Part shown: piece after piece, positions 1 through 64,000 of the stretch
How the letters are laid out: the number at the start of each line of letters is the position of its first letter
How positions within the stretch are numbered: the first letter of the stretch is position 1
Assembly: GCA_028718185.1 (NCBI GenBank)
Contig: JAQUMH010000005.1
Location: forward strand, 1-64,000
DNA length: 64,000 bases
Direction of reading: 5' to 3'
Source: Elusimicrobiota bacterium
GTDB taxonomy: Bacteria; Elusimicrobiota; UBA8919
The notes under the pieces: model-generated
The model's database searches: none
What the model was told of the DNA's origin: nothing
What the model saw: the letters and a program-made list of their open reading frames with translations, nothing else
Position numbers and translations under genes: made by a program

Positions 1-15
1 TGTTTTTTTGTTCAT
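1..15 (-). CDS. Start of a leftward gene cut by the window edge
   Basis: Only five codons lie in the window: an ATG at position 15 reading leftward, M-N-K-K-T. The start is believable because AAGGGG, a good Shine-Dalgarno match, sits about eight bases upstream on that strand, and a TATAAT-like -10 box lies at 65-70 (ATTATA on the + strand). The Lys-rich start would suit a signal peptide or a cytosolic protein equally; no product can be given. Confidence 0.35.
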
Positions 16-116
16 TATTAAACCCCTTTGATATTGTAAAGTCTATTTTTTACTTTTTCAGACGATTATACAATATTTTAAGGGTTAAAAAAACAACACA
101 AAAATACTATTAAGCC

Positions 117-204
117 CATTGCGAGCCCGCCAACGGTTTTGTGGCGGGCGTGGCAATCTCTATTTAAAAACTACGAGATTGCTTCACCTTCGGTTCGCAA
201 TGAC
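117..204. repeat. Dispersed palindromic repeat, CATTGCGA family, copy 1
   Basis: The element starts with CATTGCGAGC and ends with TCGCAATGAC, so its ends are inverted repeats. Inside are GTGGCAATCTC and its partner GAGATTGCTTC. A second hairpin, GCCCGCCA...TGGCGGGC, is nested in the left half. Related copies occur at 9401-9447 and 45618-45705. Together with the partial gene at 1-15 this accounts for most of the leftmost 348 bases; I see no gene between 205 and 348. Confidence 0.75.
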
Positions 205-348
205 ACCAATAGTAATCTGATTTTGACTTCAACAACAACCTATATTCTTAACCTTTAGTTTTGTAACCGGCTATATTGTTTACTATGGCTTTAAACCATA
301 AAAACAGACTTAACGCGAGTTACTGACACGACAGCTGCAATTGAGAAA

Positions 349-1527
349 TTACAACGCCTGGATATATTCCCCGATTTTTATAATTCTTTCAAATACCGCA
401 TCGGGAGGAGTTGTGTCCGATATACCAAGAATCAAATGATTCTTAGAACCTATTTCTGTAAAGAAATTATCAAGATATTTTTCAAATTCGTTATCTGTCA
501 TGGAATTTTTTAATAGACATACCGACGGAATTCCACCCATTATCGTTATCCTGCCGTTAAAATAGTCTCTTACCTGTCTGAAAGTAAGCTTTGTCATAGG
601 AGCAGGACAGATCGAATCTGCTATATCAATTTCACTATTTATATAATTATCCAAAAGGCCGGTATTTTCCCCGTCAGTATGGGTTATAAGAAACTTTTTT
701 TTACTATGTAATATTCCTGCATATTTTTTTAGCCACGGCTCGATATATTCTGTGAAGAACGGAGGATATGTCACCCTGGAATCATAGTTTGCCCCGAACA
801 ATAAAACTTCTGCCGGACATTCCGCTGAGACATCAAACACCTTATCAAAATATTTCCCGATACTATCTGCACATTGCTTGATTTCATCAGGATGGTCATG
901 TAATTCATAAAAAAACAAGTCCATGGGCATCAGTTCCCGCTGTAACAGATGCATTGGGGAACCTGACAGACTTATAAAACCGGCTGATATTCCCCGCCCT
1001 CCGATTTTACCGGCAAACTCACTATAACCCTCGTAATTAGGGACAACTACCGCATTATCAAAAATATATCCTATTGCTTTAAAATCTTCATGACTTTTTA
1101 TCGCATATTCGGTAACATGTGTTATTGTAATCCCTGCCTTTTTCATGCCTTCATCATATAGGACCTTTGTCCTTATATTTCCTGCCGGTGTATGATATTC
1201 TACAATGGTTTCTTCACCACTATAATTTACTGTAATTTTTGTATTTTCAATCTGTGTTTTATACGGCATAGTCCATAAATTATAAATCCCAAAAGCACGG
1301 TGAATATCTTCATCCTGGTTACGTAAATCCTTGAAATTGGGTATTATTGCATGATATCCGATATTCAATTCATCTGTAATTTCTACCAAAGTTGCATTCC
1401 TGTATTTAACAGGTAACGTTCCTGCTCTTTTATTGGCATTGTACCATAAATCAAGACGTGGTGCATACGGAATCTTACCTAAAGATTCACCCTTTATAGC
1501 CAGTAACATTTTTTCTTTATATGTCAT
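349..1527 (-). CDS. Uroporphyrinogen decarboxylase (URO-D)-like family protein
   Basis: A cytosolic protein of about 392 residues resembling the URO-D/MtaA/CmuA fold, a TIM barrel used by uroporphyrinogen decarboxylase and by corrinoid methyltransferases. The opening (YKEKMLLAIKGE...IPYAPRLDLW) resembles the N-terminus of this family; near the C-terminus are a THTDGE segment and IMGGIPSVCLL. No haem genes are nearby, so a methyl-transfer role in one-carbon metabolism is at least as likely as haem synthesis; the substrate cannot be told. The start was put at the ATG at 1527. A TTG at 1548 is in frame and only six bases after the pilin stop codon, and neither has a clear ribosome binding site. 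It may be co-transcribed with the upstream pilin and PilZ genes. Confidence 0.7.
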   Translation of the reverse strand: MTYKEKMLLAIKGESLGKIPYAPRLDLWYNANKRAGTLPVKYRNATLVEITDELNIGYHAIIPNFKDLRNQDEDIHRAFGIYNLWTMPYKTQIENTKITVNYSGEETIVEYHTPAGNIRTKVLYDEGMKKAGITITHVTEYAIKSHEDFKAIGYIFDNAVVVPNYEGYSEFAGKIGGRGISAGFISLSGSPMHLLQRELMPMDLFFYELHDHPDEIKQCADSIGKYFDKVFDVSAECPAEVLLFGANYDSRVTYPPFFTEYIEPWLKKYAGILHSKKKFLITHTDGENTGLLDNYINSEIDIADSICPAPMTKLTFRQVRDYFNGRITIMGGIPSVCLLKNSMTDNEFEKYLDNFFTEIGSKNHLILGISDTTPPDAVFERIIKIGEYIQAL

Positions 1528-1554
1528 CTTTGTCAAGATTTGTTCCAAATTATA

Positions 1555-2034
1555 TTACCAATTGGTGATATAATTACCTCTTATATCCTTGAAATCACTT
1601 GCTGCTATTAACAAATCTCCAACTTGTTGGCCGCGATACCACCATTTACCCGATTGACCTGCAACAACAGTAAGCGCTCCAAGAGATAAACAATATATGC
1701 ACTCGTTACTATCAATAAGTCCGGGTCTGCCAAGTCTGACTGACGGGCATTTATCAATATATTTTGTTATCATAGGTGCACTATCAAACGTTGATATACT
1801 TTCATTATTTACCGGGGAAGAACCGTCTGCTTTTACAGCAACAGGATATTCTCCTTCCATCTCGCCGTAATAAATGGTAATCGCGCTCCTGATAGAACCA
1901 AGCGATCCTTTTGTTGCTCCTTCTTTGGCAGTTCTTAAAAGGTTTCCAAATTTAGGAATTGCAATTGCTGCCAATATCCCTATAACTGCAACAACAATCA
2001 TCAGTTCAATTAATGTAAAACCTTTATTTTTCAT
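1555..2034 (-). CDS. Type IV pilin / type II secretion pseudopilin
   Basis: A 159-residue prepilin. The N-terminus shows the class III signal: a short basic leader (MKNKG) cut by prepilin peptidase between Gly and Phe, then FTLIELMIVVAVIGILAAIAIP, with the Glu at mature position 5 that is needed for assembly, and a hydrophobic helix of about 20 residues. The C-terminal globular part has three cysteines and a TIYYGEMEGEYP segment like major pilins and GspG. It could be a fibre pilin or a major pseudopilin; no assembly ATPase or platform gene is in the window to decide. AAGGTGA precedes the ATG. The PilZ gene lies 35 bases upstream on the same strand, so the two are probably one operon, linking this pilin to cyclic di-GMP. 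Confidence 0.88.
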   Translation of the reverse strand: MKNKGFTLIELMIVVAVIGILAAIAIPKFGNLLRTAKEGATKGSLGSIRSAITIYYGEMEGEYPVAVKADGSSPVNNESISTFDSAPMITKYIDKCPSVRLGRPGLIDSNECIYCLSLGALTVVAGQSGKWWYRGQQVGDLLIAASDFKDIRGNYITNW

Positions 2035-2069
2035 AGTTTTTCACCTTCGACTATCAGTTCGGTTTATTA

Positions 2070-2450
2070 CTATTTTAATCTGAAAAAATATATTAACTGC
2101 TTCATCGTATTCTCGTATAAAGGAGGAATTATTACACCATATAAATATGAACACTGCAAATCTTCAATACGGATAATAGTGCCTGATACCTGAAACTGCT
2201 GCCCGCTTGGTAAAGATATATTAATGAAAATACTCTCACCTAAAATAAAAGGCTTTTGAGATTCAATACAAATACCGTCTATTGATATGTTTAACATCGC
2301 CGCAGAAACATACTCATCAATATTAAACTGGTCCCTGCTGGAAACCATAGAAACAACTATCTTGGTAGAAATACGCTTATTCCCTCTGTGAGGTCCGACA
2401 TTACCTAATAATAAATAATCAAATATTTTTTTTAACAATGATTTAATCAT
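2070..2450 (-). CDS. PilZ-domain cyclic-di-GMP receptor protein
   Basis: A 126-residue cytosolic protein that is almost entirely a PilZ domain. Both ligand motifs are visible: an RxxxR (R-G-N-K-R) near residue 23 and an NxSxxG (N-I-S-I-D-G) near residue 54. In PilZ proteins these hold a cyclic-di-GMP dimer, so binding is likely. There is no effector domain; such stand-alone PilZ proteins usually act by touching a partner, often the type IV pilus machinery. Its position just upstream of the pilin gene fits that. An AAGGG ribosome binding site precedes the ATG. The partner protein is unknown. Confidence 0.8.
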   Translation of the reverse strand: MIKSLLKKIFDYLLLGNVGPHRGNKRISTKIVVSMVSSRDQFNIDEYVSAAMLNISIDGICIESQKPFILGESIFINISLPSGQQFQVSGTIIRIEDLQCSYLYGVIIPPLYENTMKQLIYFFRLK

Positions 2451-2541
2451 TTTGCCCTTTCTTTAAGTATACACGGATAATTTTACAATTATTTTATAAA
2501 ATTACAAGATTTTGAACATCGCCTGTTTCTTTTAGTTTTTA

Positions 2542-3147
2542 TTAAATCACGACATTTAATTTCTTCAGTGAAGATATCAAGTTATTAGATGTCGTATATT
2601 GTATTCCTGTAATTCCTATTTTTTCAGCACCTGTTACATTTTCTTTAATATCATCAATAAAAATACATTCGGACGGTTTTACTTTTAATTTATTTAGAGC
2701 GTCTAAATATATCTTCTTGCCGGGTTTCATTACCTTAACCTTATATGATAAACTAACAGCATTAAACATTTTAAATATTTTTATTTTTTTTATTCCATAT
2801 TCAAAGTGCCATTCACTTGTATTTGATAGTATCCCAAGTTTATAGTTTTTTTTAAGTTTTTTTATAATTCTAAAAGTGGCAGGTATTGGAGTAAAGATAT
2901 CGGCAAAGCACTTTATAAACTGCTGTTTTGTTATTTTCAAGTCTGCCAATTTTACGATTATTTTAAAAAATTCATCGGAAGTTATCAAGCCGGTTTCATA
3001 TTTAATAAATATATTATGGGCTTTATGAAATATAACATATAATTCATTTTTTGTTTTACCTGAATATTCCGAAACACTCTTGTAAAATATTCTATTATCA
3101 AAAGTGCATATTACTTTCCCGAAATCAAATATTATCGCTTTAATCAT
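2542..3147 (-). CDS. HAD-superfamily hydrolase
   Basis: A 201-residue soluble haloacid-dehalogenase-fold protein with a helical cap inserted after the first motif. Motif I is IIFDFGKVIC, where the second catalytic Asp of the usual DxD is replaced by Gly, as in the HAD-IA/epoxide-hydrolase N-terminal and dehalogenase-like branches. Motif II is GILSNTS, motif III is the Lys in VMKPGKKIY, and motif IV is FIDDIKENV. It should hydrolyse a small phosphorylated or halogenated metabolite; the substrate cannot be predicted. It lies 20 bases downstream of the DUF4380-like gene on the same strand, so the pair may be co-transcribed. Confidence 0.8.
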   Translation of the reverse strand: MIKAIIFDFGKVICTFDNRIFYKSVSEYSGKTKNELYVIFHKAHNIFIKYETGLITSDEFFKIIVKLADLKITKQQFIKCFADIFTPIPATFRIIKKLKKNYKLGILSNTSEWHFEYGIKKIKIFKMFNAVSLSYKVKVMKPGKKIYLDALNKLKVKPSECIFIDDIKENVTGAEKIGITGIQYTTSNNLISSLKKLNVVI

Positions 3148-3167
3148 ATTTGCTATGAAGTATAGTT

Positions 3168-4070
3168 TTAAAAACTAATCTTACTGCATATTTTCTTTTC
3201 CACTTCATCCGCGTTCGGATTAAGATTCCCCACACTAAAAATATCCCATATTTCCGTATGCTGGACAGATTCGGAAGGATTTATTAGTTTTAACGGTCCG
3301 ACTGTTTCAAGTTCCAGCATATTTGAGTTAGTATATATTTCAACGCTGCACCCAAAATCAGGATATTTGCTCTTTTCTTCGCTAAATTTTTTCACAAACA
3401 ACAAACCTTCTACCCAGTATGCGGTCCAATTTGGATTTACCATAGTACCAATTTTAATCGGACCCTTTGCTTTGGTGTCCTGCTTAATGAATATATATTC
3501 GTTACCAAAAATTATTCTTTTATCCGATAAATTAGTATAAGGCCAAAGCGTTATATGCCTGTCAGGAAGAAGCCCTATTTTATCCACTTTTGGCGGTTTA
3601 ACAGGTATAATTGCAAAACCATGCTTTCTCATTATAGAAATTGCCCAACAACCCAATTCTACAGGCCATCTGCCTATATTTTTTATTTTATGAATAACTT
3701 GTATGCTTTTCTTCCCAAACGGCTTTATTATAATCTCTTTTTGTATTGAATTTGCAGTCTCCGGATTCCCGTACATTCTAACAGTATCTGCTTCAATATC
3801 TATAGTTATCGGCTCGTTATCTTGCGAATATGAACGTGGCATAGCTTCAGGCGAACTCCAAAGCCGGTGACCTCCAATAATCCTCCAAAAACCTTCCGAT
3901 GTTTCAACACCCCCGTCTGGCAGTACACCAAGAAGGTTAAAATCCGGTTTTTTGGAACTCGCAAGATATAATATTCTCGGACCTATATCAGTTGTAACAC
4001 CAATTATAATGCCATTAAGATTAAAAACCTTCATATTAAACCCGTTTATTTCTTTTTCCTGAATTTTCAT
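3168..4070 (-). CDS. DUF4380-like protein, possible sugar-binding beta-sandwich fold
   Basis: A 300-residue protein with no signal peptide. The N-terminal stretch (GITTDIGPRI-type turn, then GGHRLWSSPEAMPRSY) resembles DUF4380-like proteins, which appear related to the aldose-1-epimerase/galactose-mutarotase beta-sandwich; many Trp, Tyr and Gly residues in strand-like segments support a carbohydrate-binding fold. No enzyme activity is established for this family, and I do not assign one. The ATG follows a GGGAGGGG ribosome binding site. Upstream it faces the divergent adhesin promoter, so its own promoter should lie in 4071-4255. Confidence 0.55.
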   Translation of the reverse strand: MKIQEKEINGFNMKVFNLNGIIIGVTTDIGPRILYLASSKKPDFNLLGVLPDGGVETSEGFWRIIGGHRLWSSPEAMPRSYSQDNEPITIDIEADTVRMYGNPETANSIQKEIIIKPFGKKSIQVIHKIKNIGRWPVELGCWAISIMRKHGFAIIPVKPPKVDKIGLLPDRHITLWPYTNLSDKRIIFGNEYIFIKQDTKAKGPIKIGTMVNPNWTAYWVEGLLFVKKFSEEKSKYPDFGCSVEIYTNSNMLELETVGPLKLINPSESVQHTEIWDIFSVGNLNPNADEVEKKICSKISF

Positions 4071-4255
4071 AAAAATACCCCTCCCCTCAAAAAGATTGAG
4101 TAATGTTTAATGTGACAAGTGTGATGAAACAATCAAAAAATGCTTTTTATCTATTTTTTGATAGCATCCCAATTATGTTAAATCCTATTATTAATCAAGA
4201 TAATTATACCTTTTTTTGGTTAAAAAACAATAAATTTGCAGTTTATAAATAGTAC

Positions 4256-4284
4256 TTGACAAAATACTGATTTTACGTTATACT
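4256..4284 (+). promoter_or_regulatory. Near-consensus sigma-70 promoter of the adhesin unit
   Basis: TTGACA at 4256-4261, a 17-base spacer and TATACT at 4279-4284. The -35 box is perfect, the spacing ideal and the -10 one base off consensus. Transcription would start near 4291, immediately before the riboswitch, so the RNA would begin with the aptamer. Confidence 0.85.
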
Positions 4285-4292
4285 TTTAGTAG

Positions 4293-4430
4293 GAAGAACG
4301 ATAAGGGCAAATGCTGATGTAACAATCAGCAGACGCAAAGCCAAGAACTCATTATTTGAGTAGTGGGCTGTCGAAGTTTCCGAGAGATTTTGTATCAAAC
4401 TCAGATGAGCTGCCGGTTGCCGAAAAGCAC
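4293..4430 (+). promoter_or_regulatory. Class I cyclic-di-GMP riboswitch (GEMM), upstream of the adhesin
   Basis: The conserved GEMM blocks appear in order: AGGGCAAA (4304-4311); a perfect 7-bp stem TGCTGAT/ATCAGCA with a GTAACA loop that contains a GNRA-like GTAA (4312-4331); GACGCAAAGCC (4332-4342), the most diagnostic block; a second hairpin whose tip is ACTCA/TGAGT (4347-4361) and whose base pairs GCC with GGC; and GCCGGTTGCCG (4412-4422), the 3' strand that closes the aptamer. About 40 bases between the second hairpin and the 3' strand are longer than in textbook examples, so part of the fold is uncertain. In this family binding of cyclic di-GMP, or cGAMP in a subclass, changes expression of the gene downstream, often one for adhesion or motility. 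Confidence 0.8.
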
Positions 4431-4437
4431 GGGATTT

Positions 4438-4500
4438 AGAGCCTTTTTCAAGGTTCTGGTTTCGTCTTTATCAGCATACCGGTTTTCGTTTTCTGGTGAA
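4438..4500 (+). promoter_or_regulatory. Probable riboswitch expression platform with ribosome-site hairpin
   Basis: Two hairpins lie between aptamer and start codon. The first, AGAGCCTT-TTTC-AAGGTTCT (4438-4457), is followed by a weakly T-rich stretch and might be a poor terminator. The second pairs ACCGG (4478-4482) with CTGGT (4493-4497). The second arm overlaps GGTGA (4495-4499), the best ribosome binding site for the ATG at 4506. Sequestering of that site suggests control of translation. Whether the ligand turns the gene on or off cannot be read from the sequence. Confidence 0.5.
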
Positions 4501-4505
4501 CTAAA

Positions 4506-7500
4506 ATGAAAACCGAAAAAAAACTATATTTTATACTATTTATACTCCTCTTGTTAGGTATGTGCTATCTATACAGCGAAGATGAGGGGTACATCATAAT
4601 CGAACCGGAACCAGATCCCATAATAACTCCAGTAGACGACACTCCACCAGTACCCGATACAACACCGCCAACAGGTTCAATAATTGTTAATAATGGAAAT
4701 CCTCTTTATGTCAATTCAATAAATGTTACACTCTGCTTAACTTACTCCGATGCCGGCTCCGGTGTTGATACGGTCAGGTATAGTAATGATAATTCTGTCT
4801 GGACCTCTTGGGAATCGCCTTCTGCTACTAAAATCTGGCAATTGGTATCAGGTGACAGTCTTAAAACTGTATATTACGAAGTAAAAGATAAAGCAGGGAA
4901 CGTAGCACAATTTAACGATACAATAACAATTGACGCTACTTTACCTACAGGTTCAATTACTATAAATAATAATAATCCTGATAATACTGATTCGGTAAAT
5001 GTTACTCTTTACCTGACATATTCAGATAACGGTTCCGGTATTGATATGGTCAGGTACAGTAATGATAATTCTATCTGGACATCATGGGAATCAGCTTCTG
5101 CTGTTAAAAACTGGCAATTGGTATCTGGCGACGGTGTTAAAACTGTATATTACGAAGTAAAGGATAACGCAGGTAATGTAACTCAATTTACTGATACTAT
5201 TATTCTTAAAACATTTATACCGGATACTACCCCGCCGATTGCTTCTATTTTAATAAATAATAACGCAGCTTATACAAATTCTATACCTGTAACTATAACA
5301 ATTTCTGCTTCTGACCCTGAATCAGGTATTACAGGTATGAAAATATGGAATACTGGAAATACAGAACCAGCCGCTTGGGAACCTTATGCTATATCTAAAA
5401 ATTGGAACTTGACATCAGAAGACGGAATAAAAACTATCAATGTAAAATTTAAGAACGGCCAAGGATTGGAAACGTTAGCAAATGATACTATCAGTCTTGA
5501 TACTTCTTTGCCAGCGGGCTCAATTGTAATTAATAGTGGAAATCCTGAATATACAAACTCTATTAATGTTACGCTTTGTTTGACATATTCTGATAACAGC
5601 TCCGGAGTCGATATGGTCAGATATGGCAATAGCGGAGATTTTTGGACTCCATGGGAGTTACCTTCCGCTACAAAAAGCTGGCAATTAGCATCAGGTGAAG
5701 GTGTTAAAACTGTATACTACCAGGTAAAAGATAAAGCAGGAAATATAACTCAATTGACTGATACTATTATTTTCAAAGCACCGGATACTACACCGCCGAT
5801 TGCTTCTGTTTTAATAAATAATAACGCTGATTATACAAATACTCTATCAGTAACGCTAACAATTTCTGCTGCTGACCCCGAAACCGGTATTACCGGTATG
5901 AAAATATGGAATACCGGAAATACAGAACCAGCCACTTGGGAACCTTATGCTACATCTAAAAATTGGAGCTTGACATCAGAAAATGGAATAAAAACTGTCA
6001 ATGTAAAACTTAAGAACGGCCAAGAACTGGAAACATTAGCAAATGATACTATCACTCTTGACACTATTTTACCGGCAGGTTCAATAGCTATAAATAATAA
6101 TAACCCTGATAACACTGATTCAGTAAATGTTACTCTTTACCTTACATACTCGGATAACGGTTCCGGTGTTGATATGGTGAGATATGGCAATAGCGGGGAT
6201 GTCTGGACTTCCTGGGAGTTACCTTCTGCTACTAAAATCTGGCAGTTAACATCAGGTGAAGGTGTTAAAACTGTATACTACCATATAAAAGATAAAGCAG
6301 GAAATGTAACCCAACTTACTGATACAATCACGTTTAAAGTACCGGATACTACACCTCCGATTGCTTCTGTTTTAATAAATAATAACGCAGCTTATACAAA
6401 TACAATATCAATAATATTGACACTTTCCGCAGTTGATAATGAATCAGGTATTACAGGTATGAAAATATGGAATACCGGAAATACAGAACCAGCCACTTGG
6501 GAACCTTATGCTATATCTAAAAATTGGAACTTAACATCAGAAGACGGAATAAAAACTGTCAATGTAAAATTTAAGAATGGCCAAGAACTGGAAACGTTAG
6601 TAAATGATACTATCAGTCTTGACACTATTTTACCTGCAGGTTCAATAGTAATTAATAGTGGAAATCCTGAATATACAAACTCAATAGACGTTACACTTTA
6701 CCTGACAAACTCGGACAGCGGTTCAGGTGTTGATATGGTCCGATATGGCAATGATAGCGATGTATGGACTCCTTGGGAATTACCTTCTGCTACTAAAATC
6801 TGGAAACTAACATCAGATAACGACATTAAAACAGTATATTATGAAATCAAAGATAAAGCAGGAAATGTAACTCAATTCAGTGATACTATCTCTCTTGATA
6901 CAACACCGCCATCAGGGTCAATTGTAATTAATAATAGCAATCCTGAATACACTAATTCAATAGATGTTACACTATGTTTAACTTATTCAGATACTGACTC
7001 TGATATTGATACAGTTAGATATAGTAATGATAATTCTATCTGGACATCATGGGAATCGCCTTTTGCTACTAAAAATTGGAAACTGGTAACAGGCGATGGC
7101 GTTAAAACTGTATATTATGAAGTAAAAGATAAGGCAGGTAACGTTGCACAATTTACTGACACAATTAGTCTCGATACTTCTTTACCGGCAGGGTCAATAG
7201 TTATCAACAATAGCAATCCCGAGTATACTGATTCAGTTGATGTTACTCTTTCCCTGACATATTCTGATAACGGCTCCGGTGTTGATATGGTCCGATATGG
7301 CAATGATGGAGATGTATGGACTGTTTGGGAATTAGCTTCTGCGACTAAAATTTGGAAATTAACATCAGGTGACGGATTGAAAACTGTATACTACGAAGTA
7401 AAAGATAAATCCGGAAATATAGCACAATTTAGTGACACTATTACTCTTGAAACAATAATAGCGGCAACAATAGACATTAATCCAAACACCTTAAATCTTA

Positions 7501-9269
7501 AAAGTAAAGGTAACTGGATAACAGCATATATAGAATTACCGATAAGATATAATGTACAAAACATTAACATCTCTTCCTTACTGTTGAATGATAAAATTTC
7601 CGCAGAACAAAAATCAACATCTACCGGTGATCACGATTCCGATGGAATACCTGATCTAATGGTCAAGTTTTCAAGAGAGGAAGCGCAAAAGATACTTTGT
7701 ACCGGTGAAGATGTTACCCTGACACTTACAGGTTCGCTTGTTGACGGGAAAAAACTTATTGCAAGTGATACTATAAGAGTAATTGAACCCGGTAAGGGCC
7801 CAAAAGAATCAGAAGAATCTAAAAAAACCGTAGAAGTAACTGAACCGGAAAAAATTGAAAACCCGGTAGAAGTAAAAAACCACAAGAAACTAAAAGAATT
7901 TGAGAAGCCTAAAGAACCCAAAGGATTTGAAGAACCTAAAAAAATCGTTGACATAACCGAACCGGAAAAATCTAAGGCTTCTGAAGAACCTAAAGTATCC
8001 GAAAAACCTGTGGAACCTAAAGAACCTAAAGGATTTGAAGAACCTAAAAAAATCATTAACGTATTTGAACCCGAACTACCTAAAATTGTTGAAGAAAAAG
8101 TATCTGAAAAACCTGTTGAACCAAAAGAACTTGAAGAACCTAAAAAAATCGTGGAAGTATCCATACCTGAGAAAGATAAGAACGAACCGGAAAAACCTAA
8201 TGTATCTGAAAAACCAGCAGAATACAAAGTAATTGAAGAACCTAAAAAAATCGTTAACATAACTGAACCGGAAAAACCTAACACACCTGTTGTTTCAGAA
8301 AAAAGCGTAACTGTTACTTTAAAAGAAAAAGAAATTCATTTTGTTTTAGCACAAAAATTACCGGAAACATCCAATATATTAGAAGCAGTTCTCTGGCTTG
8401 GACTTAAAGATAAGAAAGAAACCCCGGAGGTTTACTATCACAATTCATTCCAGAATAAATATGTATTTCATAATAAGTATATGCTAAAACCCGGAATGGG
8501 ATGGGATATTACAGGTGGCGTAACAGAAGATAGAAATCAAAATAAAGAAATATCGATTTTGGTAAAATTTAATGAAGATATAATATCAGATTATGTGTTA
8601 GTAGTTGTGTATGGAAAAGAATCTTCTAAAGAAAAAATAGTAGTATTTAGCGGCGGGAATATAGTCCTTCCTGCCGGCTTAAACAGCGAAATAACAATGA
8701 AAGAAAATGCTGAAGCAAAACCTATACCCCAGAACCTTAAACCTATTTCCAGAACTTTCGAACCGAGTGAAAAAATTGAACTTACTAAAGAGGCCGTAAT
8801 AACCTTATCCTATAACGATGTTGTTTTAAATGATACGAATGAAAAAGATTTGAAAATCTTTTATTATGATGAAAAAGAATCTAAATGGCAACCGCTTGCT
8901 AACTGCGAAGTAAATGTTAGCCAGAAAAACATCAGCGCTAAAACGACAAAATTGTCAACATTTCAAATCATGGCACCTGTTATAATAAAAACTTTAGCAC
9001 CTCTTAAATCGCAACTGGGTCAAAACTATCCGAACCCATTTAATCCAGCGACAACAATAAACTATTCCATAGAACGTGATTGTCATGTATCATTAAAGCT
9101 CTACAATGTTGTCGGGGAACTTGTTGCAACAATAGTAGATGAATTTAAAACTGCCGGAAAATATTCGGTTTACTATGACGGCGGAGCACAGCTGTCCAGG
9201 GGAATTTACTACTACCAGATAATAGCAGGAAGTTTCGTTAACACCAAAAAAATGGTCGTGTTGAAGTAG
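4506..9269 (+). CDS. Giant repeat adhesin with C-terminal type IX-type sorting domain
   Basis: A 1,587-residue secreted surface protein. In order: a signal peptide (about residues 1-24) with a long Leu/Ile core; an acidic Pro-rich linker; ten Ig-like beta-sandwich repeats of about 90 residues (about 53-980); a domain with D-S-D-G-I-P-D-L and VTLTLTGSL of a kind seen in other large surface proteins (about 985-1095); a Glu/Lys/Pro-rich stalk (about 1095-1275); a beta-rich domain (about 1280-1490); and a final domain with QNYPNPFNP and YNVVGELV, the FlgD-like / Por sorting fold read by type IX secretion systems. Expected role: attachment to surfaces or cells after export and anchoring on the outer membrane. 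It stands alone behind its own promoter and riboswitch, with a PorV-like gene 230 bases downstream. Ligand unknown. Confidence 0.82.
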   Translation: MKTEKKLYFILFILLLLGMCYLYSEDEGYIIIEPEPDPIITPVDDTPPVPDTTPPTGSIIVNNGNPLYVNSINVTLCLTYSDAGSGVDTVRYSNDNSVWTSWESPSATKIWQLVSGDSLKTVYYEVKDKAGNVAQFNDTITIDATLPTGSITINNNNPDNTDSVNVTLYLTYSDNGSGIDMVRYSNDNSIWTSWESASAVKNWQLVSGDGVKTVYYEVKDNAGNVTQFTDTIILKTFIPDTTPPIASILINNNAAYTNSIPVTITISASDPESGITGMKIWNTGNTEPAAWEPYAISKNWNLTSEDGIKTINVKFKNGQGLETLANDTISLDTSLPAGSIVINSGNPEYTNSINVTLCLTYSDNSSGVDMVRYGNSGDFWTPWELPSATKSWQLASGEGVKTVYYQVKDKAGNITQLTDTIIFKAPDTTPPIASVLINNNADYTNTLSVTLTISAADPETGITGMKIWNTGNTEPATWEPYATSKNWSLTSENGIKTVNVKLKNGQELETLANDTITLDTILPAGSIAINNNNPDNTDSVNVTLYLTYSDNGSGVDMVRYGNSGDVWTSWELPSATKIWQLTSGEGVKTVYYHIKDKAGNVTQLTDTITFKVPDTTPPIASVLINNNAAYTNTISIILTLSAVDNESGITGMKIWNTGNTEPATWEPYAISKNWNLTSEDGIKTVNVKFKNGQELETLVNDTISLDTILPAGSIVINSGNPEYTNSIDVTLYLTNSDSGSGVDMVRYGNDSDVWTPWELPSATKIWKLTSDNDIKTVYYEIKDKAGNVTQFSDTISLDTTPPSGSIVINNSNPEYTNSIDVTLCLTYSDTDSDIDTVRYSNDNSIWTSWESPFATKNWKLVTGDGVKTVYYEVKDKAGNVAQFTDTISLDTSLPAGSIVINNSNPEYTDSVDVTLSLTYSDNGSGVDMVRYGNDGDVWTVWELASATKIWKLTSGDGLKTVYYEVKDKSGNIAQFSDTITLETIIAATIDINPNTLNLKSKGNWITAYIELPIRYNVQNINISSLLLNDKISAEQKSTSTGDHDSDGIPDLMVKFSREEAQKILCTGEDVTLTLTGSLVDGKKLIASDTIRVIEPGKGPKESEESKKTVEVTEPEKIENPVEVKNHKKLKEFEKPKEPKGFEEPKKIVDITEPEKSKASEEPKVSEKPVEPKEPKGFEEPKKIINVFEPELPKIVEEKVSEKPVEPKELEEPKKIVEVSIPEKDKNEPEKPNVSEKPAEYKVIEEPKKIVNITEPEKPNTPVVSEKSVTVTLKEKEIHFVLAQKLPETSNILEAVLWLGLKDKKETPEVYYHNSFQNKYVFHNKYMLKPGMGWDITGGVTEDRNQNKEISILVKFNEDIISDYVLVVVYGKESSKEKIVVFSGGNIVLPAGLNSEITMKENAEAKPIPQNLKPISRTFEPSEKIELTKEAVITLSYNDVVLNDTNEKDLKIFYYDEKESKWQPLANCEVNVSQKNISAKTTKLSTFQIMAPVIIKTLAPLKSQLGQNYPNPFNPATTINYSIERDCHVSLKLYNVVGELVATIVDEFKTAGKYSVYYDGGAQLSRGIYYYQIIAGSFVNTKKMVVLK
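4662..7455 (+). repeat. Ten in-frame Ig-like repeats of two types, order A-A-B-A-B-A-B-A-A-A
   Basis: Each unit is about 270-290 bases. Type A opens with G-S-I-x-I-N-N and carries a VDMVRY core, WTSWE and VKTVYYEVKDKAGN. Type B opens with A-S-I/V-L-I-N-N-N and carries ITGMKIWNTGNTEP, then WEPYA and IKTVNVK. Seven A and three B units alternate in the middle. DNA identity between B units is high over long stretches, including third codon positions, which suggests recent duplication or gene conversion and makes this stretch prone to copy-number change and assembly error. Confidence 0.88.
7795..8300 (+). repeat. Degenerate Glu/Lys/Pro-rich repeats within the adhesin stalk
   Basis: Units built on E-E-P-K-K-I-V-x-x-T-E-P-E-K and S-E-K-P-V-E-P-K recur five or six times. 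Such charged Pro-rich tracts usually form extended, wall- or capsule-spanning stalks. The bias in base composition leaves a long open frame on the opposite strand, which is a shadow and not a gene. Confidence 0.75.
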
Positions 9270-9306
9270 GAATAAAGGTGTCCTAAGTCTGTGAATCAAT
9301 GTAGCG

Positions 9307-9333
9307 GCAGAGTCTTACTCTGCTTTATTTTTT
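9307..9333 (+). terminator. Rho-independent terminator after the adhesin
   Basis: A 6-bp stem GCAGAG/CTCTGC with a TCTTA loop is followed by TTTATTTTTT. It lies 37 bases after the adhesin stop codon. The same GCAGAG stem recurs in dispersed repeats at 16111-16126 and 41616-41631, so a repeat may have been recruited as a terminator. Confidence 0.7.
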
Positions 9334-9400
9334 GATTTTCCTGATACTTTCTAACAATTCCTTTTAAACATTTGACAGTAGCGTAATATTATTTTATAAT

Positions 9401-9447
9401 GAGATTGCTTCAGTCGTTCCGATATATCGGAACTCTTTCGCAATGAC
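9401..9447. repeat. Dispersed palindromic repeat, CATTGCGA family, copy 2 (half element)
   Basis: Starts GAGATTGCTTC and ends TCGCAATGAC, the right half of the elements at 117-204 and 45618-45705. The centre holds its own palindrome, TTCCGATATATCGGAA. It lies between the adhesin terminator and the PorV-like gene. Confidence 0.7.
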
Positions 9448-9495
9448 AAATGAAAAACTTTGTTTATAACGATATAATTTATAAAAATCGATAAA

Positions 9496-10509
9496 ATGAA
9501 ATTAAAAAAACAAAAAATAAATAACTTGCATTCTAATTATTATATATTTCGTTCTTTCCTTATTTCTGATTTCTTGCTTCTTGCTTCTTGCTTCTTATTT
9601 CTTGCTTCCTGTTCCTCCCTTTATGCAGTTAATACGGGGGCTGATTTTCTTAAGCTTGGGATTGGAGCGAGACCATCGGCGTTAGGAGAATGTGGGGCTG
9701 CTTTATCTTCTGATGTAACAGCAATTTACTGGAATCCTGCCGGTCTGGCTAAAATAGAAAAAATGGAATTGGTAGCTGCTCACAGCCAGACGGTTATGGA
9801 CGCTACTTTCGGGTTTTTAGGTTTTGCATACCCGAATAAAAAATTTGGGAATTTTGGAGTTGGTAGTACACTCTTTATTCCTGAATCTGTTCCCATAACA
9901 ACAACAAGCGAGGAGACGGAAGGACAATTAAGATGGCTGGATGTGGCTTTTACATTATCATACGGAAGAGATATTATAAATAACCTTTCAGCAGGAATAG
10001 GATTTAAAATAATTCACCGGAAAGAAAGCAGCCCTATATTTGATACGAAAGGAACCGCGTATGCAGGTGATTTCGGTTTTATATATCAACTGAACCCGGA
10101 TTTTATTGCTGAAAAAGATGAAAAATTAAATTTGGGGTTTTCAATGTCAAACTTGGGAAACAAAATACAAATGAGCGGTGAAACAAAAAAAGATAACCTC
10201 CCGCAAACAACAAGACTTGGTTTTGCATACGAGTTCCACCCGAACAATGAAAATGCTATAATTGTTTTGAGTGAAGTTAACAAAATATTGGATGAAAAAT
10301 TAGGATTTGGGTTTGGTACGGAATACAAACTTAGAGAACCGGTTTTTATAAGGTTTGGATATCTTACTAAAGAAGGGAATATAAAAGGTATAACATACGG
10401 GTTTGGAATTAATGTAAAAGGATTCCAGTTGGATTATAGTAACGTACCGGTTAGTGAGCTTGTAGGATGGACACGGGACAATAGGATTTCGTTAATTGTT
10501 AGGTTTTAG
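9496..10509 (+). CDS. PorV/PorQ-family outer-membrane beta-barrel protein
   Basis: A 337-residue protein of the PorV/PorQ (UPF0164) family, FadL-like barrels. A basic start and Leu/Ser/Cys-rich signal peptide (to about residue 50) lead into the family signature: GADFLKLGIGARPSALG, then SDVTAIYWNPAGLA, where N-P-A-G is the hallmark. The rest shows alternating strands and ends in an aromatic residue (IVRF), as outer-membrane barrels do. PorV shuttles type IX cargo to the surface attachment machinery; its place just after a cargo-like adhesin makes that role plausible, though other family members have different roles. No strong ribosome binding site precedes the ATG. The signal peptide is encoded by a tandem CTTGCTT-type repeat. 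Confidence 0.82.
   Translation: MKLKKQKINNLHSNYYIFRSFLISDFLLLASCFLFLASCSSLYAVNTGADFLKLGIGARPSALGECGAALSSDVTAIYWNPAGLAKIEKMELVAAHSQTVMDATFGFLGFAYPNKKFGNFGVGSTLFIPESVPITTTSEETEGQLRWLDVAFTLSYGRDIINNLSAGIGFKIIHRKESSPIFDTKGTAYAGDFGFIYQLNPDFIAEKDEKLNLGFSMSNLGNKIQMSGETKKDNLPQTTRLGFAYEFHPNNENAIIVLSEVNKILDEKLGFGFGTEYKLREPVFIRFGYLTKEGNIKGITYGFGINVKGFQLDYSNVPVSELVGWTRDNRISLIVRF
9564..9612 (+). repeat. Tandem TTCTTGC repeat encoding a signal peptide
   Basis: TTGCTTC recurs about four or five times with small changes (TTGCTTCTTGCTTCTTGCTT and onwards). Translated it gives the hydrophobic LLLASCFLFLASC core of the signal peptide. The same phenomenon is seen at 15963-15994 with a different repeat. Confidence 0.65.
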
Positions 10510-10510
10510 G

Positions 10511-10552
10511 TTACGCAGATTACGCAGAATAAAAGTGAGATTACACAGATTA
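10511..10552. repeat. Short tandem GATTACGCA-type repeat
   Basis: TTACGCAGATTACGCAG is followed by a looser copy, GATTACACAGATTA. It begins two bases after the PorV-like stop codon. Related CTGATT/GCAGATT units appear inside the antiporter gene at 43901-43970. Confidence 0.55.
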
Positions 10553-10635
10553 AACATTTACAAAACACAAGATTCCGAAACAAGTTCGGAATGACAAAAA
10601 GAGGGTTTTCCTATTGAAAATAAATACTGGTTATA

Positions 10636-12567
10636 TCATATTGCCAGGGTAAAATAAAATCGGCTGCCTTTTCCTACTTCGCTTTCCGCCCAGACTTTTC
10701 CGCCGTGTTCACCGACTATTCTTTTAACAAGTGCTAATCCCAAACCGGCGCCTTCAACCTGACCTGTAAAAGATTCCTCTATTTGATAAAATTTCTGGAA
10801 TAATTTAGGGATTTCTTCGGAAGGGATGCCGTCGCCGTTATCAACTACGCAAATCTGGATAAACTCACCCATACGCATCCCGGAAATTTCTATGTTTTTT
10901 TCACTATTCTCGTTAAACTTTATGCCATTGGTTATTAGATTTTGAAAAACCTGCATAATTCTTGTTTTATCTCCGCTAACAGGCGGTAATGACCCAAACA
11001 TCGGGGAAACATTTATAGAAATACCGCTGCCTGGAGTTACAGGAATATTTTTTATGCACTCTTTTATAAGTTCTGTTAAATTTATTTTCTCTCTATTTAA
11101 TCCTAAAGAATCTGTTTCAACTGAACTGAACCTGAGTAGTTTGTCTATTAAACCGGAAAGTTCTTGCGCTTCTTTTTCTATGATTTCAAATGCTTTTTTC
11201 TCAGCTGCGTTCAACTTTTTAAACGTTTCCTGCTTCTGTAAAATCGAAAAATAACCCGTAATACCGGTTAAAGGTGTCCTTAGTTTATGGGATATGAAAT
11301 CAATAAAATTCCTTTTTATCTTTTCTTCTTTTCTTTCATTAGTAACATCACGCAAAACAAAAATATATCCTGTAATGTTTTTATTCTCATCCAGAATTTT
11401 TGTCATTAAAACAGAAAGGGTGAGTAATTTGCCTTTTTCCCTTGTTAAATCAAAATCAACAATATTTTCGTCAATTTTCACCGACGGCTTAATATCGGGA
11501 ATACATTCAAATAAATTTTTCCCCGGCCGCCCGGCAGACAGTGATATGCAGTTTTCTTTTTTAAGATTAAGTAAAGTTTCTGCTGACTGGTTAAGCATAA
11601 TTATTCTAAATTTATTGTCTGTAAGAATCGCACCGTCACGCATGCCTGAAAATACAGCCTGGATTTTTTCCTTTTCCCCTTCTAAAGCAGAAAATAAAAT
11701 AGTATTTTCGATAGCGATTGCAGCCTGAGACGTGAAAATAGATAAAAGGTTAAGGTCACGTTTAGTAAATTTTTTTTCTGCATCCATTCGATTTAGATTG
11801 ATAACGCCTATAACCTGATTTTTTCTTGTTAGTGGCGCACTCAATCCTGATTTTATACCGTCGAAACCTTCTAAACCGGTAAAACGTGTATCGTTTTTGA
11901 TATCCCCATCTATTAAAACCGGCTGATTTTCTAAAGCTACATAACCTGCTACTCTTTCACCAAGTTTAATTTTCTTATCTAAAACCAAATCTCCCCTAAG
12001 TCCTGTAGATGCTTTTACTTCTAATTCATTTGTTTCTTTATTAAGCAACATAATAGAACCGCCGTCTGCTATTAAAGCCTCGCAGGCAAGTTTTACTATA
12101 AAATCCAATAATTGCGGGAGTTTCATAACCGAACTCATCGCCCTGCTTGCCTCGTAAAGATTCACCAGTTCCTTAAATTCACCGACCTCAACAAGCAGCC
12201 GCTGTTTTTCCAGGCACCGTATAATCATTAAATCCAGTTCGGCTAAATCAATCGGCTTTGTAACAAAATCATAGGCGCCTATTTTCATCGCTTCCACAGC
12301 AGTTTCAACTGTACCATATGAAGTAAACAAAATTACTTCTGTTGCAGGAGACATTTTTTTTATCTGTTTTAATAACGCCATTCCATCCATACCGGGCATT
12401 TTCAAATCAGAAAGAACAATGTTACAAAAAGTTTTTTTAATAATCCCCAATGCTTCTTCACCTGATGCCGCTGTTAGCACTTTGTAACCTTCCATTTTCA
12501 TAGATTCTGCACAAGCATTTCTTATATTCTGGTCATCATCAGCAACTAATATCAGTTCATTACTCAT
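10636..12567 (-). CDS. Hybrid two-component protein: receiver, GAF, PAS, histidine kinase
   Basis: A 643-residue soluble signalling protein. Domains: an N-terminal receiver (1-120) with the D-D-D acidic cluster at 10-12, the phospho-acceptor Asp54 in VLSDLKMPGMDG and the Lys in VTKPID; a GAF domain (about 140-295); a PAS domain (about 305-410); a HisKA domain and a HATPase domain with N, G1 (DNGDGIP) and G2 (GAGLGLAL) boxes. The H box reads S-H-K-L-R-T-P-L; the usual Glu after the His is Lys, which could alter kinase or phosphatase activity. It lies 11 bases after the membrane kinase gene on the same strand and has a strong AGGAAGGAG site, so the two are one operon and may form a phosphorelay. 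The output is unknown. Confidence 0.85.
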   Translation of the reverse strand: MSNELILVADDDQNIRNACAESMKMEGYKVLTAASGEEALGIIKKTFCNIVLSDLKMPGMDGMALLKQIKKMSPATEVILFTSYGTVETAVEAMKIGAYDFVTKPIDLAELDLMIIRCLEKQRLLVEVGEFKELVNLYEASRAMSSVMKLPQLLDFIVKLACEALIADGGSIMLLNKETNELEVKASTGLRGDLVLDKKIKLGERVAGYVALENQPVLIDGDIKNDTRFTGLEGFDGIKSGLSAPLTRKNQVIGVINLNRMDAEKKFTKRDLNLLSIFTSQAAIAIENTILFSALEGEKEKIQAVFSGMRDGAILTDNKFRIIMLNQSAETLLNLKKENCISLSAGRPGKNLFECIPDIKPSVKIDENIVDFDLTREKGKLLTLSVLMTKILDENKNITGYIFVLRDVTNERKEEKIKRNFIDFISHKLRTPLTGITGYFSILQKQETFKKLNAAEKKAFEIIEKEAQELSGLIDKLLRFSSVETDSLGLNREKINLTELIKECIKNIPVTPGSGISINVSPMFGSLPPVSGDKTRIMQVFQNLITNGIKFNENSEKNIEISGMRMGEFIQICVVDNGDGIPSEEIPKLFQKFYQIEESFTGQVEGAGLGLALVKRIVGEHGGKVWAESEVGKGSRFYFTLAI

Positions 12568-12578
12568 AGAACTCCTTC

Positions 12579-14027
12579 CTATTTAGCTATTGGTATTGTA
12601 AAAGTGAATGTAGAACCTTTGCCGAGTTCGCTTTCAACCCGTATTTTGCCACCCTGTGCTTCTACAATCCCTTTTACAATTGATAGTCCAAGTCCCGTTC
12701 CTTTTTGACCTTTGATTTTTTCCTTTATTCCCCGTACCTGTTCAAATTTATTAAAAATTCTATTTAAGTCATCCTGAGGAATCCCAACACCGGTATCGGT
12801 AACGGAAACATAAATAAAGTCCGAGGTCCGAGGTCCGAGGTCCGAGGTCGAACTACTTTGGACATTGGACATTGGACTTCGGACATCTTTTGTTGTTATT
12901 TTTACCTTTCCGCCTTCCGGGGTGAATTTTATTGCGTTGCTTAAGAGATTTGTAATTATTTGTCTGGTTCTCTCGGCATCGGCAAAAATATGCGGCAAAC
13001 CTTTTGAAATATCCAATTGCAGTTCTATTTTTTTATCATTGAATTGCGGCTCGAAAAGCTGGACAATCTGCTGTATTATTGGTAGCAATTCACAGGATTC
13101 CTTGTTTATTTCCATTTTCCCTCTTTCAATTTTAGCAACATCCAATAAATCATCAATAAAACGTGAAAGACGGGCTGTATTCTGGCTCATAATATTTAAG
13201 AATTCTTTCTGTTTATCCGTAAGTGTTCCTGCAGCTCCCTTAAAGAAAAGATTAATATACATACCCAAAGATGTCAGCGGAGAACGCAATTCGTGAGTTA
13301 CGCTTGATACAAAATCATTTTTCATCTGGTCAAGTTCTTTCAGTTTTTCTGCCATTCTGTTAAACTGTTTTGCAAGAGTGCCTAATTCATCTTTACTGTT
13401 AACAAAAATAACCTGGTCCAGCTTACCCTGACCTATCAGTTCCGCCCCATCAGATATTTTTTTTATCGGACCTGTCATCATACCGGCAAGTATCAACCCG
13501 CAAATAACCCCGACAACCAATGCTATAATAGCTATCCCAAAAATCCTGTCACGGGTTTGGATTAAAACTTTTTTAATTTCATCATCTATAATTCCGCGGG
13601 AAAAACCCACTTTTGCTATACCGATAATCTTATCATCAACATTTACCGGTTCGGACATATCCTGAATTTTTTCGTCTTTTTCATCTTTACCACGAGCGTG
13701 TAAACCGCTTGTGGCACTATATGTCTTACCTAAGAGTTTTAAATCCGTGTGTGCAAGTATTTTATTGTTATTATCAACCAGCATCGCATAAACTACTCCT
13801 TTTGTTTCCTTAATCATCTTAAGATAATTCAAAAGCAGTATCTCGTCTTTTATAATCAATGACTCTTTACAGACTTGAGCGAAACTTTTAACCATAGTAA
13901 CTTTACTTTGTTTCATTTCTTTTATTAAATGCTGTTCCTCAGCAATGAAAAGAAAAATACTTATCCCTGAAACAATTAAAAGCACTAATAAAACTGCTGA
14001 TAAACTAAATTTTGTTCTTAATTTCAT
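12579..14027 (-). CDS. Membrane sensor histidine kinase with HAMP domain
   Basis: About 482 residues. A first membrane helix ([20 protein letters not shown]), a periplasmic sensor of about 130 residues resembling single-Cache/PAS sensors ([16 protein letters not shown]), a second helix, a HAMP linker, a HisKA domain with [12 protein letters not shown] and a HATPase domain with [17 protein letters not shown] and GTGLGLSI. A stretch of about 25 residues between the N box and the G1 box is encoded by an inverted tandem repeat (12818-12896) and is foreign to the family. The start was put at the ATG at 14027; a TTG at 14042 extends the frame by five residues with no better ribosome site. Operon partner: the hybrid protein immediately downstream. 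Confidence 0.85.
12818..12896. repeat. Inverted tandem 7-mer element inserted in frame in the histidine kinase
   Basis: The left arm is about four copies of GTCCGAG; the right arm carries GGACATT, GGACATT, GGACTTC and GGACATC. GTCC in the left arm pairs with GGAC in the right arm, so the whole can fold as a long hairpin. Read on the minus strand it encodes a Ser-rich stretch with [11 protein letters not shown], in frame and without stop codons. Its architecture matches the intergenic elements at 26753, 27839, 34064 and 54157. Confidence 0.75.
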
Positions 14028-14058
14028 TGGACTTGTCCACAAAAAGCTTTATAATATT

Positions 14059-14108
14059 CCCCTCACCTTTCATCCTCTCCCCTTAGGGGAGAGGAAAGAG
14101 GTGAGGGG
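14059..14108. repeat. CCCCTCA-CTCTCCCC palindromic repeat, copy 1
   Basis: A near-perfect inverted repeat: CCCCTCACCTTTCATCCTCT on the left and its partner GAGAGGAAAGAGGTGAGGGG on the right, with CCCCTTAGGGG at the tip. Related copies lie at 25897, 42303, 43191, 48224 and 57258, always between genes. Confidence 0.8.
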
Positions 14109-14141
14109 CTTTCATTAAACTTCGCTTTGCTACGCTTTACT

Positions 14142-16049
14142 TTATTTTTTCAATTCTTTTTTTGCTCTTTCCAGGTTTTTGGCGGCAGATTCATGTCCGG
14201 GATTTAATTTTAGCGCGTCTTCCCAGAATTTAATCGCCTCTTTCAGGTTTCCTTGATTGTATTCTATCAAACCTTTGTTATTGTATTCGTCCGCCAAAAC
14301 TTTATTTTTTTCAAATTCTTCATTAACTTTTTCTTGGCATTTCTTTATATAATCCAGAGCTTCCTTATAATCCGGCACACATTCCAATGATTTATTCAAA
14401 ACAGTTATCGCTTCTTTATAAAAACCGTTTTCAAAAAGTTTCTGCCCTTCTTTTAAATACATATTAGCAACCTTTTCTTTTGTCTTGGTTAAATAGTCAT
14501 CTACTTTCAAAGTTCCATCCGATTTTTGAGATATTTCAGTAAACAATCCCAGTGCTTTTTTATAATTACCTTTATTATAAAATTCCAACGCCTTTTCATA
14601 AAGAATCTTATACCGTTCATCGAGTTTCCTTCTTTCCCTCTTTTCAATATCTATTTTCGCTTTAACAATATATTCTTTACTTGACGCATGTTCCGGGTCA
14701 AGCAATATAACTTTTTCCCAGATACTTATTGCATCTTCAAATTCGTCTCTATTATAAAATTCAAGCCCCTGGTTAAACAATATCTCTAATCTTTGTTTTT
14801 TTTCTTTAAGAAGCCCTTCCTGAACTTCAGCCAGATATTTTTTTGCCTGAACATTTTCTTTATCCACCAATAAGACACTTGTAAACTCTTGTTCTGCTTT
14901 TAAAAAATCGTTCTTTTCAAGATATTTCTTTCCGGAAACCAGGTGTTTTTCAATATTTGCTTCACTTATATGAACCGTGATTTTATCCAGATAATCTTTG
15001 GCTTCCTGATTGGTCGGGTCATAAACCAAAACATTTTTAAATTCTTCCTGCGCTTCTATCAAGTCCTTCTTTTCAAAATATCTTTTCCCTTTTTTCAGAT
15101 ATTTTTCAATTTTCTCATTTATTACATCAAGCTCGTGACTTTTTCCAAAATAAATATTCATACCGAAATGATGAGTATCGCCAAGAAGCCCGTAAGGGGC
15201 AAAAGCATAGTCAAAAGATATTTTTTCGTTCCCTACCCCGAACCCGAAACGGATTCCGTTTATATCCCTGAATTTATACCCGACCCTTAACATAAGCAAA
15301 TCAAGAAACTGGTATTCAGTACCTACATTAAAATAACCAACCCTGTCTTTTGGAATATTATAGTCCACGTCAAATGTTAAATCATCGTTAAGAAATTTAG
15401 AACTGGCACCTAACTTAATATTGAGCGGTAATGGGTCTTCTGTGACTGAATTCCCTATGTTCTGTACTGCAACCGCTAAATTAACAGGTGCCGGTTTTTC
15501 TGCTTTAAAAAGCAATCCAACATCACCGGCTAAACATATAGTTTCGTCATCATCCAGTTTTTCCTGAATTACTTTGATGTTTGCACCGGCGGATAGTTTT
15601 TGATATAAGATATTTGAGTATGAAACAATAAAAGCCCGGTCAAACGTACTTATTTTATCAGTAGGAACACCCCCGGCATTATATCCCTCAATTTTACCAA
15701 AAGATAAATTATATAAACTCCCTGCGAAAGTACCGATATTAAGCGGCAGCACAAAAGATACCGTCTGGTAATCGATATCCTGGAACCATTTAAGATATTC
15801 TGCACTTACCCCTTTATATTTTACCTGTGAAAGCCCTGCGGGATTCCAATAAATTGCGTTCATATCGTCTGCAACAGCAGTAAACGCTTCACCCATACCG
15901 GCGCCACGAACACCTGTTGCAATTTTAAGAAAATTAAACGCAGTCGTTCCGGGCTCCCCGTATAGGAAGTAGGAAGTAGGAAGTAGGAAGTAGATAACAA
16001 ACAACAAACAAAGGATATTATGATTATAATATGTTTTTTTCAATTTCAT
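14142..16049 (-). CDS. PorV/PorQ-like barrel fused to a TPR domain
   Basis: About 635 residues, roughly twice the length of a PorV-family protein. After a signal peptide (to about residue 32) comes a barrel (about 35-320) with the hallmarks TGVRGAGMGEAF and MNAIYWNPAGLS. The C-terminal half (about 325-635) is a run of TPR motifs such as KKGKRYFEKKDLIEAQEEF, YNRDEFEDAISIWEKV and YNQGNLKEAIKFWEDAL. The TPR part would be periplasmic if the barrel is in the outer membrane, and could dock periplasmic or secretion components. The start was put at the ATG at 16049; a GTG at 16064 is in frame. A tandem TACTTCC repeat encodes part of the signal peptide. Downstream lie the two kinase genes, upstream the second sorting-domain protein. 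Confidence 0.8.
   Translation of the reverse strand: MKLKKTYYNHNILCLLFVIYFLLPTSYFLYGEPGTTAFNFLKIATGVRGAGMGEAFTAVADDMNAIYWNPAGLSQVKYKGVSAEYLKWFQDIDYQTVSFVLPLNIGTFAGSLYNLSFGKIEGYNAGGVPTDKISTFDRAFIVSYSNILYQKLSAGANIKVIQEKLDDDETICLAGDVGLLFKAEKPAPVNLAVAVQNIGNSVTEDPLPLNIKLGASSKFLNDDLTFDVDYNIPKDRVGYFNVGTEYQFLDLLMLRVGYKFRDINGIRFGFGVGNEKISFDYAFAPYGLLGDTHHFGMNIYFGKSHELDVINEKIEKYLKKGKRYFEKKDLIEAQEEFKNVLVYDPTNQEAKDYLDKITVHISEANIEKHLVSGKKYLEKNDFLKAEQEFTSVLLVDKENVQAKKYLAEVQEGLLKEKKQRLEILFNQGLEFYNRDEFEDAISIWEKVILLDPEHASSKEYIVKAKIDIEKRERRKLDERYKILYEKALEFYNKGNYKKALGLFTEISQKSDGTLKVDDYLTKTKEKVANMYLKEGQKLFENGFYKEAITVLNKSLECVPDYKEALDYIKKCQEKVNEEFEKNKVLADEYNNKGLIEYNQGNLKEAIKFWEDALKLNPGHESAAKNLERAKKELKK
15963..15994. 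repeat. Tandem TAGGAAG repeat encoding a signal peptide
   Basis: Four copies of TAGGAAG, read on the minus strand as TACTTCC units, encode FLLPTSYFL in the signal peptide of the PorV-TPR gene. Because seven is not a multiple of three, successive copies are read in different frames, yet all give hydrophobic residues. Confidence 0.65.
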
Positions 16050-16071
16050 GTTATCAATATTCACAAAACAG

Positions 16072-16126
16072 TGCCGACCAAGGTCGGCAACTACACCAAC
16101 ATTGTAGTGGCAGAGCTTGCTCTGCC
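16072..16126. repeat. Composite palindromic repeat TGCCGACC / GCAGAGC, copy 1
   Basis: Two hairpins, TGCCGACC-AA-GGTCGGCA and GGCAGAGC-TT-GCTCTGCC, are joined by a segment with ACTACA and its partner TGTAGT. The left 42 bases are nearly identical to 49524-49565. The GCAGAG hairpin also recurs at 9307-9323 and 41616-41631. Confidence 0.75.
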
Positions 16127-16153
16127 TACACCCTTCAATCTTTTAGTTGTCTC

Positions 16154-18820
16154 TTATTTTATCACTACTATTTTCCCGAACTTCTTTTCTCTTTCGTTTT
16201 TTATGTGATAAATGTATACACCACTCGCTAAAACATTGCCATCGTCAGTCCGGACATCCCACCTTTCAAGCGGGTTGCCGTCAGTGTGTTCAATTTGTTT
16301 GACTAATTCCCCGCTTATCGTGAAAATTTTTATTGTCGCATAAGACGATATATTCGTGAATGTTATCGCGGTATCCGTACCCACCCTGAACGGGACCGGA
16401 TATGCATAAGCATTAGAAAGGTCGGTTGTATTTGTTCCCATCAATGCGAAAGTAGAGAAATGCGGGACATTTGCTGTAACTTTATTATTGGCTGCATCTA
16501 CAATATAATCCGGTAATTTTACCCAAAGATTATCATTTTCATTTAAATAATAAATTGCAAGCATATTCTCTCTTACCGGGAAAGACATGCCGGTTACAAT
16601 TCCATTTGTTTCAGTGTAAGGAATAGTAACTGTTACATCTGAAGAAAAATTATTAGTCACAAAATTACCGGAAACGTTATAGGCAGTAAATTCACGCACT
16701 GTTCCTTGTATAAAAGAATAAAATGGGTCATTAAAACTTGGGAGTTTAGCATTTGCCCGTTCAACCAGCGAAATCTTAGTTGTCGCCGTACTTCCTATAA
16801 CATATACTTTTTCAGGAAACGCTCCCGGTGAAATAGTCACGCTGAATAATTCAGGATTTACCGGGTCTTTAACAATATTTGAAGCTCTATTATCCAAAAT
16901 AGTACTGAACGTCCAGGTTTTTGAGTCACTCAATCTCTTGCCATATATGTCATATGCGGTGGTTGTTATAGTAACTTCATAAATATAATTATTCTTTAAA
17001 AGACTTGATGTAAAGGATAACTTCTTCTCACTACTTACATATTCTGCCGTCCCTGTAACTGCTAAATCAACATCGCTACTTTCACTGTTTCTTATTGCTT
17101 TTACAGATATAGCGCCTTCTGTAGTTGTTTTTTCCATATCCTCACTGAAATGGACATATATTGATTTGATTATATCTACTCCCAACGCTTTATCAGAAGG
17201 GAAAACTGATACTATTGCAGGTAAACTTCTAAAAGTACTAAAAGTCCATGTCTTCGAATCACTTAATCGCTTGCCATACACGTCATAAGCAATGGTTGAT
17301 ATAGTAACTTCATAAGTATAATTACTTTTTAAAAGGTTTGACGTAAAAGATAACTTTTTATCACTACTTGTATACTCAACAGTTCCTGCTACCGCTGTAT
17401 CAACTACTATACCCTCATTGTTTCTTATTGCTTTTACGGATATAGCACCTTCTGTAGTTATCTCTTCCATATCATCACTAAAATACACATATATTGATGT
17501 GCTTACATTGACATCAGACGCGTTATCAGGTGGAAAAAATGAAACTATCACAGGTGAACTTGTAAAAGTACTGAATGTCCATGTCATTGAACTTTGCAAA
17601 TAGTTACCGTATATATCATTTGCGATGGTTGATATGGCAACTTCATAAGTATAATTATTCTTTAAAAGATTTGAGGTGAAAGACAGCTTCTTATCGCTAC
17701 TTGTATACTCCGCGATTCCTGCTACCCCTGTATCTACTACAATACCCTCATTGTTTCTTATTGCTTTTACAGATATTGCTCCCTCTGTAGTTGTTTTTTC
17801 CATATTTTCACTAAAATATACATAGATTGACGTGCTTATATGGACATTAGACGCGTTATCAGGCGGAGAAAATGTAACTATTGAAGGTACTGCCGCAACA
17901 TTTAAATTTCCAGATAGTGAATTATTAGTTTCATCTGACTCACTTACTAAATTGGGATAATCCACAACAGAATAAATATTATGACTACCGGCTGTTGCTG
18001 TCCAAGTGGTTGAGACAACAACTGATTCTTCACTAAGCAGCGGTTTTTCAAATACATTTGAACTTATAAATATTCCTCCACCAGTTGGATTTCCATCATA
18101 AAAACTAACAATAGTTTGAGTGCATTGATATAATTTATAGTAAATCTCATTGATTCCTGAAACGCTTGTAGTTGAAGCCCAACTAAGCCCCATATCTATA
18201 CTTCCTCCTACCTTATCTATTGCCACACCGCTTTTTAGTCCTATTCCATATGATACTGTAGAAGTACTTTCTATGCATAACCAGTACGTCGTCGAGGCAC
18301 TTAAATATGGAGGCGAATCAAAAACAAATTCCTGCCAATGCTGATATGTCGTAGGATTGTTCAAAGGATTGGAAGTACCTACTACAGGGACTAATGCACC
18401 ACTGGGTACTAAAGCACCAAAATATACATTGTTTTGACGTATTGTCACATTTATATAATTTGTTGTTATACCAGTAAGATTTCTAATTATGATTTCTGCT
18501 TTTCCTAAATACATGTTATATGGTAAAACAAAACAATTTGCATACCATACAGAAGAAGATAACGCTGTCGTGCCGCTTGAGGTCCATGCCTGATAAGAAG
18601 ATGTCGCCGGTGTGAGAACTACCTGGTTGGAATAATTCTGGTCAATATTTCTAACCGTGGCGGAAATTGTGAGTACCTGATTATTTGAAGGTGTGTTATC
18701 ATTGAAAGTTATATCGGATATTGTTAAATCCGGCAGAGCATGTAAATTGCAGGTAAAAAAGCAAAAGAATAGTATGAAAACCGGAACATTAAAGATACTA
18801 ATTATAATTTTTCTTTTCAT
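16154..18820 (-). CDS. Secreted CARDB / Ig-like protein with type IX-type sorting domain
   Basis: About 888 residues. A signal peptide is followed by PDLTISDITF, the start of a CARDB domain. That domain breaks off near residue 66 and resumes near 239 with IVSFYDGNPTGGG, ending in VSESDETNNSLSG; about 170 residues of another domain (with YLGKAEIIIRNLTG and TTYWLCIES, reminiscent of jelly-roll surface domains) sit between. Then come three Big_5/SbsA-like Ig repeats, each with PPDNASNV or similar and VYFSENMEKTTTEGA (about 315-640), a linker domain, and a C-terminal FlgD-like sorting domain with YPVPFRVG and FTISGELVKQI. It should be exported and anchored or released by type IX secretion. The ATG at 18820 was preferred to a GTG at 18832. 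Function beyond surface protein is unknown. Confidence 0.8.
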   Translation of the reverse strand: MKRKIIISIFNVPVFILFFCFFTCNLHALPDLTISDITFNDNTPSNNQVLTISATVRNIDQNYSNQVVLTPATSSYQAWTSSGTTALSSSVWYANCFVLPYNMYLGKAEIIIRNLTGITTNYINVTIRQNNVYFGALVPSGALVPVVGTSNPLNNPTTYQHWQEFVFDSPPYLSASTTYWLCIESTSTVSYGIGLKSGVAIDKVGGSIDMGLSWASTTSVSGINEIYYKLYQCTQTIVSFYDGNPTGGGIFISSNVFEKPLLSEESVVVSTTWTATAGSHNIYSVVDYPNLVSESDETNNSLSGNLNVAAVPSIVTFSPPDNASNVHISTSIYVYFSENMEKTTTEGAISVKAIRNNEGIVVDTGVAGIAEYTSSDKKLSFTSNLLKNNYTYEVAISTIANDIYGNYLQSSMTWTFSTFTSSPVIVSFFPPDNASDVNVSTSIYVYFSDDMEEITTEGAISVKAIRNNEGIVVDTAVAGTVEYTSSDKKLSFTSNLLKSNYTYEVTISTIAYDVYGKRLSDSKTWTFSTFRSLPAIVSVFPSDKALGVDIIKSIYVHFSEDMEKTTTEGAISVKAIRNSESSDVDLAVTGTAEYVSSEKKLSFTSSLLKNNYIYEVTITTTAYDIYGKRLSDSKTWTFSTILDNRASNIVKDPVNPELFSVTISPGAFPEKVYVIGSTATTKISLVERANAKLPSFNDPFYSFIQGTVREFTAYNVSGNFVTNNFSSDVTVTIPYTETNGIVTGMSFPVRENMLAIYYLNENDNLWVKLPDYIVDAANNKVTANVPHFSTFALMGTNTTDLSNAYAYPVPFRVGTDTAITFTNISSYATIKIFTISGELVKQIEHTDGNPLERWDVRTDDGNVLASGVYIYHIKNEREKKFGKIVVIK

Positions 18821-18952
18821 TTCAATAATCACTTATTTACTAAATAAATATAAGCATACAATCTATTTTAGTCATTGTCAAGTCATTTTTCATTGTAAAA
18901 ATACACATTTATAACTAGAATCGTACAGAATTTATATATTTTGAATAGCAAG

Positions 18953-20908
18953 TTAATGTGTTACCGTTTGTTTTAAAAAATTTACTTTATTTTGAATATC
19001 TTTGTCATTTGGTGATAAACTCAAGGCAATTTCAAACCCTTGAAGTGCTTCATCATATCTTTTCAGACCACAATACGCAGTAGCAAGATTACAGTATGCT
19101 TCAAAATAATTTGGGTTTATTTTGAGTGCTTTTTGATATTCCTGAATTGCTTTATCATAGCTTTTCTGATTACAATACAAAACACCTAAATTGTTGTGTG
19201 CTTTTTCATCGTCTGGATTTAATTCTATAGCTTTTTGATATTCCTGAATCGCGCTATTGTAGTCTTTCAGAATACGATATAAAACCCCAAGATTATTATA
19301 TACCGTCGCTTCGTTTGGACTTATTTCTATAACTTTTTGATATTCCTGAATTGCTTTAGCATATTCTTTTATATCAAGATATAAATTACCAAGCTCAAAA
19401 TGTACTTTCGCATAATTTGGTTCTAGCTCGATGACTTTTTTGAAATGCTGTATTGCATTATTATAATCTTTCTGAATATAAAATAAAAAACCAAGGTTAT
19501 AATGTGCATCCTTATATTTTGGACTTAAACATATAGCCTTTTGGTATTCATTAAGTGCTTTTTCATATTCTTTTTGTTCACAATATGAAACACCAAGATT
19601 GTTATATGCTCTACTATGTGGATAATATGAAACAACATCTTGCCATAAAGGAATAGATTTTTGATAAAGTTGATTTCTTTTTACAGTTATTATACCAAGA
19701 ATAAGTATATTAATACATATTAAAATAATTGAAAAGTTAGGAAATTTTAAAGATTTAAAAAATGAAAGATAAGAAAATATAAGAATAAGATAAAAACCAA
19801 ATCCTGCAAGATATAGTCTATTATCAACCATGGTGCTGGTTGTAGGGAAAAAACTTGATGTTGGCGATAATGTTATAAAATACCAAAGTATAGAAAATAA
19901 GATTATTTTTGATGTATCAGATTTTCTTTTGTACAGTTGATATGCAAATATAAAGATACTTATGATAATGATAATTGATAATATTTCTTTTAACTCGTAT
20001 ATTGATTTTATTATCAAGAATTGGCCACGATCTATAGATAATCCAATAGGCACAAAAAGTAACCAGAGATATTTCACTATCACATATGGTTGATTTATTA
20101 AATATATAAGCCGCCCCGGAAGGTTTTCTGCTTCTAAATCACCTATACTGCCAAAATAAAAATATCTGAATAGTAAAAAACCAACAAACAATATCCAGTA
20201 TGGCACATGATAATATTTATTTTCGATAACTTTTTTTGCACTAAAATCACTTAAAATAATATAATCAAATAATAAGATTATTGCAGGTAAAGTAACAACA
20301 TCTTGTCTTGCAAATAATGCCAGAATAAAACTCAGCAGTGAAAGAATATAAAAAGTTTTATTCTTTTCAAATGTCTTAATAAAAAATAATATTGATAGTA
20401 AATAAAAAAAGGTGGCTAAAAGAACAGACCGACTGAACAAATATGTTACTGAATTTGTATTTACAGGATGAATTGCAAAAAGTAGAGATACAAATAGAGA
20501 GAAAATAAAAGAATGATAAATTGAAAGATTTAAAAGATTAGTATATGAAAGTATTTTTTTAGTTAAAAAGAATATTAGAATTACATTAAATATGTGTATT
20601 ATAAGGTTAAAAAGATGATAACCGAATGGATTTAATTTACCAATATAATAATTCAATGTAAATGTTAGATACACCAATGGTCTTGACGGGTCATTTCTTT
20701 CAAAAGTTTTATTAGCAGCTGAAGGATAAATAAGCTTAGTTGTAATGTTACTCAATTTTTTAATATCCGGGTTATCTACAATTTTCGATCTATCGTCCCA
20801 TAAAAATGGAACTTTAAAAGAGTTATAATAGACAACTATTGTAGCAATTACTATTACTCCAATAGCAAACCATTGTTTCCATTGGTTATTTTGAACGTTA
20901 TTTTTCAT
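18953..20908 (-). CDS. Polytopic GT-C-like glycosyltransferase with six TPR repeats (TMTC-like)
   Basis: About 651 residues. The first 420 or so hold some ten membrane helices; the first large loop contains VPFLWDDRSKI, whose acidic pair resembles the catalytic Asp motif of GT-C mannosyltransferases such as PMT and the animal TMTC proteins. The C-terminal 220 residues are six TPR units (each with a Y/H-N-N-L-G-V-type start and KAIQEYQKAI). This layout matches TMTC/DUF1736-type O-glycosyltransferases, which use lipid-linked sugar outside the cytoplasm; donor and target are unknown. The start was put at the ATG at 20908, which has GGAAAG upstream; an ATG at 20920 is in frame. It is part of a leftward run of three large membrane proteins. 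Confidence 0.72.
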   Translation of the reverse strand: MKNNVQNNQWKQWFAIGVIVIATIVVYYNSFKVPFLWDDRSKIVDNPDIKKLSNITTKLIYPSAANKTFERNDPSRPLVYLTFTLNYYIGKLNPFGYHLFNLIIHIFNVILIFFLTKKILSYTNLLNLSIYHSFIFSLFVSLLFAIHPVNTNSVTYLFSRSVLLATFFYLLSILFFIKTFEKNKTFYILSLLSFILALFARQDVVTLPAIILLFDYIILSDFSAKKVIENKYYHVPYWILFVGFLLFRYFYFGSIGDLEAENLPGRLIYLINQPYVIVKYLWLLFVPIGLSIDRGQFLIIKSIYELKEILSIIIIISIFIFAYQLYKRKSDTSKIILFSILWYFITLSPTSSFFPTTSTMVDNRLYLAGFGFYLILIFSYLSFFKSLKFPNFSIILICINILILGIITVKRNQLYQKSIPLWQDVVSYYPHSRAYNNLGVSYCEQKEYEKALNEYQKAICLSPKYKDAHYNLGFLFYIQKDYNNAIQHFKKVIELEPNYAKVHFELGNLYLDIKEYAKAIQEYQKVIEISPNEATVYNNLGVLYRILKDYNSAIQEYQKAIELNPDDEKAHNNLGVLYCNQKSYDKAIQEYQKALKINPNYFEAYCNLATAYCGLKRYDEALQGFEIALSLSPNDKDIQNKVNFLKQTVTH

Positions 20909-21011
20909 AAATCTTTCCATATTTTTATTTGGATTAAACTTTGCAATATATTATACTTTTACATTAAAACATTGAATTATCTCACATTTTCCAATAATTT
21001 TAATTTCCCAT

Positions 21012-22763
21012 TCATTTTTTAGATTTTTGTATAGCTAAATTATAATTTTTATTAAATTCTTTAATATTCGGTTCCATTTCAACTGCTTTCTTAAATAAAT
21101 TAACTGCATTTTCATATTTACCTAATTTATAGTAAATACTTCCCAAATTATTAAATGCTTCTGCATATTGAGGGTTAATCGCTATCTGTCTTTGCAATAT
21201 ATCAATTGCTTTTGAATACATCTTATTTTCTAAATAAATATATGCAAGATTTATATATGGATTACCACCTATAGGATTAATTTTAATAGCAATCTCATAT
21301 TCTTTGATACTTTTTTCATAATCACCTTTTTCTTCATATAAAACACCTAAATTAAAATGTGAAACACTTAATTGAGATTCTTTATATAAATTCATACCAA
21401 ATAAATCTTCATAAATATTTTTATTAACTCCCCAATAAAGCAAAATTAGCACAAGGATATATTTTACCAATTGCTTATACTGATTTTTTGTTATTATTAT
21501 ATATAAATGATATAGTGCACTACTTGCAAAAACTATTACTACCGGAGTTATAGGAAATCGATATTCAGAAACAACAAAAAAAAGCACAAGTGTCAGGACA
21601 TAGAAAATAATATAAAAAATAAATAATAAAATCCCGTAATCTATAGAATTATTTTTAATTAGAATTATTATACCCAAAAGTGCAAGAGGAAAAATTATTC
21701 CAAAAGAAAAAGGCAACATTCTCAATAACGTAAATTTTTCCCTAAAAAAATAATAATTTAAATTTATTTGTGTTTCATAAGAATTACAAAATATTAAAAA
21801 TTTGTTTAATATGCTTTTTAACCAACGATTTGGTTCATTCCTAATAAATTTAAAGCTTTCTGCATACCAAAATTTAGACGACTCTTTTGGTGTTAATTCC
21901 CTCCCTGCCCTCCTTTCTGACTCCCTAATAAAATCTTGTTGTTCATATTCTGTATTCATTCTACAAAATGGCACCGATAAGTACACCCCATTGATATAAG
22001 GATTATTGCCTGTATAAAAATTCATTCCACCATGTGCGGTTGATAATACAAACTCTCCTCCTATATGTTTATTCCTTAGAGCTACGGGAATTATTATCAA
22101 CGATACACCCAAAACAAGAGTTACAATAGAACCAACAATTTTCTTTTTATCAATCCCATCTTTTTTACTTACTATCCATACCCATATAATAAGCAATGGT
22201 ATTAATCCTAATATATTTGGCCGAAAATGTACGGAAAACCCTAGGAAAATACCAGAAAGGAAGAGAAATACATTTAATTTTTTATTCATCCAATTAATTA
22301 ACATCAAAAGCATGAGCAGGTTAAAAATATTTATTACTGTAGCTTTTACTAATAGACCTTCATAAAAAATACTAATACTATATAATAACATTATAAAGGC
22401 AGATAAAATACCAATCGTTAAATTAAAAACTTTCTTTCCTAAAAAATAAATAAATACACATATCAAACTGCCCATAATGAACTGTAGCATAATTGGTATA
22501 TCAATATTATAACCAAATATTAGATAGATAATACCTAATAAATATGGATAGCCTGGGCTCATAGTAAAAACCCCTCGGCTTTTGCCTAACCAATCACCTT
22601 TCGATATTTCTTGTGCCCAAATATCATAAAATTTAGCATCAAGAATTGAATTCTTAAATAAAATATTATCTTTTATTTGATAAAAATATATTAACCGAAT
22701 TATTAATGCAAATAAAAATATAATTGCAGGTAAAAACCACTTTTTTTCAATAAGTTTCTTCAT
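21012..22763 (-). CDS. PMT/ArnT-like (GT39-type) membrane glycosyltransferase with TPR tail
   Basis: A 583-residue protein. About ten to twelve membrane helices fill residues 10-440. The first extracytoplasmic loop has SILDAKFYDIWAQEIS followed by SPGYPYLLG, matching the D-x-x-Y and P-P-x-Y-P-type motifs of the PMT/ArnT family, in which the Asp is catalytic. Three TPR units (VSHFNLGVLYEEKGDYEKSI, then NLAYIYLENKMYSKAI and NLGSIYYKLGKYENAV) form the tail. It would transfer a sugar from an isoprenyl-phosphate donor to lipid or protein outside the inner membrane. It lies between a TMTC-like and a YfhO-like gene, all leftward with short gaps, so they may act together in cell-envelope glycosylation. 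Confidence 0.72.
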   Translation of the reverse strand: MKKLIEKKWFLPAIIFLFALIIRLIYFYQIKDNILFKNSILDAKFYDIWAQEISKGDWLGKSRGVFTMSPGYPYLLGIIYLIFGYNIDIPIMLQFIMGSLICVFIYFLGKKVFNLTIGILSAFIMLLYSISIFYEGLLVKATVINIFNLLMLLMLINWMNKKLNVFLFLSGIFLGFSVHFRPNILGLIPLLIIWVWIVSKKDGIDKKKIVGSIVTLVLGVSLIIIPVALRNKHIGGEFVLSTAHGGMNFYTGNNPYINGVYLSVPFCRMNTEYEQQDFIRESERRAGRELTPKESSKFWYAESFKFIRNEPNRWLKSILNKFLIFCNSYETQINLNYYFFREKFTLLRMLPFSFGIIFPLALLGIIILIKNNSIDYGILLFIFYIIFYVLTLVLFFVVSEYRFPITPVVIVFASSALYHLYIIITKNQYKQLVKYILVLILLYWGVNKNIYEDLFGMNLYKESQLSVSHFNLGVLYEEKGDYEKSIKEYEIAIKINPIGGNPYINLAYIYLENKMYSKAIDILQRQIAINPQYAEAFNNLGSIYYKLGKYENAVNLFKKAVEMEPNIKEFNKNYNLAIQKSKK

Positions 22764-22819
22764 ATATTTATTACATTAAATCCCATAACTCATTACAAAA
22801 CTAAGAACGTTCCCATTTT

Positions 22820-24973
22820 TTATATAACCTTGATAAATAACATGCCAAATATCAATAGAGCAGTAAAAATAGTTATATACATTCCAATTTTGAACGAAAT
22901 TGGTTTAAAAACAAATTCAACTATATGTTCCCCTTTGTTTAAAGCAATTGCTCTAAATAAATAATTCGCTCTTAATATCTTGCTTTCTTTTCCATCAACA
23001 TAACACTTCCACCCGGGATAATATGTATCACTTAAAACTAAAAATCCATCATCTGTAAGATTTGCATTTATTAATACATCGGTGTTTTCATATTTTTCTA
23101 TTTTCGCTACTGACCCTTTTGTAGAGATAGAACCATGATTTATGTTTTCTTCCAATATTACAGTTTTTAACGGGTCAAATTTATCAGATTGTAGAATTTC
23201 TAAAATTTTTGTATCGTCAGAAATAATCTCTGCTTTAGGTATAATATACGATTTTGGAGTAAATTGTTTGTTTTCATAAAAATAGAAATCACCTGCAATC
23301 TCAGGTTTTTCTTTTAAATAATTTGTATCTACTGAATATCCACTAATTATATATTTAACATTTTGTAGTCCTAAAAACCGCGCAGCAGAAAATGGTAAAA
23401 CTATTTTTTTATAACCTTCAAAATTACCAAATATAAGCGAATTAAAATATTTTTCATTAAATATATTTACTCGTTTCATTGAAAGCACAGTAGCTACCGA
23501 CACGGAAGATATATGGTATACCATGTTAAAATTAGGAATTATGAAATTTCTCATCCAAAAATAAGGATGCATTCCTGAAGAATATCCTTTAAATCGCTTA
23601 AACAATCTTTGTTGCACTTCTGTTGTGAAACTTTCTGTTCTAAACACATCTTTATCTGATTTTAAAAACTCAGCACTTTTAGGAACTGAAAACCACTTTC
23701 GGATATCATATGTTGGATTTTGTTTTATTCCAAATTTAAATAAATCAATTACTACAAATAAAATCAATATAATCAAATATCTGTGATATTTTTTCGGGAT
23801 TTTTTCAAGAACTATCTCTACACCGAATCCTGCAATAATACAAACCACTAAAGCATTTATGAATAAAATACGCTGATGAATCCTGAAATACTTAAAACCA
23901 GGAAGTATATTTTGGAATATATTTGTTAAATGAAATGCATTGTGTAATGCAATGGTAATAGAAACTATTATTAAAACTAAAAATAATTTTAACTGTAAAT
24001 TATCCTTAAACTTAAACATTAACGCAATTATCATAAATATTATTGGCAAAATCCCAACATAAAATATATTTTCCCAGAAAAGAACGCCTTCGTACGGGTA
24101 AGGACAAGTGCCGTCAACAATATTTCCATAATAAAATGGGAGAATAAATTGGATAATATGTTTAATTTTATATGGATAATTATTTGATAAGTCCCCTATT
24201 ATTTTTGAATCTGTAGCACGATAACTTTCTCGAACCAACTCATATGTTGGAACCAATTGTATCGCGGAAAGACCTATTCCAATCACCATAATGATACCTA
24301 TAGATAACAATATGGGGGTAATCCTCTTTTTCCTAAAAATACCAAATAAAAAGTAGATTAAAATCGCTATAAAAGAATAATATGGTATCTGTGGATGCCC
24401 TGCTAATATTTGAAATGAAAAAACTACTCCGGTTAAAATTATATAAATTATTTTATCCGTCTTAAAATACTTTTCTACTAAATAAAACAAAAGTGGTACC
24501 CAACATGCTGCTTGTATCATATTAAGATGTCTTACATGCAAAATAAAAAAGCCTGAAAACATAAATGATATCGCTGAAAAAAGCGAAGCAGTTTTACCTA
24601 AACCCAATAAGCGAACATAGAAATATGTAAATATTCCTACCAAATAAAATGTTAATATAACACTATAATTAAAAGCAATAGGTGAAGGTAAAATCCGGAA
24701 AAGTAATAGATTCAGAGGATAGCAAAACCCACCTTGTCCTTCTGCATGTATTGGATAGCCACACTGTATATCAGATGTCCATAAAAAAGATTTATTTTGT
24801 TTCAAACATTCAGACAGAAAATTCTTATATGGGTAATTGATACCCATTGTGTCATTTGAATATATATCAGGTGTTATGAATATTTCTTGTAAAGTGGCTG
24901 CTTTCCAAAAGAAAATGAATACTAAAATAAATAATAAAAAGGATACGAGAAAATATTCTTTTGTCTTATTCAT
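22820..24973 (-). CDS. YfhO-family membrane protein, putative glycosyltransferase
   Basis: A 717-residue polytopic protein of the YfhO family. Around twelve membrane helices are followed by a C-terminal extracytoplasmic domain, whose end (LVLSDTYYPGWKCYVDGK, then GEHIVEFVFKP) is the family signature, and a last helix. A TP-D-x-Y-S-type loop (ITPDIYSND) follows the first helix. YfhO proteins in Gram-positive bacteria are tied to glycosylation of teichoic or lipoteichoic acid; in a Gram-negative the role is open, but a sugar transfer at the outer face of the inner membrane is reasonable. It is the first of the three membrane genes in the transcription direction and lies 45 bases after a radical SAM gene. 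Confidence 0.8.
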   Translation of the reverse strand: MNKTKEYFLVSFLLFILVFIFFWKAATLQEIFITPDIYSNDTMGINYPYKNFLSECLKQNKSFLWTSDIQCGYPIHAEGQGGFCYPLNLLLFRILPSPIAFNYSVILTFYLVGIFTYFYVRLLGLGKTASLFSAISFMFSGFFILHVRHLNMIQAACWVPLLFYLVEKYFKTDKIIYIILTGVVFSFQILAGHPQIPYYSFIAILIYFLFGIFRKKRITPILLSIGIIMVIGIGLSAIQLVPTYELVRESYRATDSKIIGDLSNNYPYKIKHIIQFILPFYYGNIVDGTCPYPYEGVLFWENIFYVGILPIIFMIIALMFKFKDNLQLKLFLVLIIVSITIALHNAFHLTNIFQNILPGFKYFRIHQRILFINALVVCIIAGFGVEIVLEKIPKKYHRYLIILILFVVIDLFKFGIKQNPTYDIRKWFSVPKSAEFLKSDKDVFRTESFTTEVQQRLFKRFKGYSSGMHPYFWMRNFIIPNFNMVYHISSVSVATVLSMKRVNIFNEKYFNSLIFGNFEGYKKIVLPFSAARFLGLQNVKYIISGYSVDTNYLKEKPEIAGDFYFYENKQFTPKSYIIPKAEIISDDTKILEILQSDKFDPLKTVILEENINHGSISTKGSVAKIEKYENTDVLINANLTDDGFLVLSDTYYPGWKCYVDGKESKILRANYLFRAIALNKGEHIVEFVFKPISFKIGMYITIFTALLIFGMLFIKVI

Positions 24974-25018
24974 AATTTTAAATTATTTTAAATCTATAAA
25001 ACGAAGGACATCCCCGTT

Positions 25019-25873
25019 CTATAATCCTCTTAACCATTCGGGTTTTAATTTCTTTTTGCCTTTAATGGCGGATTCAAGCATATTCAATAAATTCTTTTTA
25101 TCGTTGGGGAACCGGCCCTCGAGAGGCAAATGATTTGATGCGTGGTTGCTGCGAAAAATAGTTTTTTTCAGTTCAAGACCTTCAATAATATCGTATGTTT
25201 CTTTTACTAATTCAGCGGGGGTTAATTCTTCAAAATCACCTTTTTTAGCTTCTTTATATAAAGGTGTGTCGGGGATAAGCATAAGAGAAAGAAAAGAAAG
25301 ATACCTGGGCTGCATTTTATTAAGAGCTTTTATTGTATCAGTAACGTGTTCTTTAGAATATTTCCTGCCACCTAATCCGAGCAGGACAATAACCGAAGAT
25401 TTTATTCCTGCATCAGAAGCTCTGCTTACTGCTTCTATCATCTCTTGGACACTTGAAGATTTCTTACATCTATTTAATATATTCTGATTACCGCTTTCAA
25501 GCCCCATATATATTAAAGTTAATTTATTGTCAGAAATCTCTTTTAGTTCAGTATCGCTTTTTTTTGTAATATTATAACCGTTAGCATAACTGGAGACACG
25601 CGAAAGTTCGGGGAAGGTTTTATTGAGTTTTTCTAAAACAGGCAGGAGTTTGCTGTTTGATAAAACCAGTGCATCGCCGTCTAAAAGAAACACGCGCTTG
25701 GTATTCGGGCATACCCGACTATATTTTTCTATTTCAGATTCTATTTCCGGATATTCTAAAATACTAAAAGGCATTCCCTGATATGCCCCGCAAAAACTGC
25801 AGGTATTGGCAGAACACCCCGTTGTTACAGGCAACAGAAAGCTATCTCTCTCAGCCGGAGGTCTTATTGTCAT
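25019..25873 (-). CDS. Radical SAM protein (B12-independent, Elp3/COG1032-like core)
   Basis: A 284-residue radical SAM enzyme. The iron-sulphur cluster motif is TTGCSANTCSFCGAY, with cysteines spaced C-x4-C-x2-C as in the group with T-x-G-C-S-Y-N-x-C-x-F-C-G-M-Y. FLLDGDALVLS and LIYMGLESGNQ follow, matching the SAM-binding strands of oxygen-independent coproporphyrinogen oxidase relatives. There is no B12-binding domain. The substrate is unknown. The stop codon is 45 bases upstream of the YfhO-like gene; the start codon follows a palindromic repeat. Confidence 0.82.
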   Translation of the reverse strand: MTIRPPAERDSFLLPVTTGCSANTCSFCGAYQGMPFSILEYPEIESEIEKYSRVCPNTKRVFLLDGDALVLSNSKLLPVLEKLNKTFPELSRVSSYANGYNITKKSDTELKEISDNKLTLIYMGLESGNQNILNRCKKSSSVQEMIEAVSRASDAGIKSSVIVLLGLGGRKYSKEHVTDTIKALNKMQPRYLSFLSLMLIPDTPLYKEAKKGDFEELTPAELVKETYDIIEGLELKKTIFRSNHASNHLPLEGRFPNDKKNLLNMLESAIKGKKKLKPEWLRGL

Positions 25874-25896
25874 TTTTATCAGACCTATTCACTAAT

Positions 25897-25983
25897 CCCC
25901 TCACCTTTTATCCTCTCCCCATAGGCGGAGAGGAAATAAATGAGTAATCTTCTCTCCTGTGAGGAGAAGAAAGAGTTGAGGGG
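25897..25983. repeat. CCCCTCA-CTCTCCCC palindromic repeat, copy 2 (double form)
   Basis: The outer ends are CCCCTCACCTTTTATCCTCT and GAGAAGAAAGAGTTGAGGGG. The centre contains two small hairpins, CTCTCCCCATAGGCGGAGAG and TCTCTCCTGTGAGGAGA, so it looks like two units with the inner ends eroded. It lies between the methyltransferase and the radical SAM genes. Confidence 0.75.
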
Positions 25984-25987
25984 TATT

Positions 25988-26707
25988 TCAAGCAGAAGAC
26001 TTTTTATTTTTATAAAAAATAATACTCCAAATAACTAAAATAATCAGAGCGATAAGAACTAAAATTATATTTTTTCCAAAACTTACTTTACCCCATAGTT
26101 TATCTTCATACATTTCAAAAAACAATGGGAAAAGTAAAATCAGCAATAATAAATTTGTCTCATTTTTTAATACTTTATTCCAATTAAACAATCTATTGGG
26201 TTTTCTGAAATTTTTTATCTTAGGGAAAAAAGCAGTGACTGATTTCCTATAATTATCATAAGCAACACCGAACTTAAGAAAAAGATAGGACTCTTCTGCT
26301 TTTATTATAAAATAATATTCAACAAAAAACCAAAGGACTATCGTAAAGAAAAAGTTTATTTCCCACCAGATAATCATAAATCCCAGCCATATCAGAAAAT
26401 TTGCAAAATATAACGGGTTCCTGCACATCAGGTAAGCACCGTCAGTAACAACTTCTGACACGGAAATTACCGTTCCCCTTCCGCTTGTTCCCGGTTTTTT
26501 ATACCCTATAACTAACACCCTTAAAGAAAAACCGACTAACGCCACCAAAACACCAAAAATATCCGTAATGTAATCCATTTTCATAGAATCGAATGGCATC
26601 ACGGGACCCATAAATATTACCAGCAATATCAAAATCGGGACAAACAAATAACTCCTGTACTTAAAAAACCAATTACCGATTGCAATTGTCAAATTATCAA
26701 TTTCCAT
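25988..26707 (-). CDS. Isoprenylcysteine carboxyl methyltransferase (ICMT)-family membrane protein
   Basis: A 239-residue membrane protein with about six helices. The family motif is clear: VVTDGAYLMCRNPLYFANFL, then AEESYLFLKFGVAYDNYRKSV and a FFPKI ending, as in the ICMT/PEMT phospholipid methyltransferase family that binds SAM at the membrane face. A C-terminal pair of helices extends beyond the core. In bacteria such proteins methylate lipids or unknown membrane substrates; protein prenylation is not expected. It is separated from pfkA by a 125-base gap filled by an inverted tandem repeat. Confidence 0.78.
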   Translation of the reverse strand: MEIDNLTIAIGNWFFKYRSYLFVPILILLVIFMGPVMPFDSMKMDYITDIFGVLVALVGFSLRVLVIGYKKPGTSGRGTVISVSEVVTDGAYLMCRNPLYFANFLIWLGFMIIWWEINFFFTIVLWFFVEYYFIIKAEESYLFLKFGVAYDNYRKSVTAFFPKIKNFRKPNRLFNWNKVLKNETNLLLLILLFPLFFEMYEDKLWGKVSFGKNIILVLIALIILVIWSIIFYKNKKSSA

Positions 26708-26752
26708 TTTTTTGTTTCCTCACTTTATTAAATATGAAATGTGTAAAGAAAA

Positions 26753-26828
26753 GTTTTAGGGTTTTAGAGTTTTAGGGTTATAGGGTTCTAACTCTATGAA
26801 CTCTACGAACTCTATAACTCTATAACGC
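26753..26828. repeat. Inverted tandem 8-mer element, TTATAGGG type, copy 1
   Basis: The left arm is built from TTTTAGGG, TTTTAGAG, TTTTAGGG and TTATAGGG; the right arm from AACTCTAT, GAACTCTAC, GAACTCTAT and AACTCTAT, ending in AACGC. The arms are degenerate inverted copies of each other, flanked by AAGAAAAG-like sequence. Copies of this version lie at 27839 and 34064. Confidence 0.8.
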
Positions 26829-26833
26829 TTTCC

Positions 26834-27793
26834 TTACACTGCGAGTTTTTCTATTAGTTTTAATGTGTCTTTATCGATTGACTTCCTTCCGGAAACTACC
26901 TGTTCTACCGGCAGTGATTTTATTTTTCCTTTCTGTAACACAACTACTTTATTCTTAATTCCCTTTAAAATTAAATCCACTGCGTAACTCCCAAACTTGG
27001 ATGCAAGATTTCTGCTCCTCCCGGATGGATTACCACCGCGCTGGATATAGCCAAGATTGCTTACTTTTACTTCAATACCGGTACATTTATTAATTTGACC
27101 TGCAACCTGCTTAGCATCCCCGCAGCCTTCAGCAAAAACTATTATTACTGATGTCTTTTTCTTTTTCTGGTCTTTTTTTAATTCTTCACAAATATTTTCA
27201 ATATTGTATTTAACCTCAGGTATAAAAACAAATTCGGCACCTGATGCAAGTCCTATTTCTAAAGCAAGAAATCCATGTTCCCTGCCCATAACTTCAACTA
27301 TAAAAACTCTGTCAAAACTGGTGGCTGTATCTCTTATTTTATCAATAGCATCAACTGCCGTGTCAATTGCAGTATCAAATCCTATTGTTTCATCTGTCCC
27401 GTAAACATCATTATCAATGCTTGCCGGAATACCAATAACAGGAATACCATACTTTGAAATTCTTTTTGCCGCGGTAATTGAACCATCACCGCCGATTGCA
27501 ACTAGATAATCAATATCGTTATCCTTCAGAGTTTTTACTGCTTTTAGTAAACCTGAATCTGTTCTAATTTCCTTACATCTTGAACTTTTTAGAATTGTGC
27601 CGCCATGGTAAATTATTCCGCTGACAGAACGAGGTCCCATCTTAAAAATATTTTCTTTAATAAGTCCTTCATAACCGTTCAACACTCCATAAACTTCAAG
27701 CCCTTCAGTACCGGAACGACGGACAATCGCCCTTATACAGGCATTCATTCCCGGGGCATCACCTCCGGGTGTAACTATTGCTATTCTTTTCAT
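26834..27793 (-). CDS. pfkA: 6-phosphofructokinase, ATP-dependent type
   Basis: A 319-residue enzyme, the normal length, that phosphorylates fructose 6-phosphate to fructose 1,6-bisphosphate in glycolysis. The ATP loop GGDAPGMN is at 10-17 and GGDGS at 101-105. Catalytic Asp127 and Asp129 lie in PASIDND. Gly104 marks the ATP-using class, where pyrophosphate enzymes have Asp; residue 124 is Ala, while Escherichia coli has Gly and pyrophosphate enzymes have Lys. R21 and R25 of the allosteric site are kept. MGREHG and GYIQRGGNP match the substrate sites. GAGAGGA precedes the ATG. It is flanked on both sides by inverted tandem repeats, and it is likely transcribed alone. Confidence 0.93.
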   Translation of the reverse strand: MKRIAIVTPGGDAPGMNACIRAIVRRSGTEGLEVYGVLNGYEGLIKENIFKMGPRSVSGIIYHGGTILKSSRCKEIRTDSGLLKAVKTLKDNDIDYLVAIGGDGSITAAKRISKYGIPVIGIPASIDNDVYGTDETIGFDTAIDTAVDAIDKIRDTATSFDRVFIVEVMGREHGFLALEIGLASGAEFVFIPEVKYNIENICEELKKDQKKKKTSVIIVFAEGCGDAKQVAGQINKCTGIEVKVSNLGYIQRGGNPSGRSRNLASKFGSYAVDLILKGIKNKVVVLQKGKIKSLPVEQVVSGRKSIDKDTLKLIEKLAV

Positions 27794-27838
27794 TTTTGAG
27801 TCCTCTCTTAACTAAATATGTGTAATATGTAAAGAAAA

Positions 27839-27905
27839 GTTTTAGGGTTTTAGGGTTTTAACTCTATGAACTCTATAACCCTATAACTCTATAACTCTTT
27901 AACGC
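27839..27905. repeat. Inverted tandem 8-mer element, TTATAGGG type, copy 2
   Basis: A shorter copy of the 26753-26828 element: TTTTAGGG, TTTTAGGG, then AACTCTAT, GAACTCTAT, AACCCTAT, AACTCTAT and AACTCTTT, ending AACGCTTTT. Found between the 5'-nucleotidase gene and pfkA. Confidence 0.8.
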
Positions 27906-27911
27906 TTTTTC

Positions 27912-29438
27912 TTATTTTGTTATATTTTCAATTCTACCTTCAACCTGGGCTTTTATTGGTGAATGGCTTTTTACAAATTGAATTTGCGCTTCTGTATCAA
28001 TAATTCCGGTATCGTGAGTATTTTTTCCTTTTTTAAACACGCTAAAGCTATCGCCGCCCTTAACAAGGAATGAATTCGTAGCAACTTTATAATACTTTTT
28101 TAGATCTATCGGATTATCACCAATATTAACTTCTATTATCCTTTCGCCTTCGTCTTTATCCATATCATATTTATACTTTAACCCGGAAACTTGTAATGTA
28201 ACTGCCTTGCCGGAAACAGATTTTTCTAAAATTCCTCTTATCTGAGCACCTGTGAGCTGTAATGTAAAAATCGTATTCCTAAACGGTGAAAGTTCATAAA
28301 TATTTCGTATTGTAATTTTGCCCTCGGGAAGGTCGGCACGAATACCGCCTATATTCTGGAATGCAACATCAGAATCAGTGATTTTTCTGAATACATCTGC
28401 CTGCCAATTACCAAGCGGCAACTCACCGTTTTTTAGTAAATTTTTTGTAAGCGAATGTGAAAGAAACTGTTCCGAGGTCCCGATAACAGTCTCCATTTTT
28501 CCAGAAATGTCTTTTGTCAAATTGTCTATTATTTTTTTAAATTCTAAGTCTTCGCCGTATTTTTTCTTTGTAAGCGAGACCAATTTGCATTTTAAATTAA
28601 CAATTTTTTTATTCCTGATTTTAAGTATTGTTTGACCTACACATCTACCGTTACCACCTGCCTGAACAATAATAGTATTTTTGACTTTTATAGGATTTTT
28701 TAGAAATGTGTGGGTATGCCCGCCAATAATCATATCAATACCTTCAACATTTTTGGCAAGGAATACGTCGTCTTCAAAATCATTTTCTTCTGAAAGACCT
28801 ATGTGGGTAAGTAATACAATTATATCCGCCTTTTTCTTTAGTTGAGGAATATATTTTTTGGCGACATCTACTTCTCTCTTAAATTGCAGTCCTCTACTCA
28901 CTTCCGGTATTGTTATATATGGCATTGCAGAAGTCGTTAAGCCCAAAACGGCTATTTTAATACCTTTTATTTCTTTTATAAAATACGATTCCATCCATTT
29001 AGGCGTTTGCCCGGTCTTTTTATCAACAATATTTGCGCCCAATACCGAAAAATTAGCCATTTCAATAAGTTTTTTCAGCTGTGTTTGGCCCTTGTCAAAT
29101 TCATGATTACCAATTGTCATCGCATCGTAACCGAGCTCGTTCATAATCTTTATTATAATTTCACCGTCACCTAAATCACCCTCCGGTGTCCCCTGGAAAA
29201 TGTCACCGGCATCCAATAACATATACGGTTTCTTCTGTTTTTTCAGGAAATTGGACAGAATGGCACTGCCGCCAATATCCCCACCAAAATTGTCCGGTGA
29301 TGATAAAATATGCCCGTGCACATCATTTGTATTAAGAATAGTTATTTGTGTAGTTGTTAATCCAAGATACAGAAAATACAAAACACCAACAAAAATTATT
29401 GTTATACACCAAAATAATAACTTTTTTAAGTTTTTCAT
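27912..29438 (-). CDS. 5'-nucleotidase / 2',3'-cyclic phosphodiesterase (UshA-like)
   Basis: A 508-residue enzyme, inner-membrane anchored by one N-terminal helix (LLFWCITIIFVGVLYFLYLG), with the active part in the periplasm. The metallophosphoesterase motifs are all present: LNTNDVHGH, DAGDIFQG, TIGNHEFD and IGGHTHTF, which hold two metal ions. The C-terminal 5'-nucleotidase domain shows QNIGGIRADL and VKGGDSFSVF, residues that stack the nucleobase. It would release nucleosides and phosphate from extracellular nucleotides. It is flanked by an inverted repeat and the Fic gene, with no evident partner. Confidence 0.88.
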   Translation of the reverse strand: MKNLKKLLFWCITIIFVGVLYFLYLGLTTTQITILNTNDVHGHILSSPDNFGGDIGGSAILSNFLKKQKKPYMLLDAGDIFQGTPEGDLGDGEIIIKIMNELGYDAMTIGNHEFDKGQTQLKKLIEMANFSVLGANIVDKKTGQTPKWMESYFIKEIKGIKIAVLGLTTSAMPYITIPEVSRGLQFKREVDVAKKYIPQLKKKADIIVLLTHIGLSEENDFEDDVFLAKNVEGIDMIIGGHTHTFLKNPIKVKNTIIVQAGGNGRCVGQTILKIRNKKIVNLKCKLVSLTKKKYGEDLEFKKIIDNLTKDISGKMETVIGTSEQFLSHSLTKNLLKNGELPLGNWQADVFRKITDSDVAFQNIGGIRADLPEGKITIRNIYELSPFRNTIFTLQLTGAQIRGILEKSVSGKAVTLQVSGLKYKYDMDKDEGERIIEVNIGDNPIDLKKYYKVATNSFLVKGGDSFSVFKKGKNTHDTGIIDTEAQIQFVKSHSPIKAQVEGRIENITK

Positions 29439-29520
29439 ATATGTTAATTTAGCATCTCGTTCTTCATATATTATTAGAAACCGGAAAAATCAAATATGTG
29501 TGAAGCATTTTCATTCTCCA

Positions 29521-30549
29521 CTACTTAAGTCTATATTTGACTGACCGTCCTTTGCCTTCAATTATTAAAATACTCCTATCAACCAATTTTTGCAGGTCAG
29601 TTTGAGCGGTTTTATTGGAAACATGAAAAAGTTTTCTATAATTTTTATTTGTTACATTCCCATTTCGCTGGATATACGAAACAACAGAAATCTGCCTAGG
29701 GTTTAAGTCTTTTGGGACTCCTTCCTGTTTTAATTCCTTTATCTTTTCTATTTCATTTTTTACCCTTTCAAGTTCAAAAACCATTCCCTCCAGAAAATAT
29801 TCAAGCCATTCAGTTAAATCCCCGTTATTTTTTTGTACGGACTCTATCGCGCAGTAGTACCTTTCTCTGTCTCTCTCATAATATTCTTCAAGAGCAAATA
29901 ACTTACGGATGTCATAACTGTTTAAGTAAAGAACCAACATTGTAAGTGCGCGTGAACAACGACCGTTGCCATCCATAAATGGATGTATCCTCACGAGTTC
30001 ATAATGAGAGATTCCCGCTTTCAACAATAAATGTATTTCCTTTTCTGCGTTTAAAAAAGTAACAAACTCATCCATCATGCCATAAACATGTTCAGCTGCA
30101 GGCGGTAAATAAACTACTTCACCGGTCGAAGTGTCTTTTATGACATTTTGTTGGTTGCGATATTCACCTTTCAGACTGCCTGAAAGGATTCCGTCCATTG
30201 TAATGTAATGCATTTTTAAAATTATTTTATGACTTATCGTTTTTTCTATCTCACTGATTTTTTCTATATAATCAAGCACATTAAAATAATTATGCACTTC
30301 CTTTACGTCCTTTTCAGTTGCTCCTGTAACTTTCTCGTTTTTTGATACCTTTTCCACTTGATTTAATGTCAGACGGTTGCCTTCAATCGCGGTAGAATAA
30401 TGACTGCTTTTAATTTTCGCTTTATGTCGAAGTTTTTTCTCCCAGATTGGAAGAATATCCGCTTTTGATATGTAAGAGTTCAACGACTCTATCTTTGAAA
30501 TAGCGTTTAATATGCGGTTGGTAATCGTGTAATTTGGTTTATATGCCAT
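29521..30549 (-). CDS. Fic-domain protein with inhibitory motif and winged helix
   Basis: A 342-residue Fic protein. The catalytic motif HPFMDGNGRCSR spans 189-200 with His189. An N-terminal inhibitory helix carries S52-T-A-I-E56-G57, matching [S/T]xxxE[G/N], so this is a self-inhibited class II protein. The C-terminus (about 275-342) is a winged helix (NPRQISVVSYIQ, then VSNKTAQTDLQKLV). Fic enzymes transfer AMP from ATP to Ser, Thr or Tyr of proteins; the target here is unknown. The winged helix suggests contact with DNA. No antitoxin gene is adjacent. A TATAAT lies close upstream, so the gene may have its own promoter. Confidence 0.88.
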   Translation of the reverse strand: MAYKPNYTITNRILNAISKIESLNSYISKADILPIWEKKLRHKAKIKSSHYSTAIEGNRLTLNQVEKVSKNEKVTGATEKDVKEVHNYFNVLDYIEKISEIEKTISHKIILKMHYITMDGILSGSLKGEYRNQQNVIKDTSTGEVVYLPPAAEHVYGMMDEFVTFLNAEKEIHLLLKAGISHYELVRIHPFMDGNGRCSRALTMLVLYLNSYDIRKLFALEEYYERDRERYYCAIESVQKNNGDLTEWLEYFLEGMVFELERVKNEIEKIKELKQEGVPKDLNPRQISVVSYIQRNGNVTNKNYRKLFHVSNKTAQTDLQKLVDRSILIIEGKGRSVKYRLK

Positions 30550-30713
30550 ATATCATATTTTAGTATATATTATACGATAAATAAGAATAATTATCAAGCA
30601 TAAAATCGTGTAATAATCGTGTAATACGATTTGGGAAATGTAAGAATGCCTTTAGCATTTTTATATGTTTTTTTATAAAGAAACCAAAACCGTTGTCCCC
30701 TATTTCTAAAGAT

Positions 30714-31979
30714 CTATTCCAATGTTTTACTAGACATTTTTTTTATAGATTTTTCGTATTCTACAATCAATTCTTTGCATATCTTCAAATGTTCATGTAA
30801 TCTTTCATAACCAGTATCACTCCATTTTTGCTTTATCTGAACAGGATATTGATCATTTACAAAATATTTAAAACCTATTAATTGTCTGTTAATACATTCA
30901 TAAGCTACTTTTGAATTTGTATTTCCTAGTAATATTGTAATTTCTTTAATTTTTTCTATCTTGTCATATATATAATGCAAATTGCGTCCACCACCTTCAA
31001 GATCAACAGATCCATCTATAAATTTTGGTTTCAAATAAAGCAGCAGTATTTCTGCAGAATCAATTGAGTCAAGATCTGTAATATTTTTTACTAAATATGA
31101 CCAGAATTTATCGCGAACATACTTATCGTTAAATAACAATAAAACCTCAGATTTATTTAAGGATGCTTCCATCCCGCAAAGCGCTTCTAAAGCAGGTAAC
31201 TTTTCATATGGATCTGTAATCATTTTTTTTAAGATAGGAATTGCTTCTTTATCTCTTATATTCTGAATAATTTGGTACGAAAGGAATCTATAAGGATACG
31301 TACTATAAAAGTAACCAATCCCATGCCCAATAAAAATTAGATGAAATTTTCTCTCACCTTCTAAATAAATGGCATATGGAATAATGGATTTACCATATTT
31401 TGACAAATTCTCATTTTTAATTTCTGATGATAATATTTTATTCACCGAACTGTCAAAAAAGTATTTCTTCCCTTTAATTGTTTCTACCACATCTTTAACT
31501 ACTTTCCTTGAATCTTTAAATTCACTTTCTGAATAATATTTTCTATAATTTTTGTTATTTGTTATTATAATACCCTTCGTACTAAAAAAGGCAATGGTAA
31601 ACCATAATAATAATGAGCCTAAGAAAGTAAATAATAATCCAATAAGTTTATCTTCAGTATATTTGTGTATAAAAAATCTAATAAAATAGATTGGGATTGT
31701 AGTAAATAACGAAATAAAAAACACAAATATTAAAATATATGGGCTCAATAGTCCTATTAGAAAATGTCCACTGTTTTGTATAGTTGCCAAAATATACCCG
31801 CATGCTAATAACAATAGATATGCGTTTCCGATATCTTTTAAAAACCCTAATGAAGATGTTCTTAATTTATCAACTTTTTTAATATTATTCTTTTCAATTG
31901 TTGTACCTATTTCATATGTACAAAAAGAGCAAAATTTAGAATCATTATCTATTTCTTTACCACAATTCTGGCATATCAT
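30714..31979 (-). CDS. Zinc-ribbon membrane protein with possible helical repeats, function unknown
   Basis: A 421-residue protein I cannot name. It begins with a zinc ribbon (C-x2-C in ICQNCGK, C-x2-C in KFCSFC, residues 3-20), followed by about three or four membrane helices (residues 48-140) and a long soluble C-terminus. Part of that region (EAIPILKKMITDPYEKLPALEALCG) looks like HEAT or armadillo repeats. An AAGGA site precedes the ATG. The gene is divergent from the nucleoside kinase. Its role cannot be inferred; base use looks like that of its neighbours. Confidence 0.6.
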   Translation of the reverse strand: MICQNCGKEIDNDSKFCSFCTYEIGTTIEKNNIKKVDKLRTSSLGFLKDIGNAYLLLLACGYILATIQNSGHFLIGLLSPYILIFVFFISLFTTIPIYFIRFFIHKYTEDKLIGLLFTFLGSLLLWFTIAFFSTKGIIITNNKNYRKYYSESEFKDSRKVVKDVVETIKGKKYFFDSSVNKILSSEIKNENLSKYGKSIIPYAIYLEGERKFHLIFIGHGIGYFYSTYPYRFLSYQIIQNIRDKEAIPILKKMITDPYEKLPALEALCGMEASLNKSEVLLLFNDKYVRDKFWSYLVKNITDLDSIDSAEILLLYLKPKFIDGSVDLEGGGRNLHYIYDKIEKIKEITILLGNTNSKVAYECINRQLIGFKYFVNDQYPVQIKQKWSDTGYERLHEHLKICKELIVEYEKSIKKMSSKTLE

Positions 31980-32130
31980 TTTATTAATCCTTCTTGTTAT
32001 ATTAGTATTGATTACTGTTCAGGGATGGAGTAATCTTCTGCAATTTAATTGTTTTGACTTATTGCAGGATACTAATATTATAATTTTACAATTTTTAACC
32101 GGAAAATCAATCATATTTATCTTAATTCAT

Positions 32131-32159
32131 TTGACATCTTAGCATTTTTTATCTATAAT
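32131..32159 (+). promoter_or_regulatory. Perfect sigma-70 promoter giving a leaderless transcript
   Basis: TTGACA at 32131-32136, exactly 17 bases, TATAAT at 32154-32159. The ATG of the kinase gene begins at 32166, seven bases past the -10 box, which is where transcription should start. The mRNA would therefore have almost no leader. Confidence 0.85.
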
Positions 32160-32165
32160 TTTTTT

Positions 32166-33545
32166 ATGGTGAAAGAAACTAATATGATGTTTCCGGAAGA
32201 TGAGATTACTAGTTTTAAGATAAACCGGATTATCAAACGGGACGGTAGGATTGTCGCTTTTGATAAGGATAAAATTATAGATGCGATTTTCCGGGCGGCT
32301 GTTGAAGTCGGCGGGGGCAACAGGGAATTAGCGGACAGTCTTGCTAATAAAGTTGTCGCTATGATTAACCGGACATATTCACAGGATGCGATACCGTCAG
32401 TAGAAGAAATACAGGATTTAGTTGAAAAGGCACTTGTTGAAAATGGGCATTACACAACTGCGAAAGCGTTTATTTTGTATCGTGCAGAACATAAACGGCT
32501 GCGTGAAGGCAAGCAGGAAAAAATAATTGTTCAGGATAACATACCGTACAAAATTTTGTGGAAGTTTTTTACATGGAATGTCGACCATAACTGCGATTCG
32601 GCTGAAAAACTTAACAAACAGGTAAAAGATGGGACTATTAAAAAACTTATAAGTGACGCAGAGAAATTATATCATTCGGAAATTGAAAAAGTTGCACAAC
32701 GGATTGTTGCCGATAAAGATAAAATACGGATGGTTATAGTAGCAGGACCATCATCAAGCGGGAAGACGACAACTACTACTAAAATCGGGGAAGTTCTGAA
32801 AAAGGAAAACTTGGATTTTATTCTGCTTAATCTTGACAATTATTTTAAGGATATTGAAGAACACCCGAAAGATGAATATGGTGATTATGATTTTGAAGCC
32901 CCGCAGGCACTGGATTTGGCTTTAATAAATGAACATTTGTCTGCTTTAATAGAAGGCAAGACAGTAAAAATGCCTTTTTATGATTTCAAAACGGGCAAAA
33001 GATTTCTTAATAAAACAGAGTTTAAACTTGAACCAAACCAGATACTTCTTATTGATTCCCTGCACGGGTTATATGATGAATTAACCAAAAGTATACCGCA
33101 CAGCATGAAATTCAAGTTCTACATAGAAGCAATCTGCCAGATAAGAGATAAAGAAGGTGAATTTGTGAGATGGTCTGATTTAAGAATGCTTAGAAGAATG
33201 GTGCGCGACTCGTGGCACAGGTCGTATGACCCGGTCAGGACTGTCGGGCACTGGCACTATGTTCGAAGAAGCGAGATGAAATATATTGTCCCGTTTATTA
33301 ACAAGGTTGATTATGTTTTTAACGGTGCGCTACCATTTGAACTGCCAATACATAGAAAGTTTATGATGAATAAGTTCCCGGAAATTATTAAAGCATATGA
33401 AAGCGACCCGCATAAGCTTGATGCTTACATCAGGGCAAAAAGGGTTTACAAACTTCTTGGTGAGTTTGAAGATTTGGATGAATCGCTTGTGCCTAAAAAC
33501 TCGTTATTGAGGGAGTTTATCGGCGGAAGTTCTTATAAATATTAA
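32166..33545 (+). CDS. ATP-cone / uridine kinase-like nucleoside kinase fusion
   Basis: A 459-residue cytosolic protein. Residues about 20-110 form an ATP-cone domain (IIKRDGRIVAFDKDKIIDAI, then VEEIQDLVEKALVENG), which in ribonucleotide reductases senses ATP and dATP. The rest is a uridine-kinase / phosphoribulokinase-like kinase with the P-loop AGPSSSGKTTTT near residue 190, LNLDNYFKD and a YDFEAPQALD segment. Such fusions occur in many anaerobes; the substrate is thought to be a nucleoside or related small molecule, with nucleotide feedback through the cone. The first ATG at 32166 gives a leaderless message; ATGs at 32184 and 32187 are alternatives. The 3' end overlaps the convergent bioY gene by 29 bases. 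Confidence 0.85.
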   Translation: MVKETNMMFPEDEITSFKINRIIKRDGRIVAFDKDKIIDAIFRAAVEVGGGNRELADSLANKVVAMINRTYSQDAIPSVEEIQDLVEKALVENGHYTTAKAFILYRAEHKRLREGKQEKIIVQDNIPYKILWKFFTWNVDHNCDSAEKLNKQVKDGTIKKLISDAEKLYHSEIEKVAQRIVADKDKIRMVIVAGPSSSGKTTTTTKIGEVLKKENLDFILLNLDNYFKDIEEHPKDEYGDYDFEAPQALDLALINEHLSALIEGKTVKMPFYDFKTGKRFLNKTEFKLEPNQILLIDSLHGLYDELTKSIPHSMKFKFYIEAICQIRDKEGEFVRWSDLRMLRRMVRDSWHRSYDPVRTVGHWHYVRRSEMKYIVPFINKVDYVFNGALPFELPIHRKFMMNKFPEIIKAYESDPHKLDAYIRAKRVYKLLGEFEDLDESLVPKNSLLREFIGGSSYKY

Positions 33546-34050
33546 AGACAGAAATTGCCGCAAAAATTTTAACTATATCGCCTACCACAAATGGAAGCAT
33601 ACCTAAAATTATCGCCCGCTTAAAACTACCTACGAAGAAAGCAAGATTTACTGCCCCGCAAAACAGGAGAACGAAGTCACTCAGCAATAAAATATAAAAT
33701 ATCTTCCAGTTTTTTTCTAATAGAAACCCGGTAAGCCAGGATGCTACAATAAAACCGATAATATAACCGCCGGTCGGTCCTAAAAGCGCGCCTGTGTTTG
33801 TAAATAAAGGAAGACCGAGTCCGCCAAGTAATAAATACGATATCTGTGAAACTCCGCCTAACTTTTTGCCCATTACTAACCCGCTTAAAAGAACAAAAAA
33901 TGTCTGCAATGTTATCGGGACCGGGGTAAATGGCAAAGGGATACGGACATACGCACCAAATGTTGTCGCCAAAACAAAAAATGAAACACCGATTGCTTTT
34001 ACAACTTTTGCATCGTTAGTAATGCTACGGTTGAGAACTGCTGTGGACAT
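33517..34050 (-). CDS. bioY: Biotin transporter substrate-binding protein BioY
   Basis: A 177-residue integral membrane protein with about six helices, the usual size. VRIPLPFTPVPITLQTF and LLGPTGGYIIGF are the BioY signatures. BioY binds biotin as the S component of an ECF transporter; with no AT or ATPase genes nearby it would use a shared module encoded elsewhere or act alone. The C-terminus overlaps the convergent nucleoside kinase by 29 bases. Transcription starts beyond an inverted tandem repeat at 34064. Confidence 0.92.
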   Translation of the reverse strand: MSTAVLNRSITNDAKVVKAIGVSFFVLATTFGAYVRIPLPFTPVPITLQTFFVLLSGLVMGKKLGGVSQISYLLLGGLGLPLFTNTGALLGPTGGYIIGFIVASWLTGFLLEKNWKIFYILLLSDFVLLFCGAVNLAFFVGSFKRAIILGMLPFVVGDIVKIFAAISVFNIYKNFRR

Positions 34051-34063
34051 AAAAACCTACCAA

Positions 34064-34149
34064 GTTATAGGGTTTTAGAGTTTTAGGGTTATAGGGTTTA
34101 AGGGTTTTTAACTCCATAACTCTACGAACTCTATAACTCTATAACGCTT
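34064..34149. repeat. Inverted tandem 8-mer element, TTATAGGG type, copy 3
   Basis: Left arm GTTATAGG, GTTTTAGA, GTTTTAGG, GTTATAGG and so on; right arm AACTCCAT, AACTCTAC, GAACTCTAT, AACTCTAT, ending AACGCTTTTC. It separates the glycosidase gene from bioY. This is the longest of the three TTATAGGG-type copies. Confidence 0.8.
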
Positions 34150-34154
34150 TTCTT

Positions 34155-36782
34155 TTATTCTACTAAAATTTTTAATGAACTATCCGGCTTGATACTTATT
34201 GGGTTTTCAAAAACAATAGAACAATTATTTTTGTCTTTTTCGAAACTTACTTTTATTGCAGAACCATTACATTCAGCGGATATTTTCTTTACCGAATGGG
34301 TCGGGTTTATATTTAACTTTGAAATTGTGAGATTGCCGTATTTAATATCAAGTGATATTTTCATTTTATTTCCGCTGATTTTCTGGGAATATAAACCCCA
34401 CCCGGAACCGACAGAAAAGAAAACATTGAAATCTTTGGCGTTAAGTTGAGGGTTAAAACTGATACTCTTTTGCGGGGCGGAATAAAGAAATCCGGAAAGC
34501 GCATTCAAAACCGAATAACTCGCCATAGACCGCGCATAATGATACCCGCACTCAAATTCATTCCACGGGTTCCGTTTCTTACCGTCGTGTCTGTCACGGA
34601 CACCTTTGACAATAGAAAGTCCTTCTTTCAAATATCCTTCATAAATAAGATGGCTGGCTACCTGATATTCAATACCACACCATACTTCATCTGAATACGG
34701 GAAAGGAATTGCAGGTCTTCCGCCTTTGGGCCAGCTGCAGAGTAAGAGTCCCTTATCGTCATTGATAGCGTATATTCTCTGGCAATTGGCGTGGTCTTTG
34801 AAATCTGTTTTCCAGTTATATTTAAAGGTTGATTCCATGGACTTTTTAACATTCGCTTCTTTAAATAAATAACCGAGCCCTATTATATGCGAAAACCATT
34901 GTCCTATCATCTGGTCGGACAAACAACCTTTTCCGTACTGGTATTTTAATCCTTCTTTGGGGTCATAGTCCTGGATATAAAACTCGCCGTTGAAATATTT
35001 TTCGTCCATCTTCTTTTTTCCTTTTTCAAAAATGGAACGGTATTCGTTCGCTTTATCTTCTTCACCTAAATAACGCGCTATTGTTTCTGCCGCTTTCAAA
35101 GCACCAAGATAAAAACCACCCATTAATGAATTAGCGCCGTGAAACTCAATATCATACGTGTTATGCTGGATACCTTCCATTACGCCGTCTTTATCCTTAT
35201 CCCATTCTATCCACGCACTTTCCAACGAAAGTTTTACTTTAGGCCAGAGTTTTTTAAGCCATTTATCGTCACCGCATAACTGCCAATCACGGTAAAATTT
35301 CATTATTCCACCCATCTGCCCGTCTGCTGCAGGACGACCTTTTTCAGGCCAGGTGTTTAATTTTATACGCGGTAACGGGAGCCGAAATCTCATTCTTCCG
35401 TCTTCAGCCTGGTTATATTCATAATCTGCTTCCCGCATGCTTCTTTCAAGTGACGGGAAAAGAAATGCCAATGTATGAGCATAGTTCCAAACATGAGTGC
35501 AAGAACCCCCGCAACACCCGCTACAAGTTTTGCAGCCCTCATAACCATAAAAAGTTCCGTCTTCTAACCTGATACAAGTAGTAGTTTTTAAAATAGACGC
35601 CTGACTTGAAATTGCATCAATTACATAATCGGGAAGTGAAGAGCTAAATAATGTATCATGGAATAATTTACTTTCCCTGTAAAGCCTGTCCGATTCTTTC
35701 GCTGTATACTTCGCTACATCAAAAGCATCCTTAAATTGTGTGGCATAATAGTTCTTCCATGTTTTATTTTTGCAATCTTCAGGGTTACCCCAGTAGGTCT
35801 CATGATAATTCTGGAAATTTGGCGAATACCAGGAAATATATATAGGAAGCGTTACTGATTCGCCCGGTTTCAACTTTACCCTGAGCCCGATTGAACCAAC
35901 ATCAGACTTTCTATCAGGAGAAGGCTCATCGTAGTTGCGTTCTTTTAACATGCCATCTTTGGAAAATTCATCCCAGAAATAATGAAAATTATCAAACCAT
36001 GCACCGCGGAACCAGTATGACTGATAGACTATATTATTATGAGAAGTAGTTAACGCCAATGAACCGAAATTAGGGCTATTCTCATCATATTTTTTGGAAG
36101 TCATAAAAAGTCCAGAAAGTCCTTTTTCTTTAATATATTTATTTACGTTTTGACCTAAATATTTATTTTCATTTTTTTCATAATTAGAATGACCGACATC
36201 GTTAGAAATATTTGCAGCAATAGTAGCTTCTACTTCTGTTTTCTTTGTATTTTTCAAGGTGAAATTAAAAATAGCTACGGGAATACTTGAATCATCTGCA
36301 TTAAGCGGGATAAAAGGGTTATATGCTTCAAGAGATACTTCTAACGGAACCTGGGAATCTTTAAATTTAATGTTAGCAAACGGATATTCTCCTTTAAACA
36401 CACAAGAATCCATATGCGGTAAGCCGGCACCTGTTTCACGATTGACACCATCAATTTCCCTGTACCTGTAATATGGTGGGGTTGCAGGACTTTGCAGGAC
36501 TTTGGCAATGGATTCTTTGCCTTTTTCCTTTGCCCATATACTGAAAAAAGAAAATGGAAGTGCATAATCTTTATTCGGTCTGTTGAATATCTCCCAATCG
36601 ACTAATGCCCCGCTACCGGATAAACCGATTGAACCGGTACCTATTCCACCTATAGGAAATATTACCTCTTTCTGGTATTCACCAACATATGTTTTCTGTT
36701 TGTTTGATGTAAATAATTCCTTGTCGCTATATAAAACTTTTTTTGCCGCTTTACCATTTTTTGCCAATTTATCTTTACTCAT
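34155..36782 (-). CDS. GH116-family beta-glucosidase / glucosylceramidase-like enzyme
   Basis: About 875 residues, no signal peptide. The N-terminal beta-sandwich has the start FPIGGIGTGSIGLSGSG and GALVDWEIFNRP, both typical of GH116 (human GBA2 family). The C-terminal alpha6-toroid has HNTYDIEFHGANSL, which includes the Glu expected to be the nucleophile, and NDDKGLLLCSWP near the expected acid/base Asp. A Cys-rich loop (EGCKTCSGCCGGSCTHVW) may bind a metal or form disulphides. It should release glucose or xylose from beta-glycosides; the substrate is unknown. The ATG at 36782 has GGAGGG upstream; a TTG at 36818 would add 12 residues. Confidence 0.88.
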   Translation of the reverse strand: MSKDKLAKNGKAAKKVLYSDKELFTSNKQKTYVGEYQKEVIFPIGGIGTGSIGLSGSGALVDWEIFNRPNKDYALPFSFFSIWAKEKGKESIAKVLQSPATPPYYRYREIDGVNRETGAGLPHMDSCVFKGEYPFANIKFKDSQVPLEVSLEAYNPFIPLNADDSSIPVAIFNFTLKNTKKTEVEATIAANISNDVGHSNYEKNENKYLGQNVNKYIKEKGLSGLFMTSKKYDENSPNFGSLALTTSHNNIVYQSYWFRGAWFDNFHYFWDEFSKDGMLKERNYDEPSPDRKSDVGSIGLRVKLKPGESVTLPIYISWYSPNFQNYHETYWGNPEDCKNKTWKNYYATQFKDAFDVAKYTAKESDRLYRESKLFHDTLFSSSLPDYVIDAISSQASILKTTTCIRLEDGTFYGYEGCKTCSGCCGGSCTHVWNYAHTLAFLFPSLERSMREADYEYNQAEDGRMRFRLPLPRIKLNTWPEKGRPAADGQMGGIMKFYRDWQLCGDDKWLKKLWPKVKLSLESAWIEWDKDKDGVMEGIQHNTYDIEFHGANSLMGGFYLGALKAAETIARYLGEEDKANEYRSIFEKGKKKMDEKYFNGEFYIQDYDPKEGLKYQYGKGCLSDQMIGQWFSHIIGLGYLFKEANVKKSMESTFKYNWKTDFKDHANCQRIYAINDDKGLLLCSWPKGGRPAIPFPYSDEVWCGIEYQVASHLIYEGYLKEGLSIVKGVRDRHDGKKRNPWNEFECGYHYARSMASYSVLNALSGFLYSAPQKSISFNPQLNAKDFNVFFSVGSGWGLYSQKISGNKMKISLDIKYGNLTISKLNINPTHSVKKISAECNGSAIKVSFEKDKNNCSIVFENPISIKPDSSLKILVE

Positions 36783-36837
36783 TCTAATTATACCCTCCAA
36801 ATGTTCTTTTAGATTCAAGAAATAAGAAATTAATAAA

Positions 36838-36960
36838 TACAGAAATTTACTTCGCGAAACTTATTGAAATTTATGGAAATTTGTTGTTTTATTTCTATAT
36901 ATTTCTATCAGTTTCAATATATTTCCCTGGTTTTCCAATCTTTAATCTTAAATCTTTCTA
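36838..36960. repeat. Inverted tandem element, GAAATTTA type
   Basis: The left arm repeats GAAATTTA, GAAACTTATT, GAAATTTATG and GAAATTTG; the right arm repeats ATTTCTAT, ATTTCTATC, GTTTCAAT and ATTTCC, its inverted counterpart. A further run of ATCTTTAATCTTAAATCTTT follows. Same architecture as the 8-mer elements but a different core sequence. Confidence 0.65.
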
Positions 36961-36969
36961 TCTTTCAAT

Positions 36970-38136
36970 TTACCATTTAATCTTTGATATTCTTCCGACT
37001 GCTTCTTTAAGACGGTTTTCTGATACTGTTAAAGTAAATCTTAAATAACCTTCGCCGGAAGGACCTAATCCATTACCCGGCGTTGAAACAATTCCCGCAC
37101 TATCTAAAAGTTTGCTTACTGTTTCAGCGGATGAATAACCATTAGGAACCTTCGCCCAAACATAAAAAGTCGCTTGTGGCTTTTTTACTGACCAACCTAT
37201 TTTATTCAATTCTTTAATAAAAACATCTCTTCGTCTCTGATAGATTTCTCTCATTTCTTCTACACATTTTTGTGAAGATGTAAGTGCAACAACACCTGCT
37301 TCCTGAATAGCACCAAACACGCCGGAATCGTAATTATCTTTTATATTTGAAAGACCTTTAACAACTTCGCTGTTCCCGCAAACCCAACCTAAACGCCAAC
37401 CGGTCATATTATATGTTTTGGAAAGTGAATGGAATTCAACACCAATATCCTTTGCACCTCTTACCTGTAAAAAACTCGGCGGTTTTTGGTTGTCATAATA
37501 AATTTCTGAATACGCGGCATCGCTGCAGACAATAATATTATATTTCTTAGCAAATTTAACAACTTTTTCATAAAATTCCAGCGTCGCTGTCGCAGAAGTT
37601 GGGTTATTGGGATAGTTGATAAACAACATTTTTGCTTTCTTAGCAATTTTTTCCGGTATTTTTTCTAAATCAGGTAAAAAATTATTTTTTTCTGTCAGAG
37701 GTAAAAAATATGACTTGCCATCTGAAAAAATTGTCCCGCAGTTATAGACAGGATAACCCGGTTCAGGAACCAAAACAGTATCACCAGGATTTATAAACGC
37801 CAAATGAATGTGTCCGATACCCTCTTTTGAACCGATTAAAGTGTATATCTCGTTCTGCGGATTCAAGTCTACATTAAATCTGCCTTTGTACCAATCAGCA
37901 ATTGCTTTCCTAAACTCAATAAGCCCCGCACCAAACGGGTATTGGTGATATTTGGATTTTTCAACCGCTATCTTAACCGCATCAATAATATGTTTCGGTG
38001 TGGGTAAATCCGGGTCGCCAACACCCAGTGAAATAATGTCAACCCCTTTCTCAATAGCCGCTTTTTTCTTTCTGTCAATTTCAACAAACAGATACGGCGG
38101 AAGTTTCTTCAACCGTTCAGAATAATCAATTTTCAT
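36970..38136 (-). CDS. dapL: LL-diaminopimelate aminotransferase
   Basis: A 388-residue class I PLP aminotransferase that fits the DapL type: LPPYLFVEIDRKKKAAIEKG at the N-terminus, VGDPDLPTP, the QYPFGAG loop, NYPNNPT and the PLP lysine in HSLSKTYNMTGWRLGW. DapL converts tetrahydrodipicolinate directly to LL-diaminopimelate, bypassing the acylated intermediates. Because dapA, dapB, dapF and lysA are all in this window and no dapC/D/E genes are, the assignment fits the context, but general aspartate aminotransferases are close relatives. A GAGG site precedes the ATG. Confidence 0.82.
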   Translation of the reverse strand: MKIDYSERLKKLPPYLFVEIDRKKKAAIEKGVDIISLGVGDPDLPTPKHIIDAVKIAVEKSKYHQYPFGAGLIEFRKAIADWYKGRFNVDLNPQNEIYTLIGSKEGIGHIHLAFINPGDTVLVPEPGYPVYNCGTIFSDGKSYFLPLTEKNNFLPDLEKIPEKIAKKAKMLFINYPNNPTSATATLEFYEKVVKFAKKYNIIVCSDAAYSEIYYDNQKPPSFLQVRGAKDIGVEFHSLSKTYNMTGWRLGWVCGNSEVVKGLSNIKDNYDSGVFGAIQEAGVVALTSSQKCVEEMREIYQRRRDVFIKELNKIGWSVKKPQATFYVWAKVPNGYSSAETVSKLLDSAGIVSTPGNGLGPSGEGYLRFTLTVSENRLKEAVGRISKIKW

Positions 38137-38214
38137 AATAACCTCAACTTTTTTATTTAATTAAATTATTGCACTATTTTAATAATTTAGTATTGTGTCC
38201 CGAAGAATTCCTTC

Positions 38215-38928
38215 TTAAACTATATCTACAGTCCCTATTTTCTTCCTTAATTCTTTGTAATTACTAGCAGGATACATTGCAGCTAAAAATTTTATTTTAT
38301 CTTGTTGTTGGATTACACTACTACGAAAAACAAAAATGGGTTTATTATAGTTAAATGTAATGTTTTTTTCTTCAGAAATAGCCATGGTCAAAGCTATTTC
38401 TTTGTTTTTTGAGTAAAATACAACACCTGCTCCTGCCCAGTTAACATTTTTCAATATACATCTTCTGATTGATATTCTAAAAACCCTGGGTATAGTGTTA
38501 TAGCCTAATCTAAAACAACCACGTTTTTTATACTTATTGTAATCTTGTGAAGAAATATTTTTAAAAGTACCAAAATTCTCATAAAAACATTCAAACAAAC
38601 AGTCGGCTTGATTCTCTAACTTAACATTATTTGTTTTAATTTCCGTGCGTATTCGTTTTTCCATTGAAAAATGAATATTGCCGTCTGGGTGATACATGAA
38701 TTTTACTGTTTCGTTGGTAACCTTACCCCCATTACCCAAATCAACTTTCTGAACATCTGATTTATTCCTATCGATTAAAGATTCAGATAAAATACCTGGA
38801 ACTGACATTTCTGGAAAAACAAAAAAAACACTATTATCCTTGAGAAAACCCAACTTCCCTAACTTTTTAAAACCATTACCACTTGTTAAAAGCAGATATA
38901 TTTCGTCTGACTGAATTTGTTTTATCAT
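38215..38928 (-). CDS. Possible PilZ-like (YcgR-type) cyclic-di-GMP receptor
   Basis: A 237-residue soluble protein. The C-terminal half looks like a degenerate PilZ domain: an R-G-C-F-R stretch fits RxxxR, and KNVNWAGAGV is close to the D/NxSxxG motif with Asn in place of Ser. Strand-like segments follow. The N-terminal half (about 1-120) could be a YcgR-like partner domain with a KFMYHPDGNIHF segment. I give it as a likely but unproven cyclic-di-GMP receptor. No close neighbour explains its role; the dapL stop and a FlgO/CsgG-like gene flank it. Confidence 0.5.
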   Translation of the reverse strand: MIKQIQSDEIYLLLTSGNGFKKLGKLGFLKDNSVFFVFPEMSVPGILSESLIDRNKSDVQKVDLGNGGKVTNETVKFMYHPDGNIHFSMEKRIRTEIKTNNVKLENQADCLFECFYENFGTFKNISSQDYNKYKKRGCFRLGYNTIPRVFRISIRRCILKNVNWAGAGVVFYSKNKEIALTMAISEEKNITFNYNKPIFVFRSSVIQQQDKIKFLAAMYPASNYKELRKKIGTVDIV

Positions 38929-39077
38929 TTCAAAAGTTAAAAATCAATATTTTTATCTATCATAATCATTTGGTTAAAATATTTTTCTAATAATCAGTAT
39001 TAAAAATATTTTTTAATCAAATACACATTATATTTGCTAAAAAAATTGGGATGACTTTGATCTTTCAAGAATATTAT

Positions 39078-40148
39078 CTAATAATTAATGTTAAAACTTT
39101 TTAAGTCCTGCCTCACGTTTTCTTCCCCTAAAAAATCTGATGCTTTTTTAAAATCTTTTATTGCTTTTTCTTTATCACCTTTTTTATAATATGCAACTCC
39201 TCGGAAAAAATAGTTACTCCCACTTGAAGGAGAATTTAATTCAATTGCTCTTGTATAATCTTCTATTGCTTCTTCATATAAGCTTTGCTCAGAATAAGCA
39301 TCGCCACGAATGCTATATGCTATCGCAAATTTTGGATTTAATTTAATTAATTTACTAAAATCTTTTATTGCATCGACGTATAACTTTTTTCTCTCATAAA
39401 CAAGCCCACGCATTCGGTAAGATTCTGCATTTTTTGGATTTATTTCAATTACTTTTGTGTAATTTTCTATTGCTTTATCATATAAGTCCTTTTCAAAATA
39501 AGCAAAACCTCTCATAATGTAGGCTTCAATATATTTTGGATCCAATTCTATTGCCTTATCGTACTCCTCTATTGCTATATCTAAATCTGAGTCAAGTAGT
39601 ACTTCATTCCCTTTATTTAACCATTGATAAGCGGTTAAATTATCGGTTGGGTTAACTTTTACTTCTTCTTTTTCTTTTTCACCCAGGACTATTTTCAAAC
39701 TATCCATTAAACTAAAGGCAATTTCATCTTGAAGTTTAAAAATATCAGAAATGTTTCCGTTTGCTTCTGCTGTGTCTATTACTTTTCGGGTCTGAACATC
39801 CACAAATCTCGCGGTAATTCTTAATTTTTCTCCCATTACCTGAAAAGAACCGAAAACTAATACATCGGCGCCATACATTTTACCCATTTTAACTGCGGTT
39901 TTTTCATCAACAGCACCTGAATATTGGAATTTGATTTCTTCTAATATTTTGGATAATTGTTCTCTTTCAAGTACGGTTATTTCTTTTACTTTAACAAGTT
40001 TTGTAGTTAAAGTTTCTGAAAAACCCGCGCCTATCCAGTTTTTTTCCTTATCGCCGCTTATATTTTGAAAAGGAATTACTGCAATATTTTTTGAAAATAC
40101 AGGACAAGTTAAAAATAAGAAAATAATAGTTAAAAATATTTTTTTCAT
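39078..40148 (-). CDS. FlgO/CsgG-like N-terminal domain with TPR repeats, periplasmic
   Basis: A 356-residue exported protein. A signal peptide (KKIFLTIIFLFLTCPVFS) is followed by IAVIPFQNISGDKEKNWIGAG, the start of the FlgO/CsgG/TolB-N-like fold found in periplasmic assembly proteins (about 20-155), with YGADVLVFGSF and LRITARFVDV as its later strands. Four or five TPR units follow (WLNKGNEVLLDSDLDIAIEE, then AYFEKDLYDKAIENYTKVIE and so on). Such proteins often scaffold outer-membrane complexes. Which complex is not clear; the gene stands alone between the PilZ-like gene and a YhcG-type gene. Confidence 0.72.
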   Translation of the reverse strand: MKKIFLTIIFLFLTCPVFSKNIAVIPFQNISGDKEKNWIGAGFSETLTTKLVKVKEITVLEREQLSKILEEIKFQYSGAVDEKTAVKMGKMYGADVLVFGSFQVMGEKLRITARFVDVQTRKVIDTAEANGNISDIFKLQDEIAFSLMDSLKIVLGEKEKEEVKVNPTDNLTAYQWLNKGNEVLLDSDLDIAIEEYDKAIELDPKYIEAYIMRGFAYFEKDLYDKAIENYTKVIEINPKNAESYRMRGLVYERKKLYVDAIKDFSKLIKLNPKFAIAYSIRGDAYSEQSLYEEAIEDYTRAIELNSPSSGSNYFFRGVAYYKKGDKEKAIKDFKKASDFLGEENVRQDLKSFNINY

Positions 40149-40197
40149 AAAAAATCTATCTTTTTTCGTTTTGATTCGGGTGGATTTATTAACGCTT

Positions 40198-41211
40198 TTA
40201 CTGCTCTTTGTTTAGCAGTTCTTTTAATTTCTTTTCAAGCAATTTCTTTTCCGGCAAATATAACTGGTACTTTGAAACGAATAATTTATTAGAAATATTC
40301 CCTAAAGCATATTCTACAAGAACATCGTCTTTATCAGCCGCAAGTATTATTCCGATAGGCTCATTATCCCCTTGTGTCATTTCTTCTTTTTTGAAGTAAT
40401 TCAGATACATATTCATTTGTCCGATATCAATGTGGTTAACATGCCCTATTTTTAAATCAATCAAAACAAAACATTTAAGAATTCTGTGATAAAAAACAAG
40501 GTCTACATAATAATGCTTACTGCTGAAACTTAAACGGTATTGTCTGCCTATAAAGGCAAAACCTTTACCTAATTCAAGAAGAAACATTTGAATATTGTCT
40601 ATGATTTTTCGTTCAAGTTCTTTTTCGGAATATTTATGACTTTGAGGAATATTAAGAAATTCAAGCACATATGGTTCTTTTATGATATCTTTTTCATTTT
40701 CTACTATGTGTCCTTTATTGGACATATCAAGCACGGCTTTTTTCTTTTTGCTTAGCGCAAGACGTTCAAAAAGCATGGAATTTACCTGGCGTTCAAGTTC
40801 ACGTACCGACCAGTTTTCCTTAACTGATTGTTGCATATAAAATCCTCGAGCCAAGTCATTTCCAACACTCAACAATAAAACATAGTGACTCCATGTTAAT
40901 TTGGCAGACAGTGTCTGCCGAATCGGATACACAAGATAAAATCGCCTCATATCCAATACATTTCTTCTACTAAAACCTTTCCCGTATTTGGTGCGCAAAT
41001 CGGACGAAAGCCGGTTTAACAATTCTGAACCATATTCTGCGTGTTCATTTCCTTTTTGTTCATATTCCACAATTTCTCTGCCAATATCCCAATAAGTTTC
41101 AACAAGAATATTATTAACTTGAGAATATGCTCGCTGACGACCCTGGTTAAGTAATTCTCCAATACTTTTAATAAGTGTCTGATAATGTTGTGTTTGAACG
41201 TTTTTTGTCAT
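40198..41211 (-). CDS. DUF1016 / YhcG-type PDDEXK-nuclease family protein
   Basis: A protein of about 337 residues with the two YhcG (DUF1016) parts. The N-terminal domain shows VETYWDIGREIVEYEQKG and LSSDLRTKYGKGFSRRNV; the C-terminal PDDEXK-like domain shows IGRQYRLSFSSKHYYVDLVFYHRIL, then LIDLKIGHVNHIDIGQMNMY, where D and D-x-K are the expected catalytic residues. The family is common on mobile and chromosomal loci and thought to be a nuclease, often near restriction systems; none is here. The ATG at 41211 was preferred to an upstream TTG at 41217 that would overlap the membrane-protein stop codon. Confidence 0.85.
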   Translation of the reverse strand: MTKNVQTQHYQTLIKSIGELLNQGRQRAYSQVNNILVETYWDIGREIVEYEQKGNEHAEYGSELLNRLSSDLRTKYGKGFSRRNVLDMRRFYLVYPIRQTLSAKLTWSHYVLLLSVGNDLARGFYMQQSVKENWSVRELERQVNSMLFERLALSKKKKAVLDMSNKGHIVENEKDIIKEPYVLEFLNIPQSHKYSEKELERKIIDNIQMFLLELGKGFAFIGRQYRLSFSSKHYYVDLVFYHRILKCFVLIDLKIGHVNHIDIGQMNMYLNYFKKEEMTQGDNEPIGIILAADKDDVLVEYALGNISNKLFVSKYQLYLPEKKLLEKKLKELLNKEQ

Positions 41212-41213
41212 AC

Positions 41214-41591
41214 TCAATCTTGTGTAACGTTTTTATTTCTTCCCAATATATACACTATGCGCCAAACCAGGAGGCATAAAAATAAAAGTGCTACTACATT
41301 TGTTATCCAACCGTCGAATATGCCCATCTCGTATGGATAACCCTCGTAACCATAACTGGCGAGTGTTTTAGATGTGAAAATAACGCTTAAAAACGGGAGG
41401 ACTTTTTCTATGAGCCCGCCTTTATAAACGAGTAATGACCAGAAAAGCCAGAATAAAATAGTAATCCCAAAAAGCGTAAGAACAACCATAGAAGCAATGT
41501 GAACGGGGTCATAAATTGGTTCGTTAGGGTCTTCTTCATCAGAAAAAATGCTTTGTAAATATAACCAAGTTTTTTTTAAAAATTCTTTCAT
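41214..41591 (-). CDS. Small membrane protein of unknown function
   Basis: About 125 residues. After an acidic N-terminal patch (FSDEEDPNEP) come two or three membrane helices (VVLTLFGITILFWLFWSLLV, and a C-terminal ITNVVALLFLCLLVWRIVYI) with a YGYEGYPYEMGIFDGW loop. I do not recognise it. The ATG at 41591 is preferred; an upstream ATG at 41624 would only add residues encoded by a GCAGAG palindrome. It ends three bases before the DUF1016 gene starts, so they are co-transcribed. Confidence 0.55.
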   Translation of the reverse strand: MKEFLKKTWLYLQSIFSDEEDPNEPIYDPVHIASMVVLTLFGITILFWLFWSLLVYKGGLIEKVLPFLSVIFTSKTLASYGYEGYPYEMGIFDGWITNVVALLFLCLLVWRIVYILGRNKNVTQD

Positions 41592-41615
41592 GTTAATTAG
41601 CCTCCGACAACGGAA

Positions 41616-41631
41616 GCAGAGCAAGCTCTGC
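41616..41631. repeat. GCAGAGC hairpin repeat
   Basis: GCAGAGC-AA-GCTCTGC, a perfect 7-bp inverted repeat, preceded by CTCCGACAACGGAAG, a weaker hairpin. It is the same stem as in the elements at 9307 and 16111. Confidence 0.6.
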
Positions 41632-41660
41632 GACTACAAAAACCAACGAATATTCCTAAT

Positions 41661-42284
41661 TTATTCAACACAATTAATTAGGGTGCCGATTTTTTCTATT
41701 TTTACTTCTATTTTATCGCCGGTTTTCACGGGACCTATACCTGAAGGGGTTCCGGTTGCTATTACATCGTATTTTTCAAGTGTCATAATTTTTGATATGA
41801 ACGAAACGAGTTCTTCGACTTTAAAAATAAGATTTTTTGTATTGGAAGATTGTTTTAATTCGCCGTTCAGGAAAAGTTCAATATTCAGATTATTCGGATT
41901 TGCAATCCCGGAAACGATGTGCGGTCCGATTGGACAAAATGTGTCAAATGATTTCGCTCTTGTCCATTGGCCGTCTTTTCTTTGCAAGTCCCGCGCTGTA
42001 ACATCATTAACGCAGGTATATCCGAGAATATATTTCTTGGCTTCTTTTTCTGAAATATTTTTGCATTGTTTTCCGATAACTATACCCAATTCTGCTTCGT
42101 AATCAACCTGTTTGGACATCTTCGGGTATTTTATTTTTTGGTTGTTCCAGATTACGGATGTTACCGGTTTAATAAATATTATAGGTTCATCCGGAAGTTT
42201 CATTTTTAATTCTGTCGCATGATTAATGTAGTTTAACCCGACAGCAACAACTTTTGATGGTTTCTTTGTAAATTTATAAATCAT
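41661..42284 (-). CDS. Fumarylacetoacetate hydrolase (FAH)-family protein
   Basis: About 207 residues, the single-domain FAH size. The domain core is visible: VGLNYINHATEL, FIKPVTSVI, VDYEAELGIVIG (the metal-binding E-x-E), YTCVNDVTARDLQ and TGTPSGIGPVKTGD. Members act on acylpyruvates, oxaloacetate or 2-oxo acids as hydrolases, decarboxylases or isomerases; the substrate cannot be told. The start was put at the ATG at 42284; the ATG at 42317 would add residues encoded by a palindromic repeat. It lies just downstream of dapB across that repeat. Confidence 0.85.
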   Translation of the reverse strand: MIYKFTKKPSKVVAVGLNYINHATELKMKLPDEPIIFIKPVTSVIWNNQKIKYPKMSKQVDYEAELGIVIGKQCKNISEKEAKKYILGYTCVNDVTARDLQRKDGQWTRAKSFDTFCPIGPHIVSGIANPNNLNIELFLNGELKQSSNTKNLIFKVEELVSFISKIMTLEKYDVIATGTPSGIGPVKTGDKIEVKIEKIGTLINCVE

Positions 42285-42302
42285 AATAAGGACTTTATAT
42301 TT

Positions 42303-42345
42303 CCCCTCATCTTTCATCTTCTCCCACAGGGGGAGAAGAAAGAAC
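42303..42345. repeat. CCCCTCA-CTCTCCCC palindromic repeat, copy 3 (partial)
   Basis: CCCCTCATCTTTCATCTTCT, a CTCCCACAGGGGGAG tip and GAAGAAAGAACTG. The right end has decayed, so the closing GAGGGG is missing. It supplies a false start codon to the FAH gene. Confidence 0.75.
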
Positions 42346-42360
42346 TGCTTTTTCCATTTA

Positions 42361-43119
42361 TTACAATCCTAATACGTTTTGCATACTGTAAAGACCGGGT
42401 TTCTTTCCGGAAAGCCATTTTGCGGCTTTAACAGCACCTACTGCGAATGTTTCACGGGAATGTGCTTTGTGGACAACTTCAACCTGCTCGCCGGCTCCTG
42501 CAAAAATTACAGTATGGTCACCGACTATATCACCGGCACGCACAGAATGGATTCCAATTTCCTTTTTACGCAGGCCCACGTTACCAAACCTGCCGTAAAC
42601 TTTTGATAATTTGAGTTTTTTAGAAATAATATCTGCGAGTTTCAGTGCTGTGCCTGACGGTGAGTCCTTCTTCTGATTGTGATGTGCTTCAATAATTTCA
42701 ACATCATAGTCAGGTAAAACATCCGCTATTTCATTAACCAGTTTGAATAACAAATTTACACCAATAGACATATTAGGACTAAAAATAATCGGGATTTCAT
42801 TAGAAGTATTCTCTATCTTCTTAATTCCGCTTTCTGAAATTCCTGTTGTCCCGATAACGAGCGCTTTTTTGTTTACACGCACAATTTCTAAATGCTCTAA
42901 CGTTGCATCCGGAGATGTAAAATCAATTATTACATCCGATAATTTTACAGCTGCATCAAAATTATCTGTAATTTTAATCTTGTCAATTGTTTGACCGATA
43001 GCGGGATGCCCCTGTGATTCTATTGCACCTGACAAAACAAAACTGCCGTCAGCAAGCGCTCTTTCAATAATCATTTTCCCCATTTTCCCGGCAGCACCAC
43101 AAACAGTAAGTTTCAGCAT
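42361..43119 (-). CDS. dapB: 4-hydroxy-tetrahydrodipicolinate reductase
   Basis: A 252-residue cytosolic enzyme that reduces the product of DapA with NAD(P)H to tetrahydrodipicolinate in lysine synthesis. The nucleotide-binding loop VCGAAGKMGKM is at the N-terminus; FSPNMSIGVN and EIIEAHHNQKKDSPSGTA include the catalytic His and Lys, and DIVGDHTVIFAGAGEQVEV is also family-typical. Length is normal. It sits on the other side of an antiporter gene from dapA. Confidence 0.93.
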   Translation of the reverse strand: MLKLTVCGAAGKMGKMIIERALADGSFVLSGAIESQGHPAIGQTIDKIKITDNFDAAVKLSDVIIDFTSPDATLEHLEIVRVNKKALVIGTTGISESGIKKIENTSNEIPIIFSPNMSIGVNLLFKLVNEIADVLPDYDVEIIEAHHNQKKDSPSGTALKLADIISKKLKLSKVYGRFGNVGLRKKEIGIHSVRAGDIVGDHTVIFAGAGEQVEVVHKAHSRETFAVGAVKAAKWLSGKKPGLYSMQNVLGL

Positions 43120-43190
43120 AATATTCTCCTAATTTGATTATCTATTAAGTAATCTATGTTTTAGACCTGACCGCTAAAAATCTTATAATC

Positions 43191-43240
43191 CCCCTCATCT
43201 TTTATCTTCTCCCCTATGGGGAGAAGAAAGAGTTGAGGGG
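43191..43240. repeat. CCCCTCA-CTCTCCCC palindromic repeat, copy 4
   Basis: CCCCTCATCTTTTATCTTCT on the left, GAAGAAAGAGTTGAGGGG on the right and CCCCTATGGGG at the tip. A well-kept copy between the antiporter gene and dapB. Confidence 0.8.
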
Positions 43241-43254
43241 TTCTTTCAATTCGG

Positions 43255-44649
43255 TCAAAAATATCTTAAATATAAATACACATTACAAAGCGCTACAACT
43301 ATTACCATTGCGGGGAATGCATATTTACAATATCTAGGCCAGCCGACTTTATAACCTTTCTTTTCTGCAATTGCAATTCCAACAACATTTGCTGAGGCAC
43401 CAATCGGTGTACCATTACCGCCTATATCAGTCCCTAATGCAAGCGCCCAGCTTAACGACCCTAAAGGGATCCCTGTTTTTGATAGATTAAATACTACAGG
43501 TACCATTGTCGCTGCAAAAGGAATATTATCAATTATTGCAGACGCAAATGCGGAAGTCCATAAAATTATTGAAACAACAAGGAAGGCATTGCCTTTTGAT
43601 ACTCTGCCTATCCAGTCGGCAAGTAATTTCAGTACACCCGTATATTCCATCCCGCCGACACAGACAAAAAGCCCGACAAAGAATAATAATGTCTTCCAAT
43701 CAATTTTACGAATAATCTTGTGATGCGATTTATACGCACAAGCAAGGGTAAGAGCTGCTGCAATACAACCTATAAAAGCAACTGAAAGCCCTGTCCAGCT
43801 ATGCGTAACAAGTAAAACTACTATGACTAAAAACACAACAGAATAAACTACAAACAATTGATAATGTGCAATCGCTTTCCTGGGTTCAGGATATTTATTA
43901 AAACGCTGATTACCGCTGATTTGAAACCCGTTAACCGCAGATTTATGCTGATAACTGCTGTCATCAGCATTCTTTGATTTTAGCAATTTTCTAAATGCAA
44001 AGTAAAAGAAAATTATCGTAAAAACTATTCCTATCCAGGCAATTACTCCTGTGTTTTTTAAGAAATCAAAGAACGAGAATCCAAATGAGGTCCCTATAAT
44101 AATATTAGGCGGGTCACCGCACATTGTTGCGCTTCCGCCTGTGTTGGCAGCAAAGATTTCCGCTATAATTACAGGTACAGGGTCAAATTTCAAAAGTTTT
44201 GCAAGTTCTATCGTAACTGATGCAAGGAACAATAACACGGTAATACTGTCAATGAACATTGACAAAAAACCTGAAAGCAGCATAAATGCTATAAATATCG
44301 GAATTACCTTATATTTAACCAGTTTTGCTACATAAAGACATAACCACCTGAAAAAACCTACTCTTGTAAGTCCTTCTATCATTGTCATCATACCGGCAAT
44401 AAAAATTATTGTCTGCCAGTTGATACCGTGTGAAGCTTCTCCCTTAATTCCTTTTATTATCCAAAAAGATGATTGAAAAATTTCTTTTAAGTTAAGCACC
44501 CAAAGAATAGCATCAGGTGTCTTAAAAACAAAAATTATTGTTAAAATCGCACCAACTAAAGCAGAAATATACCTGTGCCATTTCTCAGCCATAATAGCAA
44601 TAAACATTACTGAAAAAATTATTACTGAAAAAATTTGTCCCGGTATCAT
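43255..44649 (-). CDS. ArsB/NhaD-type ion transporter (SLC13-like permease)
   Basis: A 464-residue inner-membrane protein with about eleven helices. The two half-repeats of the ion-transporter superfamily show FIAGMMTMIEGLTRVGFF with AEIFAANTGGSATMCGDPPNI in the first and LFFVGLFVCVGGMEYTGV with ALALGTDIGGNGTPIGASAN in the second; the N-T-G-G-S-A-T and G-N-x-T-P-x-G-A-S hairpins form the transport site. It may exchange sodium for protons or move arsenite or a dicarboxylate. A hydrophilic loop (residues 226-249) between the halves is encoded by a repeat element. It overlaps dapA's stop codon by four bases. Confidence 0.82.
   Translation of the reverse strand: MIPGQIFSVIIFSVMFIAIMAEKWHRYISALVGAILTIIFVFKTPDAILWVLNLKEIFQSSFWIIKGIKGEASHGINWQTIIFIAGMMTMIEGLTRVGFFRWLCLYVAKLVKYKVIPIFIAFMLLSGFLSMFIDSITVLLFLASVTIELAKLLKFDPVPVIIAEIFAANTGGSATMCGDPPNIIIGTSFGFSFFDFLKNTGVIAWIGIVFTIIFFYFAFRKLLKSKNADDSSYQHKSAVNGFQISGNQRFNKYPEPRKAIAHYQLFVVYSVVFLVIVVLLVTHSWTGLSVAFIGCIAAALTLACAYKSHHKIIRKIDWKTLLFFVGLFVCVGGMEYTGVLKLLADWIGRVSKGNAFLVVSIILWTSAFASAIIDNIPFAATMVPVVFNLSKTGIPLGSLSWALALGTDIGGNGTPIGASANVVGIAIAEKKGYKVGWPRYCKYAFPAMVIVVALCNVYLYLRYF
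43901..43970. repeat. GCTGATT / GCAGATT repeat inserted in frame in the antiporter gene
   Basis: Decamer-like units AACGCTGATT, ACCGCTGATT, AACCGCAGATTT and ATGCTGATAACTGC, with ATCAGC at the right end as an inverted copy. They encode a polar loop, including SSYQHKSAVNGFQISGNQ, with no stop codon. The similar GCAGATT repeat at 10511-10552 lies between genes. Confidence 0.65.
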
Positions 44650-45524
44650 TTAACTTTCAATCCGTAGTCCTTCATTGTTTTAACAAGTTTTGTTTTGTTT
44701 TTTTCATCCATAGAACACATAGGAAGCCGCAATTCATCAGAGCACAAACCAACAAGCCCCATTGCTGTTTTTACAGGAATCGGGTTTGTTTCAATAAACA
44801 TAGCTTTTACTAAATCAAAAAGCTTGTAATGAAGATTTTTTGCTTTTTCAATATCTCCGCTTAAATAAGCTCCAACCATGTCCGAAATGTCTTTAGGAAC
44901 AATATTAGCTACAACAGAGACAACACCTTTTCCGCCAATAGACAATACTGGAAGCGTTAACGCATCGTCACCAGAAAGCATATCCATTTTTGGACACAAC
45001 AAACGAATTTTTGTCATCTGCTCAAGAGAACCGCTTGCTTCTTTTACAGCAACTATATTCTTGCAATCTGAATGAATTTTGGCAATTGTTTCAGGTTCTA
45101 TATTGACGGCCGTCCTTGACTGTATATTATACATCATTATCGGAATATTAATTTCTTCCGCTATTTTTTTGAAATGCAGATAAAGCCCTTTTTGAGTTGG
45201 TTTATTATAATATGGAGCTACAATAAGCACTCCATCAGCACCGGCTTTTTTTGCAAAATCTGTCATCTCAATCGTCTCGGATGTGCTGTTTGAACCAGTT
45301 CCGGCAATAACTTTGATTCTACCGGCTACGGCCTTTACAACAACATCGATGACCTTTTCATGCTCTTCATATGAAAGCGTAGCTGACTCTCCGGTTGTTC
45401 CGCAAGGCACAATTCCGGTCATCCCATTTTTGATATGGAATTCAACTAATTCCTTCAATTTTTCAAAATCAACTTTTCCATTTTTAAACGGAGTAACAAT
45501 AGCAACATAACTTCCTTCAAACAT
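44646..45524 (-). CDS. dapA: 4-hydroxy-tetrahydrodipicolinate synthase
   Basis: A 292-residue TIM-barrel enzyme that condenses pyruvate with aspartate semialdehyde, the first committed step to lysine and diaminopimelate. GTTGESATLSYEEH is the substrate loop; APYYNKPTQKGLYLHF holds the catalytic Tyr region and VAVKEASGSL the Schiff-base Lys. IMYNIQSRTAVNI supplies the Arg of the active site. A sigma-70 promoter (45544-45573) and AGGGGG ribosome site lie upstream, so dapA heads an operon with the antiporter. Confidence 0.94.
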   Translation of the reverse strand: MFEGSYVAIVTPFKNGKVDFEKLKELVEFHIKNGMTGIVPCGTTGESATLSYEEHEKVIDVVVKAVAGRIKVIAGTGSNSTSETIEMTDFAKKAGADGVLIVAPYYNKPTQKGLYLHFKKIAEEINIPIMMYNIQSRTAVNIEPETIAKIHSDCKNIVAVKEASGSLEQMTKIRLLCPKMDMLSGDDALTLPVLSIGGKGVVSVVANIVPKDISDMVGAYLSGDIEKAKNLHYKLFDLVKAMFIETNPIPVKTAMGLVGLCSDELRLPMCSMDEKNKTKLVKTMKDYGLKVK

Positions 45525-45543
45525 ACAACCCCCTAATGTCTAT

Positions 45544-45573
45544 ATTCTACAAAATTTGTTATCTGTTGGTCAA
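45544..45573 (-). promoter_or_regulatory. Sigma-70 promoter of dapA
   Basis: On the minus strand TTGACC (45568-45573), an 18-base spacer and TAGAAT (45544-45549). The message would start near 45536, ten or so bases before the dapA start codon, so the leader is very short. Confidence 0.65.
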
Positions 45574-45617
45574 GCTAAACTCAAACATCTTATAGATATC
45601 TAAAAACTACTCAGTTT

Positions 45618-45705
45618 GTCATTGCGAACGACCAAAGGGAGCGTGGCAATCCCGTCTTAGACAAACTACATTTTATGAGATTGCTTCGCTAACGCTCGCA
45701 ATGAC
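45618..45705. repeat. Dispersed palindromic repeat, CATTGCGA family, copy 3
   Basis: GTCATTGCGAACGACC at the left, GCGTGGCAATCCC, then GAGATTGCTTCG and TCGCAATGAC at the right. It is the best full copy and shows terminal inverted repeats like those of 117-204. It fills much of the gap between the macro-domain gene and dapA. Confidence 0.8.
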
Positions 45706-45747
45706 ATTGCAACACAATCGCATGCCAATGACAGTCTTTAGAATAAC

Positions 45748-46278
45748 TTACATACTGCCAATAATTTCACTATAGAAACTATTATATATCTTAAAATCTT
45801 TGTCTGAGAACAAAACAAAAACTATTTTTTCTAAATTAATACTCTTTGTATTTATAATGAAATTTTTTACTTCTTCCAAAGCGGCAGGTGCTGCCTTTTC
45901 TATTGGAAATCTATAAACACCGGTTGAAATTGACGGAAAGGCAATGGATTTAATTTTGTTTTCTAATGCCAATTCCAAAGAATTTTTATAACAAGATTTT
46001 AGTAACTGTTCTTCACCGGAAGTGCCGCCTTTCCACACCGGACCTACAGTGTGGATAACATATTTTGCCGGCAGGTTATAACCACTTGTTATTTTTGCTT
46101 CACCTGTTTTACAACCGTTGAGTTTTTTACATTCTTCCAAAAGTTTTGGTCCGGCTGCCCTGTGAATCGCACCATCAACGCCGCCACCCCCGAGAAGTGA
46201 TTTATTTGCTGCGTTGACAATTGCATCAACCTCAACTTTGGTAATATCACCGATAATTAGTTCAATTTTTGAATACAC
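45748..46278 (-). CDS. Macro-domain protein (ADP-ribose hydrolase type)
   Basis: A macro domain of about 176 residues. The ligand motifs are clear: [20 protein letters not shown] (truncated here to the key run) and [12 protein letters not shown] with VIHTVGPVW between. Such enzymes remove ADP-ribose from proteins, or acetyl from O-acetyl-ADP-ribose. The start is uncertain: the frame reaches an ATG at 46341, but those first residues ([10 protein letters not shown]) come from a CCCCCC palindrome. A GTG at 46278 begins right before the domain and was chosen. It lies downstream of ybaB. Confidence 0.82.
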
Positions 46279-46317
46279 ATTAAAACTGCATTTTGTAAAG
46301 ATAGAATTACTTTGGTT

Positions 46318-46375
46318 CCCCCCTGCTTTCTTTGAAAGCATGACGGGGGGGCGGGTTAAATCAATGATTTAACCC
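46318..46375. repeat. CCCCCC palindrome followed by a GGGTTAAATCA hairpin
   Basis: The first hairpin is CCCCCC-T-GCTTTC-TTT-GAAAGC-ATGAC-GGGGGG (46318-46351). The second is GGGTTAAATCA-TT-GATTTAACCC (46353-46375), which overlaps the ybaB stop codon. A relative of the first, with another inner stem, is at 59312-59356. Confidence 0.7.
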
Positions 46376-46618
46376 GGGTATTTTTGACATTGTTTGGACA
46401 ATTTGAAGATTAATTTTTTTTACTGCTTCGTTGAAGCAATCTTTTAAAATCTTTTCTTGTTCTTCTTTGTTTAGTGCAGGATTAATCTGGACACTTTCAA
46501 CCTCTAATCTACCGGTTATAACTACTTTTACTCCATTCTTTTCAACTTCTGCCTTTTCATTAGAAAGCGCAGTTTGTAATTCTTTAATTTGTTTCAACTG
46601 CTTTAATTTATCAAACAT
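46361..46618 (-). CDS. YbaB/EbfC-family nucleoid-associated protein (short)
   Basis: An 85-residue protein, shorter than the usual 100-110. [18 protein letters not shown] matches the central strands of YbaB and [17 protein letters not shown] the C-terminal helix. YbaB dimers bind DNA and often lie next to dnaX and recR, which are absent here. GAGAGGAG precedes the ATG. The stop codon lies inside a hairpin. A role in chromosome organisation is likely but not shown. Confidence 0.85.
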
Positions 46619-46692
46619 TTTTTACTCCTCTCTTCTCCTCATCTTTACCTCTACCCTTTTATAAGGTTAAATTTTATTGAAACGTATTGCTG

Positions 46693-46750
46693 AAAAATTT
46701 AGTTTTGTCCGCCATTGATTCGGTGGCGGATAGTGAAAAACTAAATTTTT
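46693..46750. repeat. Long inverted repeat with TCCGCCA core, terminator-like
   Basis: AAAAATTTAGTTTT pairs with AAAAACTAAATTTTT, and inside TCCGCCA pairs with TGGCGGA. The A/T-rich outer arms would give T tracts on both strands, so it could end transcription from either side. The inner stem is like GCCCGCCA...TGGCGGGC at 128-154 and 49681-49704. Confidence 0.65.
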
Positions 46751-46766
46751 TAGATTAATTAATGCA

Positions 46767-47303
46767 TTATATGTATTTTCTTATTTCGTTTATTGATTTT
46801 CTTGATTTTTCCCTTAACTTTTCATTTTCGGGATAACCCATGCTTATTATAATATCTGCTTTTTTTCCCTTAGGTATATTTAAAACCTTTTTCACTGCTT
46901 TTTCATTAAAATATCCCAGCCAGCAGGTACCTACTCCTTCCTCAGCTGCCTGAAGAATAAAATGTTCACAAGAAATCCCGATATCAATAAGATTATACTG
47001 AGTACCTCTGAAATAACCACCGAGAGCTGCGATAAATTTTGAATGTTCTGTAACAACAACTATTAAAACAGGTGCAGATTTTGCAAAAGAATTTGAGGAA
47101 TAAATACCTGAAAATGCTGCATCGGCAACTTTTTTTCTGGTTTCTTCATTTTCTATAACTATAAAACTCCAGGGCTGGGAATTGCAGGCTGACGGAGCCA
47201 GTTGAGCTGCTTCCAAACACCGGTCTATTATTTCCCTTGCGACAGGTCTAGTAGAATATTTCCTTACACTCTGTCTTTTTTTAACAAGTTCTAAAAAATT
47301 CAT
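46767..47303 (-). CDS. Nitroreductase-family flavoprotein
   Basis: A 178-residue FMN enzyme of the nitroreductase family. KKRQSVRKYSTRPV binds FMN phosphate, APSACNSQPWSFIVI is the next flavin contact and AAEEGVGTCWLGYFNEKAV the C-terminal one. It uses NAD(P)H to reduce nitro compounds, quinones or another oxidant; the physiological substrate is unknown. An AAGGA site precedes the ATG. It stands between dapF and ybaB. Confidence 0.88.
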   Translation of the reverse strand: MNFLELVKKRQSVRKYSTRPVAREIIDRCLEAAQLAPSACNSQPWSFIVIENEETRKKVADAAFSGIYSSNSFAKSAPVLIVVVTEHSKFIAALGGYFRGTQYNLIDIGISCEHFILQAAEEGVGTCWLGYFNEKAVKKVLNIPKGKKADIIISMGYPENEKLREKSRKSINEIRKYI

Positions 47304-47379
47304 AATTATATCCTTACCTTAATGCAGCTACATTGAAATATTTAAACTGCGAATTACATCAGCGATTCAAATAATATTG

Positions 47380-48189
47380 TTATATCTTTACTTGTCCTTC
47401 AAATATCGAAGATACTTTACCTTCAAAATGTATTTTTCCTTCTTCATAATATACTTTAAGAATTTCGCCACCCTGGGTTAAAACGTTTACCTTTGATGAA
47501 ACATATTCTTTCAAAATTGAAATGACGCTTGACGCAACCACACCTGTCCCGCAAGCGAGGGTTTCAGCTTCCACGCCTCTTTCGTAGGTTCTGACATGCA
47601 AACTACTCTTATTGGTAACCTGAACAAAATTTACATTAGTACCTTCGGGCTTAAACTCTTTATGCCATCTAATTTTTTTGCCTAAATCATTAACATCGAT
47701 ATCTTTTATGTTTTTGACAAAAATTACTGCATGAGGAACACCTGTATTTATAAATGATACTTTGAATATTTTATTTTCAACATTCACATTCAAATCCTGT
47801 CTTATATCTTTAGGCTGAGGCATTTTAACCTTTACATCATAACAAAACTCTTCTTTGCAGCTAGACACAATTTCAGCAGATATTATGTCGGCATCTGAAT
47901 CAAATCTCATTTTTTGTGGTGCAATTTTCTTAAGATATGCAAATAAAGCAATACATCTTGACCCGTTTCCGCAAAATGATGCAAAAGAACCGTCAGAATT
48001 GTAATACCGCATTTTAAAATCCGCTGTTTTTGATTTTTCAACTAGTAAAAGTCCGTCAGCATCAATACCGAATTTCCTGTGGCAATACTTTTTAGCAAAA
48101 TCTGACGGATTTTTTACGATTTTTTCCCTGTTGTCAATTACAATGAAATCATTTCCACTGCCTGACATTTTTGTAAAATTTACATTCAT
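47380..48189 (-). CDS. dapF: Diaminopimelate epimerase
   Basis: About 269 residues. It converts LL- to meso-diaminopimelate, the precursor of lysine and peptidoglycan cross-links. Both active-site cysteines are seen: FCGNGSRCIALF and AETLACGTGVVAS. FTKMSGSGNDFIVID is the normal N-terminus. The ATG at 48189 has GGGGTGG upstream; a GTG two codons earlier (48195) is less likely. It lies after lysA across a palindromic repeat. Confidence 0.93.
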   Translation of the reverse strand: MNVNFTKMSGSGNDFIVIDNREKIVKNPSDFAKKYCHRKFGIDADGLLLVEKSKTADFKMRYYNSDGSFASFCGNGSRCIALFAYLKKIAPQKMRFDSDADIISAEIVSSCKEEFCYDVKVKMPQPKDIRQDLNVNVENKIFKVSFINTGVPHAVIFVKNIKDIDVNDLGKKIRWHKEFKPEGTNVNFVQVTNKSSLHVRTYERGVEAETLACGTGVVASSVISILKEYVSSKVNVLTQGGEILKVYYEEGKIHFEGKVSSIFEGQVKI

Positions 48190-48223
48190 AACCACCCCTG
48201 TCCATTAAAAATCTTATAATCTT

Positions 48224-48273
48224 CCCCTCATCTTTCATCTTCTCCCCTTAGGGGAGAAGAAAGAGTTGAGGGG
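48224..48273. repeat. CCCCTCA-CTCTCCCC palindromic repeat, copy 5
   Basis: CCCCTCATCTTTCATCTTCT, CCCCTTAGGGG at the tip and GAAGAAAGAGTTGAGGGG. It ends two bases before the lysA stop codon. Confidence 0.8.
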
Positions 48274-48275
48274 GT

Positions 48276-49487
48276 TCAAAACGACACCTTTTCCCTTTTT
48301 CTTATTATTCTCCATTTTTTACTTTCCACAAGCACTTCCGGCGGCTGAGGACGCATATTATAATTTGACGACATAGAATAACCATATGCACCGGAACACA
48401 AGATAGCAAGTAAATCGCCTTCCAAAACCGGCAACATGTTGCGGTCTTTTGCAAAAACATCTGATGACTCGCAAATCGGACCGACAATATCCCAGTTATA
48501 CTTTGGACCTTTTCTCAATGTAACAGGAATTATTTCATGATATGCATCGTAGATAGCAGGTCTGACTAAATCATTCATACCGGCATCCAGTATCAGAAAA
48601 TTCTTTTTTGAAGTTTTCTTAATATAAATTATTTTTGCAACCAATACACCGGCATTGCCCGCCAAAAACCTTCCGGGTTCTAATATAACAGTGTGATTCT
48701 CAGGCAAATGTGAAACGACGGCTCTTGCATAATCCGACGGGCTGATGATTTTTTCATCTTTGTACTTTATACCAAGCCCTCCACCCATATCAATATATTT
48801 TAATTTTATACCTGAACTGGAAAGTTTCTTAATATATTCTGATACCTTTTTTGAAGAAAGGCTGAATGGACTTATATCTGTTATCTGTGAACCGATATGA
48901 AGTGAAATACCGACGATTTCGATATTTTTAAGTTTCTTTGCTAAAAGATAACCGCTATAAGCCTCGTCAAAACACAATCCGAATTTATTATGTGCAAGAC
49001 CGGTAGTTATATGCGGATGTGTTTTGGCATCAATATCCGGATTTATCCTGAATGATATTCTGGCAATTTTTTTAAGGGATTTTGCAATTTTATCAATTCT
49101 GTATAATTCGGGTATTGATTCAACATTGAACATCAAAATATCCGACTTAATTGCTTCTCTGATTTCATCGTCCCTTTTACCGACACCTGAAAAAACTATT
49201 TTTTTAGGATTGACGCCTGCGGAAATTGCAAGTTTTAATTCACCAAGAGAAACGATATCACACCCACAGCTATTTTTAGCAAGAATTTTTAGCAATTGAA
49301 GATTCTCGTTTGCCTTTACCGCAAAACATACAATATGTTTTGTTTTAGAAAATGCTTTATCAAATTCTTTATAATTTTCAAGAAGTTTTTCCCTGCTATA
49401 AAGATAAAATGGAGTACCGACTTTTTCTGCGATACCCGATACCAATACACCGTCAGCAAACAATATACTATTTTTATATTTTAACAT
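48276..49487 (-). CDS. lysA: Diaminopimelate decarboxylase
   Basis: About 403 residues of a fold-III PLP enzyme that makes lysine from meso-diaminopimelate. The PLP Lys is K58 in CFAVKAN (ATG numbering); HIGSQITD, the PLP glycine loop GGGLGIKY, LEPGRFLAGNAG and the partner-subunit Cys in GPICESSD are kept. The ATG at 49487 is preceded by GAGGTGG; the frame reaches a GTG two codons upstream. It is followed by dapF, so the last two lysine steps are adjacent. Confidence 0.93.
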   Translation of the reverse strand: MLKYKNSILFADGVLVSGIAEKVGTPFYLYSREKLLENYKEFDKAFSKTKHIVCFAVKANENLQLLKILAKNSCGCDIVSLGELKLAISAGVNPKKIVFSGVGKRDDEIREAIKSDILMFNVESIPELYRIDKIAKSLKKIARISFRINPDIDAKTHPHITTGLAHNKFGLCFDEAYSGYLLAKKLKNIEIVGISLHIGSQITDISPFSLSSKKVSEYIKKLSSSGIKLKYIDMGGGLGIKYKDEKIISPSDYARAVVSHLPENHTVILEPGRFLAGNAGVLVAKIIYIKKTSKKNFLILDAGMNDLVRPAIYDAYHEIIPVTLRKGPKYNWDIVGPICESSDVFAKDRNMLPVLEGDLLAILCSGAYGYSMSSNYNMRPQPPEVLVESKKWRIIRKREKVSF

Positions 49488-49523
49488 AACCACCTCTTTG
49501 TGATAAAATATACATCAGACCAA

Positions 49524-49565
49524 TGCCGACCAAGGTCGGCAACTACATCAGGATTGTAGTGGCGC
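49524..49565. repeat. Composite palindromic repeat TGCCGACC, copy 2
   Basis: TGCCGACC-AA-GGTCGGCA, then ACTACATCAGGATTGTAGT, differing from 16072-16113 at only a few positions. The GCAGAG hairpin that follows at the first site is replaced here by other sequence. Its neighbour at 49681-49705 is a GCCCGCCA palindrome. Confidence 0.75.
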
Positions 49566-49680
49566 CTACGTCTTTCAAATTAGGCTTGCCAAGGGTCTGG
49601 CGACAACTACAAACCTATAATTAAATTGTAGTTTCACGCTCTCGGCGTGATAACATTGAAATTCCTATACATCAAATTAA

Positions 49681-49705
49681 GCCCGCCACTGAACCGTTGG
49701 CGGGC
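49681..49705. repeat. GCCCGCCA palindrome
   Basis: GCCCGCCA-CTGAACCGT-TGGCGGGC, the same stem as in the element at 117-204. Together with the TGCCGACC repeat it makes up most of the 236-base gap between lysA and the TPR gene; a TTCACGC/GCGTGA hairpin lies between them. I see no gene in this gap. Confidence 0.65.
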
Positions 49706-49729
49706 AGCTACAGAAAGTAAATCAAATAC

Positions 49730-50596
49730 TCACTTAATACTTTTATAAAGTACTATTGCAAGTTTTCTGGAAAGAGTATCTTCCGTCTGATTTATCAAAA
49801 TATTAAGATTACTTTTTGCATTTACAAAATCATTTTTCTTTATATATGTCATCGCTAATAGAAGATGCTCGTTAGCAGAACTTAACTGTGAAATTGCACT
49901 ATTTAGATTTTTCCCTATGCTTAAATAGCCGTTTAAAATATTATTTCCTTCCTGACGGTCAGAAGACTGGCCGGATATAGTATTAACATATTTCCTTGCT
50001 TCTTCATAATTATTGCTTAAAATGTATAGTAGTGCGAGATTTAACTTTATCTCATCAGATTGCATTATCTGAAACTCTTTATGATAAAAATTGATTGCTT
50101 CGGAATATTTTCCTTCGTTTCCATAAATTTCAGCTAAACCTTTTATCGCGATTATATTGTTTTTTTCCATTTCCAATGCTTTCTTATAATATTCTTCAGA
50201 TTTTTCATATAAATATTTCACTTTATAAATGGCACCTAACCCAAGAAAAATTCGCGTATCTTTCGCTCCATACTTCAATGCTTTATTATATGAATTTATC
50301 GCTTCATTTTTCATATCAGCCAATCTATACGCCTCACCTAATCTAAAAAGTACTTCTGAATTTTTTTCTTTTATTTCTTTTGCTTTAGTGTAGAAATCAA
50401 TCGCGTAACTATACTCGCTACGCAGCAAATATTCGTCACCTTTTGAAACATAAAATGCAATCTTTTCTTTTTTTGATTTTGCCCCGGTTGTATATATTGC
50501 CGTTGTTTTTTCTTCTGCTGTTTTTTCCATATCAGCATGAAGATAAACTAAAAGTGCAAACATAAAACCAAAAATTAAAAATATTTTTCTCATCAT
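49730..50596 (-). CDS. Exported TPR-repeat protein
   Basis: A 288-residue protein with a signal peptide (KIFLIFGFMFALLVYLHA) and about six TPR units, such as SYAIDFYTKAKEIKEKNSEV and LAEIYGNEGKYSEAINFYHK. No catalytic domain is present. It overlaps the patatin stop codon by four bases (ATGA), so it is the last gene of an argH-tolC-patatin-TPR operon. It probably acts as a scaffold in the periplasm or on the outer membrane, perhaps with the patatin or TolC partner. Confidence 0.78.
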   Translation of the reverse strand: MMRKIFLIFGFMFALLVYLHADMEKTAEEKTTAIYTTGAKSKKEKIAFYVSKGDEYLLRSEYSYAIDFYTKAKEIKEKNSEVLFRLGEAYRLADMKNEAINSYNKALKYGAKDTRIFLGLGAIYKVKYLYEKSEEYYKKALEMEKNNIIAIKGLAEIYGNEGKYSEAINFYHKEFQIMQSDEIKLNLALLYILSNNYEEARKYVNTISGQSSDRQEGNNILNGYLSIGKNLNSAISQLSSANEHLLLAMTYIKKNDFVNAKSNLNILINQTEDTLSRKLAIVLYKSIK

Positions 50597-51546
50597 TTTT
50601 TTAAAGCTACTTCACTGATAAATCTTTCCAGAATCTTATCTTTTATATCAGTCGCCTTACTCCTTGTAGTAGTAAGCCCTACCTCAATACATTCCTGCGA
50701 TTTATCAAGATCTATCGGACTGACATTTTTCACATTTGGGGTTATAAGAAAATCAGCGTCATTTAACTGTTTAGATACTAAAAAACCACCCTGTATGTTT
50801 ATGACCTGATTCAATGTTGTTAAAACATTTGTTATTTCAAACAAAGAATAATCCATTTGCGGATAGATAGCAATTATAAAATCAGCGCCCATAACTTTTG
50901 CAATATCAATAGGCAAATTATCTACTATGCCGCCATCAATAAGCAACCGGTGCCTGTATTCAGCTGGTTTAAAAACCCCCGGAAACGTTGATGACGCTCT
51001 CATTGCAAAAGCAACTTCACCATCTTTAAAAACTATTCTTTCGCCGGTTTTAATATCACAAGCGACACATGCAAACGGAATTTTTAATTCATCAAATCTC
51101 TTTTTGCCGATATACTTTTCAAGATATTTTTCTAATTTTTCAGTACTTAAAAGCGATTCAGAAGTTATAAGCGTAAAAAGTCTAATTAAAGAAAGATTTG
51201 ATATTTTATTCCAACCAATATCACGCCCCATGTTTTCTATTTCCGGTATTTCCATGCCCGACGCATAAAGTCCTCCAACCAGCGCACCGGCACTTGTACC
51301 TACAATAATATCAATAGGAATTTTATTTTCCAGGAGTGCTTTCAAAACACCGACATGCGCAAAACCCCGGGCACCGCCTCCACCCAACACAACAGCAATT
51401 TTAGGACGATTATTATTTAAAGATAGAAAATCCTTCCATAACAATTCTCTAATTAAATTATCATTTTGGGCAGGAAAACAAAAAGAAGTGAGTAATAAAT
51501 AGCAGCCAGTGAGCAGTAAAAGTTTTAATAGATAACGGCTAAACAC
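50593..51546 (-). CDS. Patatin-like phospholipase, exported
   Basis: A protein of about 317 residues. A signal peptide (YLLKLLLLTGCYLLLTS) leads to the patatin core: the oxyanion loop VLGGGGARGFAHVG, the nucleophile Ser in GTSAGALVGG and the catalytic Asp in DGGIVDNLP. It should hydrolyse acyl lipids in the envelope. RssA/NTE-type members are the closest in kind. The start was put at the GTG at 51546, four bases after the tolC stop codon; the frame goes back to 51624, but that would overlap tolC by 74 bases and spoil the signal peptide. It overlaps the TPR gene by four bases. Confidence 0.85.
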   Translation of the reverse strand: MFSRYLLKLLLLTGCYLLLTSFCFPAQNDNLIRELLWKDFLSLNNNRPKIAVVLGGGGARGFAHVGVLKALLENKIPIDIIVGTSAGALVGGLYASGMEIPEIENMGRDIGWNKISNLSLIRLFTLITSESLLSTEKLEKYLEKYIGKKRFDELKIPFACVACDIKTGERIVFKDGEVAFAMRASSTFPGVFKPAEYRHRLLIDGGIVDNLPIDIAKVMGADFIIAIYPQMDYSLFEITNVLTTLNQVINIQGGFLVSKQLNDADFLITPNVKNVSPIDLDKSQECIEVGLTTTRSKATDIKDKILERFISEVALKK

Positions 51547-51550
51547 ATTA

Positions 51551-52837
51551 TCAGTCAATACTTCTTCCGATGGCATTTTCAAGTTCAATTTTTGCAATAA
51601 TAACATCTTTAATCGTATCGACATACTCTATTTTCGAATTCATAACTACTTCGGAAATTTCGACATAATCCTGATATGAAAGATTTTTCAGCATTTCTTC
51701 CGTTGAAACAGAACCCGACTCCATATCTTTACTTTTTTGTTCATACTGCTTTATAGTATATTCGTACTCAATAAAAGCTTTTCTTACTTCGGCTCTTATA
51801 GAATCTGAAATATTCGCCTTGTTAATCTGTGCTTTTCTGTATTGATATTTCCTTTGTTTAATTCTGGCGAACTGACCAAAACCATCAAATATAGGAAGTG
51901 TCAAGTTAACTGTTGCATTCCAGGATTTTTTTTCGAAAGGTAATTGAGTGTCCTCAAGCTGATAATTTCCCCCGACTGCAATTGTCGGGTATCTTCCGGA
52001 AAGCGATAAATTAACCGATAAAGCATCCATCTGTTCCTGTATCTCTGTTTTTTTAAGTTCGGGTCTATATTCCATCGCCCATGCAATACATTTATTTAAA
52101 TCCACACTTACTTTTTCTTTTTTGTATTCCAAATCACCCTTTATCGTAAATATAGTACTAAATTCTATTCCGATAGCATTAAGAAAATCTATTTTTGTCA
52201 CCTCAAAATCCTTTTTAATTTTTTCTTCAGCTGACCTTATTCTTTCTAAAATTCGTTCAGTTAAAAACTTATCTTTATTATTTAATCCATTGCTTTTTTT
52301 ATCTGCCATAGACTCTGTTACAGACTTACAAATATCCATTTTTTTTTGAATTGATAAAAGCCTGTAAAACTCTTCCTGAGCGGAAGCTTTCGTCCTGTTT
52401 TTTGTCGCTTCATAATCACTTTCAGCTGCTTTGAGTTCTGCATCTGCAAATTTTTTTGTCGTACTTAGTTTTGCCCCGCTCCATACTATCTGGGACAATG
52501 AAATTTTTGTCGTATAATAATTTTCTATTTCACCGATATTATTATATATTTTTTGAGGTAAAATCGTATTACCGAGAACCGGAGAAAGAAGAAGCGGGCT
52601 TTCAGCTTTAAATCTTGAAAAATTTGTATTAAATTCAAGCTGCGGGTACATTATTGACCGCGCTTCTTTCAGCCGTTGTTTTGCAATATTTATATCTTGT
52701 TCAGCAGAAAGAAGCTGCTGGCTGTTAGAAATAGCAAGATTAATACTATCTTCTAAAGATAAAACTCTCTCCGTGAGTTGTTGAGAATAAAGACAAGTTG
52801 AAATCAATAACAAAGATATTAGACAAAGTTTTTTCAT
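51551..52837 (-). CDS. TolC-family outer-membrane efflux protein
   Basis: A 428-residue outer-membrane channel protein with a signal peptide (LCLISLLLISTCLYSQ). The two helical TolC repeats are visible: LSLEDSINLAISNSQQLLSA, then QRLKEARSIMYPQLEFNTNF, and in the second half AWAMEYRPELKKTEIQEQMD with LSGRYPTIAVGGNYQLED. TolC homologues form the outer part of drug exporters or type I secretion. No inner-membrane pump or adaptor is adjacent. It overlaps the argH stop codon by four bases, a rare pairing with an arginine gene. Confidence 0.87.
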   Translation of the reverse strand: MKKLCLISLLLISTCLYSQQLTERVLSLEDSINLAISNSQQLLSAEQDINIAKQRLKEARSIMYPQLEFNTNFSRFKAESPLLLSPVLGNTILPQKIYNNIGEIENYYTTKISLSQIVWSGAKLSTTKKFADAELKAAESDYEATKNRTKASAQEEFYRLLSIQKKMDICKSVTESMADKKSNGLNNKDKFLTERILERIRSAEEKIKKDFEVTKIDFLNAIGIEFSTIFTIKGDLEYKKEKVSVDLNKCIAWAMEYRPELKKTEIQEQMDALSVNLSLSGRYPTIAVGGNYQLEDTQLPFEKKSWNATVNLTLPIFDGFGQFARIKQRKYQYRKAQINKANISDSIRAEVRKAFIEYEYTIKQYEQKSKDMESGSVSTEEMLKNLSYQDYVEISEVVMNSKIEYVDTIKDVIIAKIELENAIGRSID

Positions 52838-54144
52838 AATTTCTTTAACTGGTTTTTTACTGATTCAAAAGATGTACAACCATATGATTTTTTCTTTTCA
52901 ATCGCTTTTTTATAATCCAGAACCTTAAATACAGATGAATCAAATTTACTTGAAAATTTTGACCATTCAGAAATCGATAATTCATCAAATGATTTTTTGT
53001 TCTTAATACAATACTCGACAACCTTTGCTACAATACCATGTGCACTCCTGAAAGGAATCCCTTTTAACACAAGATAATTGCTAATGTCAGTCGCCAGAAT
53101 AAAACCATTTTTGCAGGCAGTAAGCATTTTCCCCTGATTGACTTTCATAGAATCAATCATCCCGGCGGAAACATCCAGCATATTTTCTATGGTTTCAGCA
53201 GAACTAAAAAGCGGTTCTTTGTCTTTTTGCATGTCCCTGTTGTAGGATAACGGCAATCCTTTCATCATTGTTAAAAGTGAAATTAAATTCCCGTAAACCT
53301 GACCTGTTGTCCCTCTTAAAAGCTCGGCAAAATCAGGATTTTTTTTCTGGGGCATAATTGATGACCCTGTAACAAATTTACCCGACAACTCAATAAATCC
53401 AAACTGCTGTGATGACCAGATTATAATTTCCTCGGCAAGTCTTGATAAGTGCATTGATAACAACGCGCAGTCAAATGAAAATTCAATTATAAAATCCCTA
53501 TCTGAAACAGCATCCACTGAATTTTGGGATATTTTTGAAAAATTAAGCTGTTTTGCTGTAAAATTTCTATCAATCGGAAATTCCGTCCCAGCGAAAGCAG
53601 CCGAACCCAACGGAAGAACATCCACTCTTTTATAACAATCAGACAACAGCTCTTTATCTCTTTTCAACATCCATCCATATGCCAAAAACCAATGGCTAAA
53701 AAGCACCGGCTGGGCGTTTTGCATGTGTGTAAAACCCGGCATAATCACATTCTGGTATTTTTTTGCAACTTTTTTAACAACTTCTATTAAATTATCAATC
53801 TTTCCAATAATTATTTTTATTTCATCTTTAACATATAACCGCTCAGCAAGCACTACCTGGTCGTTTCTGCTTCTTGCAGTGTGCATTTTTCCGGCAATTT
53901 CACCGATTCTTTTTTTAAGTTCACTTTCAATAGAAGTATGAATATCTTCGCCGGTAAATTTTACCTTCCCCTTCTCATAATCATTCAATATTGAAAGAAG
54001 CCCCTTAACTATTTTTGCAGAATCCTTTTGAGATATAATTCTGCACTTGGCAAGCATCTTTGTATGAGCAACACTCCCTAAAATATCATATTTAGCAAGC
54101 TTAACATCATAACTAATAGACGAAACAAAGTTTTTGAAATCCAT
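52834..54144 (-). CDS. argH: Argininosuccinate lyase
   Basis: A 436-residue enzyme that splits argininosuccinate to arginine and fumarate. The signature SSIMPQKKNPD is present, with HTSIESELKKRIGEIAGKMH and TARSRNDQVVL. The N-terminus is about 15-20 residues shorter than usual: it starts at MDFKNFVSSISYDVKLAKYD and lacks the LWGGRF-type opening. An AGAGG site precedes the ATG, and no frame with that opening is seen further upstream, so the short form looks real. It heads an operon of four overlapping genes (argH, tolC, patatin, TPR). Confidence 0.92.
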   Translation of the reverse strand: MDFKNFVSSISYDVKLAKYDILGSVAHTKMLAKCRIISQKDSAKIVKGLLSILNDYEKGKVKFTGEDIHTSIESELKKRIGEIAGKMHTARSRNDQVVLAERLYVKDEIKIIIGKIDNLIEVVKKVAKKYQNVIMPGFTHMQNAQPVLFSHWFLAYGWMLKRDKELLSDCYKRVDVLPLGSAAFAGTEFPIDRNFTAKQLNFSKISQNSVDAVSDRDFIIEFSFDCALLSMHLSRLAEEIIIWSSQQFGFIELSGKFVTGSSIMPQKKNPDFAELLRGTTGQVYGNLISLLTMMKGLPLSYNRDMQKDKEPLFSSAETIENMLDVSAGMIDSMKVNQGKMLTACKNGFILATDISNYLVLKGIPFRSAHGIVAKVVEYCIKNKKSFDELSISEWSKFSSKFDSSVFKVLDYKKAIEKKKSYGCTSFESVKNQLKKL

Positions 54145-54156
54145 AAAAAACCTCTT

Positions 54157-54240
54157 GCGTCATAGGGTCGTTGGGTCTTAGTGTCGTTGAGTCTTTGCGT
54201 CTTCGATCTTATGACGCTACGACTCTATGACTCTACGACG
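54157..54240. repeat. Inverted tandem 8-mer element, GGGTCGTT type
   Basis: The left arm is GGGTCGTT, GGGTCTTA, GTGTCGTT, GAGTCTTT, GCGTCTTC; the right arm is ATGACGCT, ACGACTCT, ATGACTCT, ACGACG. The arms are inverted copies in the same layout as the TTATAGGG-type elements but with another core. It fills the argG-argH gap. Confidence 0.8.
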
Positions 54241-54244
54241 ATTC

Positions 54245-55447
54245 TTACTTCTGAGCGCCTTTTCTTAGGATTGCTTCTACCTTTAACGGCAAACCGAAAA
54301 GATTTATAAATCCTTCTGCATCTTTCTGGTTATAAATATCTTCTTCTTCAAATGTTGAGAGTTTCTCCCAGTAAAGCGAGTTCTTGGAAGTCCTTCCCAT
54401 TACAATACAATTACCTTTATAAAGTTTTAACCTGACCGAACCGGTAACATTCTTTTGTGTCTGGTCTATAAATCCATCTATCGCTTTCTTTAATTGCGAG
54501 TGCCATAAACCATAATATATTATTTCAGAGTATTTTTGAGTTAAAATCTCCTTAAAATGAGCGGTTTCTCTGTCTAAAACCAGCGATTCTATTTCCTTGT
54601 GCGCAGTATAAAGTATTACCGCAGCCGGTGACTCATAAACACCCCTGGATTTTATACCGACAAGCCGATTTTCAACAATATCGCACCTGCCGACACCATT
54701 TTTGCCACCGAGTAAATTTAATTTTTCCACAATTTCAACCGGACCATACTTTTTACCGTCAATTTTCACAGGAACACCTTTTTCAAAATAAACATCAATT
54801 ATAGTAGGTTTATCAGGCGCTTTTTCCGGTGAAACTGTCATTTGAAACATATTTTCATCCGGCGAATTGTCCGGGTTTTCCAAAATTCCGCCTTCATATG
54901 AAATATGCCAGATATTTGCATCAGAAGAATATGGTTTTTCTTTAGAAACAGGAACCGGAATACCGCGCTTTTTTGCATAATCTATTTCATCCTGTCTTGA
55001 TTTCAATTCCCACTCTCTCCATGGAGCAATAATTTTCACTGAAGGCATTAATGCTTTAAATGTAAGTTCAAATCTTACCTGGTCGTTACCTTTACCTGTT
55101 GCACCATGAGCGACTGCACCTGCATTTTCTTTTTTAGCAATATCTATAATTTTTTCTGCAATTAGGGGTCTTGCAAGCGAGGTGGCAAGATAATATTTGC
55201 CTTCATAAATTGCATTTGCCATTACCGCTCTAAAAATGTATTTTTCAACAAATTCTTTTTTAGCATCAATAATGTATGCTTTTGAAGCACCGGTTTTTAT
55301 TGCCTTTTTCTTGATTTCTGAAAGCTTTTCATCTGTTTGCCCCACATCAACAATACAGGCAATTACTTCAGCATTATACACTTCTTTCAGCCACTCTATA
55401 ATAATAGATGTATCCAACCCGCCTGAATATGCAAGAACGATTTTCAC
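54245..55447 (-). CDS. argG: Argininosuccinate synthase
   Basis: A 400-residue ATP enzyme that joins citrulline and aspartate. VLAYSGGLDTSIIIEWL is the PP-loop; HGATGKGNDQVRFE and KPYSSDANIWHISYEGG are family blocks. Its start codon is GTG at 55447 with a strong GGAGGA site. A promoter (55472-55499) lies just upstream, so argG may be transcribed on its own even though a GGDEF gene ends 66 bases before it. Confidence 0.95.
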   Translation of the reverse strand: MKIVLAYSGGLDTSIIIEWLKEVYNAEVIACIVDVGQTDEKLSEIKKKAIKTGASKAYIIDAKKEFVEKYIFRAVMANAIYEGKYYLATSLARPLIAEKIIDIAKKENAGAVAHGATGKGNDQVRFELTFKALMPSVKIIAPWREWELKSRQDEIDYAKKRGIPVPVSKEKPYSSDANIWHISYEGGILENPDNSPDENMFQMTVSPEKAPDKPTIIDVYFEKGVPVKIDGKKYGPVEIVEKLNLLGGKNGVGRCDIVENRLVGIKSRGVYESPAAVILYTAHKEIESLVLDRETAHFKEILTQKYSEIIYYGLWHSQLKKAIDGFIDQTQKNVTGSVRLKLYKGNCIVMGRTSKNSLYWEKLSTFEEEDIYNQKDAEGFINLFGLPLKVEAILRKGAQK

Positions 55448-55471
55448 GATAATCCTCCAAATATCTTTGAT

Positions 55472-55499
55472 ATTATATCAAAAAAACCATAAAAAACAA
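55472..55499 (-). promoter_or_regulatory. Sigma-70-like promoter of argG
   Basis: On the minus strand TTGTTT (55494-55499), 16 bases, TATAAT (55472-55477). The -10 box is perfect and also part of a GATATAATATC near-palindrome. There is no obvious ARG-box operator. Confidence 0.55.
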
Positions 55500-55513
55500 T
55501 GAAAAACTGCCGG

Positions 55514-56671
55514 TTAGGGCATATTTACAATCATTTCTTCCCAAACACAAACACGGTTTCTACCGCTTCTCTTTGCAGTATAAAGAGCATCATCCGCCAT
55601 TTTTATCAGTTTGTCTTTATCAATCCTCTTTTCCCCGTGCCAGGAAACAATACCAATACTTATGGTAATTTTAAGTTTTTGACCTTTAATCTCGAGCGGT
55701 GAATTTTCAACATTTTTTCTAAGCCGTTCTGCAATACTTTTTACAAGTTCAACTGTCTGTTCCATTTTAGGGTCAGGAATAAGTATAACTGCAAATTCTT
55801 CTCCGCCATATCTTGCTAATATATCGCTTAATCGCATTGTATTTCTTAATATTTTAGACAAGTGAACTAATGCAAGATCGCCAACCTGGTGACCATAAAC
55901 ATCATTAAAATTTTTAAAATAATCTATATCAAACATAATTAACGAAATTGTCTGGTTAAACCTTTTGGCACGATCCATTTCTTTCTCAAGACGGTTATGG
56001 AAATACTTGTGTATATAAAGTTCTGTCAGACCATCAGTAATCGCGTTTTCATATAATCTCGCATTTTGGATTGCAACGGCTGCCTGGTTAGCAAGTATTG
56101 CTGTTATCCTCCTATCATATTCTGAAAATTTCTCTCCGCCTATTTTTTTATCAAGCGATACGACCCCTAAGACATGTCCCTTAAAAATTAACGGCAAACA
56201 TAAAAGCGTCTCTTTTGGGCGGGGTTTTTGTTCATCTGATTTAAAATCCATATAAAGATATTTTTCTTTGCTTGTGTCATCAATAAGTATTGATTCACAA
56301 GTTGCAGCAACTACACCTGCTACTCCCTCGGCAAGTCTCATTTTAACAACATCATAAGCATGCGGTGACAGCCCAATACCTGCCTTTATTTCCAATGTTT
56401 GTGTTTCTTCGTTCATGAGCATTATCGAGCCTTTGGTTACATTGCTTGCTTTAGCAAATGCATCCATTATCTGAGGCAAAAGGTCTCTCATTTCGAGTGT
56501 AGCTGTAATATCCTTTGAAAGATTCTGTATTAATTTTAAATCGCTATTCAGCCGTTCGAGTTCTCTTGCTTTCTTTTTAAAGAAAAGAATGGAAAGCCAT
56601 AATATATATACAACGGAGGCAGCTATACATATTAAAACGACATTTTGTAACCAATATGGTATCATGCTCAT
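55514..56671 (-). CDS. Diguanylate cyclase with GAF sensor (GGDEF protein)
   Basis: A 385-residue membrane-anchored enzyme that makes cyclic di-GMP from two GTP. One N-terminal helix (residues 9-31), a short coiled coil, a GAF domain (about 50-205) and a GGDEF domain (about 210-380). The active-site loop is GGEEF at 289-293, so it should be catalytically active. An RxxD inhibitory site (R-L-S-D, 280-283) lies five residues before it, giving product inhibition. The GAF domain may sense a small ligand. It is placed between folK and argG and may be co-transcribed with folK. It is the one cyclic-di-GMP-making enzyme in a window with a riboswitch and two candidate PilZ receptors. Confidence 0.92.
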   Translation of the reverse strand: MSMIPYWLQNVVLICIAASVVYILWLSILFFKKKARELERLNSDLKLIQNLSKDITATLEMRDLLPQIMDAFAKASNVTKGSIMLMNEETQTLEIKAGIGLSPHAYDVVKMRLAEGVAGVVAATCESILIDDTSKEKYLYMDFKSDEQKPRPKETLLCLPLIFKGHVLGVVSLDKKIGGEKFSEYDRRITAILANQAAVAIQNARLYENAITDGLTELYIHKYFHNRLEKEMDRAKRFNQTISLIMFDIDYFKNFNDVYGHQVGDLALVHLSKILRNTMRLSDILARYGGEEFAVILIPDPKMEQTVELVKSIAERLRKNVENSPLEIKGQKLKITISIGIVSWHGEKRIDKDKLIKMADDALYTAKRSGRNRVCVWEEMIVNMP

Positions 56672-56722
56672 ATATTTTTTAATTAGTTTTTGTTGAAGAA
56701 ATACAAAAACTATGATTTCATA

Positions 56723-56746
56723 AACCTGCCTGACGGTAGGCAGGTT
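56723..56746. repeat. AACCTGCC palindrome
   Basis: AACCTGCC-TGACGGTA-GGCAGGTT, an 8-bp perfect stem followed by AAAA on the + strand. It lies between the GGDEF gene and folK and could act as a weak terminator. Such AACCTGCC hairpins are common in draft genomes of candidate phyla. Confidence 0.6.
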
Positions 56747-56778
56747 AAAATCTTACGACATATCTATGCAACCGGTTT

Positions 56779-57201
56779 TCAAAATTTGCGTAGTTTTGCA
56801 AATTTGGGTTCAATTTCTGATAGGGGAATTAGAACAAAATCTCTGTTATATAAGTCCTTATGTGGAATTGTAAGTTTTTTACTTTTTATAATTTTATTAT
56901 CAAAAAACAAAATATCTAAATCAATTTCCCGCGGTCCCCACCTGAAACTTTTTTTCCTGCCGATTTCTTTTTCAATTCTTTTACAAAGGTTTAGAAAATA
57001 TCCGGGCGATAACACCGTTTTCAATTTTATAACTGCATTTAAAAATTTCTTTTGTTTTCTATAACCGTAAGGTTTAGTTTCATATATTGAAGATGTTTTC
57101 AATACTTTCTGCCCGCTTTTCTTTAGAAGTTCTATAGCTTTTAAAATATTCCTCTTTCTATACCCTTTATTCGAACCAAGTCCTAAAAAAACATTCGCCA
57201 T
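56779..57201 (-). CDS. folK: HPPK: hydroxymethyl-dihydropterin pyrophosphokinase
   Basis: A 140-residue enzyme of folate synthesis that transfers pyrophosphate from ATP to 6-hydroxymethyl-7,8-dihydropterin. FLGLGSNKGYRKRNILKAI at the N-terminus and FRWGPREIDLDILFF are the two main signatures; the D-x-D in the second binds magnesium. Length is slightly under the usual 155-160. No other folate gene is nearby. It lies between argD and the GGDEF gene. Confidence 0.9.
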   Translation of the reverse strand: MANVFLGLGSNKGYRKRNILKAIELLKKSGQKVLKTSSIYETKPYGYRKQKKFLNAVIKLKTVLSPGYFLNLCKRIEKEIGRKKSFRWGPREIDLDILFFDNKIIKSKKLTIPHKDLYNRDFVLIPLSEIEPKFAKLRKF

Positions 57202-57257
57202 TAGTATTTATTAAATAGTTGGATAACAGTCCCGTACGCTAAAAACCTTATTATTAA

Positions 57258-57344
57258 CCCCTCATCTTTCATCTTCTCCCCACAGGGGAGAAGGCACCTC
57301 GCTTTTCCTCCTCTACCCTATGGGGAGAGGAGAGAGGTGAGGGG
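57258..57344. repeat. CCCCTCA-CTCTCCCC palindromic repeat, copy 6 (double form)
   Basis: Two tips, CTCCCCACAGGGGAG and CTACCCTATGGGGAG, lie between the outer CCCCTCATCTTTC and GAGAGAGGTGAGGGG. It runs right up to the argD stop codon. Like 25897-25983 it looks like two units fused. Confidence 0.75.
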
Positions 57345-58550
57345 TTAAACAGACGTCTGTGCATTTAATACATCATCAAGAATATCTATGACTGTATCTA
57401 CATCTTTTCTATTAATTATAAGCGGCGGTAAAAACCTAAGAATCTTATCCTGCGTACAATTTATTAGAAGCCCTTTTTCCAGACATTTACTAACAATTCC
57501 CTTACCTTCAATCTTAAGCTCAATCCCAATCATTAACCCGATGCCCCTGACATCTTTTATGATACTACTATGTTTATTCTGAAGCCCTTTTAGTTTTAAT
57601 ATAAAATATTCCCCGACTTCTTTGATGTTTTTCAGTAATTTCTTGTTACTTACAATTTTTAAAACTTCAATAGCTGCGGAACAACATACAGGGTTACCGC
57701 CAAAAGTAGAACCATGGTCACCATATTTCAATGTATCTGCAATATTCGGTTTTGCAACCGTTGCACCAATAGGCAATCCTCCGCCTAACGACTTGGCAAT
57801 TGTTAAAATATCCGGCTCAACACCATAATTTTCATATGCAAACATTTTACCTGTTCTTCCAAGTCCGCATTGAATCTCGTCAAAAATAAGAAGCAATTTA
57901 TTTTTATCGCATATTTTTCTAAGTTCTTTCAAAAATCCTTTTTCAGCAATGTTAATACCGCCTTCGCCTTGAACCGGTTCAATTAATATAGCACAGGTTT
58001 TCCCGGTAATTTGTTTTTTCACAGAAGCTATATTATTAAACTCGGCAAACTTAAACCCGCTTAAAAACGGGTTAAAATCCTTGTGAAATTTTTTCTGTCC
58101 TGTCGCTGAAAGAGTTGCAATTGTTCTTCCATGAAAAGAATCATTGAATGCAATTATTTCATATCTTCCAGCTTTATTCTTAACATTTTTATTTATACTT
58201 CCCCATTTTCTTGCCAGTTTTATTGCACACTCGTTTGCTTCCGCGCCGGAATTAGAAAAGAATACTTTGCCGCCAAAAAACATCCCTGATAACATTTTTG
58301 CAAGTTCAATCTGCGGTTTTAAATAATATAAATTTGAGGTATGAATTAGTTTTTCACTCTGCTTTTTAATTGCTTCTACTACTTTCGGATGACAATGCCC
58401 CACAGAACATACTGAAAGTCCGGAAAAAAAGTCCAAGTATTTTTTACCCTTGTCGTCCCAGAGATACTTACCTTTACCCTTAACAAACAAAACCGGATTT
58501 CTTTTATATGTTTGAAAAATATATTTTTTCTCTAAATCAGAATAATTCAC
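57345..58550 (-). CDS. argD: Acetylornithine aminotransferase
   Basis: About 401 residues of a class III PLP aminotransferase, making acetylornithine from acetylglutamate semialdehyde. FFSGLSVCSVGHCHP, FFSNSGAEANECAIKLAR, FDEIQCGLGRTG and the PLP Lys in TIAKSLGGGLPIGA are all seen. The enzyme can also serve as a succinyl-diaminopimelate aminotransferase, though dapL makes that unnecessary. The start was put at the GTG at 58550, directly after GGGAGGAG; the frame runs to a TTG at 58562. argB ends 15 bases upstream, so the two are co-transcribed. Confidence 0.92.
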   Translation of the reverse strand: MNYSDLEKKYIFQTYKRNPVLFVKGKGKYLWDDKGKKYLDFFSGLSVCSVGHCHPKVVEAIKKQSEKLIHTSNLYYLKPQIELAKMLSGMFFGGKVFFSNSGAEANECAIKLARKWGSINKNVKNKAGRYEIIAFNDSFHGRTIATLSATGQKKFHKDFNPFLSGFKFAEFNNIASVKKQITGKTCAILIEPVQGEGGINIAEKGFLKELRKICDKNKLLLIFDEIQCGLGRTGKMFAYENYGVEPDILTIAKSLGGGLPIGATVAKPNIADTLKYGDHGSTFGGNPVCCSAAIEVLKIVSNKKLLKNIKEVGEYFILKLKGLQNKHSSIIKDVRGIGLMIGIELKIEGKGIVSKCLEKGLLINCTQDKILRFLPPLIINRKDVDTVIDILDDVLNAQTSV

Positions 58551-58565
58551 TTCTCCTCCCAAATT

Positions 58566-59270
58566 TTATAATATTTTTGTTCCTTTAAGATTTATATTAT
58601 AAATATCAACTTCCCTTACACCATTTTTTACCGCTTTGGCACAACCCTGAATTTTTGGTATCATACCGCCGGTAATTATTTTTTTAGCAATTAACTTTTT
58701 TATTTCCAAGACTTTTATTACAGGAATCGTCTTTTTATTATTATCAAGAACACCTTTTACATCGGTAAAAAACAACAATTTCTGTGCTTTGATATTTGAA
58801 GCGACACCACCGGCAACTTCATCAGCGTTTAAATTAAGTATCTGTCCGGTTATAGTTTTGCCCACCGGTGAAATTACTGCAATTTTCTTATCAGACAAAA
58901 CTTTCTGTATTTCAGGGATTTTTGCAGACACAAACCTGCCGACATGACCCAATTCTTTTATTCTTTTTCCTATAACCACTTTTTTTATGGCAACCGCATT
59001 ATTCAATTTTTTAGCAATCCTGTACTGAATATTTTCAAGAACATTCTCAACAATATTAATCGCTTTTTTACCGGTATACCGCAATCCATTTATAAACTTT
59101 ACTTCTATATTCGCTTTACCCAATGCATTTGATATTTCTTTACCGCCGCCGTGAACAACAATGACAGAATTGTTTTTCGCATAATTTATGATATTCTTCA
59201 GAATAATCTTTTCTGCATTTTTATCATCCAGCAAACTACCACCGTATTTTATAACTACAATATTTTTCAT
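58566..59270 (-). CDS. argB: Acetylglutamate kinase
   Basis: A 234-residue amino-acid-kinase protein. KYGGSLLDD is the ATP loop, VVHGGGKEISNAL and FINGLRYTGKKA are substrate loops, and LNLNADEVAGGVA and ITGGMIPKIQ belong to the nucleotide side. It lacks about 60 residues at the N-terminus, including the extra helix that mediates arginine inhibition in hexameric enzymes, so it may be arginine-insensitive. LysZ of the alternative lysine route is similar, but argD next door and the DAP lysine route favour ArgB. Confidence 0.88.
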   Translation of the reverse strand: MKNIVVIKYGGSLLDDKNAEKIILKNIINYAKNNSVIVVHGGGKEISNALGKANIEVKFINGLRYTGKKAINIVENVLENIQYRIAKKLNNAVAIKKVVIGKRIKELGHVGRFVSAKIPEIQKVLSDKKIAVISPVGKTITGQILNLNADEVAGGVASNIKAQKLLFFTDVKGVLDNNKKTIPVIKVLEIKKLIAKKIITGGMIPKIQGCAKAVKNGVREVDIYNINLKGTKIL

Positions 59271-59311
59271 AGATTATTACAAAATTATTTGAGTTAAACA
59301 CCACACAAGAT

Positions 59312-59356
59312 GTTACCCCCCTAGTTTTGTCTATGACAAAACTGACAGGGGGGTTA
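59312..59356. repeat. CCCCCC palindrome, copy 2
   Basis: GTTACCCCCCTAGTTTTGTC and GACAAAACTGACAGGGGGG-TTAC form an imperfect hairpin with a small bulge. The outer CCCCCC/GGGGGG stem and the TGAC before the G run match 46318-46351. It separates rsmD from argB and may be a terminator. Confidence 0.7.
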
Positions 59357-59383
59357 CTTTTTCGCATTCATGTATTTTATAAC

Positions 59384-59938
59384 TCAAATGGAATTCTGCG
59401 AAAAAGTAAAGAACGACAACTGCATATCGCCATATTTTTCTTTACGATAAAGCGACAATCCCTCATTTTTTTCAGGTAACACTTGCCTGATATGATGTTG
59501 GGCTATTATTAATCCATTTTTATCTGCTAAAATACTAGCTGTTTTTCCTATAATATCGGGAAGATTTGCTGTTCCATATGGCGGTCCCACAAAAATTATG
59601 TCAAATTTACCATTTAATAACTCCGGATGAGCAGCATCTGCTTGTATTGCCTTTGCTTTTTCGGATATGGCAAATGTTTCCAGATTATTTTCAATTATCC
59701 TGATGCATTTTGCATCATTTTCAACAAATACAACTTCTCTTGCGCCACGGGATAATGCTTCTATCCCGACAGAACCAAAGCCGGCAAACAAATCCAAGAA
59801 ACATGAATCAACAATTTTAGGCGTTAAAATATCAAAAAGCGATTTTTTAACTCTTGCTAAAAGAGGTCTTGTTTGCAAACCCGGTAAGGTTTTAATATTT
59901 CTTCCCTTTAATATGCCGGCAATTACTTTAAGCGACAT
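59384..59938 (-). CDS. rsmD: RsmD-like 16S rRNA guanine methyltransferase with altered catalytic motif
   Basis: A 184-residue SAM enzyme of the RsmD family, which methylates N2 of G966 in 16S rRNA. RPLLARVKKSLFDIL is the N-terminal block; LDLFAGFGSVGIEALSRGA is the SAM motif and FVENDAKCIRIIENNL the next acidic strand. The catalytic [D/N]PPY motif reads G118-P-P-Y: the codon is GGA, so Asp or Asn is missing. The enzyme may be inactive or have changed specificity, or the read may be in error; the rest is well kept. Confidence 0.85.
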   Translation of the reverse strand: MSLKVIAGILKGRNIKTLPGLQTRPLLARVKKSLFDILTPKIVDSCFLDLFAGFGSVGIEALSRGAREVVFVENDAKCIRIIENNLETFAISEKAKAIQADAAHPELLNGKFDIIFVGPPYGTANLPDIIGKTASILADKNGLIIAQHHIRQVLPEKNEGLSLYRKEKYGDMQLSFFTFSQNSI

Positions 59939-60108
59939 TAAATATTCCCAACTTAAAATGAAAAGTTTTTCTAATAGAAAAATAAACCCATAATCAGGGT
60001 ATTCTAAAGCAGATTAATTATATCAAATTTTATTGTTATGTCAAGACGACATTACCATAATATTTTCTGGAAATTGGAAGGTATAATAATGCAGTATTTC
60101 AATTAAAA

Positions 60109-60591
60109 TTATCGGGACAAAAGCAAGCGAACCTTTGCTACTATAGTATTTGCTATTTTACCGGAATTATCAACTTCTGTTTTATTAACGTTGGACTTCC
60201 AATATTCAGGACCGACAGCATTAAAAAGAATTATTTTCTTTTGTTCCTGTTCACTTAGAAACACTTTTACAGAACGGCCTTTCTGCCCCTGTTTAACACT
60301 ATTAACTATAACTACAGCTCCATATTTTTTCGTGATATTATCATTAATATTTTTTAGCTTGCTAATTAAAAGATAATCGCCGTCTTTTTTAAGCATATCT
60401 ATAATTTTAGAGATTACCGGGTCTTTAAATCCGTCTTTTTCCGAAACAATAAGTACTTTATTTAAAGAGTTTTTATCTCCAATTTCTTTATCAGTTATTT
60501 GTATAGATGTACAATTTGGAGATGTAACAATCATTACTGCTGAAATCAGTATTAACCGGTGGATAACTTTGATAAAATGTGAGGTTTTCAT
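60109..60591 (-). CDS. Exported small protein of unknown function
   Basis: A 160-residue protein with a hydrophobic N-terminus (LILISAVMIVTSPNC) and a Cys that could be a lipoprotein site, though the lipobox (T-S-P-N-C) is poor. The rest (KVLIVSEKDGFKDPVISKII and GAVVIVNSVKQG) reads like an alternating strand-helix fold of the flavodoxin kind. I do not recognise it. A response-regulator gene lies 97 bases upstream... the two genes share the minus strand and may be co-transcribed. Confidence 0.5.
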   Translation of the reverse strand: MKTSHFIKVIHRLILISAVMIVTSPNCTSIQITDKEIGDKNSLNKVLIVSEKDGFKDPVISKIIDMLKKDGDYLLISKLKNINDNITKKYGAVVIVNSVKQGQKGRSVKVFLSEQEQKKIILFNAVGPEYWKSNVNKTEVDNSGKIANTIVAKVRLLLSR

Positions 60592-60630
60592 TTTAAATAA
60601 TTTTTGGAGTGTTTTTGAGATGATTTTTAT

Positions 60631-61011
60631 CTAATTTTCTTTTCCACAGTCACCAATTACTCTTTCAACTTCCATAATCAGTTTTTCTATAGGAACCGGC
60701 TTTAAGATAAATGTGCAGTACTTTCCGGCGGATATCTGGAAACGCGTCTCTCTATACTCTTCAAATGCAGTGTAAATTATCACCGGCATATTAGGACATT
60801 TCTCAATTATAATTTTGTATATTTCTAACCCGTCTAAATTATTTTGCAATCTCATGTCCAATATAACCACATTTGGTTTGACAGTTTCCACCAAATTAAG
60901 TCCTTCTGTCCCTTCTAAAGCTACTGTAACACTATACCCAACCTCTTCAAAAGATTCTTTCAACATTTCAGTTAAACGGCTATTGTCTTCAATAATAAGT
61001 ATCTTTCTCAT
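60631..61011 (-). CDS. Stand-alone response-regulator receiver protein
   Basis: A 126-residue CheY-like protein, receiver only. The acidic pair E8-D9, the phospho-acceptor Asp52 in VVILDMRL, the Thr in VIIYTAFEE and the Lys in FILKPVPIE are all present. With no output domain it must act through protein contacts or as a phosphate relay. No kinase gene adjoins it; the kinases at 10.6-14 kb are far off. It lies just upstream of the small exported gene at 60109. Confidence 0.88.
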   Translation of the reverse strand: MRKILIIEDNSRLTEMLKESFEEVGYSVTVALEGTEGLNLVETVKPNVVILDMRLQNNLDGLEIYKIIIEKCPNMPVIIYTAFEEYRETRFQISAGKYCTFILKPVPIEKLIMEVERVIGDCGKEN

Positions 61012-61268
61012 ATTTTTATATGTCCTTTTTCAAAAATAATTACTTGAACAATACACATTATAATAATATTTTCAAACAAAATCAAGAAAAATATATTTTA
61101 ATCAAAATAACTAAAATTACATATATTAGAAAAAAGTGCAATGCCAGTTAAGAGAAGATAAACTGGTATTTTTGCCCCAAAAAGATAACTGTCAAATTCG
61201 TTCAAACATGGAATTATCAAACTTTTGCCACTGTAACAAGAAGAATCCCATAACAACTCAAAACAACA

Positions 61269-62561
61269 CTAATTTGTATATAATAAATTAATACTCCCAA
61301 CACTATAATCCTTAACGTCAGTTGGTGTTTCCGAATAATACCCTTTTTTTGGATCATATTTACGAACAGGAAGTAAGTATATATATAATAACCATTTTTC
61401 CCCCAAATCACTTGAATACGTAATAAATCTTTGATATCCGCTCCCTGTTTCTCTGCCATTTTTCAGGATTTCAGTAGGCAATTCTTCCCGCGATATCAAA
61501 TCTACAACGGTTGGATAAACGGAAGGATCATTACCAAATGCCCGTATATATGTATAGCAAAACCCTTTTTTAAAAGCAAACATTTCACCGGATAAATTAT
61601 ATATATACAATTTATCGTATTTTTGTCCATCTATGGGACTACGATATCCATCTACGACATTACTAGGTACACCTCTGGACAGTATTTCTTCCTCACTCAA
61701 AAGCAATGGTGGGGACAGTTTTTTTCTCTTTGCTTTCTCTTCTGGTTGAACGACGGAATTTATAGAACTGCTTGCATTAGAAGGTAGGGGAGTTATCTTT
61801 TCATGACCACTTAAATAATATTCAATTTCTCTTTCCAAAATATAATCAGGCTTACCATCTTTAAATGCAATTTGTTCTATCCAATTATCATTTTTATCAT
61901 ATTTAATCTTGAAAGTCCATGTGCTGATGAGATAACTTTCCTTTTCAATTATATTACCCTTTTCGTCATACTTGTATGTCAATTTATATGTAAGGATTCT
62001 ATCCGAACCGTAGATGTATGTTTCAATGTTCCTATCCTTTTCATCATACTTGTATGTGATTTTCGTCATAAGACTTCCGTCTGGTTTCTGTGTGTTCTCT
62101 TCAATATTATTGCCCTTTTTGTCATACTTGAAGATAGTTTTAAATTCAATACCTCCGTCTATATTACAAGTGTTTTTTTCAATCATATTACCTTTTTCGT
62201 CATACTTATATATATATTTCAATATAATATTTCCATCTGATTCATAACCGTTATTTCCAATTATATTGCCCTTTTTATCATACTTGTAAGTCAATTTCAA
62301 ATTAAGCCTTCCATAAATAGCGTTGTTTTCAATCATATTACCCTTATCATTAAAAACTATGTATTTATCCTTATCATAAGACCTTTGTCCCTTTTGAATT
62401 TCGCCAAATTTACTAACTGCTTCATAGGAAATTTCTCGTATGGATTTAACTTTCCCTTTAAGATTAAGTTTTTTCCAGTCATTCTTTGGTGTCTTTAAGA
62501 GTGAACAGGACAAGATTATTGTAGGTATAACTATGCAAAGTATTAAAATATTATTTTTCAT
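61269..62561 (-). CDS. Lipoprotein with YD/RHS-like repeats
   Basis: A 430-residue exported protein with a good lipobox (I-I-L-S-C, Cys about 20). Residues about 80-240 hold six or seven tandem units of about 23 residues around Y-K-Y-D-E-K-G-N-I-I-E, as in YD (RHS) repeats, which form strand-turn-strand coils. The C-terminal part (about 280-430) is unlike the repeats and unrecognised. There is no toxin-type core or C-terminal effector, so it is unlikely to be a full RHS toxin. It is probably an envelope-anchored protein. The 257-base gap before the response regulator holds nothing I can identify. Confidence 0.65.
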   Translation of the reverse strand: MKNNILILCIVIPTIILSCSLLKTPKNDWKKLNLKGKVKSIREISYEAVSKFGEIQKGQRSYDKDKYIVFNDKGNMIENNAIYGRLNLKLTYKYDKKGNIIGNNGYESDGNIILKYIYKYDEKGNMIEKNTCNIDGGIEFKTIFKYDKKGNNIEENTQKPDGSLMTKITYKYDEKDRNIETYIYGSDRILTYKLTYKYDEKGNIIEKESYLISTWTFKIKYDKNDNWIEQIAFKDGKPDYILEREIEYYLSGHEKITPLPSNASSSINSVVQPEEKAKRKKLSPPLLLSEEEILSRGVPSNVVDGYRSPIDGQKYDKLYIYNLSGEMFAFKKGFCYTYIRAFGNDPSVYPTVVDLISREELPTEILKNGRETGSGYQRFITYSSDLGEKWLLYIYLLPVRKYDPKKGYYSETPTDVKDYSVGSINLLYTN

Positions 62562-62578
62562 TATAAACCTCCCATCTC

Positions 62579-63319
62579 TTATTTCCCTGTTAATATCTTC
62601 TGTACTTCTGTTTTCAAAGTCTCAATTCCTTTTTTATGTCTTTCTGGCCAAGAGTTAGTACTAATATTTTTTTTCATCAATATACCAGGATGCGCCATAT
62701 GTATAATTTTATATGTTTTCCCATTTACATTTATTGTCCTAATTTTATAATCCAGCAATCCATTCCTTTTCGTATTTCCGCTAACACCTTCTAAAATGCC
62801 TGCTACCTCATTACCTAATGTTATTATAATTTTAGGATTCGCCATTTCAATTTCTCTATATAACCATGATATACTTTTTATTGCATATTGTTCATAATTA
62901 TCTCTTGTTACAATCACATGTATTTTTGATTTAAACATCTCAAATTGTAGTACATGTTCTTTTTTAAACAAAAACGTTTTGACTAAATTCGTAATCCAAC
63001 ATTGACTACGTTTTATTCCTAATGGTTTTAAAATATTTTCATCCAGCTCTTTAGCACTTTTATTGTCTACTTCTTTATTATCATCAAAAGGTTTACTAAG
63101 ATTATCTTTCGGCAATATCCTGCCATTTTTTCTTTCAAAAGCTGCGGATGGATATGCTCCGATAACAAACACTCCGTTTTCTCTTGTTTCAACAGGACAA
63201 AGAGGTTTTACCTGAATACCATTATAAAAACGATATTCCATAGGAAGCCCAATATTCTTACAGTATTTATTAATAACTTCTTTTTTGTAATCTTCAAGTT
63301 TTTCATTTCCTTCAACCAT
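62579..63319 (-). CDS. Uracil-DNA glycosylase-like superfamily protein
   Basis: About 246 residues. VFVIGAYPSAAFERK resembles motif A of the UDG superfamily (G-x-x-P) and IIHMAHPGILMKK motif B (H-P-G), with ITLGNEVAGILEGV between, as in family 4/5 and related proteins. A catalytic Asp or Asn cannot be placed with confidence. It may repair DNA, or be one of the many relatives of unknown function. The start was put at the ATG at 63319 (with GGGGG upstream); the frame runs to 63382 but would add a hydrophobic stretch that does not fit a DNA enzyme. Confidence 0.68.
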   Translation of the reverse strand: MVEGNEKLEDYKKEVINKYCKNIGLPMEYRFYNGIQVKPLCPVETRENGVFVIGAYPSAAFERKNGRILPKDNLSKPFDDNKEVDNKSAKELDENILKPLGIKRSQCWITNLVKTFLFKKEHVLQFEMFKSKIHVIVTRDNYEQYAIKSISWLYREIEMANPKIIITLGNEVAGILEGVSGNTKRNGLLDYKIRTINVNGKTYKIIHMAHPGILMKKNISTNSWPERHKKGIETLKTEVQKILTGK

Positions 63320-63493
63320 ACACAAGCCCCCAATAAAAAGTATATATAAATATAATAAACTACTGGTTTGCAAACATTTCATTTAATTCTGCTGCCTTGC
63401 TTTCCATACTTCCTTCCGGATTATTTCAGATTATTTTATCCGTTTTAGCGGCTCTTTTCATCACACACTTGCCATCTCTGTTTTCTTACTTCT

Positions 63494-63667
63494 TTATTTT
63501 AGAAACCTGTTTATTGCTCGACTAGCAGTGTCTTTATCCATTTCATGTCCCTTAGGTTTATTTCCCATCAGATGCCTTATCATTGCTCCTTTAGATTGAC
63601 CAGGATATTCGGGATTCCCAATTTTCTTCCCATGTTTCTTACATTCATACATTGGTTCCTTCGCCAT
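63494..63667 (-). CDS. Small basic protein of 57 residues, unknown function
   Basis: The product starts MAKEPMYECKKHGKKIGNPE and ends INRFLK; it is rich in Lys, Gly and His with one Cys. AAGGAG lies seven bases before the ATG, and a promoter (63690-63717) sits just upstream, so it is well supported as a gene although short. Charge and size suggest a nucleic-acid-binding or ribosome-linked peptide, but there is no motif to prove it. It is divergent from the lipoprotein gene at the right edge. Confidence 0.68.
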   Translation of the reverse strand: MAKEPMYECKKHGKKIGNPEYPGQSKGAMIRHLMGNKPKGHEMDKDTASRAINRFLK

Positions 63668-63689
63668 TTGCTTCTCCTTGGAATCTAAC

Positions 63690-63717
63690 AGTGTACTAAA
63701 CTAGTCGGGTTTGTCAA
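63690..63717 (-). promoter_or_regulatory. Sigma-70 promoter of the 57-residue gene
   Basis: On the minus strand TTGACA (63712-63717), 16 bases, TACACT (63690-63695). The ATG is 22 bases past the -10 box, leaving room for the AAGGAG site. Confidence 0.65.
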
Positions 63718-63788
63718 GACCAATTTACAGGTGTATATTTTATTTTTATTTTATATTGTAAAAAAAATAAACAAAAAAAATAAACTTC

Positions 63789-63817
63789 TTGACAACTTGA
63801 CTATATTTTTCTATAAT
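63789..63817 (+). promoter_or_regulatory. Perfect sigma-70 promoter of the right-edge lipoprotein gene
   Basis: TTGACA at 63789-63794, 17 bases, TATAAT at 63812-63817: full consensus. The message would begin near 63824, leaving a leader of about 73 bases. That leader has a small hairpin, GGCTA (63840-63844) with TAGCC (63857-63861), and an AAGGAGG ribosome site at 63883-63889. No known riboswitch was recognised. Confidence 0.85.
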
Positions 63818-63896
63818 TCTGCTTTAGCAACTGTCTAATGGCTAATGTGGATAAAATAGCCGTAGAAAAATAAGTCCCAATAAGGAGGAAACAATT

Positions 63897-64000
63897 ATGA
63901 AAAGACGTAGTTGGCAAATCGTAATGTTTTTTATTTGTTGTTTGGTGTCAAATGGATGTACTGCTTCTAAAGATACATTAACAACTCAAAAAGATAAAGT
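63897..64000 (+). CDS. Start of a lipoprotein gene, cut by the window edge
   Basis: 34 codons are visible: MKRRSWQIVMFFICCLVSNG, then C-T-A-S-K. A basic start, hydrophobic core and a lipobox-like L-V-S-N-G-C make it a likely lipoprotein with Cys at position 21. A very strong AAGGAGG site and a consensus promoter suggest high expression. The mature protein is not in the window, so function is unknown. Confidence 0.75.
   Translation, partial: MKRRSWQIVMFFICCLVSNGCTASKDTLTTQKDK

Follow-up and report, generated by a model that had tools for sequence, protein, structure and literature searches.

We lean modestly toward the reading that a GEMM-I riboswitch controls transcription of a type IX adhesin gene through a terminator in this Elusimicrobiota bacterium, that it is turned ON when a distal copy of the aptamer's 3' half is captured with ligand, and that it is one member of a regulon. 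Computation directly shows five elements of this reading: promoter, aptamer, a 3' half in duplicate, a terminator hairpin and the recurrent pairing with type IX genes. The window referred to below is the whole stretch of DNA analyzed, 64,000 nucleotides in length.

A GEMM-I aptamer upstream of a type IX adhesin gene

The leader, the adhesin gene and the neighboring PorV-like gene comprise the following features.

4256-4284, plus strand: sigma-70-type promoter, TTGACA-N17-TATACT
4291-4381, plus strand: GEMM-I aptamer with P1, P2, P3 and the proximal 3' half (RF01051 match, fold)
4357-4375, plus strand: proximal 3'-half copy of the aptamer, U at position 92 (base 4371), a probable decoy (3'-half profile score 7.8; position key G20/A47/U92)
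4406-4424, plus strand: distal 3'-half copy (TGAGCTGCCGGTTGCCGAA), C at position 92 (base 4420) (motif; 3'-half profile score 9.7)
4412-4483, plus strand: terminator hairpin of 72 nt, 5' arm overlapping the distal 3' half (-33.2 kcal/mol, z -4.63, no shuffle equally stable)
4483-4494, plus strand: interrupted U-tract TTTTCGTTTTCT 3' of the terminator hairpin (sequence, terminator search)
4495-4499, plus strand: likely ribosome-binding site GGTGA, 6 nt upstream of the ATG at 4506 (sequence)
4506-9269, plus strand: 1,587-aa repeat adhesin-like protein, T9SS type A cargo (NF047446, TIGR04183)
9306-9324, plus strand: intrinsic terminator 3' of the adhesin gene, 8-bp stem and T-run
9372-9400, plus strand: the PorV-like gene's own promoter, TTGACA-N17-TATAAT (12 of 12 consensus bases, 17-nt spacer)
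9496-10509, plus strand: PorV/PorQ family shuttle-like outer-membrane protein, 337 aa (NF033709, PF19572)

The only Rfam family scoring above its own cut-off within the 64-kb window was RF01051 (c-di-GMP-I, GEMM-I), which matched 4296-4375 on the plus strand with 38.0 bits (gathering score 35; E 7e-4 in the window scan). This search, which the first-pass annotation had suggested for the leader, bears out the GEMM-type aptamer that it had proposed. The near-consensus promoter it had described matches at 11 of 12 bases, and the RNA start expected from the promoter position, about 4291, coincides with the first base of P1, as had been claimed. Promoters with no or one mismatch were located upstream of about half of 26 related leaders. 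P1 is formed by 4292-4302 and 4370-4381, and the predicted minimum energy fold of 4291-4381 is a closed three-way junction (P1-P2-P3; -27.9 kcal/mol, z -3.7) in which the conserved core, GGGCAAA and GACGCAAAGCC, is present. The RNA element is thus confirmed as a real GEMM-I aptamer.

The adhesin gene was also recovered as first described, that is, as a repeat protein with a type IX sorting domain. Its OmpL47-type repeats matched NF047446 with 134.5 bits, and residues 1508 to 1585 matched the T9SS type A tail model TIGR04183 (26.1 bits vs a cut-off of 23), with Pfam PF18962 staying below its cut-off (24.3 vs 27 bits). Tandem repeats with a period of 276 occupy window positions 6632-7455, and the terminator announced at its end is the hairpin with T-run at 9306-9324. 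The PorV-like gene said to follow does encode a member of the PorV/PorQ family (NF033709, 180.7 bits vs a cut-off of 90; PF19572, 47.2 bits); with the PorV equivalog model NF033710 it stays below the cut-off (119 vs 250 bits). One correction is needed here: because this gene has its own perfect promoter (9372-9400) behind the adhesin terminator, it is probably a separate transcription unit, not cotranscribed with the adhesin. Elsewhere in the window, on the minus strand, lie a further PorV-TPR gene (14142-16064, 640 aa) and a further gene for a T9SS-tail protein (16154-18832, 892 aa), both without an Rfam riboswitch match in the 64-kb window scan.

Downstream of the aptamer, the hairpin at 4412-4483 is the dominant structure (z -4.6), which places a terminator upstream of the ribosome site. 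The first-pass annotation had instead seen a hairpin covering GGTGA, and this proved to be a minor structure of only 5 bp. We therefore regard as very improbable a translational switch in which that hairpin would hide the ribosome site: ACCGG is able to pair with CTGGT across GGTGA, but the same bases take part in the far more stable terminator. Aptamers of some other families do end a few bases before the start codon, and translational control may exist there. Against the terminator stands the interruption of its U-tract. Within the window's family, 22 of 32 leaders have a terminator of -10 kcal/mol or stronger in the stretch that separates the aptamer from the gene, compared with 6.9 in shuffles. 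In the leaders of the window, C1:651849, G002 and G015, the distal 3' half serves as the 5' arm of the terminator; in C1:947950 and in two G006 leaders this role falls to the only or last 3' half of the aptamer. The expression platform is, on this evidence, likely an intrinsic transcription terminator and not a hairpin at the ribosome site.

Two 3' halves and the direction of the switch

In the window aptamer a single 5' half precedes two copies of the 3' half, a layout shared by many related leaders. In a motif search, a second 3' half was found within 130 nt in 14 of 30 leaders of the window's family (0.7 expected); outside this family, 4 of 46 had a second copy with a score of more than 7. 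Judging from their sequences, about half of the family's switches have two 3' halves that compete for a single 5' half.

To score the copies, we used a 3'-half profile of 14 positions built from 46 riboswitches of families other than the window's. The distal copy outscored the proximal one in 17 of the 18 two-copy family leaders scored (for example, 19.3 vs 7.4, 22.5 vs 8.1 and 18.1 vs 5.8), a trend to which no strict p-value can be attached, since these leaders include many paralogues and orthologues. The sole exception (G018:C227b; 12.8 proximal vs 9.5 distal) is the second aptamer of a tandem pair. In the window the two scores are close, 7.8 and 9.7. Proximal copies deviate at ligand-contact positions, with U92 in the window and GCCGUU in other leaders. 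In several leaders these deviations allow pairing with the 5' strand as P1, and U92 of the window's proximal copy is itself base-paired within P1. The distal 3' half can pair with the 5' strand of P3 at 4339-4342 and 4348-4351. When P3 strands were swapped among 13 non-redundant leaders in a permutation test of the specificity of distal pairing, the result was marginal (p 0.04), and the native pairing of the window did not outdo the swapped ones, its distal region being rich in G+C. We therefore relied on the duplication and the profile scores instead.

In the mechanism that we propose, the RNA would fold first with the proximal 3' half, a degenerate decoy closing a self-paired P1. Without ligand, the distal 3' half would then form the terminator and the adhesin would be off. 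With a cyclic dinucleotide bound, the 5' half of the aptamer would capture the distal 3' half, no terminator would form, and the adhesin would be made. If the distal copy is the ligand binder, capture and termination are mutually exclusive, and the result is an ON switch of the Geobacter pilM kind. If the proximal copy binds the ligand, the same parts give an OFF switch like Cd1: ligand would stabilize the proximal aptamer, the distal copy would act as antiterminator, and c-di-GMP would turn the adhesin off. We consider this opposite sign unlikely but by no means negligible. In its favor, a closed P1 is formed by the proximal copy both here and in several relatives, RF01051 aligns to that copy in the window, and Cd1 of Clostridioides is a known transcriptional OFF switch (PMC9262584); however, proximal copies are the poorer match to a ligand-binding 3' half, with the one exception above, and in the window the paired U92 weighs against it. 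Energies do not decide the direction. The proximal fold of the window is the more stable (-70.7 vs -60.8 kcal/mol), so in the ON scheme ligand binding must pay several kcal/mol for the swap. We infer that ON is about twice as probable as OFF.

The large energy gap between the two folds, together with the low score of 38 bits and the U92 of the first copy, could also be those of a degenerate relic in which switching has been lost. This appears quite improbable given that the intact promoter, the core GGGCAAA and GACGCAAAGCC, a second intact 3' half and the terminator have all been retained together.

The ligand of the window aptamer

We take the names of the c-di-GMP-I-UAU and GGC variants to give the bases at positions 20, 47 and 92, and we mapped these positions onto the window aptamer. 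On this assumed numbering, both ligand-contact bases G20 (base 4306) and A47 (base 4337) are present. In the GEMM-I structures that have been solved, the base at position 92 pairs with the ligand; here it is U in the proximal and C in the distal 3' half. The key G/A/C was the commonest in the phylum sample (39 of 54, with 9 of the A20 type) and in the window's family (22 of 35, with 6 A20). The c-di-GMP-I-UAU variant model, RF03168, was also considered and rejected: it gave the best clan score locally, 39 bits, far below its cut-off of 65.9, and although it shares with the window a U at position 92 and a GUUGUC-like 3' end, position 20 of the window is G, not U.

The window also encodes a potential source of ligand.

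55514-56671, minus strand: canonical GGDEF protein (diguanylate cyclase) with a GAF-like region

Because of this protein, c-di-GMP is likely available, and with G20, A47 and the distal C92 it would probably be the ligand, made by diguanylate cyclases such as this one. The first-pass annotation had named c-di-GMP as the second messenger. Control at the RNA level is well supported by recurrence, but the ligand of the window copy is uncertain because its first 3' half has a U at ligand-contact position 92. Another cyclic dinucleotide, such as 3',3'-cGAMP, thus has to be weighed. The engineered changes G20A and C92U shift the dinucleotide choice of the Vibrio aptamer (PMC7288161), the proximal copy of the window has the key G20/A47/U92, and natural A20 forms with AAUAGCAAA, which resemble natural cGAMP aptamers (contact list in PMC7288161), are present in the same genome and phylum. 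On the other side, the distal copy keeps the canonical C92, the GGDEF or GGEEF motif is intact in all four strong GGDEF proteins of the genome, and three of these also have the aspartate that usually contacts guanine. We judge a different ligand for the window aptamer to be improbable.

The GGDEF protein at G000:C11:61500-64000 (L173) has N in place of the guanine-contact D (GHLAGND) and is a possible promiscuous cyclase. A PilZ-domain protein is encoded near the riboswitch gene, at 2070-2450 of the window on the minus strand. Across the phylum, position 20 is A (L155, L164, L165, L168, L169, L171, L115, L116) or G (L130, L131, L021) before orthologous PorV-TPR operons, which suggests that the ligand type may have changed between cGAMP type and c-di-GMP type while the target stayed.

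Recurrence on type IX genes in the genome and the phylum

In the genome (3.03 Mb, 27 contigs), RF01051 matched 13 times at E 0.001, with 6 matches above the cut-off. The same genome gave 65 T9SS-tail matches, 53 PorV-family matches and one SprA-like protein of 1,726 aa. Downstream DNA was readable at 11 riboswitch loci, and the first gene was a T9SS cargo or PorV-family gene in 8 of them (p 6e-9 if the base rate is taken as 5%). A ninth locus had a gene of this type in third place; at the remaining two, the riboswitch heads a pilin operon (C2) and a series of giant frames (C3:80010), respectively.

The former (G000:C2:96424, L023) has a two-copy GEMM leader, which stands before a prepilin-like operon, not T9SS genes. 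At the latter (G000:C3:81025-141563; L019, L179, L180, L178), an A20-type riboswitch precedes two frames separated by a run of 100 N. The first has 1,936 codons; the second stays open for 18,319 codons (86606-141563) and ends in a weak T9SS-type tail. The two may be one protein of about 20,000 residues. Four loci (L022 in the G000:C1:651849 region, L097, L098 and L110) have tandem aptamers of which the second is degenerate. There the start codon of the cargo lies within the 3' half of the second aptamer (AAGATGGCTGAACTRCCGAA), so that this aptamer overlaps the coding sequence.

RF01051 was found in 108 of the 295 sampled genomes of the phylum. From 40 other genomes we took 40 further loci, 37 of which were usable. 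A gene for a T9SS-tail or PorV protein came first in 22 of the 37 and within three genes in 24, compared with 13 of about 507 other open reading frames in the same DNA (2.6%; odds ratio 70, p 2e-23). Many of these loci are orthologues from a small number of operons, and the p-values therefore make them look more independent than they are. In 5 more of the 37, the riboswitch led straight into a SprA-like gene of about 1,917 aa, and the two such proteins scanned scored 94 to 95 bits with TIGR04189. In the window's family, too, SprA-like genes occur behind the riboswitch, in first place in G015 and in third place in G002; the four SprA-like proteins scanned in all scored 94 to 136 bits. The presence of SprA as such is an uninformative correlate, as 254 of the 295 sampled genomes have it. 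A recurring operon consists of the riboswitch, a PorV-TPR protein (about 540 aa) and a FliG-domain TPR protein (about 650 aa). The FliG-TPR proteins (L021:5745-7703, L116:3028-4980) combine FliG middle and C-terminal domains with TPR and are apparently exported; similar-sized genes are found behind the PorV-TPR gene of riboswitch-led operons in many families.

The targets are thus of three separate kinds: cargo, PorV-type genes and SprA. The idea of second-messenger control of type IX cargo at the RNA level gains stronger support because the pairing recurs throughout the genome and the phylum. This suggests that the window RNA may be one member of a GEMM-type regulon acting on type IX secretion genes, including the translocon.

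With that of the Bacteroidota, another phylum than that of this genome, the secretion system itself has in common type A-tailed cargo, proteins of the PorV family and a putative SprA-like translocon. It differs in that the 1,726-aa SprA/Sov homologue, matched at E 6e-35, stays under the equivalog cut-off (119.8 vs 200 bits), and in that GldM and the C25 (PorU-type) peptidase were undetected. The motor protein GldM had no match at E 0.1, though a divergent motor may exist, and the search for a PorU-type C25 peptidase gave no match, though no control matched either.

As an RF01051 member, the window RNA has the two-stem core with GGGCAAA and GACGCAAAGCC, a promoter-proximal leader and a terminator-based output; unlike the usual members, it stands on type IX genes and has two competing 3' halves with U92 in the first. 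In the cGAMP riboswitch of Geobacter pilM, a transcriptional ON switch, one strand of the aptamer also serves the terminator (PMC9262584). The proposed window mechanism shares with it the GEMM-I fold, this double use of a strand and the prevention of termination by ligand, whereas the pilM switch has a pilus operon as target, cGAMP as ligand and no reported duplication of the 3' half. In Clostridioides difficile, Cd1 (c-di-GMP-I) and c-di-GMP-II switches act on motility and surface adhesins (PMC11477304, PMC9262584). Control of surface adhesins by cyclic-dinucleotide RNA is therefore common to both, but those adhesins are Gram-positive and not type IX cargo, and Cd1 is OFF.

A search of the literature open without subscription returned nothing pairing a c-di-GMP or GEMM riboswitch with type IX secretion, and within the same coverage nothing relevant on riboswitches in Elusimicrobiota. 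The window RNA belongs to a known riboswitch class, of which it is a variant acting on a new target system through a platform with two 3' halves; we found no description of that platform. We tentatively go further, at a little under even chances: the whole phylum would run type IX secretion, from translocon and PorV-type proteins to giant cargo, under cyclic-dinucleotide riboswitches; orthologous operons would swap G20 c-di-GMP-type and A20 cGAMP-type aptamers; and in one family the 5' half would choose between two 3' halves, a decoy and a real one, the latter doubling as the terminator arm.

To our knowledge, the control of type IX secretion beyond the Bacteroidota is essentially unstudied. 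If true, a conserved RNA regulon of this kind would tie the export of surface proteins to cyclic dinucleotide levels. It would also provide a handle on a poorly studied group of bacteria and a new riboswitch architecture, the duplicated 3' half, that is testable in vitro.

Follow-up and report, generated by a model that had tools for sequence, protein, structure and literature searches.

Three adjacent genes for glycosyltransferase-like membrane proteins, two with TPR tails, beside candidate type IX cargo in an Elusimicrobiota bacterium

Do three neighbouring genes for membrane proteins in an Elusimicrobiota bacterium encode glycosyltransferases, and which molecules would these enzymes modify? 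The window examined here is a stretch of 64,000 nucleotides, in which a YfhO-family gene, the gene for a PMT_2/ArnT-like protein (PMTt) and a TMTC-like gene follow one another in the direction of transcription, with gaps of 56 bp and 91 bp between them (Table 1). The preliminary description had proposed three co-oriented membrane glycosyltransferase-like proteins, two of them TPR-tailed, and our examination of open reading frames, strand and domains bears this out. It had also placed the genes for surface proteins upstream of the trio. Their coordinates are indeed lower, but because all these genes are read from the minus strand they come downstream, where a Big_5 (Ig-like) protein bearing a sorting tail of the type IX secretion system (T9SS) is followed by a PorV-like protein. 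Our results indicate that the trio probably encodes three membrane enzymes that add sugars to molecules beyond the inner membrane, and the assignment to this type of enzyme looks real.

Table 1 Features of the trio and of the genes downstream of it (positions in the window).
Feature	Position	Strand	Evidence
YfhO-family GT-C-like membrane protein, 717 aa	22820..24973	-	PF09586 above cut-off
PMTt: PMT_2/ArnT-like GT-C core with ~3 C-terminal TPRs, 583 aa	21012..22763	-	PMT_2, predicted model, Asp42
TMTC-like: GT-C-type core with six C-terminal TPRs, 655 aa	18953..20920	-	TPR_1, DD motif
Promoter-like site TTGACA-17-TATGCT, between trio and adhesin gene	18853..18881	-	Consensus scan
Adhesin, surface protein of 892 aa, candidate acceptor	16154..18832	-	CARDB, Big_5, T9SS C-terminal sorting domain
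PorV/PorQ-family outer-membrane protein with C-terminal TPRs, 640 aa	14142..16064	-	NF033709, TPR_2

The middle protein of the trio gave the clearest assignment. PMTt belongs to the PMT_2 family (30.5 bits; cut-off 26.1), and its predicted model (pLDDT 95.3, pTM 0.92) matched AglB, Stt3, PglB, ALG12, Pmt4, Pmt1-2 and ArnT over the whole core (Z 19.5–26.1, 308–359 residues). These matches included AglB (3waj; Z 26.1, rmsd 5.3, 331 aligned), Pmt4 (9i5l; Z 24.4, rmsd 3.9, 341 aligned), ArnT (5f15; Z 24.2, rmsd 3.7, 315 aligned) and Pmt1-Pmt2 (6p25_B; Z 23.6, rmsd 4.3, 359 aligned). PMTt shares the PMT_2 family with ArnT and Pmt4 but is only 10–13% identical to them in the structural alignments, and PMTs bear MIR domains, not TPRs. 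Asp42, Glu330 and Arg402 are invariant in all 48 aligned rows; in the model, Asp42 belongs to the first outer loop and sits close to where helix 41–54 begins, with helix 10–30 preceding it. The PMT/ArnT-like label of the preliminary description was borne out, as was its expectation of an acidic motif in a structural model of the core. We are confident, on the basis of the predicted fold and the invariant Asp42, that PMTt is a GT-C glycosyltransferase. When the profile of its core was compared with solved structures, the best relative was TMEM260 (9rql), at an E-value of only 0.014 and over one part of the core (profile positions 69–203). TMEM260 (GT117) is an O-mannosyltransferase for IPT domains and also has TPRs.

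The first-transcribed protein is a member of the YfhO family (PF09586, 69.9 bits, cut-off 28.5, E 2.1e-19), a domain that it has in common with Bacillus YfhO, and the earlier YfhO-like label holds. It has 11 hydrophobic segments in a simple hydropathy scan, and its first-loop Asp41 is kept in 11 of 12 aligned rows. The C-terminal stretch matches Streptococcus PgfM2 weakly, far under the equivalog cut-off (NF047590, 27 bits against 1500). A sequence search of solved structures with the YfhO profile returned no match, and comparison with the PMTt profile showed no relation (probability 3%). Unlike the Bacillus YfhO setting, no CsbB-like gene was found among those window proteins that were scanned.

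The third protein, labelled TMTC-like earlier, has some features of TMTC proteins and lacks others. TMTC1-4 (CAZy family GT105) are eukaryotic O-mannosyltransferases for cadherin domains, and the bacterial protein shares with them a membrane core, a C-terminal TPR array and the DD motif of the first outer loop (M1; Asp42-Asp43), which is kept in 18 of 19 aligned TMTC-like cores, the 19th being masked at that place. A conserved acidic residue in the first loop is common to all three proteins of the trio. Arg-Pro, the Asp of DW and the Tyr of ERxxY also occupy equivalent places. The remaining motifs differ, with RSV in place of RxD (M3), RQDVVT in place of KE(T/Q)xxT (M4), Asp297-Arg298 in place of DW (M5; Asp kept, Trp not) and DNRLY in place of ERxxY (M7). 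A paralogue in the same genome (L032) has KETAIT at M4. TMTC_DUF1736 stayed below threshold (16 bits; cut-off 27) and was detected at E up to 0.1 in 4 of 19 relatives, and a hydropathy scan, a crude method, gave 9 hydrophobic segments compared with the 11 membrane helices of TMTC. Since it departs from TMTC in four motifs and falls short of the Pfam threshold, we rejected TMTC (GT105) identity and do not file this protein as a TMTC. Its predicted model has a pLDDT of 84.3, and both fold-search lists were filled by TPR matches, so the lack of a GT-C structure in them is no evidence against a GT-C fold. Searching solved structures with the core profile yielded no GT-C structure and two chance-level TPR matches, while comparison with PMTt cores gave a partial match (probability 71%, 122 columns).

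The TPR tails of both proteins are not a chance resemblance. TPR_1 was matched at E 1.7e-55 in the TMTC-like protein (six stretches) and at E 9.4e-23 in PMTt (two stretches in Pfam; three repeats by a home-made profile), and the tails are folded in both predicted models. According to the preliminary description, GT-C enzymes fused to TPRs are best known from eukaryotes. This stands as regards function, but TPR-tailed relatives of PMTt occur across many bacterial phyla, and TPR-tailed GT-C proteins are a broad bacterial class. Prokaryotic TMTC homologues have already been mentioned in print (PMC7801869).

The adhesin encoded downstream of the trio is a candidate acceptor. It has one hydrophobic N-terminal segment, contains CARDB and three Big_5 stretches (PF13205, E 1.9e-37) and ends in a T9SS sorting domain (TIGR04183, 28.6 bits against a cut-off of 23); the next protein matched NF033709 at 176.7 bits (cut-off 90) and carries TPR_2. 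Elsewhere in the genome we found a SprA-like match in a frame of 1,733 aa (SprA_N, 34 bits against 27; positions 368–491 of 510), at least 23 PorV-family matches (23 of 53 candidates scored) and 55 T9SS cargo tails in 3.03 Mb. Taken together, the SprA-like match, the PorV-like proteins and the cargo tails point to a type IX-like system encoded in this genome. A literature search for type IX secretion combined with Elusimicrobia or Elusimicrobiota brought up PMC8857248, and PMC8026616 contains both terms once. The adhesin gene may be transcribed from a promoter separate from that of the trio, a point against a link between them, given the promoter-like site in the interval, although such sites are no commoner in the region than in shuffled sequence (67 vs. 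a mean of 69.1).

The support for a link between the trio and such cargo is mixed, with evidence on both sides. Across 80 PMTt loci from named genomes, genes with T9SS tails occupied 15 of 138 positions directly beside PMTt but 13 of 564 at a distance of two to eight genes (p 5e-5), and when each homologous family was counted once, the counts were 9/132 and 10/561 (Fisher p = 0.004). Within Elusimicrobiota, a tail lay within 5 kb of 5 of 10 strong PMTt copies, with 1.3 expected (P = 0.005), or of 4 of 9 when a pair in one genome (G040) was treated as one (P = 0.017). These association tests are post hoc, having been picked after the data were seen. One TMTC-like paralogue shares a single frame of 2,500 aa with the kelch repeats and the T9SS tail that follow it, a junction that was present in none of 40 other relatives examined. 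A YfhO relative in another genome (G005; 55% identity) is followed 373 bp further by a T9SS-tailed protein of 2,647 aa, whose counterpart in G002 shows no tail with our own profile. The TMTC-like genes of the genome itself were not enriched near tails (2 of 6 loci vs. 1.2 expected, P = 0.33, not significant), and we rejected the argument for a cargo link from their position. In human cells, TMTC1-4 and TMEM260 act on Ig-like folds (PMC11292533), and Streptococcus mutans requires the YfhO relative PgfM2 to modify the adhesin Cnm (PMC5856776), whereas abundant T9SS cargo of Porphyromonas gingivalis is described as biased against O-glycosylation (PMC8729774).

We read the trio as encoding periplasm-facing glycosyltransferases, for which surface proteins are plausible candidate acceptors. 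Under the explanation that we prefer, the products would be three separate inner-membrane GT-C enzymes, each transferring a sugar from a polyprenyl-phosphate carrier to an acceptor on the periplasmic face. The TPR arrays of PMTt and the TMTC-like protein would lie on the periplasmic side and hold or present a polypeptide acceptor, most likely an exported surface protein and above all the Ig-like cargo of the type IX-like system. The donor sugar, the orientation of the TPRs and the protein acceptors are features that we infer, and the neighbouring adhesin may be one protein that is O-glycosylated in this way. We favour this explanation tentatively, at somewhat less than an even chance.

A serious but doubtful alternative is that the trio acts not on proteins but on glycolipids or polysaccharides of the envelope, such as lipid A, O-antigen-like polymers or others, with the TPRs binding partner proteins in the envelope machinery. 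In the fold comparison, ArnT, whose substrate is lipid A, gave one of the best matches to PMTt, and a gene two places upstream of the YfhO-like one encodes a protein that resembles LmtA, a lipid A phosphate methyltransferase, below the cut-off (101 bits vs. 325). Several genomes have PMTt relatives away from cargo genes; those in G036:C18 (45% identity) and G076:C19 (51%) have genes of fatty-acid/biotin type, for a ketoacyl synthase and an aminotransferase, on either side, and the loci examined showed no cargo tail. YfhO homologues are required for glycosylation of LTA or WTA (PMC5836110). Against these points, the human TPR-tailed GT-C enzymes modify proteins (PMC11292533), and a Pfam scan of 20 of the ~50 window proteins, the trio included, revealed no further polysaccharide-synthesis enzyme.

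The trio itself is a single instance of shuffled GT-C gene arrays and no fixed system. The preliminary description had proposed conservation of the trio as a check. Among the matches listed for 78 further Elusimicrobiota genomes, no genome had strong ones to all three proteins side by side, and we rejected a conserved operon; homologues are largely scattered, the outcome that the description had named as speaking against it. All three families occur in several, shuffled copies, with 17 PMT_2 matches (14 above cut-off), five YfhO-like genes and six TMTC-like loci in the genome itself, and paralogues adjoin genes that we take, from their translations, to be uvrA-like, carAB-like and tyrS-like. 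The trio has a GC content of 25–29%, compared with 35–37% in the three neighbouring genes measured; because TMTC-like paralogues elsewhere (L027, L029, L030) are also low (27–30% vs. ~35% for their loci), we do not take this as a mark of foreign origin. That the trio is a chance run of such genes with unrelated substrates, near cargo through the sheer abundance of surface-protein genes, would agree with the shuffling, the GC difference and the commonness of T9SS tails, but it is unlikely in view of the YfhO-TMTC pair that recurs in G001 and G004, the enrichment of tails directly beside PMTt and the frame fusing a GT-C core to a T9SS tail.

A broader reading follows the preferred explanation, at a lower probability that makes it improbable as it stands: bacteria that secrete through a type IX-like system may possess GT-C enzymes with TPR tails that serve Ig-like surface proteins specifically, working as TMTC1-4 and TMEM260 do in humans and sometimes fused to a secreted cargo protein, with the eukaryotic enzymes as offshoots of the bacterial kind. 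Among the papers listed from an open-licence library, none was by its title about TPR-tailed GT-C enzymes that O-glycosylate proteins in bacteria. If the acceptors are not Ig-like, TPR-tailed GT-C enzymes would still form a broad bacterial class, one for which reports of acceptors were not found in that literature. If they are Ig-like surface proteins, the use of TPR-tailed GT-C enzymes to O-glycosylate folded domains would be ancient and bacterial, and no novelty of animals.

The three-gene row lies as the preliminary description had it, transcribed in the order YfhO-like, PMTt (a PMT_2/ArnT-like GT-C core with C-terminal TPRs) and TMTC-like, with intergenic gaps of 56 and 91 bp. The surface proteins placed there upstream are, on the minus strand, downstream in transcription. 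Contig C5 of its own genome (3.03 Mb, 27 contigs) begins with the window. The GC content of the trio genes is 25-29% vs 35-37% in three adjoining genes, and is low also in some TMTC-like paralogues elsewhere. The window holds a second pair of T9SS (type IX secretion)-tailed and PorV-like proteins.

Features of the window, its genome and the compared loci
Feature	Location	Strand	Remarks
YfhO-like	window 22820-24973	-	trio
PMTt	window 21012-22763	-	trio
TMTC-like	window 18953-20920	-	trio
Adhesin	window 16154-18832	-	892 aa; 120 bp after trio; three Big_5 Ig-like stretches, T9SS sorting tail
PorV-like with TPRs	window 14142-16064	-	89 bp beyond adhesin gene
T9SS-tailed protein	window 4506-9269	+	1,587 aa; second pair
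PorV-like	window 9496-10509	+	second pair
LmtA-like	window 25988-26707	-	resembles LmtA, the lipid A phosphate methyltransferase of Leptospira; 101 bits vs cut-off 325
SprA-like match	own contig C12:22170-22541	+	within 1,733-aa frame
L251 frame	own contig C1:679205-686704	-	2,500 aa, uninterrupted by stop or N; TMTC-like core 5-426; weak TPRs 430-558; then kelch repeats, Big_1 domain, T9SS tail 2410-2497 (TIGR04183 35 bits)
BNR-repeat protein	L132:9857-12571 (G001:C51; = L175:13326-16040)		T9SS-tailed; N-terminal peptidase S24-like stretch (22 vs cut-off 23.3 bits)
Dehydrogenase/synthase/aminotransferase row	L151:4939-10295; L153:1261-6290		around PMTt

PMTt is very probably a GT-C glycosyltransferase, judging from the fold of its model and its conserved residues. 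Specifically, in fold comparisons of the AlphaFold2 model (built from 48 sequences; mean pLDDT 95.3, pTM 0.92), the core matched the oligosaccharyltransferase AglB (Z 26.1, rmsd 5.3, 331 residues), Pmt4 (Z 24.4, rmsd 3.9, 341 residues), ArnT (Z 24.2, rmsd 3.7, 315 residues) and Pmt1-Pmt2 (Z 23.6, rmsd 4.3, 359 residues), and three residues, Asp42 (first outer loop), Glu330 and Arg402, were present in 48/48 aligned rows, including that of the window. GT-C identity is less likely for the other two proteins. The YfhO-like protein had a Pfam match above the cut-off and Asp41 in 11/12 aligned rows, and GT-C enzyme status has been proposed for YfhO proteins (PMC5836110). As for the TMTC-like protein, the DD motif was found in 18/19 aligned cores (the remaining core is masked at that place), and profile comparisons matched it in part to PMTt cores (probability 71%) and to YfhO (61%). 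Its model reached a pLDDT of 84.3, and TPRs filled the match lists of the fold searches, masking the core.

Using TMTC motifs M1 to M7 as defined after PMC7801869, we found M1 (DD) in the window protein and a reduced M2 (PSRP), with M3 (RxD) replaced by RSV, M4 (KE(T/Q)xxT) by RQDVVT, M5 (DW) by DR and M7 (ERxxY) by DNRLY. The four replaced motifs, together with a Pfam DUF1736 score of 16 (cut-off 27), ruled out filing the protein as a TMTC; it may function like one all the same. A paralogue on contig C9 of the own genome (L032) retained KETAIT and AERYLY and lost RxD.

A dedicated, conserved trio was not supported. Across the 79 genomes searched (own included), YfhO-like matches occurred in 29, TMTC-like matches in 37, and strong PMTt relatives (E < 1e-50) in seven, as 10 copies; among the matches listed, none of the 78 other genomes had strong matches to all three members side by side, so that conservation of the trio, a check named in the preliminary description, was not borne out. 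The YfhO-TMTC pair recurs in G004:C17 and G004:C20 (genome:contig) and, with a TMTC-like gene truncated where the contig ends, in G001:C35. In G004:C115 a YfhO-like frame end precedes a TMTC-like gene; the G004 copies include several that are interrupted or truncated. Other combinations of GT-C genes run together in G002:C42, G004:C60 and G040:C5, and the own genome contains 17 PMT_2 matches (14 over the cut-off), five YfhO-like genes and six TMTC-like loci. Given these multicopy families and differently combined runs, we regard the trio as one shuffled array among many. PMTt relatives reach well outside the phylum (116 encoding stretches in a genome collection), and the best 80 loci, which were kept, include Elusimicrobia, Eisenbacteria, Latescibacterota, Deltaproteobacteria, Nitrospinota, Planctomycetota, Acidobacteria and others.

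With regard to the cargo proteins, the own genome has genes predicted to encode parts of a type IX-like system, with a SprA-like match, at least 23 PorV-family matches (23 of 53 candidates scored) and 55 T9SS sorting tails. SprA-like translocon matches were seen in 21/79 genomes, own included (19 over the cut-off). At about one tail per 55 kb, nearness of a tail by itself says little.

The association with T9SS tails is stronger for PMTt than for TMTC-like loci. A tail lay within 5 kb of 2/6 TMTC-like loci in the own genome (expected 1.2; P = 0.33) and of 5/10 strong Elusimicrobiota PMTt copies (expected 1.3; P = 0.005), or 4/9 with the two G040 copies merged (P = 0.017); this comparison is not fully even, since expected densities came from TIGR04183 while local tails were judged also by a home-made profile (G001:C51 by that profile alone) and one flank of the G011 PMTt locus ends at the contig end. 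Among the 80 loci, tails occupied 15/138 direct-neighbour positions vs 13/564 at two to eight genes, a count that retains nine loci whose PMTt frame is weak or absent (best score < 200), and the excess gave p = 0.004 with one nine-locus homologous family (Eisenbacteria and other bacteria) counted once. These tests were chosen post hoc. At nine loci from Eisenbacteria and other bacteria (L183, L184, L185, L189, L190, L195, L204, L208 and L213), a ~940-aa T9SS-tailed protein lies 182-478 bp after PMTt; an InhA-like MAM domain was seen in that of L195, the only one of these scanned. In G002 and G005, a large surface-type protein lies 373 bp after the YfhO relative; a T9SS tail was found on the G005 protein and not on its G002 counterpart.

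Other neighbourhoods count against the cargo link. PMTt lies between ketoacyl synthase and biotin-type aminotransferase genes in G036:C18 and G076:C19, with a short-chain dehydrogenase upstream in both, and near CcmF-type and spermine-synthase-type genes in G011. The G036 neighbourhood also has an AAA_26 gene (Pfam scan), presumably BioD-type. PMTt lies in a common short-chain dehydrogenase/ketoacyl synthase/aminotransferase row in two distant Elusimicrobiota (L151, L153). Abundant T9SS cargo of Porphyromonas gingivalis is described as biased against O-glycosylation (PMC8729774), although C-terminal glycosylation with a linking sugar is described for T9SS cargo (PMC7468200).

The L251 frame suggests that a GT-C-type core and a cargo protein can be linked in a single chain, although this is a single case and possibly an accident or assembly error. 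Its junction region was found in 0/40 other genomes, and the TMTC-like matches listed from other genomes included none in a 2,500-aa-scale frame (longest 796 aa). The S24-like stretch of the BNR-repeat protein is another enzyme-like domain joined to cargo.

Human TMTC1-4 (GT105) and TMEM260 (GT117) are described as targeting Ig-like folds of surface proteins (PMC11292533), and TMEM260 was the best sequence match of the PMTt core profile among solved structures (E 0.014). In Streptococcus mutans, the YfhO relative PgfM2 is reported as required for modification of the adhesin Cnm (PMC5856776). Together with the Ig-like stretches of our adhesin, these analogies make protein acceptors plausible for the trio enzymes. 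That surface proteins would be those acceptors, a possibility raised in the preliminary description, we judge to be a near-even matter.
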